Of a DNA stretch of 23,934 nucleotides, positions 1-23,934 are shown piece by piece. The first letter of the stretch is position 1. Every line of letters begins with the position of its first letter. Below the pieces are notes generated by a model. That model saw nothing but the letters and a program-made list of their open reading frames with translations. It did no database searches and was not told the DNA's origin. Source of the stretch: a virus. The stretch spans positions 1 through 23,934 of the IMG/VR virus record IMGVR_UViG_3300023174_000628. One strand, given 5' to 3'. The translations under genes and the position numbers were made by a program.

Positions 1-81
1 CCATAGGAGCCACAGTCACAAGAACCGGTACTACAACCCCTACAGCTAAATATACTAAGACTTCTAGGAAACGGAAACCCG
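1..81 (+). other. Tail of an upstream gene, frame unresolved, plus leader of the Dps-like gene
   Basis: The left edge is open in two forward frames. One ends at a TAA at 47-49 and would give a Tyr/Asn/Ser/His-rich C-terminus. The other is Thr-rich, then basic, and runs to a TAA at 118-120, overlapping the next gene by 39 bases. Too little is visible to choose between them. A purine-rich AGGAAA at about 65-70 precedes the ATG at 82 and could serve as a ribosome binding site, though the spacing is long. No promoter is evident. Confidence 0.3.
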
Positions 82-522
82 ATGTTAGCAGACGATTTGA
101 AAACTCTATTGGCCAGTAACTTTGCATACTATGTCAAAGCACAAATGTTCCACTGGAACGTAGAAGGCCCTGACTTCGTGCAGTTGCATGAGCTATTCAG
201 CGAAATCTATGAATTCGCCTACAGCGGACACGACAAGATCGCCGAATACATCCGTACCCTGGATGACTATGCTCCCGGTAGTCTAGAGCGTTTCCAAGAA
301 CTCAGCCAGATTCCCGGACAAACAAAGATCCCACGTGCTCGACTCATGCTTGAAGAGCTGTTGTCGGACACAGAAACATTAAAGACTCTGGTAATGTCAA
401 CATTCTCCAGCGCACAGCAAGAAGGTCGTGAAGACGTTGCTAACTTCTGTGCCGAGCGCCAAGACGGTTTGGGCAAGTATGCCTGGCAGATCAAAGCCAC
501 TCTTAAAGATTCGAGAGCATAA
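82..522 (+). CDS. Dps-like ferritin-family protein
   Basis: A 146-aa protein of the Dps/ferritin-like family, whose members form 12-subunit shells that oxidise and store iron and protect DNA. The signature lies at residues 23-58, with FHWNVEGPDF followed by QLHELF. His24, His36, Asp51 and Glu55 have the spacing of the E. coli Dps ferroxidase ligands (His51, His63, Asp78, Glu82). The position matching Asp67 is Ser40, so the intersubunit iron site may be altered. The protein starts directly in helix A and lacks the Lys-rich N-terminal tail that many Dps proteins use to bind DNA. The next gene begins two bases after its stop, and the following genes look like virion components. It could protect host DNA during infection or be packaged; the sequence does not decide. 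Family assignment is firm, role is inferred. Confidence 0.85.
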   Translation: MLADDLKTLLASNFAYYVKAQMFHWNVEGPDFVQLHELFSEIYEFAYSGHDKIAEYIRTLDDYAPGSLERFQELSQIPGQTKIPRARLMLEELLSDTETLKTLVMSTFSSAQQEGREDVANFCAERQDGLGKYAWQIKATLKDSRA

Positions 523-524
523 GC

Positions 525-1358
525 ATGAATGATCTTTACCGCATCCTTGAGACCCTAGATCGCATTGAGCAAGAAAGTCTCGACTCTGCGCAAAAAAGCG
601 TCAAGCAGTTGCCTGCATTGTTTAGGCCTCGTGACACTTCGCCACAGCTGAGTGGTCCTTATCCAGGTAAGAATGCCACTCAAGGTTATTTGGTAGGTGA
701 AGGTGATGAACAAGGATACGGCAGTGAAGTTGGAGACACTGGTGCAGACGAGACGCCTGATGGAGTAGATCCAGATACCAAATCTTTCCTAGAAAGCACA
801 GATTCAGACAATCCAGTAGAGCGTGCCATACTGAATCGTATCATGATGCAACACACCAGCTTGTTGGGCCGTTATGGTCCACAGGCAGTGATGGATGCCG
901 CACGTGATGTTGCTGAGTTTGTAGGCGACGTAGACGAAATTGGCAGCAGTGATGTATCAGCCTATGTTCGTAGTGTTGAACAGATACTGGCCGGTTCAGG
1001 TTTGTCAGAAGCCAAGACCACAGAAGATGTTATATCTACAGTAAAGAAAAAACTAGGAGACTACCTAGCTGACCTTTCAAAAGAAATCAAATCTGATTCA
1101 GATCTCAAAGACAAGATACCGCAGGATGCAGACAAGATATCTCCTGCAGTAAAAACCATTACCACAGACGATGGCAAAGAAATCAAAATACACGGCAACG
1201 AAGATGATGGTTTCCGTATCACCATCAGGAACAAACCACACTCGGCAAAGTTTGAAAGCCTTGACCATGCTGTGATGGCCTGCGAGATATATCTAAATCG
1301 CAAGCGTAAGATGCGCGAACAAGTGCAAAACGAAGATTACCTGGAAGAACAAAAATGA
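525..1358 (+). CDS. Modular phage protein of unknown function, possible processed virion protein
   Basis: A 277-aa acidic protein that I cannot assign to a named family. Residues 1-20 form a short amphipathic start containing ILE (7-9). Residues 30-95 are low complexity (Gly/Asp/Pro-rich) and probably disordered. Residues 96-155 look like a compact helical domain ending in a DVDEIGSSDVSAYVR-type segment, a pattern I associate with hypothetical phage proteins. Residues 215-265 look like a small alpha/beta module (KEIKIHGNEDDGFRI followed by a helix). Glu90|Ser91 (FLE|S) and Glu162|Ala163 (LSE|A) fit the T4 gp21 prohead-protease consensus. Start and stop are tightly joined to both neighbours, and the stop overlaps the next ATG by four bases. 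A structural or packaged role is inferred. Confidence 0.7.
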   Translation: MNDLYRILETLDRIEQESLDSAQKSVKQLPALFRPRDTSPQLSGPYPGKNATQGYLVGEGDEQGYGSEVGDTGADETPDGVDPDTKSFLESTDSDNPVERAILNRIMMQHTSLLGRYGPQAVMDAARDVAEFVGDVDEIGSSDVSAYVRSVEQILAGSGLSEAKTTEDVISTVKKKLGDYLADLSKEIKSDSDLKDKIPQDADKISPAVKTITTDDGKEIKIHGNEDDGFRITIRNKPHSAKFESLDHAVMACEIYLNRKRKMREQVQNEDYLEEQK

Positions 1359-4300
1359 ATTTATTGAACTTGATTGAAGACACTACCACAGGCTACGAAA
1401 ATCTCAGAGCCTTGATGCAGGCAGTGCAAAACAGCCAAGATGCTTTGCTCAACATCGGTGGCGAACCCATCACATTAACTTATCCTGAAGCCAGGTTCAT
1501 GTTTGGCAAGTACAAAGCATTCAATCAAGCAGGTCGTCAAGAGGAGTTTCTCAATGTGTTAGGTGACCCTGTCAAGTTTGATCAGCACATGAAACAACTG
1601 CGTCAACTCATTGACAAACAAAAGAACTTCCGTGGTTCAGTTCCGGGTCAGCGTGGTGTTGAAGGTGATGTTCCAGCCGGTGTGGCAGAGGAAACGGTAG
1701 AAGAAATAGCTATGACCAATCCTGATCGCCCTACTACAGAGACAGCCGGCAAGATCAACTGGGAACGCATGATACAAGACTACATGGCCAACAAACCTTA
1801 CAGTGAATTTGAATTCGCTGATGATCGTCCACTCACTATCTATCGTTCACAGATCTATGCCATACTCAAAGACTTTGGTCGCATGAAGCCACCACAAAAG
1901 GTCAATATCATCCTTAAAGTTTTTGGGGACAAGTATGCCATGGTTGAATACATCGATAAACTTCGGGCCAAAGGTATGATGCCTAAAAAAGTTCCAGCCT
2001 ATGTGTCGCCTGATGTAAAGCCCACACCTCCTGGACAAATGAACTTACCTGGCATGGACATGCCCAGGATCAAAGAAGCCGAAGCTCAAAAAAAAAATTC
2101 TAACGAAGCAGAACTAGGCTCAGGCACAGCTCGCAGTCCCAAAGTACAACGTGCTTTCCAACTAGCAAGAGCAAGGCAAGCGGCCGCAGGTTCAGACATT
2201 GAAGCGTTTGTCAAAGACGAGCTAGAAAAGGCCGAACAAGCACAGTCTGAAATCAATCAACTGCGCGACGAAAACGACCGCCAGGATCAACAGATACAGC
2301 AGTTGGCAGCCAAGGTGCGCCAGCAAGACCAAGAAATAAATCAGATACAGCAACCTGCCGCAGTAGCACCTGCCAAAGCAGAACCTCCCAAGGAAAAACC
2401 CAAGGCAGCTGAACCAGACAAGAAGTCCAAGGCCAAAGACACAGAACCCAAGGCCGCAGAAAAACCAGCAGAACCTAAAAAACGCGAAGAGCCACGTGCT
2501 GAGCCTGCTCCTGCAGAACCAGCGAAACCACCAAAGGTCGATCAACCTAAACCCGATGACACTCAAATACAACGTCCGGAACCTGTTGAAGTTCCTGACA
2601 ATGTGTTACAGTTTCCAAGTCCTGCACAACGCAAGAAAAAGAAAAAAGCGGCATCCGGACAAGTTGATCCAATGGCGGCGGCTGTTCAAGGTGTTGATAT
2701 AGTAGATTTTGAAAAAGCCGTGGGCATGAATGAAAGCAGTGAAGAACTACACATGGGAGATCCCGTAATCATCCGTGGCAATGTAGAATACAGTGGCAAG
2801 ACCGGAGACGTTGCAGGCTTTGGCCGAGACAAGCATTTTATAATCGTAGATCTTTACAACTTTGGCAAACATGCTTTCCATGCCTCCAATGTAGAGTACA
2901 ACAATCATGACGACTACATTGATGAAGGTGCTGTGCAAGAAATGCAAACCAAACTAGATCGTGTCAACATCAGCCAACCTGCTCCAGGTGGCACCAATAA
3001 ACAGCGCGAAGATTTTTTAGATGCACGTGAAAGATTGTTCCGTCAAATGACCAATGCCACACCAGGAGAGAAAGAAGCCATCAGATTAAAGATCGCTGAT
3101 CTAGAAGGTCAAGCACAGGCCAAAGGTATCCGGATACGTGAAACCGAAGATTTAAATCGTTCAGGCTACAACGCTATCAAGACAGTGCATGACTGGGCAG
3201 AAAAAATGCGTGTGATGCGCGAGCTACAAAAGGATATTGCTTTAATGTCTGATCCTGAAGCCAAAGAAGCTATCGCTCAACGCATTGGCGATTTGCTTAA
3301 GATTGGTATCAAACAAGGTTATCTCAAAGAAGCACTCAGCGACAAGGCCATGGCTGTGTTACGTGGACTCAAGACCACAGGTCAAGCACAGGCACCGGCT
3401 CCTTTGAGTGCTGAGAAACAAGCAGAGATAGATGCCTGGGCACAAGACTTCCAGCGTAACGTTGCTGGTCCAATGGGTCGGCAGGTAGTTCCTCCACAAC
3501 CACAAATAGATCTCAATGTGCCTGATACACCCAAGGCTCGCAGAGGTCGTCCTTCCAACGCCGAACGTGCCCAACAAGCCGAAGAATACCAAACAATCAA
3601 GCGCCGTATTGCACAGTTGGATGAACTGATCAAGATGAAAGAACAGATAGACAAGCTGTTCTTGAAGGCACAGAATGTGCGTGGTGGTATCTATCCAGGC
3701 TTGCAAGCAGACATTGAAGCAGAAGAACTGTATCCTGTACCAGACTCGGATCGTGAATACGAAGATCTCCGGTCCAAATATACCAAAGACTTGGCAGCAC
3801 TGCAAAAGTTCTTGGCCATGAAGAAAGCTGTGTATCGCGAAGATGAAGATTCAATGTTGGGTGAAAGCACTGCGTTGGTTCGCTTGAAACAAGCACGTCA
3901 AGCACTGAGTCAGCAAGGCATGGCGGAAGGCAGACCAGAAGATCTGCCAGGCATTGATTATTACCGTCCAGGAGACGCACCACGCAAACAACCCAGCGGT
4001 GAACACAATCCCTATCCTTACAGTAAAGAAGAAGATGACGATTACTTCCGTGAAATCTTCCGTAAGAAGCGTGAAGCAGCCGCCAAGGCCAAAGATCAAG
4101 GCATGGCGGAGGCAAGTAGCCCGGCACAGCAGGCCGCCATTGCCATTGCTATGAAGAAGGCTGGTAAGAAACCAAAAACAGAAGCAATGACAGACTATCA
4201 AAAACGCAGACAGCGTGAGCGTGATGTAGATGCAGGCCGTCCTGTCAAGCCTTTGCCTAAGAATCCACAAACTGACTATGCTAAGAAAAGAGCAAAAGAC

Positions 4301-4456
4301 AAGAAAGATATGGAACTGGGAGAAGAACATGATGCCTGTTATAACAAAGTCAAAGCTCGATATAAAGTTTGGCCTTCAGCATACGCCAGTGGAGCACTAG
4401 TCCAGTGTCGTAAAAAAGGTGCTGACAACTGGGGCACAGGCGGTAAGAAAAAATGA
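1355..4456 (+). CDS. Large modular protein (1033 aa) with coiled coil, PAKE-rich linker, KOW-like segment and basic tail
   Basis: The function is unknown. Visible layout: residues 1-245 are mixed helical; 280-335 are a Gln/Glu/Asp-rich probable coiled coil; 336-430 are a Pro/Ala/Lys/Glu-rich, surely flexible linker ending in five lysines; 467-516 (GDPVIIRGNVEYSGKTG then KHAFHASNVEY) look like an SH3/KOW-type barrel. Residues 545-700 and 735-825 are helical. The end carries short basic modules, including PAQQAAIAIAMKKAGKKPK (923-941) and a C-terminal CYNKVKARYKVWPSAYASG-type module (995-1013). Hydrophobic-x-Glu|Ser/Ala/Gly sites at Glu460, Glu659, Glu837, Glu858 and Glu919 fall near module edges, and QGMAE occurs twice. 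This suggests a packaged or structural polyprotein cut by a prohead protease, which is inference. A run of ten A lies in the gene at 2088-2097. Four-base overlaps join it to both neighbours. Confidence 0.75.
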   Translation: MNLLNLIEDTTTGYENLRALMQAVQNSQDALLNIGGEPITLTYPEARFMFGKYKAFNQAGRQEEFLNVLGDPVKFDQHMKQLRQLIDKQKNFRGSVPGQRGVEGDVPAGVAEETVEEIAMTNPDRPTTETAGKINWERMIQDYMANKPYSEFEFADDRPLTIYRSQIYAILKDFGRMKPPQKVNIILKVFGDKYAMVEYIDKLRAKGMMPKKVPAYVSPDVKPTPPGQMNLPGMDMPRIKEAEAQKKNSNEAELGSGTARSPKVQRAFQLARARQAAAGSDIEAFVKDELEKAEQAQSEINQLRDENDRQDQQIQQLAAKVRQQDQEINQIQQPAAVAPAKAEPPKEKPKAAEPDKKSKAKDTEPKAAEKPAEPKKREEPRAEPAPAEPAKPPKVDQPKPDDTQIQRPEPVEVPDNVLQFPSPAQRKKKKKAASGQVDPMAAAVQGVDIVDFEKAVGMNESSEELHMGDPVIIRGNVEYSGKTGDVAGFGRDKHFIIVDLYNFGKHAFHASNVEYNNHDDYIDEGAVQEMQTKLDRVNISQPAPGGTNKQREDFLDARERLFRQMTNATPGEKEAIRLKIADLEGQAQAKGIRIRETEDLNRSGYNAIKTVHDWAEKMRVMRELQKDIALMSDPEAKEAIAQRIGDLLKIGIKQGYLKEALSDKAMAVLRGLKTTGQAQAPAPLSAEKQAEIDAWAQDFQRNVAGPMGRQVVPPQPQIDLNVPDTPKARRGRPSNAERAQQAEEYQTIKRRIAQLDELIKMKEQIDKLFLKAQNVRGGIYPGLQADIEAEELYPVPDSDREYEDLRSKYTKDLAALQKFLAMKKAVYREDEDSMLGESTALVRLKQARQALSQQGMAEGRPEDLPGIDYYRPGDAPRKQPSGEHNPYPYSKEEDDDYFREIFRKKREAAAKAKDQGMAEASSPAQQAAIAIAMKKAGKKPKTEAMTDYQKRRQRERDVDAGRPVKPLPKNPQTDYAKKRAKDKKDMELGEEHDACYNKVKARYKVWPSAYASGALVQCRKKGADNWGTGGKKK

Positions 4457-4806
4457 GATATCAAGAGATTCTTGAAGCTTGCTGGACTGGATATCGTCAA
4501 GCCGGCATGAAGAAAAAAGGTGACCGCATGGTGCCCAACTGTGTGCCTGTCAGTGAACAGCAAATGGAAGAGGATCTCAAGAAGTGGTTCAAAGAAAAAT
4601 GGGTGCGGTTCAACCCGCAAGGTAAGATCATGGGCCCCTGTGCTCGCGGCGACGACTCCGAAGGCAAACCCAAGTGTTTGCCACAAAGCAAAGCACATGC
4701 TCTAGGCAAGAAAGGTCGTGCATCGGCTGCGGCCCGCAAACGCAGACAAGATCCTAACCCAGAAAGAAAAGGAGCAGCCATCAACGTGGCGACGAAGAAA
4801 AAATGA
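4453..4806 (+). CDS. Small basic Cys/Lys-rich phage protein
   Basis: A 117-aa, strongly basic protein. It starts MRYQEILEA, resembling T4 capsid-targeting peptides, with ILE|A (Glu8|Ala9) fitting the gp21 cleavage rule. The middle carries WFKEKWVRFNP and GPCARG (about residues 45-60), then KPKCLPQSKAHALGKKGRAS and a run of Arg/Lys ending in an ERKGAAINVATKKK tail. I have the impression that this basic module recurs at the end of many marine phage proteins, but I cannot name it with certainty. Basic charge and cysteines suggest nucleic-acid or metal contact. The gene overlaps both neighbours by four bases, so it is translated with the large modular protein upstream. The existence of the gene is well supported, the function is not known. 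Confidence 0.75.
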   Translation: MRYQEILEACWTGYRQAGMKKKGDRMVPNCVPVSEQQMEEDLKKWFKEKWVRFNPQGKIMGPCARGDDSEGKPKCLPQSKAHALGKKGRASAAARKRRQDPNPERKGAAINVATKKK

Positions 4807-4904
4807 GAACATACACACTTACAGCCAATGGTCAAACATTTACGATACAAGCCTCTAACTTCAATGAGGCGCTTGACAAACTACGAATCATGCTAGGACT
4901 GTGA
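4803..4904 (+). CDS. 33-aa microprotein
   Basis: A short reading frame coding for 33 residues that begins MRTYTLTANGQTFTIQASNF and ends in a helix-like NEALDKLRIMLGL. The predicted pattern is two beta strands followed by one helix, a plausible tiny fold. Its ATG overlaps the upstream stop by four bases (ATGA), and its TGA shares one base with the next ATG (TGATG), the same coupling used by the undoubted genes around it. This context, rather than any family match, is the main support. No function can be given. Confidence 0.55.
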   Translation: MRTYTLTANGQTFTIQASNFNEALDKLRIMLGL

Positions 4905-5311
4905 TGAGAAACTACATCAACTTGTTAGAAGCAATGGAACGAGGTTGCCCTCCGGCCACGCAGAGCATCGATCTCAACTTGAAGAATCGCCAAAAAGCCA
5001 TAGACGAATATCACTATGGTCCACTGAATCCCAATGAGCCCAATGATGAATACTGGGCTGAACTGGCCGACCGTTGGAATACCAACGACATAGAGTCCGT
5101 TAAAAATAATCGCTGTGGCAACTGTGCGGCCTTTGATATGAGCCCCGACATGTTGGATTGTATAGCCAAAGGCATTGGCAGTGAGCCTGGTTCAGATCCA
5201 CATGACACTATAGATGCTGGAGATCTAGGATATTGTAAGTTCCTAAAGTTCAAGTGTGCGGCCAAGCGCACTTGTGATGCCTGGGTCGAAGGAGGACCGG
5301 TGACCAAATGA
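4904..5311 (+). CDS. Cys-rich phage protein, possible metal or iron-sulfur binder
   Basis: A 135-aa protein with seven cysteines: C15, C71, C74, C86, C111, C118 and C124. The C71-x2-C74-x11-C86-x24-C111 series, with GNCAAFD after the first Cys and GDLGYC before the last, resembles the order seen in high-potential iron-sulfur proteins, though spacing differs. The C-terminal part (KFKCAAKRTCDAW) adds two more cysteines. Zinc binding or disulfides are alternatives. The N-terminus MRNYINLLEAMERG carries LLE|A, a T4 gp21-type cleavage site after Glu9, so the mature protein may lose its first nine residues in the capsid. I chose the ATG at 4904, which overlaps the upstream stop, rather than the GTG three bases earlier. 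It overlaps the next gene by four bases. Confidence 0.7.
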   Translation: MRNYINLLEAMERGCPPATQSIDLNLKNRQKAIDEYHYGPLNPNEPNDEYWAELADRWNTNDIESVKNNRCGNCAAFDMSPDMLDCIAKGIGSEPGSDPHDTIDAGDLGYCKFLKFKCAAKRTCDAWVEGGPVTK

Positions 5312-5949
5312 GAGCCAAAGAATTTGTAAATGAAAAATGGAGCGAGAAATACAAACGCTCTATCAACTGTGCCAACCCCAAGGGCTTTAGCCAGCGAGCA
5401 CATTGCCAAGGTCGCAAAAAGAACGAAGACTTAAATGAGTTTGCACCCGGTGGCGGCAGTGATCCTGGAGACTATTTTAGAACTCTAGCATCAGCTTGGT
5501 ACAACGGTGTGTATGACGCTGGCAACTTGCAAAAAGGCATCAAGAGTCAAGAAGACATAGAACGTTTACTACAGCGAGGCATTGTATGCCCCGATGGCAA
5601 GACACGCAAGTATGGTATTGACTATAACTCTACCTTTGACGGTGTAGTGATCAGCAGTGACGATTACTATGAACACAGTGACTACAATGACAAAGGTCAA
5701 GAAGTAGACAGTCGCACAGGTCAACTCTGGGGTCCATATGATTACATGGAGTTTAAAGACGAGGAACTGGATGAAAGTCTTACGGAAGAGCAACTAAATG
5801 AACTCATGTTCAAAGGTAGCCAGTGTACCAAGGACTGTTCAGGCCACATGGCAGGTTATGAATGGAGTATTCGCAAAGCAGGTAAGGTTCCAAACTCTCA
5901 TTCGCCTAGCTTCAACAAAGGAGCCGCTATTCAGCGATCAGGTCTATGA
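5308..5949 (+). CDS. Modular phage protein of unknown function with two Cys-rich motifs
   Basis: A 213-aa protein built of recognisable blocks. It starts MRAKEFVNEKWSEKYK, like a capsid-targeting peptide. Residues 18-37 hold a SINCANPKGFSQRAHCQG module. Residues 42-50 contain LNEFAPGGG. Residues 52-145 form an acidic, Tyr-rich domain (SDDYYEHSDYND). LDE156|S fits a prohead protease site. Residues 168-191 contain CTKDCSGHMAGYEWS. My impression is that these short blocks recur in unrelated marine phage proteins; their function is not known. The two Cys motifs could bind metal. The gene overlaps its neighbours by four bases on both sides. A virion or packaged role is inferred from the company it keeps. 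Confidence 0.7.
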   Translation: MRAKEFVNEKWSEKYKRSINCANPKGFSQRAHCQGRKKNEDLNEFAPGGGSDPGDYFRTLASAWYNGVYDAGNLQKGIKSQEDIERLLQRGIVCPDGKTRKYGIDYNSTFDGVVISSDDYYEHSDYNDKGQEVDSRTGQLWGPYDYMEFKDEELDESLTEEQLNELMFKGSQCTKDCSGHMAGYEWSIRKAGKVPNSHSPSFNKGAAIQRSGL

Positions 5950-6020
5950 ACCCATATCCTGTTTATCCTGAACAACAAGGCGAATGGGATCGTCCAAGAA
6001 ATCCGTATTCACCAGTATGA
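5946..6020 (+). CDS. 24-aa Pro/Tyr-rich microprotein
   Basis: A tiny reading frame (MNPYPVYPEQQGEWDRP, 24 residues in all) that is rich in proline and tyrosine and probably unstructured. Its ATG overlaps the upstream stop and its TGA overlaps the next ATG, each by four bases, so it bridges the two larger genes without a gap. It may be a translated coupler rather than a protein with a job of its own. No homologue is recognised. Confidence 0.45.
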   Translation: MNPYPVYPEQQGEWDRPRNPYSPV

Positions 6021-6550
6021 GATTAAACGAAATACAACTGGGTCGTAGTGTTACCTACAACTTCTACGACATCTACTCCTTGGTCAAGCAACGAGAAGGT
6101 CGTCCAGGACTGACCATAAGACTGCGCAACGACCGTCCCCCTGAAACAAAGAAGTCTGGCATCTATGTTTGGAAGCATCCTGACTGGGGATACTTTTATG
6201 TAGGTATCGCGGCTGCTGATAATTTCACAGCACGTTGGCACAAGCACATACAAAAACTATTGGATCAATGTACTTCAGCCGCACAAATGCATAACTGGAA
6301 ACAGTTTGCTGATCGGTTTGCAGCCGCTGGCTATGGCATCAATGATCTCAAAGATGTACAACTACGCTTCTATCCCATAACTACAGTGGCACAGCACGGT
6401 AACAAAGAGCAACTCAAACAGGAACTCAAAGCCATAGAGGATCGTCTCACTGCTTGGCTCAACCCTGCTTGTAACTATCAACACAATCCCAACAGGCCCA
6501 GTGCCACCAAGTACCCCACATCAAGAAATGCTACGCCTGACCAACAATAA
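6017..6550 (+). CDS. GIY-YIG nuclease-domain protein
   Basis: A 177-aa protein with a GIY-YIG endonuclease core. The first motif is GIY at residues 48-50, the second YVG at 61-63, and the catalytic Arg is Arg73 (FTARWHKH). The metal-binding Glu is probably Glu141 (AIEDRL), and LNP is at 148-150, with the Asn154 region closing the fold. All expected catalytic positions appear present. GIY-YIG enzymes include homing endonucleases such as T4 Seg proteins, repair nucleases and restriction enzymes; there is no recognisable DNA-binding tail to tell which. I chose the ATG at 6017 because it overlaps the preceding stop; an in-frame upstream start at 5984 would overlap the microprotein extensively. 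Tight coupling on the left suggests it is a settled member of the operon, not a recent homing insertion. Confidence 0.75.
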   Translation: MRLNEIQLGRSVTYNFYDIYSLVKQREGRPGLTIRLRNDRPPETKKSGIYVWKHPDWGYFYVGIAAADNFTARWHKHIQKLLDQCTSAAQMHNWKQFADRFAAAGYGINDLKDVQLRFYPITTVAQHGNKEQLKQELKAIEDRLTAWLNPACNYQHNPNRPSATKYPTSRNATPDQQ

Positions 6551-7163
6551 GTTCAATCCTGATGGGTATTGGCGTCATGCCACAGACTCTATGCTGTTTG
6601 TGCCATTGGTTGAAGATTTTACTCTGTTTGATCAAAATGGCTTCGATCTCTGTCCTTTGGAACAACGCTTTGCCAACTGTAACAAAACCAAGTTCTTCAA
6701 TCACAGAGAGCACCGTCATGCTATCAAGACACCTTGGTTTGAACAACGGCATCGCATAGAAGGTGCTATTTTAAATCACAGTTATTTGTTTGAGCGCAAA
6801 GGCTATGCTGACTCAGCTCGAGAACAACTGCTATGTTGGAGTGAACAAATGCCCATGTGTCACAAACTTATACAACTGCGTCCTAAATGGGGGCTAGACT
6901 TCAGCATGGACTGGGTCGATCGAGCAGGCAATGCGTTTGAAGTGCTACATTGGGAATACGATGGATTTGATTTTGAAGAAGTAGACCTTGTGCGTCAGTA
7001 CATGGAAGAAAAAATAAAAAGCATAGACTGGCAACAGGCCGGGAGAGACATACTAAAAAACAAAGACCAATGGCATCATCTAGATTTCTTTGCACAGAGT
7101 GATTGGAAGTGCGATTATTTTGGCATCCCCCGAGAAAGATTCAAGATGGTGGCATGGGCATGA
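6528..7163 (+). CDS. Conserved phage-type hypothetical protein
   Basis: A 211-aa soluble protein rich in Trp, His and Phe, with no signal peptide or membrane segment. Motif-like stretches include CPLEQRFANCNKTKFF, REHRHAIKTPWFEQRHR (about residues 58-74) and KWGLDFSMDWVD. The His/Arg cluster could form an active or binding site, but I cannot link it to a known enzyme. The ATG at 6528 overlaps the nuclease gene by 23 bases; a GTG at 6501 would extend it by nine residues. It is the last gene before a 125-base gap and so probably ends the left operon. Confidence 0.65.
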   Translation: MLRLTNNKFNPDGYWRHATDSMLFVPLVEDFTLFDQNGFDLCPLEQRFANCNKTKFFNHREHRHAIKTPWFEQRHRIEGAILNHSYLFERKGYADSAREQLLCWSEQMPMCHKLIQLRPKWGLDFSMDWVDRAGNAFEVLHWEYDGFDFEEVDLVRQYMEEKIKSIDWQQAGRDILKNKDQWHHLDFFAQSDWKCDYFGIPRERFKMVAWA

Positions 7164-7288
7164 ACACACCTTAGGACCGCTATGGTGCGTGGCCGGCTGC
7201 TGGCCTGACTGACGGATTCGCTACCCCTAGGTCAAAAGTGAGCACTGTCAAAAGTTACCGCTAAATCTAGCTGCCAATAAGTATCTGC
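7164..7288 (+). ncRNA. Intergenic spacer with candidate structured RNA (7170-7231)
   Basis: This 125-base gap is the longest in the window and is locally GC-rich. Bases 7170-7231 can fold into three nested helices. CUUAGG (7170-7175) pairs with CCUAGG (7226-7231). GGUGCG (7184-7189) pairs with CGCUACC (7219-7225) with U7222 bulged, and its 3' strand abuts the outer helix. GGCC (7191-7194) pairs with GGCC (7202-7205) over a 7-base loop. There is no U-tract after the outer helix, so it is not a classic terminator. An 8-codon frame (7182-7208) lies inside. It could be a cis-regulator of the next gene, a processing site or a small RNA. I do not recognise it as a tRNA or a known riboswitch. No good promoter is visible, and the next ATG lacks a clear Shine-Dalgarno. 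Confidence 0.4.
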
Positions 7289-8392
7289 ATGGCATTCGAC
7301 GAAACCCGTATGTTATTTCCAAATCCCAAAGGATTTGATAACCCAGCATTACTTGATTCTGTCATGGGATACCATCTCATGAAAGATATCGTATGGCCAA
7401 AAAATACATACTTCTATTTGCACAATCAATGGGGTACACACGATAAGAAAACTGTATTGCCTAAAAACCATGACTTATATGTGATCAGTTGGCATATGGA
7501 ACAGATTGATTTTGATTGGCTCGCACTTCAAAACTTGACACAGCCCGTGATAGTGCTATCTGATCAAAAAACCTATGATCCTGAAGTGTGGCCTATCAAT
7601 GTGATTCCTTTGCGTTGGTTTACTTGGCACTTGGCTTTGAAAAAAATGATTGATATGTATGGTATGTCGTTTCACAAAGATATACATTATAAGTTCAGTG
7701 CCTTTTGCAATCGCATCAGTCAAAACAAACTGATAGTGGCCACAACATTGTTGGAAAAAGTCCTACCACAACATCGTTTGGTCAAAGTCGGTACATTTTT
7801 TGAAGAAAAAAATGTGCATCATTGGTCACTCACAGGCAATGCTATGATTGATAACATAGTAGAAACATTTCGACAAAAATATTTTGGACGAGAACTATCC
7901 ATTGATGATTTTGGTACAGATCTGCATCATCATGTCACTGCTAACCCTAACGGCATTGCCTACGAACAAGCTGCCATTAACTTTACCAATGAAAGTTACC
8001 ACTATAGTTTGAAACAGATAGATAATCAACAACTGAGATTGCCAGGGCCCATGACTTCTGAAAAAACTTGGAAGTGTTTGTTAGCCCAAACTGCTTTTGT
8101 GGCAGTAGGACAATATGATACTCACAAGGATCTATGTTCTTTGGGATACAAATTTGATTATGGATTTGATATGAGCTTCGACCAGATTCCTGGAGACATT
8201 GATCGTCTGTGTGCTATCGTTGAACTCATTGACTATCTAGATCAGTATTCAGCGCAGGACTTGTATGAAATGACCAAGGTCAGTACCGAACACAACTATC
8301 ACCATGCAGTTTCTGGTGACTTCTATCAGATCTGTGAAAGTTTCAATCACAGCACACTTGAAAACTTAAACAAGGTATTAAACAATGTTTGA
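7289..8392 (+). CDS. Glycosyltransferase-like protein
   Basis: A 367-aa protein. The N-terminal half resembles a Rossmann-like fold (PVIVLSD near residues 85-91; KLIVATTLLEKVLP near 147-160). The C-terminal part has SEKTWKCLLAQTAFVAVG (from about 258) followed by LGYKFDYGFDMSFDQI and an Arg-containing helix. This S/T-EKT-plus-GY layout is one I associate with uncharacterised glycosyltransferase-like proteins of marine phages and of bacteria. The exact fold, donor and acceptor are unknown. There is no signal peptide. No Shine-Dalgarno precedes the ATG, and the candidate RNA lies just upstream. It overlaps the DegT-like gene by eight bases, suggesting both act on one sugar. Codon use looks more AT-rich than the replication genes, consistent with an acquired cassette. 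Confidence 0.5.
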   Translation: MAFDETRMLFPNPKGFDNPALLDSVMGYHLMKDIVWPKNTYFYLHNQWGTHDKKTVLPKNHDLYVISWHMEQIDFDWLALQNLTQPVIVLSDQKTYDPEVWPINVIPLRWFTWHLALKKMIDMYGMSFHKDIHYKFSAFCNRISQNKLIVATTLLEKVLPQHRLVKVGTFFEEKNVHHWSLTGNAMIDNIVETFRQKYFGRELSIDDFGTDLHHHVTANPNGIAYEQAAINFTNESYHYSLKQIDNQQLRLPGPMTSEKTWKCLLAQTAFVAVGQYDTHKDLCSLGYKFDYGFDMSFDQIPGDIDRLCAIVELIDYLDQYSAQDLYEMTKVSTEHNYHHAVSGDFYQICESFNHSTLENLNKVLNNV

Positions 8393-8999
8393 AACTGTGA
8401 GAGAGTTTGAAATACAAGTAGCGAAGTTCTATGGTGCGCCTTGTGCCGTGGCCACTGACTGTGCTACTCATGCGTTGGAACTGTGTCTCAGAGCCACTGA
8501 CTTTGATAACATCACAGTACCAGTGCGAACCTATGTCAGTGTACCAATGACATTGATCAAGTTGAACAAACATTGGTCTTGGCGAGATCAACCTTGGCAA
8601 GATTTTTACTATTTGGGCAACACCAATATCATTGATGCCGCGGTGTATTGGCAAAAGAATGGATACATCGCAGGCACTATGATGGCGCTGAGTTTTCAGT
8701 TTAAAAAACACCTCAGCACGACCAAAGGTGGAATGATACTGCTGGATGATCCAAAACTAGCACAGCTCTTGCGGCGTATGTCCTATGATGGTAGAGATTT
8801 GTCCAAACCTTGGGCAGAACAACTGATAGACACCGTGGGCTACCATTATTACATGACACCAGAAACTGCACAGCTAGGATTAGCAAGGCTGGCCCAAGCT
8901 AAACTGGAACCTGCCAGGCGATGGGATTATACTGACTACCCGTATTTGCCTGACTTTCCGGTATTTGGTGAAACGCCCATTGACATTGGCACACAATAG
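8385..8999 (+). CDS. Half-size DegT/DnrJ/EryC1/StrS aminotransferase-like protein (copy A)
   Basis: A 204-aa relative of the DegT family of PLP-dependent sugar aminotransferases, whose normal members are near 370-400 aa. Family landmarks appear in order: a GAPCAVATDCATHALELCLR start of the fold (17-36), IIDAA (82-86) with the Asp that contacts the pyridine nitrogen, SFQFKK (103-108) with the PLP lysine, then GG and DD (115-122). SYDGRD (133-138) and GYHYYMTPETAQLGLARL (152-169) follow. The segment between the first and second landmarks is shortened and the C-terminal small domain is missing. Activity as an aminotransferase is therefore uncertain; it may be a dehydratase-like or PLP-binding derivative. 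A paralogue lies near the right end of the window. The -35 box of the next gene is inside its last codons. Confidence 0.75.
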   Translation: MFETVREFEIQVAKFYGAPCAVATDCATHALELCLRATDFDNITVPVRTYVSVPMTLIKLNKHWSWRDQPWQDFYYLGNTNIIDAAVYWQKNGYIAGTMMALSFQFKKHLSTTKGGMILLDDPKLAQLLRRMSYDGRDLSKPWAEQLIDTVGYHYYMTPETAQLGLARLAQAKLEPARRWDYTDYPYLPDFPVFGETPIDIGTQ

Positions 9000-9007
9000 T
9001 GTATAAT
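8980..9007 (+). promoter_or_regulatory. Perfect sigma70-type promoter for the dsbA-like gene
   Basis: TTGACA (8980-8985) and TATAAT (9002-9007) match both consensus boxes exactly with a 16-base spacer. The -35 lies in the end of the upstream coding region and the -10 just after its stop. Transcription would start near 9014, leaving a leader of about 15 bases with an AAGGAG Shine-Dalgarno at 9017-9022. A host-type promoter of this strength in a T4-like phage suggests immediate-early expression. Confidence 0.8.
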
Positions 9008-9028
9008 CATAAAACAAAGGAGATCCAC

Positions 9029-9286
9029 ATGGACAAAACATTCAACGGCGAACAGAAAATCAAACTCACACAGATCATCAATGAAGGCATGCAGGTCATG
9101 CATGAGATCGAAACTCTCAATGGCGGTCTCAGTGACACCATTAAAGCAGTGGCCGAAGAGTTAGAAATCAAACCTAGTGTTCTTAAAAAAGCCATTCGCT
9201 TGGCACACAAAGCCGAGTTTGGTCGCGAACAGCAAGATCATGCCTTGCTGGAAACTATTTTGACCACTGTTGGCAAAACTCTTTAA
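9029..9286 (+). CDS. dsbA: DsbA-like double-stranded DNA-binding protein
   Basis: An 85-aa, all-helical protein that resembles T4 DsbA, a small protein that binds double-stranded DNA near late promoters and helps late transcription. The clearest resemblance is in the last 50 residues: a helix ending AEELEIKPSVLKKAIRLAHK, then a polar loop and a final acidic helix (HALLETILTTVGK), close to the length and layout of the T4 protein (89 aa). I chose the ATG at 9029 because AAGGAG lies six bases upstream. The in-frame start at 8999 would lie upstream of the -10 box. It is driven by the perfect promoter upstream. Other small DNA-binding proteins are possible, but the context of replication genes fits. 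Confidence 0.6.
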   Translation: MDKTFNGEQKIKLTQIINEGMQVMHEIETLNGGLSDTIKAVAEELEIKPSVLKKAIRLAHKAEFGREQQDHALLETILTTVGKTL

Positions 9287-9288
9287 AT
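9260..9288 (+). promoter_or_regulatory. Weak candidate promoter ahead of gene 43
   Basis: TTGACC (9260-9265), a 17-base spacer and TTAAAT (9283-9288) give a five-of-six -35 and a four-of-six -10. The overlapping TTTAAATA (9282-9289) is one base from the T4 late consensus TATAAATA. Either could start a transcript of about 70 bases ahead of the polymerase gene. Both overlap the end of the dsbA frame. Confidence 0.3.
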
Positions 9289-9307
9289 ACTGCGTTGACA
9301 GCGTATC

Positions 9308-9360
9308 GCCCACGTCACGGGCATGTAGAACGGTATGTGCGAGCCATAAGTCGCCAGGAG
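9308..9360 (+). promoter_or_regulatory. Gene 43 leader with two hairpins; possible translational operator
   Basis: The 78 bases between dsbA and gene 43 hold two small hairpins. GCCC (9308-9311) pairs with GGGC (9319-9322) over seven bases. GCGA (9339-9342) pairs with UCGC (9351-9354) over an eight-base loop, one base before the AGGAG Shine-Dalgarno (9356-9360). T4 gp43 represses its own translation by binding a hairpin with an eight-base loop just upstream of its ribosome binding site, so the second hairpin has the right place and loop size. The loop sequence differs from T4, so this is inference. Confidence 0.35.
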
Positions 9361-9364
9361 AACA

Positions 9365-12025
9365 ATGAGTTACGTAGACGCACTATTTGATCGTGAACAC
9401 GATCGCATTCATGTAGTAGAACGCCGGAATGGTCTTCGCGAGTATCGCGAATATCCAGCTACCTATATCTTCTACTACGATGATCCTCGAGGCAAGTTCC
9501 GTAGTATCTATGGTAACTCTGTTTCAAGATTTTCCACACGCAACAACAAAGAGTTCCGCAAAGAACTACGCATCCAAAGCGGCAAAGCCATCTATGAGTC
9601 GGACATCAATCCTGTGTTCCGATGCTTTGAAGAGAACTACAAAGGACAAGATGCTCCTAGATTGCAGACATGCTTCTTCGACATCGAAGTAGACTTCGAT
9701 CCCGAGCGTGGCTTTTCAAAGCCTGAAGATCCATTCAATCCCATCACTGCTATATCTGTATATCTTGATTGGTTAGATCAACTGGTCACTCTGGTGATTC
9801 CGCCCAAACACATGAGTGCTGAAACCGCGCAAGAGATTGCCGGGCAGTTTGAGAATACCATGGTATTCAAACGTGAAGAGGACATGCTGAACACATTCCT
9901 TGATCTCATTGACGATGCTGATGTGTTATCGGGTTGGAACTCAGAAGGCTTTGATATACCCTACACCATCATGCGCATCACTCGTGTGTTGAGCAAAGAT
10001 GACACTCGTAGGATGTGTCTCTGGGGACAGTTACCCAAGCAAAGAACTTTCGAACGCTTTGGTGCTGAGAACTTGACCTTTGATTTGATTGGTCGGGTAC
10101 ACATGGACTATATGCAACTTTACAGGAAGTACACTTATGAAGAACGCCATTCCTACTCGCTGGATGCCATCGGCGATCATGAGCTTGGAGAGAGAAAAAC
10201 TCAGTTTGAGGGAACGCTGGATCAACTCTACAATCAAAACTTCAAGACATTCATCGACTACAACAGACAAGATACAATGCTCCTTGCAAGACTGGACAAA
10301 AAACTCAGATTCCTTGATCTCGCAAACGAACTCGCACATGCCAACACCGTGTTACTCCAGACTACAATGGGAGCCGTCGCTGTCACAGAACAAGCAATCA
10401 TCAATGAAGCACACGAACGAGGACTAGTAGTACCTAACCGCAAGGAGAGACTCACAGATGAAGACACACAAGCCGCAGGTGCCTATGTTGCTTATCCCAA
10501 AAAAGGCATACACGAATGGGTCGGTGCCATTGACATCAACTCGCTGTATCCCTCGGCTATTAGAGCCCTCAACATGGCGCCAGAAACCATCGTTGGACAA
10601 CTCCGGCCGATAATGACTGACCGGTATATCCGGGACAAGATGAACTCAGGTGCCAGCTTTGCGGCTGCCTGGGAAGGCTTGTTTGGTAGCCTTGAGTATA
10701 CTGCTGTGATGGAACAAAAGCCTGGCACAGAGATCACCATAGATTGGCAAGACGGTGAAGAGACTGTACACTCAGCCGCTGAAATATGGCACATGATCTT
10801 TGACAGCAATCAGCCCTGGATACTCAGCGCCAATGGCACTATATTCACGTATGAAAACGAAGGCGTGATCCCAGGATTGCTGGCACGTTGGTACAGAGAG
10901 CGCAAAGAACTACAAGCCCGCCTCAAAGAGGCCACGACAAAACAAGACCAAGAGTTCTGGGACAAGCGTCAGTTGGTCAAGAAGATTAACTTGAATAGCT
11001 TGTATGGCGCCATCTTGAATCCGGGTTGCAGATTCTTTGACAAACGCATTGGACAGAGTACCACGCTCACAGGTCGTGCCATCGCCTTCCACATGGACAG
11101 TTTTGTCAATGAGTGTATCACGGGCAAGTATGACCATGTAGGCGAGGCCATAATCTACGGTGACACAGACTCTGTATACTTCAGTGCTTGGCCAGTGCTC
11201 AAGAAAGAAGTCGAAGAAGGTCGTATGCCCTGGTCAAAAGAAATGTGTGTACAGCTCTATGATTCAATCGCTGATCAAGTGAATCAAAGTTTTCCTGGGT
11301 TCATGGAACAGGCTTTCCATTGTCCTAGAGAAATGGGATCCATTATCAAAGGCGGCCGAGAGCTTGTGGCAGATCGCAGTTTGTTTATTACCAAGAAACG
11401 TTACGCTGTCAACATCTATGACAAAGAAGGCAAGCGCAAAGATGTCGACGGCAAAACAGGATCAATCAAGGCCATGGGGCTTGACCTGAAACGCAGTGAC
11501 ACACCCAAGGTCATCCAGGACTTTTTGTGGGACTTACTGCAACGTGTACTCACTGGAGCAGGCAAGGACGAAATCGTAGAGCGTATCCGCGAATTCAAGT
11601 ATGAGTTCAAAGAGCGACCAGGCTGGGAGAAAGGTTCACCCAAGCGTGTAAACAATCTTACCCAGTATCAAAAGAAAGAAGAACGCGAAGGCAAAGCCAA
11701 CATGCCCGGACATGTACGTGCGGCCATGAACTGGAATAACATGCGAAAGATGCATAACGATAACTATTCGATGCAGATCGTAGATGGCATGAAAACCATC
11801 GTATGCAAACTCAAGTCAAACGCCTTGGGGTGGACATCAATAGGTTATCCCACAGATGAGATGCATCTCCCACAATGGTTCAAAGAACTGCCTTTTGATG
11901 ATGGTGAAATGGAAGCCACTGTGGTAGATCAAAAGATCGAAAACTTACTAGGAGTGTTGGGATGGGATTTGGCCGGAGAAACCAATACCACTAACACTTT
12001 CCAATCTTTGTTTACATTTGAATGA
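9365..12025 (+). CDS. 43: Family B DNA polymerase, T4 gp43-like
   Basis: The replicative DNA polymerase with 3'-5' proofreading, 886 aa against 898 for T4 gp43. Exonuclease motifs: ExoI FFDIEVD (Asp106, Glu108), ExoII GWNSEGFDIPY (Asp197) and ExoIII YNRQD (Tyr299, Asp303). Polymerase motifs: A DINSLYPS (Asp390), B KKINLNSLYGAI (539-550) and C YGDTDSVY (Asp600, Asp602), with a later KKRY. All catalytic acidic residues are present, so the enzyme should be active. The last ten residues (NTFQSLFTFE) resemble the C-terminal clamp-binding peptide of gp43, fitting the gp45-like clamp encoded two genes downstream. AGGAG lies four bases before the ATG. The stop overlaps the methyltransferase-like gene by four bases. 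Confidence 0.97.
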   Translation: MSYVDALFDREHDRIHVVERRNGLREYREYPATYIFYYDDPRGKFRSIYGNSVSRFSTRNNKEFRKELRIQSGKAIYESDINPVFRCFEENYKGQDAPRLQTCFFDIEVDFDPERGFSKPEDPFNPITAISVYLDWLDQLVTLVIPPKHMSAETAQEIAGQFENTMVFKREEDMLNTFLDLIDDADVLSGWNSEGFDIPYTIMRITRVLSKDDTRRMCLWGQLPKQRTFERFGAENLTFDLIGRVHMDYMQLYRKYTYEERHSYSLDAIGDHELGERKTQFEGTLDQLYNQNFKTFIDYNRQDTMLLARLDKKLRFLDLANELAHANTVLLQTTMGAVAVTEQAIINEAHERGLVVPNRKERLTDEDTQAAGAYVAYPKKGIHEWVGAIDINSLYPSAIRALNMAPETIVGQLRPIMTDRYIRDKMNSGASFAAAWEGLFGSLEYTAVMEQKPGTEITIDWQDGEETVHSAAEIWHMIFDSNQPWILSANGTIFTYENEGVIPGLLARWYRERKELQARLKEATTKQDQEFWDKRQLVKKINLNSLYGAILNPGCRFFDKRIGQSTTLTGRAIAFHMDSFVNECITGKYDHVGEAIIYGDTDSVYFSAWPVLKKEVEEGRMPWSKEMCVQLYDSIADQVNQSFPGFMEQAFHCPREMGSIIKGGRELVADRSLFITKKRYAVNIYDKEGKRKDVDGKTGSIKAMGLDLKRSDTPKVIQDFLWDLLQRVLTGAGKDEIVERIREFKYEFKERPGWEKGSPKRVNNLTQYQKKEEREGKANMPGHVRAAMNWNNMRKMHNDNYSMQIVDGMKTIVCKLKSNALGWTSIGYPTDEMHLPQWFKELPFDDGEMEATVVDQKIENLLGVLGWDLAGETNTTNTFQSLFTFE

Positions 12026-12966
12026 AGCTCAGCAGACTTATCACATACAAACACATGGTTGACGGATTGACAGTCAACCACGTCAACGATGAAATCGAAC
12101 GGTTGTTACAGCATGTAGAAACCGACCTGGCCATACAACAGATTGATTTTGAAAACATCAAACAACGTGTGAGCATGAATAAAAAGTTGGTACTAAACAC
12201 ACTCACAGCTATCAATACTGATTTACAAACTTTCAAGAAAGAGTTGACTAAGTTCGTTGATGACATCGAACAACCGTACTATGCCAAGAGTGTGACTATG
12301 TATCAAGAAGGGTTGCACGATACAGCTGACTATATTTTAGATCGTCACAGCTTTAAAAAACTGTTGTACGAGCCAGAGACCTTTGATTTCTTCTGTAACA
12401 GAGTGAGAGGTCATGCCAGTTGGCAATGGCCTGCCATGGAGATTAGACCAGCTCATTGCGAAGTCACTGAATCGTTGACTGCCTGTGATCCATTGTATCT
12501 AGTGGACCTCGATACAGATCTTTTTAAGATAGCAAAGACCAAATGGACCCCCGAGTATCAACGTAGATTGAGATATTATACCGTTAACGAACAGGATAAA
12601 AAAATATTCCATCAACTGCCGCAGGCACAGTTTGGATTGATTGTGTCTGTGGACTTTTTCAACTTCAGACCGTTGGACCTTATCGAACGCTATCTCAAAG
12701 AAATATTTGGCTTGTTGCGACCAGGTGGCATGGCTATTTTTACCTATAACAACTGCGACTATCCAATAGGGGTTGACAATTTTGAGAATTCGTATTATTG
12801 TTATACACCCGGCAGGCAAGTCAAAGAAATCAGTACGCAGATAGGATTTAAAATAGCATCAAGTTTTGATTTAGAAAACAACGTGAGTTGGTTAGAACTC
12901 AGGAGACCAGGCACAAGATCCACCTTGCGAGGCGGACAAACATTGGGCAGAGTAGAAAGTATTTAA
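12022..12966 (+). CDS. SAM-dependent methyltransferase-like protein with helical N-terminus
   Basis: A 314-aa protein. Residues 20-90 are helical and probably coiled coil. The C-terminal part looks like a class I Rossmann methyltransferase. AMEIRPAHCEVTESL (138-152) sits where motif I should be, LYLVDLD (158-164) provides the acidic residue after strand 2, and FGLIVSVDFFNF (204-215) matches motif IV. LLRPGGMAIFTYNN (231-244) matches the usual post-IV loop and strand. Motif I has lost its typical Gly-x-Gly, so SAM binding may be changed or absent. The substrate is unknown; DNA, RNA or a small molecule are all possible. It lies between gp43 and gp45, where T4 keeps clamp-loader genes. A 7-bp hairpin sits at 12057-12079, near the start of the frame. 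Confidence 0.6.
   Translation: MKLSRLITYKHMVDGLTVNHVNDEIERLLQHVETDLAIQQIDFENIKQRVSMNKKLVLNTLTAINTDLQTFKKELTKFVDDIEQPYYAKSVTMYQEGLHDTADYILDRHSFKKLLYEPETFDFFCNRVRGHASWQWPAMEIRPAHCEVTESLTACDPLYLVDLDTDLFKIAKTKWTPEYQRRLRYYTVNEQDKKIFHQLPQAQFGLIVSVDFFNFRPLDLIERYLKEIFGLLRPGGMAIFTYNNCDYPIGVDNFENSYYCYTPGRQVKEISTQIGFKIASSFDLENNVSWLELRRPGTRSTLRGGQTLGRVESI
12773..12801 (+). promoter_or_regulatory. Possible internal promoter ahead of the clamp gene
   Basis: TTGACA (12773-12778) matches the -35 consensus exactly and is followed after 17 bases by TATTGT (12796-12801), which matches four of six -10 positions. It lies in the methyltransferase-like gene about 170 bases before the clamp start. The weak -10 makes this uncertain. 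Confidence 0.3.
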
Positions 12967-12977
12967 ATGGAGAAAAT

Positions 12978-13709
12978 ATGAGAGATCACTTATTAGATTT
13001 AGTAGAACACAGTTATGACCTTGGATGTATTGAACTAGTCAAGATCACAGGCACAGACAAAGAAACACAGATGGATGCCATCGCAGTAGACAAAAGCGTG
13101 GTAATACAGGCCAAGTTCCATGCGCCAGTGGCCGATTTCATTGGCACGTTTGGCATGCCAAACCTCAGCAAACTTAAAATCTTACTGAACCTACAAGAAT
13201 ACAAAGAAGATGCAAAAATCACAGTCACACGCCAGAACCGCAACGGCGTGGATTCACCGGTAGGCTTGCACTTTGAAAACAAAGTTGGCGATTTTAAAAA
13301 TGACTATCGCTTCATGGTAGCCGAAGTAGTTGCAGAACAACTCAAACAGTTCAAGATGAAACCAGTGCCTTGGTCTGTAGAGTTCGAGCCCACTGTGGCA
13401 TCAATCCAGCGTCTCAAGATGCAGGCGCAGGCCAATGCAGAAACACCCAACTTCATGGCCAAGACAGAAAATGGTGATCTAAAGTTTTTCTTTGGTGACC
13501 ATTCAACACACGCCGGAGACTTTGTGTTCCATCCTGGTGTGAGTGGTAAACTTACCCGTCCATGGCTATGGCCAGTGTCGCAGTTTATTGCTATCATGAA
13601 TCTCACCGGTGATAAGACCGTGCGTATCAGCGATGACGGCGCTACCAAGATTACTGTGGATTCTGGCATCGCTGTTTACGATTACATCCTTCCAGCACTC
13701 AGCAAGTGA
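12978..13709 (+). CDS. 45: Sliding clamp, gp45-like DNA polymerase processivity factor
   Basis: A 243-aa protein (T4 gp45 is 228 aa) with the alternating strands and short helices of a sliding clamp. The N-terminal helix LLDLVEHSYD is followed by a strand-rich domain with FIGTFGMPNLSKLKILL at about residues 54-70. A second domain ends in SQFIAIMNLTGDKTVRI and YDYILPAL. A trimeric ring around DNA that tethers gp43 is the expected role. Sequence similarity to T4 itself is weak; the assignment rests on layout, length and the position close to gene 43, whose C-terminal peptide suits clamp binding. I chose the ATG at 12978 because GGAG lies about six bases upstream. An upstream in-frame TTG would overlap the previous gene heavily. 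The stop overlaps the next GTG by four bases. Confidence 0.7.
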   Translation: MRDHLLDLVEHSYDLGCIELVKITGTDKETQMDAIAVDKSVVIQAKFHAPVADFIGTFGMPNLSKLKILLNLQEYKEDAKITVTRQNRNGVDSPVGLHFENKVGDFKNDYRFMVAEVVAEQLKQFKMKPVPWSVEFEPTVASIQRLKMQAQANAETPNFMAKTENGDLKFFFGDHSTHAGDFVFHPGVSGKLTRPWLWPVSQFIAIMNLTGDKTVRISDDGATKITVDSGIAVYDYILPALSK

Positions 13710-14356
13710 TCAGAGACGTAGTCCGATACCAACCTCCCCAACACTGGGGAGTGTTGTTCATTGACTGCTGGCATGCGGGCGGCCAAAACGATGCATTTTA
13801 TCATCAGGTCGTAGATCGATTAAAACAGTTTTCGGTGTCAGCGACGGTGTGTTGTACGGTTGATTTAAAGATTGACTATCAAGACGTTTCTGTGTATAAT
13901 ACATTGAGTCGGTATCTTTGGAATCCCAGTGGCATAAGCGAGCACACCAATCAAAACGTGTTGCTGGATCTAATCAAAGCCGCCGGGAAACAAGAAACGA
14001 GTCGTGTATTGAGGAATAATATTTTCAACAATGACACAGTTTGTCTATATAGAAGAGAAACCTTCAATCATCATGCTCAATATCATGCAGAGGGTATCAA
14101 AGATTGGATAGTAGTTGGAAGTGCATGGAAAATGTGTATACATCATGGCCCCTTGGGCATAGATCGTCTGGTAGATGTAGGAGATCACAAGTTCCACATA
14201 TTTCCTGAGTGGAGTATACAAACAGAAAAACAAGAACCACCGAGCCTACAGGACATACACGATGATTTTTATGTATGGGCACCCATAGCAGATGGTGGAT
14301 TTAGATTGATAACAAGAGCACAAAATCACAAATGGTTCGAGAACAAGACGACTTAA
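13706..14356 (+). CDS. Hypothetical protein, GTG start
   Basis: A 216-aa soluble protein that I cannot place. It begins with a basic turn, then a hydrophobic strand, GVLFIDCWHAGGQND (about residues 15-29), that looks like the first strand and loop of a Rossmann-like domain. A similar strand-Asp layout is seen in cysteine hydrolases, but no complete active site is recognisable. The middle has a WNPSG segment (about 72-76), and the C-terminal half is rich in Trp and His. The GTG overlaps the clamp stop by four bases, the only start option that fits the local coupling. A strong promoter-like sequence lies inside the gene, and its end overlaps the next gene by 25 bases. Confidence 0.6.
   Translation: MIRDVVRYQPPQHWGVLFIDCWHAGGQNDAFYHQVVDRLKQFSVSATVCCTVDLKIDYQDVSVYNTLSRYLWNPSGISEHTNQNVLLDLIKAAGKQETSRVLRNNIFNNDTVCLYRRETFNHHAQYHAEGIKDWIVVGSAWKMCIHHGPLGIDRLVDVGDHKFHIFPEWSIQTEKQEPPSLQDIHDDFYVWAPIADGGFRLITRAQNHKWFENKTT
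13872..13900 (+). promoter_or_regulatory. Near-consensus sigma70-type promoter upstream of the TGT/DpdA-like gene
   Basis: TTGACT (13872-13877), a 17-base spacer and TATAAT (13895-13900) differ from consensus at one base. The site lies inside the upstream coding frame. The predicted transcript would start near 13907 and run about 425 bases before the transglycosylase ATG, long enough to hold a regulatory leader or to be a promoter for a group of downstream genes. Confidence 0.6.
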
Positions 14357-15855
14357 CTGCTAAACAGAGCGACTATGCTGTGTTCCTTCCGGCTATCTCT
14401 AGCTTCTATGCTGGATACATTGGTCGCGAGCGTCACGGAGTGGGATTAGATCCTGGCCGCCTGCCCAAGGGTATTGGTGACATGGAAGCCATGAACTGGC
14501 TGAATCCGCAAAAGGCCTTGTTCCCTTATCGTTGGAGCCTGTATTCAGCAGGCCATGCCAACTTAGACTTGGCCAAGTTTGATGCCAAAGAAGATATGAT
14601 CCGCAACAGAGATCCCAACACCATCATGTTGGCTGACTCAGGCGGATTCCAGATCGCCAAAGGTGTGTGGCCCGGACGCTGGGCCGACCCCACAGATAAA
14701 AAATCTGAGCAACAGAGAGAAAAAGTTCTCAAATGGCAGATGGGCATATCCACTTATGGCATGACCATGGATATTCCTACCTGGACATTCCGCGATCCTG
14801 TGGCTGCCAAAGCATCAGGTATTCACAGCTATGAAGATGCTGTCACAGCCACACAATACAACAACGAGTTTTGGATTGCCAATCGCTTTGGCGACACCAA
14901 AATCTTGAACGTATTGCAAGGTGGTAATCATGCTGAAGCTGATCATTGGTATGATCTTATGAAACACTATTCAGATCCCAACAAGTACCCAAACAAGCAT
15001 TTCAATGGTTGGGGCATGGGTGGACAGAACATGTGCGATGTACACTTGGTTCTCAAACGTCTTGTACATTTGATCCACGACGGATTATTGGAACGAGGCA
15101 TACACGATTGGATGCACTTCTTGGGCACATCAAAACTGGAATGGGCTGTGCTACTCACAGATATCCAACGTGCTGTTCGGAAATATCATAACTCTAACTT
15201 CACTATTTCTTTTGATTGCGCATCGCCGTTCTTGGCCACAGCCAATGGACAAATCTATACACAGTTAAGAACTGCCAATCGCGGCAAGTGGTCATACATG
15301 ATGAGTCCCACAGCCGATAACAAAAAGTATGCCACAGATTCACGATCATTCCGAGATGCTGTGCTACAAGATGGCATCCATGATGTGTTTGAAGATTCGC
15401 CGATTTCAGCAAGGATGTCCATTCAAGATGTCTGTATCTACAAGCCAGGTGATCTCAACAAGATCGGAAAAGAAGGTCGCACATCTTGGGACTCGTTCTC
15501 CTATGCGTTGATGATGGGGCACAATGTTTGGCATCATATCCGAGCAGTGCAAGAAGCCAATCGACGCTACGATGCCGGCGAATCTCCGGACATGATGGTA
15601 CACCCAATCAACCCAGATTTTGATGTGCGTCCGCTGATAGATCGAGTATTTGCCGCACAAGATCGCCAAAAGAGCTTGGCCATAATCGATGAGTATGCTA
15701 CAATATGGGAAAGAGTAGTGGGCACACGAGGCTTTACCGGAAAACGTGCTACCAATGCTCATACCATGTTTAACAGTTTGTTTGAAGTCGAAGACGAAGA
15801 ATCACAGACCGAAGAGTTTGATACAACCTTATTAGACCAACTCGAATCTCAATGA
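14332..15855 (+). CDS. tRNA-guanine transglycosylase-family protein, DpdA-like candidate
   Basis: A 507-aa protein with the landmarks of TGT enzymes, which swap guanine for a 7-deazaguanine base. DSGGFQ is at 102-107, with the conserved substrate-side Asp102. MDIPTW (146-151) offers a second Asp, and VLQGG (194-198) matches the TGT VQGG loop. GWGMGG (226-231) and HFLGTSK (262-268) match the later barrel loops. SFDCASPF (293-300) supplies Asp295 in the place of the nucleophile. Only three cysteines occur, none arranged CxCxxC, so the TGT zinc site is absent. Phage DpdA proteins of this superfamily insert preQ0-type bases into DNA, and the surrounding genes suit DNA modification better than tRNA modification, but this is inference. 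No Shine-Dalgarno is obvious at the ATG. The stop overlaps the next gene by four bases. Confidence 0.75.
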   Translation: MVREQDDLTAKQSDYAVFLPAISSFYAGYIGRERHGVGLDPGRLPKGIGDMEAMNWLNPQKALFPYRWSLYSAGHANLDLAKFDAKEDMIRNRDPNTIMLADSGGFQIAKGVWPGRWADPTDKKSEQQREKVLKWQMGISTYGMTMDIPTWTFRDPVAAKASGIHSYEDAVTATQYNNEFWIANRFGDTKILNVLQGGNHAEADHWYDLMKHYSDPNKYPNKHFNGWGMGGQNMCDVHLVLKRLVHLIHDGLLERGIHDWMHFLGTSKLEWAVLLTDIQRAVRKYHNSNFTISFDCASPFLATANGQIYTQLRTANRGKWSYMMSPTADNKKYATDSRSFRDAVLQDGIHDVFEDSPISARMSIQDVCIYKPGDLNKIGKEGRTSWDSFSYALMMGHNVWHHIRAVQEANRRYDAGESPDMMVHPINPDFDVRPLIDRVFAAQDRQKSLAIIDEYATIWERVVGTRGFTGKRATNAHTMFNSLFEVEDEESQTEEFDTTLLDQLESQ

Positions 15856-16241
15856 AACCAGAACTAGATGCACAGTTGTGCCAAAACTATCCCAAGATAT
15901 TTGCTGATCGAAATCGGCCAATGACTGAAACTGCCATGTGCTGGGGATTTGAACACGGCGATGGGTGGTTTAACATCATCAATCAACTGTGCGGAAACAT
16001 CCAACATCATGTCGATTGGCGAGCCAAACAAGGGCATGCAGTACCTCAGGTGATAGCAGAACAAGTCAAAGAAAAGTTTGGCACACTACGTTTTTACTAT
16101 CGTGGCGGCGACGATGTCATCGATGGCATGGTGCGTATGGCTGAAGCTATGTCGGGTGTGACCTGCGATATCTGCGGTGCGCCCGGCGAAAGAGGTGGGC
16201 AAGGTTGGATCACTACACGTTGCGAAACTCACAGGAAATAA
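15852..16241 (+). CDS. Conserved phage protein with C-terminal zinc-ribbon-like motif
   Basis: A 129-aa protein of a type that I recall from other phages, without known function. The N-terminal half holds AMCWGFEHGDGWFNII (29-44) and a helix with LCGNIQHHVDW (47-57). The middle has a VPQVIAEQVKEKFGTLRFYY segment (64-83). The C-terminus has C105-x2-C108, then C124-x2-H127, a likely zinc knuckle. Its start overlaps the transglycosylase stop by four bases, so the two should be co-translated and could work together. Nucleic-acid or protein contact through the zinc motif is plausible but not shown. Confidence 0.7.
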   Translation: MKPELDAQLCQNYPKIFADRNRPMTETAMCWGFEHGDGWFNIINQLCGNIQHHVDWRAKQGHAVPQVIAEQVKEKFGTLRFYYRGGDDVIDGMVRMAEAMSGVTCDICGAPGERGGQGWITTRCETHRK

Positions 16242-16242
16242 C

Positions 16243-16758
16243 ATGGATAGACCCGGGCACGAAGCTGTGAAATTCTTTATTGGTTCTGAAGTAGAACATA
16301 CTCCAGCGTTTGGACTCAAAACTTTGTTTGTAGTGGGGGTGCAAGATGCCACCACTATAATGCAACAAGCCCAGTTCCATAAATGCCGTCATATTTACTT
16401 TGGGGCCAATCAAAGTTTTCCTAAGTTAGCTACCAATGATGCTGATGCATGGCGTGTGTGGGAACGCATGATACAAGATTGTCTCGAAGCTGGGTACCTT
16501 TGCACATTAGACATTGATGTTTCTTGTGCAGAAGGACTGCTAGAGAGTTATCTAGTAGAGCATACTGATTTCATTCCTATGATTTCTGTCAAGATTCCTT
16601 ACATACGACAGTTTGGATACAATGCCACACTCAAGATCGATGACAAAGACTTCCGAGCAACCAACCCCGGAGTATGGTGCCATAGTTTGCACGATTTACA
16701 AAAAAGATCAGTGTTCACTGACTGGTCTAAATATACCCAAGACAAGGCGTTAGACTAA
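16243..16758 (+). CDS. Conserved T4-like phage hypothetical protein
   Basis: A 171-aa alpha/beta protein. Visible segments are GHEAVKFFIGSEVEHTPAFG near the start, LFVVGVQD (strand and loop), HIYFGANQSFP, and LCTLDIDVS. The second half holds FIPMISVKIPYI and YNATLKIDDKDFRATNPGVW. The regular strand-loop pattern suggests a single enzyme-like domain, perhaps a TIM-barrel fragment or a Rossmann-like fold. I recall similar proteins in T4-like cyanophages but not a function. I chose the ATG at 16243, one base after the upstream stop; an in-frame ATG at 16177 would overlap the upstream gene by 65 bases. Confidence 0.65.
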   Translation: MDRPGHEAVKFFIGSEVEHTPAFGLKTLFVVGVQDATTIMQQAQFHKCRHIYFGANQSFPKLATNDADAWRVWERMIQDCLEAGYLCTLDIDVSCAEGLLESYLVEHTDFIPMISVKIPYIRQFGYNATLKIDDKDFRATNPGVWCHSLHDLQKRSVFTDWSKYTQDKALD

Positions 16759-16759
16759 C

Positions 16760-17275
16760 ATGGCAAAACTATATCGCATCACACCTTTGGAAAAGAAATC
16801 TGTAGAGTATTTTGTTGACGTTTTTGAACGCAAGCCAGATGGAAGTATTCGAGGATTCCAAGTCACAGAAACCTGGCGTTGGGGACAAGCCTTTAGAGAG
16901 CTTGATGATCCTGTGTATGACATGGAAGTAGATAAGGTACATTGCCGTCCAGAGATTGGTTGGGGTTGCGAGCTAGATGACCTGTGTGCTGTGTGGGTCG
17001 AGTTTGATGACGACTTTACCGAAGAAGAGCAAGCTGAGATTAGAGCACTTCTAGAATGGGAGACCGAGGATGAAGATGGTCGTTGTGGTACAGCCTGGCT
17101 CTATGATGGAGATCACAACTGGGAAATCGAAGACGATCATGTGGCCATTTTAGGCCCGGTAAAGATTGACCTTGTTGATGAAGATAGTTATAATGAAGTT
17201 ATAGAAGAAAATGTACAACCCACTAAGTTAGAACCATCAACCAGCTGGCCATTCCAACCCAAGGAAACACAATGA
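16760..17275 (+). CDS. Acidic conserved phage protein
   Basis: A 171-aa, very acidic protein of unknown function. It starts with MAKLYRITPLEKKSVEYF, continues with RGFQVTETWRWGQAFREL (about 31-48) and GWGCELDDLCAVWVEFDDD (about 67-85), then an Asp/Glu-rich stretch with GTAWLYDGDHNWEIEDDH (about 110-127). The acidic surface is like that of DNA mimics, though this is only suggestive. The C-terminus is Pro/Thr-rich and likely flexible. It starts one base after the previous stop, and its stop overlaps the next gene. A strong promoter-like sequence lies in its last 110 bases. Confidence 0.65.
   Translation: MAKLYRITPLEKKSVEYFVDVFERKPDGSIRGFQVTETWRWGQAFRELDDPVYDMEVDKVHCRPEIGWGCELDDLCAVWVEFDDDFTEEEQAEIRALLEWETEDEDGRCGTAWLYDGDHNWEIEDDHVAILGPVKIDLVDEDSYNEVIEENVQPTKLEPSTSWPFQPKETQ
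17166..17194 (+). promoter_or_regulatory. Near-consensus sigma70-type promoter upstream of the QueD-like gene
   Basis: TTGACC (17166-17171), a 17-base spacer and TATAAT (17189-17194) differ from consensus at one base. The site is in the end of the acidic protein gene. Transcription from about 17201 would first read the 75-aa gene and then the QueD-like gene. Confidence 0.6.
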
Positions 17276-17499
17276 ACGACGTTAAAGAACTAGCAGAACA
17301 GGCGATTTATCGTGCTCAACACTTGCAAGAGTTTACAGTCTTGCGTGACGAAAATGACATGATCTTAAGTGGAACCATACGCTATGATATCAGTCATAGA
17401 CCTGGCACACCATATCGTATCACAGTACCAGCCATGAATCAAGACGAAGCTGAGGCTCGTGTTGATGCTTGGATCGAAGAAATGAGGAATGCAGGATGA
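17272..17499 (+). CDS. Small hypothetical protein (75 aa)
   Basis: A 75-aa protein. A first helix (about residues 3-20) is followed by three strands around LRDENDMILSGTIRYDIS and TPYRITVPAMN, and it ends in an acidic helix (QDEAEARVDAWIEEMR). This helix-strands-helix layout is compact and plausible as a real small domain, but no family is recognised. The ATG overlaps the upstream stop by four bases and the TGA overlaps the next ATG by four. It is the first full gene behind the promoter at 17166 and is co-translated with the QueD-like gene. Confidence 0.6.
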   Translation: MNDVKELAEQAIYRAQHLQEFTVLRDENDMILSGTIRYDISHRPGTPYRITVPAMNQDEAEARVDAWIEEMRNAG

Positions 17500-17945
17500 T
17501 TGCCGCTGAAAGAGAAACAGTTGACCGGATCATGCAAAGTGCAGACCGCAAGATTTGGGTCACACTACGTAAAGAAGGTATCCATAAATATCCTGCGGCG
17601 CTGACTGATCCTGCGCTGGCCACAGGAGATGAATATGATGTATCGTTTTTGGGTTATCCTCATCGCCACATCTTTCATTTCAGGGTGTGGATCGATGTGT
17701 TCCATAATGACAGGGACATCGAGTTCATCCAGTTCAAACGATGGATCGAGTCGCTGTATAATGGTCAAGGTTCCATTCTGAGCCTTGACTATAAGTCTTG
17801 CGAGATGATCGCAGACGATCTGTATCTACAAATAGCAGGCCGTTACCCAGGCCGTGCTGTGTGGATTGAAGTGGCCGAAGATGGTGAGAACGGCTGCCTC
17901 ATCAAATATGAAACTCACCGTCCCTATAATTCAATCGTTATTTAA
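17496..17945 (+). CDS. QueD/PTPS-like T-fold protein
   Basis: A 149-aa protein resembling 6-pyruvoyl/6-carboxy-tetrahydropterin synthases (PTPS, QueD), which act on dihydroneopterin triphosphate. His30 (GIHKYP) plus His56 and His58 (PHRHIFHF) match the three zinc ligands, and the 26-residue gap is close to the 25 in mammalian PTPS. The strand FRVWIDVF then IEFIQFKRWIESL (75-87) matches the strand-plus-DF/LK helix of the family. CEMIADDLY (102-110), with Glu103, matches the TSE helix, and IEVAEDGENG (124-133), with Glu128, matches the final VxVxE strand. The catalytic Cys four residues before the HxH pair is Leu52 here, so the chemistry may differ. I chose the ATG overlapping the previous stop. 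The gene fits 7-deazaguanine synthesis with the TGT/DpdA-like gene upstream. Confidence 0.5.
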   Translation: MIAAERETVDRIMQSADRKIWVTLRKEGIHKYPAALTDPALATGDEYDVSFLGYPHRHIFHFRVWIDVFHNDRDIEFIQFKRWIESLYNGQGSILSLDYKSCEMIADDLYLQIAGRYPGRAVWIEVAEDGENGCLIKYETHRPYNSIVI

Positions 17946-17956
17946 AGGAAACTAAC

Positions 17957-18229
17957 ATGGGTCGTACCCTGTTTAAACCTAATCCCCGTAGCCGTCAGGT
18001 CTGGGAAGACCTTGACAAATATCTCAACTTCTGTGTGGACTATGGCTATCGCTATGATCCAGCAGATCTCTACAACAACAGGAGCTATCCTTTCCAGCAG
18101 TTCCGTAAACTGGAAGCAGGTAAAGAGCCCAAGGACATGTGGTCCGAGGATGCTCGTCGTTTCGCAGGATGGCGACCTGATTTCAAACGTGAGGATCGTA
18201 GGCCTTATCGAGGTCCTCGACCAGAGTAA
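17957..18229 (+). CDS. Small basic hypothetical protein (90 aa)
   Basis: A 90-aa basic protein rich in Arg, Tyr, Asp and Trp. A helix around RSRQVWEDLDKYLNFCVDYG (12-31) is followed by RYDPADLYNN and a disordered Pro/Arg-rich tail (REDRRPYRGPRPE). AAAGGAA lies upstream of the ATG and is a good Shine-Dalgarno. The basic tail may contact nucleic acid or a protein partner. No family is recognised. It is separated from its neighbours by 11 and three bases. Confidence 0.65.
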   Translation: MGRTLFKPNPRSRQVWEDLDKYLNFCVDYGYRYDPADLYNNRSYPFQQFRKLEAGKEPKDMWSEDARRFAGWRPDFKREDRRPYRGPRPE

Positions 18230-18232
18230 GAC

Positions 18233-18901
18233 ATGAAAGACCAGCCTGCAGAAATCAAAGTCTCTGAAAACTTGACCTGGGAATCAGCACGGGTAGACAG
18301 TTTTTTACAAGACCTTGACTGCGGGCCACCACAACCCGTAAAAAACTTTATACCGCAATGGTATCGAGATTTACGAGGTGACTTGAGAACCTATCGCGAT
18401 GATGATTGGAGATACAACCATACAGCAAGGTACTGTAAAGGTCTGCAAGGACTTCGTAACATAGGTTGGACCATACCACTGCCAGTTGACATTACAAGTG
18501 AACAGAATGTTATAAGTCGCAAAATAGCAGTTCCCGAAATGTTGTATGGCACTATGTGGAACGAAAAACACAGCAACGGAGATCCTATCTGGGATTTAAC
18601 TGTTGTGTTTTGGCCTTGGAGAGCAAGATTGACCAAGGGATGGCAGATGATGACTTCTGCATATCATTTAGATTGGTCGCCCGATTGGTTTAGTTTCGCT
18701 GGCATGCCTCTGGCCAACTACAGCGTCAACCCAGATAAGAACGGCATAGGTAACATGTATCAGTGGGAGCAACCACTAGACACAGAACACTATGACTATT
18801 ATAATATAGAAACTGTGCATGCCTTTCGATGCGGCACTTTTATACCAAAAGATACTGTGACTTTTAGTTTAGTAATAATACCACCAGAAGGAAATCAATG
18901 A
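18233..18901 (+). CDS. Conserved phage-type hypothetical protein, Trp-rich
   Basis: A 222-aa protein without signal or membrane segment. Characteristic stretches are VKNFIPQWYRDLRGD (about 36-50), RYCKGLQGLRNIGWTIPLP (about 66-84), DLTVVFWPWRARLTKGWQMM (about 121-140) and a C-terminal PKDTVTFSLVIIPP strand pair. The order KxxIPxWYR, then C..L, then IPLP is one I have seen in phage proteins of unknown function (a DUF6065-like layout, not certain). The many exposed Trp and Tyr residues are typical of sugar or polypeptide binding. Its stop overlaps the glycosyltransferase gene by four bases, linking it to carbohydrate functions. Confidence 0.6.
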   Translation: MKDQPAEIKVSENLTWESARVDSFLQDLDCGPPQPVKNFIPQWYRDLRGDLRTYRDDDWRYNHTARYCKGLQGLRNIGWTIPLPVDITSEQNVISRKIAVPEMLYGTMWNEKHSNGDPIWDLTVVFWPWRARLTKGWQMMTSAYHLDWSPDWFSFAGMPLANYSVNPDKNGIGNMYQWEQPLDTEHYDYYNIETVHAFRCGTFIPKDTVTFSLVIIPPEGNQ

Positions 18902-20103
18902 GAAAACTATTTTACATGGGGCTTGAGTCGTATGAGGCCCGCTATACATTACAACTCACAGAGTGGAATCGGCGTGTGTTTGAACGTCGTGGGCTCGACG
19001 TAGTTTATGTGCCCGGATCTACTATTGACAACACACAGGCTATATCGGTCGGCCAAGTGCTAGACGCACATGGACGTAGTTATTTTTCGATGAGCCAGAT
19101 GATGAATCTGGTACAGATAATGCGTAATGGAGAGGTCACCAATGAAGATGTCATTTATTTCGAAGATATGTTCCAGCCCGGCATCGAGAGTCTACCTTAC
19201 ATTATGGACCAGATCCCTGCAAATGCTCGTCCTCGTGTTTATGTTCGCTGTCTTGCTCAATCCATTGATCCTGATGATTTCGTACATGTATGGGGTATGG
19301 CGAAATGGATGGGACTCTACGAACAAATGGTTAATGAGTTTGTTACAGGAGTTCTCGCCACGAACGAAGAGATGGTTGCTCATATGCGGATTGCTGGATG
19401 GGGTGCTCCTATATACAATATTAGTGGCCTAGCATTTGGCAAAGCAGAAGTTCTTGAACGCATCGGTGGCGCACAGAACATCAAGCCATTTGATCAACGC
19501 AAAATGCGTGTGTGTTTTGCCGCTCGCTTCGATCAAGAGAAACAACCTGGCTTCTTCATGGACTTGGTCGAAATGTATCATGCACAAGGACGTCATAAGA
19601 ACGTTGAGTTTGCTGTGTTCCAAGGCGGCCCGTTGCGTTCCAACAATCCGGAATATATACAACGTGCTCGGTCAATGGAGGCGTCAGGCCAGCTCAAAGT
19701 TTATGAAAACTTAAAGAAAAATGATTATTATAATCTGGTCAACGATAGCCGTGTGCTTTTTAACTGTGCTTTACAGGATTGGGTATCTAACACAGTATCT
19801 GAAGCCGATACTCTTGGTTGTAACGTGCTATATCCTGCTTATCGCAGTTTTCCTGAAACCTTTGCAGACGATCCGAACAGGCTCTATGTACCCTGGTCAA
19901 TCGATGATGCATTTACCAAGCTAGAGCTCCTGCTGTATGAGCCTCATCACAACATGGGCCTGATCTCCGACTGGAACAACGGCACGATAGATCGTGTCGT
20001 GGATATCCTAGAAGGCAAAGGCGAGAGTTGGAATCGTGCAGGCAATCGTTACAGAGATTATGTGAGCCAAGCTAAGTATCATGTGAGAAAAATTGAGGGG
20101 TAA
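18898..20103 (+). CDS. Glycosyltransferase, GT-B/GT4-like
   Basis: A 401-aa glycosyltransferase of the two-domain GT-B type. The N-terminal domain holds acceptor-side strands (FYMGLE at the start, LDVVYVPG near 34-41, DVIYFEDMFQPG near 84-95). The second domain begins with MRVCFAARFDQEKQPGFFM (about 203-221), the usual AR-(x)-KG/QPG helix of GT4-like enzymes, and continues with FAVFQGG and LKVYENLKKNDYYNLVN. The donor-site loop WVSNTVSEADTLGCNVLYPA (about 297-316) corresponds to the ExxxxG region. There is no membrane segment, so it acts in the cytoplasm. It is followed one base later by galE, which points to a galactose- or glucose-type donor. The acceptor may be DNA, a virion protein or a host surface glycan. 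Confidence 0.8.
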   Translation: MRKLFYMGLESYEARYTLQLTEWNRRVFERRGLDVVYVPGSTIDNTQAISVGQVLDAHGRSYFSMSQMMNLVQIMRNGEVTNEDVIYFEDMFQPGIESLPYIMDQIPANARPRVYVRCLAQSIDPDDFVHVWGMAKWMGLYEQMVNEFVTGVLATNEEMVAHMRIAGWGAPIYNISGLAFGKAEVLERIGGAQNIKPFDQRKMRVCFAARFDQEKQPGFFMDLVEMYHAQGRHKNVEFAVFQGGPLRSNNPEYIQRARSMEASGQLKVYENLKKNDYYNLVNDSRVLFNCALQDWVSNTVSEADTLGCNVLYPAYRSFPETFADDPNRLYVPWSIDDAFTKLELLLYEPHHNMGLISDWNNGTIDRVVDILEGKGESWNRAGNRYRDYVSQAKYHVRKIEG

Positions 20104-20104
20104 T

Positions 20105-21061
20105 ATGAGCACAATAGTTGTTACAGGATCCAGCGGATTCATCGGAGGAGAAACTCTGCTAAAACTGGCCGACAAAGGTCATGAGGTTATTGCCATTGAT
20201 CTTGACACACCTTGGATGGAAGTGTTGAATAATTCTACATATTTCCATCAAGATGATTTTGCCAGCCAAGACAGTTTAGATCTAATCAAGAGCTACAAAC
20301 CGACTGCCATCATTCATTGTGCTGGCACAAGTTTGGTTGGTCCCAGCATGACCAAGCCAAGAAACTACTACGACAATAACTTTGTAAAAACCAAGAAGCT
20401 GTTGGACTTCATGATCGACAACGGTATGACCAATACACGTTTGATCTTTAGTTCCAGTGCGGCTGTATACGGAGATCCGGTAATGACTCCTTGCTCCGAA
20501 GCAGATCCGCCGTTGCCTATCAGTCCTTACGGCGAAAGTAAATGGATGATCGAGAGCATGTTAAAAAGTTATCATGCGGCCTATGGCATTGACTATGTGG
20601 CATTCAGGTACTTCAATGCCTGCGGAGCAGACAGCAAAAAACGTCATGGTCAAAACAGTCATGCCACACATATCATTGCCAAAGTCTTGCAAGGTATACG
20701 TCGCAAGAACGATTTTGTATTGAATGGTACTAACTATCCCACTCCTGACGGTACCTGTATCCGAGATTATATCCACGTAGAAGACATTGCCGATGCACAC
20801 ATCATGGCTATGGATCGTGCATTGGTCCCGACAGACATCTACAATCTAGGGTCAGGCACTGGACATAGCAACCGTCAGATCATTGATCTGGCATTGAAAA
20901 TCACTGGTCAACCACTTAATGTTGTCGAAGGATCAACACGACCCGGAGACCCAGCTGTGCTTACAGCCAGTGCAGAAAAGTTTACCCAACAGTCAGGGTG
21001 GGTTCCTAAATATAATCTTGAAGAAATAATCACTCATGCATGGGCCTGGTACAATAAGTAA
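20105..21061 (+). CDS. galE: UDP-glucose 4-epimerase-like SDR enzyme
   Basis: A 318-aa extended short-chain dehydrogenase of the GalE type, which interconverts UDP-glucose and UDP-galactose or related nucleotide sugars. The NAD-binding GSSGFIG motif is at 8-14. FSSSAAVYG (115-123) supplies the catalytic Ser/Thr, and the YGESK motif (Tyr142, Lys146) supplies the active-site pair. The RDYIHVEDIADAH segment (about 221-233) is typical of GalE. Length is normal. I chose the ATG at 20105 because GAGGGG lies just upstream; the in-frame TTG at 20093 is less likely. It lies between the glycosyltransferase and radical SAM genes, and would supply or convert the sugar donor for the former. NDP-sugar substrate is not certain. 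Confidence 0.9.
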   Translation: MSTIVVTGSSGFIGGETLLKLADKGHEVIAIDLDTPWMEVLNNSTYFHQDDFASQDSLDLIKSYKPTAIIHCAGTSLVGPSMTKPRNYYDNNFVKTKKLLDFMIDNGMTNTRLIFSSSAAVYGDPVMTPCSEADPPLPISPYGESKWMIESMLKSYHAAYGIDYVAFRYFNACGADSKKRHGQNSHATHIIAKVLQGIRRKNDFVLNGTNYPTPDGTCIRDYIHVEDIADAHIMAMDRALVPTDIYNLGSGTGHSNRQIIDLALKITGQPLNVVEGSTRPGDPAVLTASAEKFTQQSGWVPKYNLEEIITHAWAWYNK

Positions 21062-21064
21062 TCG

Positions 21065-22093
21065 ATGTATCACTCAGCAGAACTCGTACATTGGATGCGC
21101 AATCGAGATACCAAGGCCATACTTCCGGCGCAGGTAGACATTGATTTAACCAACATTTGCAATCAAGACTGCTATTACTGTAACAGTGCCGACCATAGAG
21201 CCACAGCACCAGTACAGAAAAAATACATAGAATACATCGAACTCCTAGACAAAGTGTCTACCTGGAGATCACACAGCCCCAACAGTTATGGTACTACACA
21301 TACCATAACCTATGCCGGCGGCGGAGAGCCCACGGTACTAAGTGGATATGAACATGTAATAGAGCATACCATTGACCTGGGATTCCTTGCTTCCATCACT
21401 ACCAATGGATCCAAACTAGATCGGTTATTAGACAGCGTGCCTGTAAGCAAACTGCAAAAGCTGGCTTGGATAGGTGTTGACATCGATGCCGGCACCGAAG
21501 ACCTGTATGAAAAGATACGCAGGAGTTTGACATCTAAAAGTCTGTTTAACAGAGTAAAAGAAAATGCTCGAGAACTTATCTCCGCTGGTGTGAATGTAGA
21601 TTTCAAATGTTTGATCAATCCCTACAATGACAATCAACAAGCCATTGACGATTTGTTTGATTATGTCAAACAAGTACAAGGTCGTATGTTGTACTTCCGA
21701 CCAGTGATCTACAATAACCAAGCACACCCTATCACTGACCTACTGAAATCTTGGATCTCTCAGGCCAGCCAACGCACCGGTATTCCTTATTGGATCAACG
21801 AAAACAAAACACAGCCTCGGCAATACAAGCGTTGTCATCAGATGTATCACTTTCCTGTGTTCTGTGCCGAAGGTTATATCTATGTGTGTTGCGACAACAA
21901 AGGCAATCCTGCATTCAGTATCGGTCGCTGGGATCAAGGTGACTTTAGAGACCTATGGTTGAGCTCAAGACATCATGACATCTATGAAAAAACCAATGTG
22001 TCGCTGTGCAAACCTTGCAGGCCCAACCCAACTAACAACGACATACAGTCTATAATAGATACACCTAAAACCATCGAGCAACTATATCTATGA
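21065..22093 (+). CDS. Radical SAM enzyme with SPASM-like C-terminus
   Basis: A 342-aa radical SAM protein. C32-x3-C36-x2-C39 binds the [4Fe-4S] cluster that cleaves SAM, and GGGEPT (85-90) is the SAM-binding GGEP motif. ITTNG (111-115) follows on the next strand. The C-terminal part has Cys257, Cys267, Cys275, Cys276, Cys315 and Cys318 in the order typical of SPASM/twitch domains, which hold one or two extra clusters and occur in peptide- and sugar-modifying enzymes. The GYIYVCCDNKGN segment and the DLW motif are characteristic. This is not QueE, which lacks such a C-terminal cluster domain. Substrate unknown; neighbours suggest a nucleotide-sugar or a glycosylated product. It follows galE after three bases and overlaps the next start by four. 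Confidence 0.85.
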   Translation: MYHSAELVHWMRNRDTKAILPAQVDIDLTNICNQDCYYCNSADHRATAPVQKKYIEYIELLDKVSTWRSHSPNSYGTTHTITYAGGGEPTVLSGYEHVIEHTIDLGFLASITTNGSKLDRLLDSVPVSKLQKLAWIGVDIDAGTEDLYEKIRRSLTSKSLFNRVKENARELISAGVNVDFKCLINPYNDNQQAIDDLFDYVKQVQGRMLYFRPVIYNNQAHPITDLLKSWISQASQRTGIPYWINENKTQPRQYKRCHQMYHFPVFCAEGYIYVCCDNKGNPAFSIGRWDQGDFRDLWLSSRHHDIYEKTNVSLCKPCRPNPTNNDIQSIIDTPKTIEQLYL

Positions 22094-22449
22094 CTCCACA
22101 GTTTCCTATTATTGAACTACTAGATCGATTGGCCATAGCCAGAGTCAAGCATCACCGCATTGGGAACAATCAAGTCGAGCTTGATTTTTACTATAACCAG
22201 GCCAAGCATTTGGACCTATCTTTGGTAGCAGGAGAGCTGATCAATCTACAACAGATCCATAATGAAATCTGGGAACTAGAAAAAGAACTCAAAAGCGGTC
22301 GAGAGAACGAACTGCCGCTTGAGGAAATCGGGCGTCGTGCTATCAAAATAAGAGACTGGAACAACAAACGGGTCAGCATCAAAAATGTCATGGCTGAAAA
22401 ACTGTCTTGTCCAGTGAGAGAAATCAAGAAAGATCACTTGTCAGAATGA
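22090..22449 (+). CDS. Small helical protein of unknown function
   Basis: A 119-aa, all-helical, charged protein. It starts IIELLDRLAIARVKHHR (residues 7-23), has a central INLQQIHNEIWELEKELKSG helix (about 51-70) and ends in EEIGRRAIKIRDWNNKR (about 77-93). I recall such proteins next to glycosyltransferase and sugar-modification genes, but not their function. A helper or scaffolding role for a neighbouring enzyme would fit. The ATG overlaps the radical SAM stop by four bases, and the TGA overlaps the 2OG oxygenase start by four. Confidence 0.6.
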   Translation: MTPQFPIIELLDRLAIARVKHHRIGNNQVELDFYYNQAKHLDLSLVAGELINLQQIHNEIWELEKELKSGRENELPLEEIGRRAIKIRDWNNKRVSIKNVMAEKLSCPVREIKKDHLSE

Positions 22450-22943
22450 AATACGAGCTAGGACACATTGATCCATGGTGGGACGAGCACTTTAAAACTT
22501 TTACCTACGAGTATCTCCCGCACAAAGATCAGAACATGGTACGCGAATGGGAATCTCAAGGCTATAGAAACTTGCATCTCAATGGTGCCATACACAATCT
22601 CAACGATTCAGCCTATGCTCAACGTTTCTTCCAGCACTTTCCTTGGACTAATCAAGGAGCCTCTTTATTTCGAATGATCACTGGTGACATCACTCCCAAC
22701 CACAAAGATCATTACATAACATACAAAAGAGTCTTTAACATCGATGATCCAAGCGGTATCTGGAGGGCCATCGTATTCATGGAAGACTGGAAGTCAGGAC
22801 ACTATTTTGAGATAGATGACAAGCCAGTGGTAAACTGGAAACGTGGTGATTATGTTTCGTGGAACTATGATGTCAAACACATGGCATTTAACATGGGGAT
22901 CGAGCCAAGATATACTATGCAAATCACAGGTGTTAAACTATGA
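22446..22943 (+). CDS. 2-oxoglutarate/Fe(II)-dependent oxygenase-like protein
   Basis: A 165-aa double-stranded beta-helix protein with an Fe(II)/2OG oxygenase site. His86 and Asp88 (NHKDHY) and the distal His145 (DVKHMAFN) form the HxD...H iron triad. Arg155 (EPRYTMQITG) is placed to bind 2-oxoglutarate. The strand GHYFEIDDKPVVNWKRGDYVSWN is characteristic of Asp/Asn beta-hydroxylase-like enzymes. Members hydroxylate peptides, nucleic acids, sugars or lipids. The substrate is unknown. I chose the ATG that overlaps the upstream stop by four bases. It is overlapped four bases by the second DegT-like gene, so the two are co-translated. Small oxygenases of this kind are common in marine T4-like phages. 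Confidence 0.8.
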   Translation: MKYELGHIDPWWDEHFKTFTYEYLPHKDQNMVREWESQGYRNLHLNGAIHNLNDSAYAQRFFQHFPWTNQGASLFRMITGDITPNHKDHYITYKRVFNIDDPSGIWRAIVFMEDWKSGHYFEIDDKPVVNWKRGDYVSWNYDVKHMAFNMGIEPRYTMQITGVKL

Positions 22944-23530
22944 ATCTAAGTATCATCAAAGACTTTGAACAGGCGTTGGCCAAGTACACCGGGTCACCTT
23001 ATGCCATAATGACTGATTGCTGTACTCATGCCATAGAACTGTGTCTGCGCTATGAGCGGGTGAAAGAATGTCAGTTTACTCCGTACACATATCTCAGTGT
23101 ACCAATGACCATGTATAAACTAGGTATTGATTTTGAATACCTCAATCACGACAGTCAACAGTGGATTGGTGAATATCAGTTTATCAATACCAGGGTATGG
23201 GACAGTGCCAGGAGGTTAGAACCAAATATGTATAGGCCTGGATCAATGATGTGCCTGAGTTTTGGTTATTCAAAACCTTTGGAAATCGGTCATGGCGGTG
23301 CTATATTGTTAGATGATGCCAAGGCTTATGAGATGTTACTGCGACAAAGATATGATGGACGAGATCTCACGGTCAGTCCTTGGCAAGATCAACAAGAGTT
23401 CGTAGTTGGCTACCACTATAGACCTGCCATCGAAGATGCGGTCAAAGGTCTGGAAATGTTGCCCAATATCAAACCTCAAAACCAACAAGTAACATATCCT
23501 GATTGTCGGAAAATACATATAAAAACTTGA
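22940..23530 (+). CDS. Half-size DegT/DnrJ/EryC1/StrS aminotransferase-like protein (copy B)
   Basis: A 196-aa paralogue of the protein encoded at 8385-8999, sharing TDCxTHAxELCLR, the SVPMT motif, RYDGRDL/SYDGRD and the GYHY block. Landmarks here are TDCCTHAIELCLR (25-37), VWDSARRL (about 86-93) with the pyridine-contact Asp, SFGYSK with the PLP lysine, GHGGAILLDD, and GYHYRPAIEDAVKGLEML. As in the paralogue, the central segment is short and the C-terminal domain is missing. The second residue pair of the DSARR block resembles full-length DegT enzymes more closely. It overlaps the oxygenase gene by four bases; its stop codon is inside the -35 box of the next promoter. PLP binding is likely, amine transfer is uncertain. 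Confidence 0.75.
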   Translation: MNLSIIKDFEQALAKYTGSPYAIMTDCCTHAIELCLRYERVKECQFTPYTYLSVPMTMYKLGIDFEYLNHDSQQWIGEYQFINTRVWDSARRLEPNMYRPGSMMCLSFGYSKPLEIGHGGAILLDDAKAYEMLLRQRYDGRDLTVSPWQDQQEFVVGYHYRPAIEDAVKGLEMLPNIKPQNQQVTYPDCRKIHIKT

Positions 23531-23555
23531 CAATCGTCTAAATAACAGTTACAAT
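23527..23555 (+). promoter_or_regulatory. Near-consensus sigma70-type promoter for the last gene
   Basis: TTGACA (23527-23532), a 17-base spacer and TACAAT (23550-23555) differ from consensus at one base. The upstream stop codon (23528-23530) is inside the -35 box. A TCTAAATA (23537-23544) between the boxes is one or two bases from T4-like late promoter sequences, so late use is a second possibility. The transcript start would be near 23562, about 38 bases before the predicted TTG. Confidence 0.65.
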
Positions 23556-23599
23556 AATAACAAGACTGGTCATCCTCGACCCTAACTCGGAGAAATACT

Positions 23600-23934
23600 T
23601 TGACAACATTTACATCAGAAGATTTACAAAACGCCGTGCCCGGTAAAAGCCAAGACACATTTGACGTACTCAAACAAAGCCGGCTGGTAGCAGAAGCACC
23701 GTATCATCCTGGCTATGAAGATGCTGTGCCGAATGCCTTGGATTCTTTGAGCGACAAGGACTATGAAGTGGGTCGCTATCTTGGTGACAGCATCAGATTC
23801 GCTATGAAACGTGATCGTAAACGTTTCTGGGCTGGCGATAACATCAGCGACTATTTGCACGAAGGTGACAAAGAACGCCTGATTGACGAAGCCACTGAAG
23901 CATTTGAGCTAGTTCTAGATCGGTTGTTGATTGA
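23600..23934 (+). CDS. Start of a gene cut by the window end, GTP cyclohydrolase I-like candidate
   Basis: An open frame of at least 111 codons runs off the right edge. A TTG at 23600 is the only plausible start: no ATG or GTG occurs between the in-frame stop at 23558 and this point, and GGAG (23589-23592) lies seven bases upstream. Residues 1-65 are polar, with a KSQDTFDVLKQ helix. The last part, RFWAGDNISDYLHEGDKERL then a helix ending FELVLDRLLID, matches the beginning of phage and bacterial GTP cyclohydrolase I (FolE) as I know it, where the helix before the DhNT..T..RVAKMY motif ends in LVID. The diagnostic motif, zinc ligands and active site lie past the edge, so the assignment is tentative. 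FolE makes the first intermediate of both folate and 7-deazaguanine pathways. It has its own promoter. Confidence 0.4.
   Translation, partial: MTTFTSEDLQNAVPGKSQDTFDVLKQSRLVAEAPYHPGYEDAVPNALDSLSDKDYEVGRYLGDSIRFAMKRDRKRFWAGDNISDYLHEGDKERLIDEATEAFELVLDRLLI

Follow-up and report, generated by a model that had tools for sequence, protein, structure and literature searches.

Five consecutive genes near the start of the window, as we call the whole stretch of 23,934 nucleotides that was analysed (positions 1 to 23,934 of IMG/VR record IMGVR_UViG_3300023174_000628), probably encode head cargo of a T4-superfamily jumbo phage, combining T4-like capsid-targeting sequences with modular polyproteins delimited by prohead-protease sites. 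That a set of proteins here carries T4-like capsid-targeting N-termini, as an earlier note on this DNA had claimed, is well supported by relatives, through a shared tag, a protease and a capsid gene, the junctions, and cyanophage virion lists; the tags of genes 525 and 1355 (genes are named by their first nucleotide) are nevertheless weak. Judged from sequence, the protein bodies are interchangeable modules behind one kind of site, which goes beyond the reading of that note.

Start peptides and tag scores

The window, a phage fragment of 23.9 kb, contains the five open reading frames reported earlier, at 525, 1355, 4453, 4904 and 5308, with their start peptides exactly as written (Table 1). 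Gene 4904 starts at the ATG at 4904, its product opening MRNYINLLEA; initiation at a GTG at 4901 would lengthen this by one residue. The window begins within a sixth gene (3-119), whose homologue L005:2772-2951 starts MRAHEFIAE, and a 33-aa ORF lies at 4803-4904, between the third and fourth cluster genes.

Table 1. Features of the cluster and its upstream flank, in window coordinates; a slash marks the putative cut behind Glu.
Feature	Coordinates	Strand	Remarks
Sixth tagged gene, 3' end	3..119	+	basic tail ...KYTKTSRKRKPDVSRRFENSIGQ; start outside window
Dps/ferritin-like gene, untagged	82..522	+	PF00210 9e-15; same position in relatives L005-L008
Cluster gene 1	525..1358	+	N-terminus MNDLYRILE/T; relatives MADL[RK]KILE/S; weak tag score
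Putative capsid-targeting peptide of gene 1, weak	525..551	+	
Cluster gene 2, modular, 1033 aa	1355..4456	+	C-terminal part in phrog_727, phrog_38880, phrog_3477
Gene 2 N-terminus MNLLNLIE/D, weak tag	1355..1378	+	identical in 5/5 homologues
QGMAE/ junction, residue 858	3914..3928	+	
Segment flanked by two QGMAE junctions	3929..4111	+	missing in L007 and L008
Second QGMAE/ junction, residue 919	4097..4111	+	
Module C (HDACYNKVKARYKVWPSAYASGALVQCRKKGADNWG..)	4328..4453	+	net charge +8
Cluster gene 3: tag, module D, module B	4453..4806	+	net charge +15
Tag MRYQEILE/A	4453..4476	+	score 17; conserved in homologues
Module D (CWTGYRQAGMKKKGDRMVPNCVP)	4480..4548	+	
Module B (LKKWFKEKW..)	4576..4803	+	DUF5872-like below cut-off (PF19197 E=0.0084); net charge +16
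Cluster gene 4	4904..5311	+	six invariant Cys in body past residue 70
Tag MRNYINLLE/A	4904..4930	+	close homologues: MR[NDQE]xxxhhE/A
Cluster gene 5: tag, module A, two more segments behind LNE sites	5308..5949	+	
Tag MRAKEFVNE/K	5308..5334	+	score 18
Module A (KWSEKYKRSINCANPKGFSQRAHCQGRKK)	5335..5421	+	net charge +8
Internal LNE/ site, residue 44	5431..5439	+	
Internal LNE/ site, residue 165	5794..5802	+	
SQCTKDCSGHxAGY segment	5803..5946	+	

In its relaxed form, [LIVMF]xE ending at residues 7-10, the hydrophobic-x-Glu motif closes the start peptide of all five cluster genes as against 4 of 24 other window genes, although the cluster was chosen by eye and this count is therefore no clean test; the same pattern occurs at 114 of 914 gene starts and behind 354 of 4875 internal Mets. 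The strict T4 rule holds at the tag end in two of the five, with ILE/A at residues 8/9 of the 4453 product and LLE/A at residues 9/10 of the 4904 product, which bears out the exact fit described earlier. Further strict sites inside the proteins do occur, four of them in 1355, but in none of the five window proteins is [LI]xE[AGS] enriched relative to shuffled sequences (in 1355, 4 against 1.9, p=0.12), and site density was consequently dropped as evidence.

T4 ipII and ipIII start MKTYQEFIAE/A, while T4 ipI, gp22 and gp24 have an early [LI]xE/[AS], and in the relatives one peptide type (MRAQEF[VIL]xE, MKTFxxYxTE; T4 MKTYQEFIAE) is carried by unrelated proteins. With cut-offs of our own choosing, a T4-tag score of at least 18 is reached by 23 of 914 gene starts in eight records against 1 of 4875 internal Mets, the gene starts coming from our own gene caller and including homologues and apparent duplicates (G002/G006); a score of 16 is reached by 9 of the 4875 internal Mets. 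Some of the 23 are mutual homologues or doubtful, for instance MATQEFLKRRKS and MKTATKFVAVK. Genes 5308 and 4453 score 18 and 17, and 525, 1355 and 4904 lower. The tag form is kept in the homologues of 4904 and 5308 although the remaining letters vary; one 4904 homologue (L139, 46% identity) starts MKTFKQYIFE/K. Related IMG/VR loci hold at least 138 tagged proteins in at least 47 body families, such that one tag stands on bodies without common homology.

Modules and their junctions

Genes 1355, 4453 and 5308 contain small modules that are found again in at least hundreds of viral contigs, and the five module types mostly begin right behind hydrophobic-x-Glu, either N-terminally or within long proteins. 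Among the non-redundant matches listed, Glu occupies P1 before module A in 36/36, B in 29/37, C in 13/23, D in 27/34 and E in 6/7. Because the scan patterns for A and D included the Glu, we also give the loci fetched by module C only, where the corresponding counts, again among the matches listed, are 13/13 for A, 14/19 for B, 5/6 for D and 4/4 for E. Rows in which the in-frame sequence upstream was shorter than 15 residues were dropped from these counts (A from 77 to 63, B from 88 to 82, C from 96 to 94, D from 59 to 52, E none). At tags and junctions alike, P1' is in many cases not A/S/G but one of K, D, N or Q.

In the gene-1355 homologues, segment indels are located at QG[VM]AE, a motif with seven occurrences in 540 proteins, every one in the gene-1355 family, where 0.2 would be expected. 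Both the junction counts and these indels place protease-type sites between modules. As to what the modules are, module B falls short of the Pfam cut-off for DUF5872 (PF19197) of 27.5 bits, with 17.1 bits for 4453 and 25.9 for the L133 protein. AlphaFold2 models of 4904 (30 sequences, mean pLDDT 40.5) and 4453 (13 sequences, mean pLDDT 50.3) were too poor for structure search, and a 4904 profile matched PDB sequences only at E >= 0.24.

Head genes and virion proteomes of relatives

The gp21 homologue for which the earlier note proposed a genome search is missing from the genes of the 23.9-kb window, but two relatives of about 340 kb, G001 and G035, each carry a gp21-type protease together with a T4-like major head protein, and G001 matches the T4-like phrog_207, phrog_138 and phrog_213. 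Among module-bearing IMG/VR records a gp21-type match was absent in 11 of 26, and in 13 of 15 in a further set; in 18 protease-negative records the T4-like major head protein was likewise unmatched in 17 and reached 13.8 bits in one. The prosequence of the major capsid protein ends FLTE/A in T4, LLTE/A in S-CREM2, FLAE/A in S-SCSM1 and, by alignment, YLKE/N in G001.

Virion counts cover the Synechococcus phages S-CREM2 and S-SCSM1; the lists of S-CREM1 (14 proteins) and CBB were left out. All three module-bearing proteins of the two phages (S-CREM2 ORF137 and ORF160, S-SCSM1 ORF29) are in the published virion lists. In S-CREM2, a tag plus hxE is found in 5/52 virion proteins (ORF6, 13, 14, 136 and 154) against 0/167 others (p=0.00065). 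S-SCSM1 alone gives no enrichment (1/48 against 1/234, p=0.31; the 48 follow the GenBank notes, the paper giving 45), and its ORF30 (MKTFKQFMSES) is tagged yet unmarked as a virion protein; pooled, the figures are 6/100 against 1/401 (p=0.00033). Most virion proteins in both lists are untagged. Tags of virion-associated NMNAT/cytidylyltransferase, SAM hydrolase and kinase proteins read MKNFSSFLTEA, MKSFLQFLKEA, MKDFDSFLEEF and MKRFDAFLTEE; the first of these belongs to S-CREM2 ORF154.

In relatives, tags of this kind are also found on a SAM lyase and on an Acb1-like anti-CBASS protein (L265:5727-6230), and it is for this reason that counter-defence cargo appears plausible. Among relatives of the Acb1-like protein, L319-L321 keep the tag but are near-identical (89-100%); the tag is missing from the divergent L322 (26%), and in T4 57B hydrophobic-x-Glu is absent at that place. 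PADLOC, run on 47 tagged representatives, returned just four weak or unnamed candidate models, which were left out.

Comparison with known systems

The closest analogues are the T4 internal proteins IPI, IPII and IPIII, in which a similar short N-terminal peptide ending in hxE/ precedes unrelated bodies; relatives of the window phage share with T4 a gp21-type protease and a T4-like head. According to the available parts of the sources, packing of IPIII in T4 requires its first 10 residues (PMC9026906) and T4 Ip1-3 have no homology outside the leader (PMC12373910). The cluster proteins differ in that their bodies are partly multi-module with further junctions of like kind, some tags are one residue shorter, P1' is looser, and packing and cutting are predicted. 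The putative cut sites here follow the same glutamyl rule as the gp21 substrates of the T4 head (gp22, gp23, gp24, Alt), of which gp22 and gp24 have early sites; gp22, gp23 and gp24 build the head whereas Alt is cargo, and the modules here resemble cargo or internal peptides.

The same modules, in other orders, recur in the cyanophage proteins of 'T4-LIKE GC: 119' (Syn33_105, SSM2_109), S-CREM2 ORF137/160 and S-SCSM1 ORF29. Syn33_105 and SSM2_109 are located between terminase genes. These ORFs are annotated as hypothetical or plain virion proteins, and a description of them as protease-delimited was not found; GC 119 did not appear in the available part of Sullivan 2010 (PMC3037559). Cyanophage virion enzymes likewise carry T4-like tags, and the papers concerned propose packaging and, in the portions available, name no targeting peptide (PMC10665884, PMC9602691). 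Among open-licence papers, judged mostly by title and the beginning of the abstract, none on cyanophage capsid targeting or on these modules as polyproteins was found. The prohead protease of phiKZ and SPN3US, too, is described as cutting at Glu in many proteins of the head and many ejected ones (PMC9026906, in its available part), but the phrog matches of G001 are T4-like.

Alternative explanations

The start peptide could instead be a motif that docks on the head-assembly machinery, or on some other machine of the phage, and carries proteins into the virion, with the Glu junctions left uncut and the modules joined. The looseness of P1' and the lack of enrichment of strict sites both favour such a motif; however, hydrophobic-x-Glu at tags and junctions is the same boundary type that ends the major capsid prosequences of T4, S-CREM2, S-SCSM1 and G001, and the G001 boundary has a similarly relaxed P1'. 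On balance we consider an uncut motif unlikely.

Somewhat less probable again is that these are abundant intracellular proteins, the Glu belonging to a module fold or linker and the detection in cyanophage virions reflecting carry-over. The particles behind both virion lists were purified on CsCl, and both author groups, in the parts of their papers available, name carry-over as possible; moreover, the Glu is an aligned column in modules A and D. Against this, the junction is common to five unrelated module types with unrelated upstream sequence, the S-CREM2 virion list concentrates tagged enzymes, and no module-bearing protein of the two phages is missing from the lists. That the N-terminal likeness is mere chance, from amphipathic N-termini in a proteome rich in Glu and Leu, seems very improbable: relaxed starts are indeed frequent, and 525 and 1355 match in that form only, but high T4-tag scores are concentrated at gene starts and the 4904 and 5308 homologues retain the tag form despite change of other letters.

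Proposed mechanism and implications

For head cargo of the T4 type, we propose that the start peptide, like a T4 capsid-targeting sequence, would bind the scaffold core and so bring the protein into the prohead, where a gp21-type protease would cut after the Glu of hydrophobic-x-Glu and remove the tag. Where a protein has several modules, as 1355 and 5308 do, the same cutting would free these from each other. The resulting pieces, of which several are small and basic and bear Cys, would remain with the DNA and may accompany it into the host.

More tentatively, and with the odds slightly against it, T4-superfamily phages of lakes and oceans may share a cargo code in which one short motif is at once the address at the N-terminus and the separator within polyproteins, and swappable effectors are delivered ready-made with the genome to act before expression of any phage gene. 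As part of the same reading, such cargo would comprise the Cys-bearing basic modules here and, in relatives, Acb1-like, SAM lyase, NMNAT, adenylate kinase and Nudix enzymes.

If this is true, head cargo would be readable from sequence, with tags and junctions marking unknown proteins of environmental T4-like phages, and the repeated reports of accessory enzymes in cyanophage virions would gain a mechanism. It would also give a role to domains of unknown function, DUF6321, DUF6267 and modules A-D, and allow a test of whether counter-defence enzymes are delivered ahead of transcription. Together, the modules and tags point to what may be a widespread way for lake and ocean phages to bring ready-made proteins into the next host.

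Tags and gene order

The five open reading frames of the cluster, and the N-termini that the earlier note gave for them, are all present in the window sequence exactly as described. The record, linear and 23,934 bases long, is an entire IMG/VR virus entry and probably a fragment; its DNA polymerase is nearest to those of jumbo phages (Phosso, 50% identity; Atu_ph07, 47%). Gene 1355 as a query recovered 12 related loci, and the order Dps, 525, 1355, (4453), 4904, 5308, GIY-YIG, polymerase is maintained in the related loci L005-L008; L008 is without the 4453 gene, and its 1355 protein terminates in sequence like that of module D, one of the recurring segments described below.

Features of the window and of related viral loci (L-numbers)
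Location	Feature	Observation
Window 82-522	Dps/ferritin-like gene	No tag; immediately 5' of the cluster, equal position in L005-L008
Window 4803-4904	33-aa ORF MRTYTLTANGQTFTIQASNFNEALDKLRIMLGL	Between cluster genes 3 and 4
Window 6017-6550	GIY-YIG-like gene	Likely true start MRLNEIQLGRS, tag-like, without Glu site
Window 8385-8999; 22940-23530	Two short DegT/DnrJ-type aminotransferase-like ORFs	Far below the 360-position family length
Window 14332-15855	507-aa protein	No match in Pfam search at 0.001; possibly a tRNA-guanine transglycosylase/DpdA relative
Window 18898-22093	Consecutive glycosyltransferase-like, NAD-dependent epimerase and radical SAM genes	May constitute a sugar or surface module
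L107:1476-3898	Four consecutive tagged genes	Bodies differ
L265:5727-6230	Acb1 match (7.3e-14)	HCT and HIT motifs; tag MKSFKSYLTE
L309:7704-10313	S-CREM2 ORF12, Cas9-annotated virion protein	Tag-like RFASFMAE|AA about 17 residues in

A relaxed hydrophobic-x-Glu site (hxE) ending at residues 7-10 occurs in 5/5 cluster genes against 4/24 remaining window genes and, across eight records, at 114/914 gene starts against 354/4875 internal methionines. Scored against T4 MKTYQEFIAE, taken from the T4 ipII and ipIII sequences, 23/914 gene starts reach at least 18, against 1/4875 internal methionines; the scores are 18 for 5308 and 17 for 4453. Among the 914 starts are some homologues of one another, seeming duplicates and a small number of uncertain gene calls. 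The 'further sites' noticed earlier inside the proteins carry no weight as a count, because strict sites ([LI]xE[AGS]) within the five are not enriched over shuffled sequences.

Similar tags recur in relatives. Upstream of Dps, L006 and L007 carry more genes beginning MRAQEFICE, MRAHEFLKE, MRAQEFLRE, MRAQEFVSE, MRAQEFISE and similar, and the first bases of the window fall inside a gene of this kind; G001, the 343,632-base record containing L008, has MKTFAEYLTES, MKTLREYITES, MRAREFVTED and MRAREFITEQ. Homologues of 4904 retain MR[NDQE]xxxhhE|A (the bar marking the putative cut), one of them (L139, 46% identical) beginning MKTFKQYIFE|K followed by an alignable body, and those of 5308 retain hxE|KWS even with the starts MELKPIMLE or MLTIDLFE. 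The prosequence boundary of major capsid proteins reads FLTE|A in T4, the known cleavage site, and LLTE|A, FLAE|A and YLKE|N (G001) where placed by alignment with T4; because these include YLKE|N, a loose residue after the cut is plausible at the tag sites here.

Modules and their junctions

Cyanophages, together with a few further marine phages, contain short stretches that match the 1355, 4453 and 5308 proteins (365, 178 and 17 phage records, respectively); Syn33, S-SM2, S-CAM9 and DSL-LC02 carry the same modules in different orders within one long protein. Module E is DUF6321, and module B resembles DUF5872 with a score under the cut-off. A pattern scan of viral contigs gave at least 600 matches each for modules C, A and D, and among the 600 listed for each, 585, 588 and 480 were confirmed relatives.

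In the 240 loci kept, a module usually starts directly after hxE, and the preceding sequence is unrelated. Glutamate precedes the junction in 36/36 non-redundant cases for A, 29/37 for B, 13/23 for C, 27/34 for D and 6/7 for E, at a position picked module by module after inspection and with two scan patterns that included Glu. The post-hoc choice is not a sufficient account, because the effect is too strong, and the patterns do not explain the loci fetched by module C alone (A 13/13, B 14/19, D 5/6, E 4/4), because that subset avoids them. Homologues of 1355 gain or lose segments at QG[VM]AE: L007 reads QGVAE|GQTDYQKRR, and in the window two copies of QGMAE, with additional segments after them, precede the TDYQKRR stretch shared by both. 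In a set of 540 proteins QG[VM]AE was counted 7 times, against 0.2 expected, and every occurrence lies within the 1355 family.

Protease and virion proteins

G001 encodes a T4-like portal (phrog_213, 1.2e-108), a head maturation protease (phrog_207, 5.9e-56; PF03420, 1.2e-27) and a major head protein (phrog_138, 7.1e-101). Among the six records first examined the protease was found in G001 only; a second relative of about 340 kb, G035, has both protease and capsid gene. PF03420 is present in 20/31 records (the module-bearing set and T4): 13/15 IMG/VR records of at least 147 kb, 2/11 of at most 142 kb, 4/4 cyanophages, and T4. A phrog_207 search matched 2/15 further or earlier-negative records. 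A T4-like major head protein had no match in 17 of 18 protease-negative records, G022 giving 13.8 bits. Because they mostly lack this protein too, many protease-negative records probably cover only part of a genome and miss the head region, which weakens, and does not remove, the negative protease result in module-bearing records.

The published S-CREM2 list has 52 virion proteins. Two of them, ORF160 with 7 peptides and ORF137 with 4, carry modules, and others are tagged: ORF6 (MKDFDSFLEE), ORF14 (MKRFDAFLTE), ORF154 (MKNFSSFLTE), ORF13 (MKDLHSFLTE) and ORF136 (MQTFSMFFSE) (PMC10665884). On that list, a tag score of at least 16 with hxE marks 5/52 virion against 0/167 other proteins (p=0.00065), or 5/52 against 1/167 when hxE is not required (p=0.003). 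S-SCSM1 alone (PMC9602691), its virion status taken from GenBank marks, gave 1/48 against 1/234 with score and hxE (p=0.31); pooled, the two phages give 6/100 against 1/401 (p=0.00033). A pattern search recovered three ORFs with modules, S-CREM2 137 and 160 and S-SCSM1 29, and the virion lists contain all of them. For some such proteins the authors of both papers allow carry-over (PMC10665884, PMC9602691).

Proposed cargo and mechanism

In T4, truncation experiments traced the packing requirement of IPIII to its first ten residues, and gp21 removes propeptides of this kind (PMC9026906); type IV restriction enzymes are inhibited by Ip1-3 (PMC12373910). By analogy, the tag would bring the window proteins into the head, where a prohead protease would cut them and thereby free the modules. 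On features open to a sequence test, three genes fit the T4 internal-protein class proposed earlier as putative members, and two fit it weakly. Net charge is positive in four modules, +8 in A, +16 in B, +8 in C and +4 in D, as would suit internal peptides bound to DNA. It is negative in the middle segment of 5308 (-15) and in the body of 4904 (-7), neither of which suits that picture, and we therefore claim no single DNA-condensing role.

The 138 tagged proteins in relatives fall into 47 body families, few of them named by Pfam: adenylate kinase, NUDIX, GNAT, cytidylyltransferase-like and DUF6267, besides an S-AdoMet lyase (L145, 6.1e-16) and the Acb1-like protein, whose record also has a gp21-type protease (7.7e-44). 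Because Acb1 and S-AdoMet lyase are among them, counter-defence cargo is plausible; this does not directly inform the five window proteins. It is likely that the cluster operates in the manner of T4 capsid targeting, extended by the use of modules. The tag principle and the protease, already known in T4, are ordinary parts of this reading; the junction motif common to interchangeable modules, and its spread, are new as far as our literature searches show.

Follow-up and report, generated by a model that had tools for sequence, protein, structure and literature searches.

The window, an entire IMG/VR record of 23,934 bases and a fragment of a T4-like phage, contains the first genes of a probable operon for guanine replacement. 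Our reading, to which we assign a probability of roughly 60%, is that this operon replaces guanine in the phage DNA by a glycosylated, hypermodified 7-deazaguanine that is made without preQ0. The preliminary description had noted three frames (14332-15855, 17496-17945 and 23600 onward), all of which were confirmed at these positions, and had suggested that they could form a divergent branch of the 7-deazaguanine DNA modification pathway, making a different base. The divergent branch is supported, and a different base is plausible. The word "scattered", as applied to the gene set, is too weak, as relatives keep these genes as a conserved block.

The DpdA-like transglycosylase

The 507-aa protein (14332-15855, plus strand) is a putative DpdA-like DNA guanine transglycosylase. 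Its AF2 model (pLDDT 88) has the TGT fold. The best 50 PDB matches of the model in Foldseek are all TGTs (E 8e-8, probability 1.00), and comparison with 2ash gave a VIA Z of 20.3 over 301 aligned residues. The structure search places the protein inside the TGT superfamily, as had been proposed. Searches of Pfam, PHROG, NCBIfam and PDB with the single sequence returned no match. PF01702 matches none of these phage transglycosylases, including the DpdA2 of Vibrio phage nt-1, and its negatives therefore carry little weight here.

The DSGGFQ (residues 102-107) and VLQGG motifs, Asp295 and exactly three cysteines (235, 296 and 368) are present as previously noted. Among close homologues, Cys296 and Cys368 never vary, and 52/53 keep Cys235. 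The CxCxxC zinc site of tRNA TGTs is indeed missing, but its absence is not the oddity it was taken for. None of the 328 frames homologous to the 507-aa protein has the site, and since DpdA2 frames are also without it (0/91), the absence is not peculiar to this protein. Judging from these frames, phage DpdA is not defined by the CxCxxC zinc site.

The DpdA2 family has been linked to phage 7-deazaguanine (Hutinet et al., 2019; PMC6884629). The window's DpdA has no BLAST match to nt-1 DpdA2 and one of E 0.006 to ACP17, while profile-profile alignment to DpdA2 with hhalign gave Prob 94.5 and E 7e-8. Both groups share D102-S-G-G-x-Q, D147, P149, H262-x-L-G and S293-x-D295, of which D102 and D295 are invariant. 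Asp295 is the probable nucleophile and Asp102 the probable general acid/base. By these alignments, the window's DpdA is related to DpdA2, yet belongs to a separate, divergent group that includes Pseudomonas phage PA5oct, Sinorhizobium phage Phosso and Vibrio phage 2.275.O. The homology to DpdA2 and the operon context suggest that it would exchange bases in DNA and not in tRNA.

A QueD paralogue and the proposed supply of the base

The 149-aa protein (17496-17945, plus strand) belongs to phrog_17812 (1e-35). A profile search against PDB sequences gave no decision, and the fold was settled by structure only. The AF2 model (pLDDT 92) has E. coli QueD (4ntk) as its top PDB match (Foldseek, 6e-5; VIA Z 11.9), which confirms the proposed QueD/PTPS-like T-fold. 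The three zinc ligands of QueD (His30, His56 and His58 here) and both Glu anchors (Glu103 and Glu128) are conserved, as had been noted. The catalytic cysteine, Cys27 in E. coli QueD, is instead Leu52, and 357/359 homologues have Leu at this position. The stretch with the catalytic histidine of QueD is shortened, and that histidine is gone. A cysteine four residues before the HxH (C...HxH) occurs in only 1/427 T-fold frames, while a motif set of the family's own, including H70, R73 and E76, is kept in 396/427.

The T-fold protein had been assigned to the second, QueD step of the pathway. This assignment does not hold, because relatives have another QueD that bears the cysteine. All 13 long relatives (225-356 kb) encode one separate PF01242 QueD as well as the T-fold protein, and the catalytic cysteine is intact in 153/153 HMM-detected QueD frames of relatives. 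The frame at 23600-23934 (plus strand) runs off the contig and is, as was thought, the 5′ part of a genuine folE; its 111 aa match the N-terminal part of the relatives' full-length FolE. These full-length proteins match PF01227 (5.9e-39) and contain the motifs SELRSMCSHHHQPV and HGCCENRG. The GTP cyclohydrolase I domain is seen in the full-length relatives only, as the window's copy ends before the active site. QueD and QueE of the relatives sit just past the point that matches the window's end, with QueE 3′ of FolE on the same strand. A radical SAM protein in the window (21065-22093) was considered as QueE and ruled out; it is SPASM/viperin-like, with no QueE model among its best 25 matches.

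Both QueC and QueE had been expected elsewhere, from the host, or not at all. QueE does lie elsewhere, downstream of FolE in relatives, but for QueC this expectation fails. We did not find a proper QueC match (PF06508) in the 13 long relatives; weak matches in three of them (17-20 bits) cover only 50-65 residues and were rejected. Likewise, none of the 427 loci that have a T-fold gene contains QueC in the stretch of DNA available for each. QueC is present in nt-1 and Vibrio 2.275.O, and neither of the two QueC-bearing phages checked has a T-fold gene. A pathway of the preQ0 type is therefore not supported, and synthesis should stop at 7-carboxy-7-deazaguanine (CDG). We predict that the T-fold enzyme processes CDG, most likely as a decarboxylase. 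A predicted CDG decarboxylase, DpdL, has reportedly been described together with 2′-deoxy-7-deazaguanine (dDG), in work of Cui et al. from 2023. The decarboxylation part of our proposal may be this published DpdL/dDG pathway.

Linkage of the glycosyltransferase to DpdA and the T-fold protein

A fourth core part, missed by the preliminary description, is a predicted GT4-like, GT-B glycosyltransferase (GT) of 401 aa (18898-20103, plus strand), whose conservation as a partner equals that of DpdA. It is 68% identical to BUCT-ZZ01 UTS52032, which adjoins a T-fold gene, and it forms one family with the GTs of X1, ACP17, PA5oct and Phosso. The family keeps R...EK.P and E(D)x7E-type motifs (R, EK and E(D)x7E are conserved). 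Its database matches are weak, to Glycos_transf_1 (ACP17, PA5oct) and TreT/GlgA (X1), and the family profile matched the glycosyltransferase 5i45 in the PDB (E 0.001).

The association of the GT with DpdA and the T-fold protein is near-obligate. The GT is present in 27/27 flanked DpdA and T-fold loci of the window's DpdA group and in 37/37 flanked DpdA2 and T-fold loci, in a locus sample that favours GT-bearing loci, having been ranked by similarity to queries with a GT. Two flanked DpdA2 loci without the T-fold gene have no GT either. A search of 50,697 phage records with the X1 GT matched only phages that also have the T-fold protein and DpdA, and whole records show the GT in every lineage checked that has both. 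It is absent from the whole records of both QueC-type phages and from all six T-fold phages without detectable DpdA, apart from one fragment match of sub-threshold quality in MA9V-3. Two large contigs (G014 and G016) have the GT and T-fold genes and no DpdA detectable with the profiles used. T-fold genes without a GT are found in phiST, RHph_I1_18, Bakedbeans, Ahp1 and D479, and the T-fold product is thus useful without a sugar.

Gene order varies by lineage, but the GT gene keeps its place beside the T-fold or DpdA gene. The coupling between the GT and T-fold genes is closer than that of either with DpdA. The operons are usually tight or overlapping (median GT-T-fold gap of -16 bp in DpdA2 operons), and the GT, T-fold and DpdA genes overlap in chromosomal copies of Magnetospirillum. 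Only DpdA, the T-fold protein, the GT and FolE are common to both groups (38 and 22 dereplicated loci). We considered whether the GT is merely one of many sugar genes and rejected this; each large genome that has the GT has exactly one match to the family, and other window genes are essentially not found in DpdA2 operons.

The galE gene (20093-21061, plus strand), which overlaps the end of the GT gene, encodes a UDP-glucose 4-epimerase (TIGR01179, 310 bits; curated cut-off 262.3). It lies directly 3′ of the GT gene in 104/214 loci with room. GalE is conserved in the window's phage group only and is therefore accessory. It may help supply the sugar donor for the GT.

Proposed pathway, alternatives and known systems

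In the proposed pathway, FolE, QueD and QueE would convert GTP to CDG, which without QueC would not be converted to preQ0. The T-fold enzyme, with its zinc site and ring-binding Glu kept and its catalytic Cys lost, would act on CDG, loss of the carboxylate being likeliest. The divergent DpdA would exchange guanine in DNA for the resulting base via Asp295, and the GT, predicted to act on the inserted base, would then add a sugar, for which GalE may help provide a UDP-hexose donor in the window's lineage. The modification would presumably protect the DNA from restriction. With the GT present at every flanked locus that has DpdA and the T-fold protein, a sugar-decorated 7-deazaguanine may occur in these phages. 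Several observations count against this. After decarboxylation, CDG would have no obvious O or N at C7 for a sugar; the bond might even be C-glycosidic, at C7. Some phages use the T-fold protein with no GT, and G014 and G016 have the GT and T-fold genes with no detectable DpdA. Sugar genes are also plentiful in the window's phage group, and the GT could conceivably glycosylate virion or host-surface components.

A simpler product would be unglycosylated dDG, with the T-fold enzyme as the CDG decarboxylase DpdL, DpdA inserting plain 7-deazaguanine and the GT serving another purpose. FolE, QueD and QueE without QueC, together with a QueD paralogue that keeps its zinc site, are the minimum for conversion of CDG to 7-deazaguanine, and the T-fold phages without a GT and the reported dDG and predicted DpdL fit as well. 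We regard this as a minor but real possibility, because the GT is in every flanked locus with the T-fold protein and DpdA, across two DpdA groups and in tight operons, and its family is scarcely present in other phages. It is improbable that the GT acts before insertion, on the free base or nucleotide or on the carboxylate of CDG (as a glycosyl ester), with the T-fold protein preparing the acceptor and not decarboxylating. Such a route would provide a chemical handle for the sugar, and the close GT-T-fold coupling and the contigs without detectable DpdA agree with it, but a glycosylated base would need to fit the TGT pocket, and acceptor preparation would be pointless in the phages that have the T-fold protein and no GT. 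The T-fold protein is related to QueD in sequence and fold, and a host share in DNA modification has been discussed for some phages (PMC6884629); an ordinary preQ0/dG+ phage with a second, degenerate QueD and host-supplied preQ0 could be imagined. This is very improbable given the intact separate QueD in every long relative, the T-fold family's own motifs, the lack of QueC and the missing T-fold gene in the QueC-bearing phages checked.

The chances are about even that many phages, among them the isolates of the PA5oct/Paride group, ACP17, X1 and BUCT-ZZ01, carry glycosylated 7-deazaguanine in their DNA, made from CDG without QueC via a repurposed QueD paralogue and a dedicated GT. Relatives of PA5oct such as Paride can be grown on the laboratory strain PAO1. 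A glycosylated base would account for a large unannotated gene family (phrog_17812 and the GT) that numerous jumbo and T4-like phages possess. The known phage 7-deazaguanines have small groups at C7 (cyano, amido, amidino or aminomethyl; also methylated, formylated or none). As far as we have checked, a sugar-decorated 7-deazaguanine in DNA is not described in the literature, and the link of a glycosyltransferase to a 7-deazaguanine system is new. The DpdL/dDG pathway is similar in being QueC-less and in its extra enzyme predicted to process CDG, and is not known to include a glycosyltransferase.

The DpdA2 system of nt-1 resembles the window's in its DpdA without a zinc site, in the shared DSGG-Q, D/P, HxLG and SxD motifs, and in a block with FolE, QueD and QueE (PMC6884629). 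It differs in having QueC and neither the T-fold paralogue nor the GT, and the window's DpdA, linked to it by profile only, is of another group. Bacterial dpd islands also insert 7-deazaguanine into DNA with a DpdA-type enzyme, but by the preQ0 route and with further Dpd proteins, whereas the chromosomal loci of this analysis (Magnetospirillum, L538) comprise GT-T-fold-DpdA-QueD instead. The T-even DNA glucosyltransferases that act on 5-hydroxymethylcytosine are likewise phage GT-B enzymes hypermodifying a base already in DNA, as predicted here. The window's enzyme would differ from them in being GT4-like (by weak Pfam and NCBIfam matches) and in having a purine analogue, not a pyrimidine, as acceptor. 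A sugar on 7-deazaguanine would constitute a novel class of DNA hypermodification, uniting the themes of 7-deazaguanine and glucosylated hydroxymethylcytosine.

Two divergent pathway proteins

The complete 23,934-base IMG/VR record is a fragment of a T4-like phage and encodes, by sequence, a gp43-like polymerase (9365-12025) and a gp45-like clamp (12888-13709). The TGT-like, QueD-like and FolE-like frames named in a preliminary description are all present. The TGT-like 507-aa protein (14332-15855, + strand) gave no match in Pfam, PHROG, NCBIfam or PDB sequences in single-sequence searches. Homologues occur in the PA5oct group of jumbo Pseudomonas phages (36%), Vibrio phage 2.275.O and Sinorhizobium phage Phosso, and at least 255 stretches of viral contigs match it. 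An AlphaFold2 model (36 diverse homologues, pLDDT 88) confirmed its place in the TGT superfamily. Every one of the nearest solved structures is a tRNA-guanine transglycosylase (Foldseek probability 1.00, E 8e-8; Z 20.3, rmsd 4.3, 301 aligned). The profile of this DpdA group (A4) matched that of a second group, DpdA2 (A5, built from nt-1, ACP17, X1 and BUCT-ZZ01), from the DSGG-Q to the SxD core (Prob 94.5, E 7.4e-8). Invariant in both are D102, S103, G104, G105, Q107, D147, P149, N177, G197, H262, L264, G265, S293 and D295. The zinc motif CxCxxC was found in 0/328 frames of this DpdA group and 0/91 DpdA2 frames, so both groups lack the zinc site. The nt-1 DpdA2 has been assigned to a subfamily of DNA 7-deazaguanine transglycosylases (Hutinet 2019, PMC6884629). 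A 193-aa protein (16177-16758), without a family match, is kept in 34/38 loci of this DpdA group and 3/22 DpdA2 loci.

The 149-aa T-fold protein (17496-17945, + strand) belongs to phrog_17812 (1.4e-35). The best solved match to its AlphaFold2 model (55 homologues, pLDDT 92) is E. coli QueD (Foldseek 6.2e-5; Z 11.9, rmsd 2.3, 110 aligned), in line with the earlier QueD-like reading. It retains the HxH pair, the upstream His, the Glu of SCE and the Glu of the ED(G) motif, and the family has its own motif, H..R..EF. The replacement of the catalytic Cys by Leu, also described earlier, was borne out in 357/359 homologues. The second step of the pathway had been given to this protein, but a separate PF01242 QueD is encoded alongside it in each of the 13 long relatives (225-356 kb), likewise in PA5oct, Phosso, ACP17 and phiST, and C...HG(H/Y) is kept in 153/153 HMM-detected QueDs. 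The T-fold protein is not the pathway's QueD.

FolE, QueE and the missing QueC

The 111 residues from 23600 to the contig end (23934, + strand) match the N-terminal part of 250-296-aa FolE proteins in relatives (PF01227, 5.9e-39 for those). There the block continues past FolE on the same strand to QueD and QueE, the latter matched by five NCBIfam models for QueE, with E 1e-13 to 5e-7 and scores short of the curated cut-offs. QueE is therefore not absent from such phages, but lies just past the end of this fragment. The preliminary description had QueE and QueC elsewhere, in the host or absent; a position beyond the fragment holds for QueE, while no proper QueC was found in the long relatives. 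Searched with PF06508, only nt-1 and Vibrio 2.275.O showed a proper QueC; the long relatives, PA5oct, Phosso, ACP17 and phiST showed none, and QueC was found in 0/427 loci bearing the T-fold gene, within the locus DNA examined. The pathway should thus stop at 7-carboxy-7-deazaguanine (CDG), and the T-fold enzyme should be the sole conserved candidate to act on it. Radical SAM domain matches are unusually many (9 to 19 per phage genome) in the window's relatives, G001-G013.

A probable glycosyltransferase partner

The preliminary description overlooked a 401-aa protein (18898-20103, + strand), a putative glycosyltransferase (GT) and probable fourth core component. It has 68% identity to UTS52032 of Synechococcus phage BUCT-ZZ01, whose gene adjoins the T-fold gene, and is homologous to X1, ACP17, PA5oct and Phosso proteins adjoining the T-fold gene, DpdA, or both. 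GT4-type matches of the latter four are weak; donor-site residues are conserved across the family.

With the X1 GT as query, 16 of 50,697 phage records were hit, all with T-fold and DpdA; the PA5oct GT brought in four further jumbo phages, of Xanthomonas/Erwinia, whose cassette is different. In Xanthomonas phage PhiXhv-12 (114176-132961) a GT related to that of PA5oct lies with glutamine-fructose-6-phosphate aminotransferase-like and GlcNAc-malate deacetylase-like genes, with no T-fold or DpdA annotated in that stretch, possibly another glycosylation cassette. At the level of whole records, the window-type contigs checked encode the GT, as do the named phages that combine T-fold with DpdA; it was not found in nt-1, Vibrio 2.275.O or six T-fold phages without detectable DpdA (disregarding a 13.7-bit interrupted MA9V-3 fragment). 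Two contigs have the GT and no detectable DpdA. Counted by lineage, the association gives Fisher p 0.007. Among flanked loci, whose ranking followed similarity to GT-bearing queries and whose larger counts still include near-duplicates, T-fold and GT accompany this DpdA group in 27/27, and at DpdA2 loci (n=39) the GT is found in 37/37 with T-fold and 0/2 without (p 0.0013). DpdA2 loci typically read QueE-FolE-DpdA2-T-fold-GT-QueD, and their T-fold and GT genes overlap (median gap -16 bp by open frame). As a negative control, 38 + 22 dereplicated loci (this DpdA group, DpdA2) were compared; only DpdA, T-fold, GT (37/38, 22/22) and FolE (34/38, 22/22) are window genes regularly common to both. 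The order varies by lineage (DpdA-GT-T-fold in ACP17 and PA5oct, GT-DpdA-T-fold in X1, DpdA-T-fold-GT in BUCT-ZZ01, T-fold-GT in Phosso), so the association is not explained by inheritance of one frozen block.

Six phages, phiST, RHph_I1_18, Bakedbeans, Ahp1_CNU-2021, D479 and MA9V-3, carry FolE and the T-fold gene, several with QueD/QueE; DpdA and GT were not detected in them by these profiles. An unrecognised DpdA or nucleotide-level incorporation are candidate routes for entry of the base into their DNA.

The T-fold gene is also present in bacterial contigs. Magnetospirillum aberrantis SpK (6823-10905) has overlapping GT-T-fold-DpdA, then QueD, on a chromosome contig with an integrase-like gene nearby, a form of the system that is either cellular or carried by a prophage. 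In Streptomyces sp. NEAU-Y11 (7968-11614) the order is T-fold-QueD-FolE, accompanied by a BBE-like oxidase and a CDA-type deaminase, without GT or DpdA; one QueE model (TIGR04322) found no QueE in the genome. This set is likely a metabolite cluster, and could reveal the T-fold reaction.

Proposed mechanism and relation to known systems

GTP would be converted to CDG through FolE, QueD and QueE, a route that is established pathway knowledge (PMC13329287). The T-fold enzyme would then act on CDG. Decarboxylation would be the simplest outcome: the enzyme keeps a zinc site and ring anchors but lacks the Cys/His acid-base pair, which would suit the binding of a 7-deazaguanine whose carboxylate sits at the zinc. 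DpdA, judging by family and residues, would exchange the base into DNA, where the GT, given its near-obligate partnership, may glycosylate it. In the phage group of the window, the GT gene is overlapped by that of a UDP-glucose 4-epimerase (20093-21061, + strand; 310 bits vs. a cut-off of 262.3), found immediately behind the GT in 104/214 loci with room, which hints at a UDP-hexose donor in this group. Two short proteins (8385-8999 and 22940-23530) resemble, by eye, N-terminal halves of DegT/DnrJ/EryC1-type aminotransferases, with homologues in 22/38 related loci. The mechanism is weakest in its chemistry. Once decarboxylated, the base has no evident acceptor at C7, so either the sugar goes onto C7 itself or the T-fold enzyme catalyses some other reaction.

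The earlier suggestion, a divergent branch whose product is a different base, holds in outline once the T-fold protein and QueC are given their corrected roles. For the decarboxylase, a published description may already exist under the name DpdL. The open literature searched yielded no report of a GT in 7-deazaguanine DNA modification. Within that literature, the set would be a variation on known 7-deazaguanine DNA modification, with the glycosyltransferase as its probable novel element.
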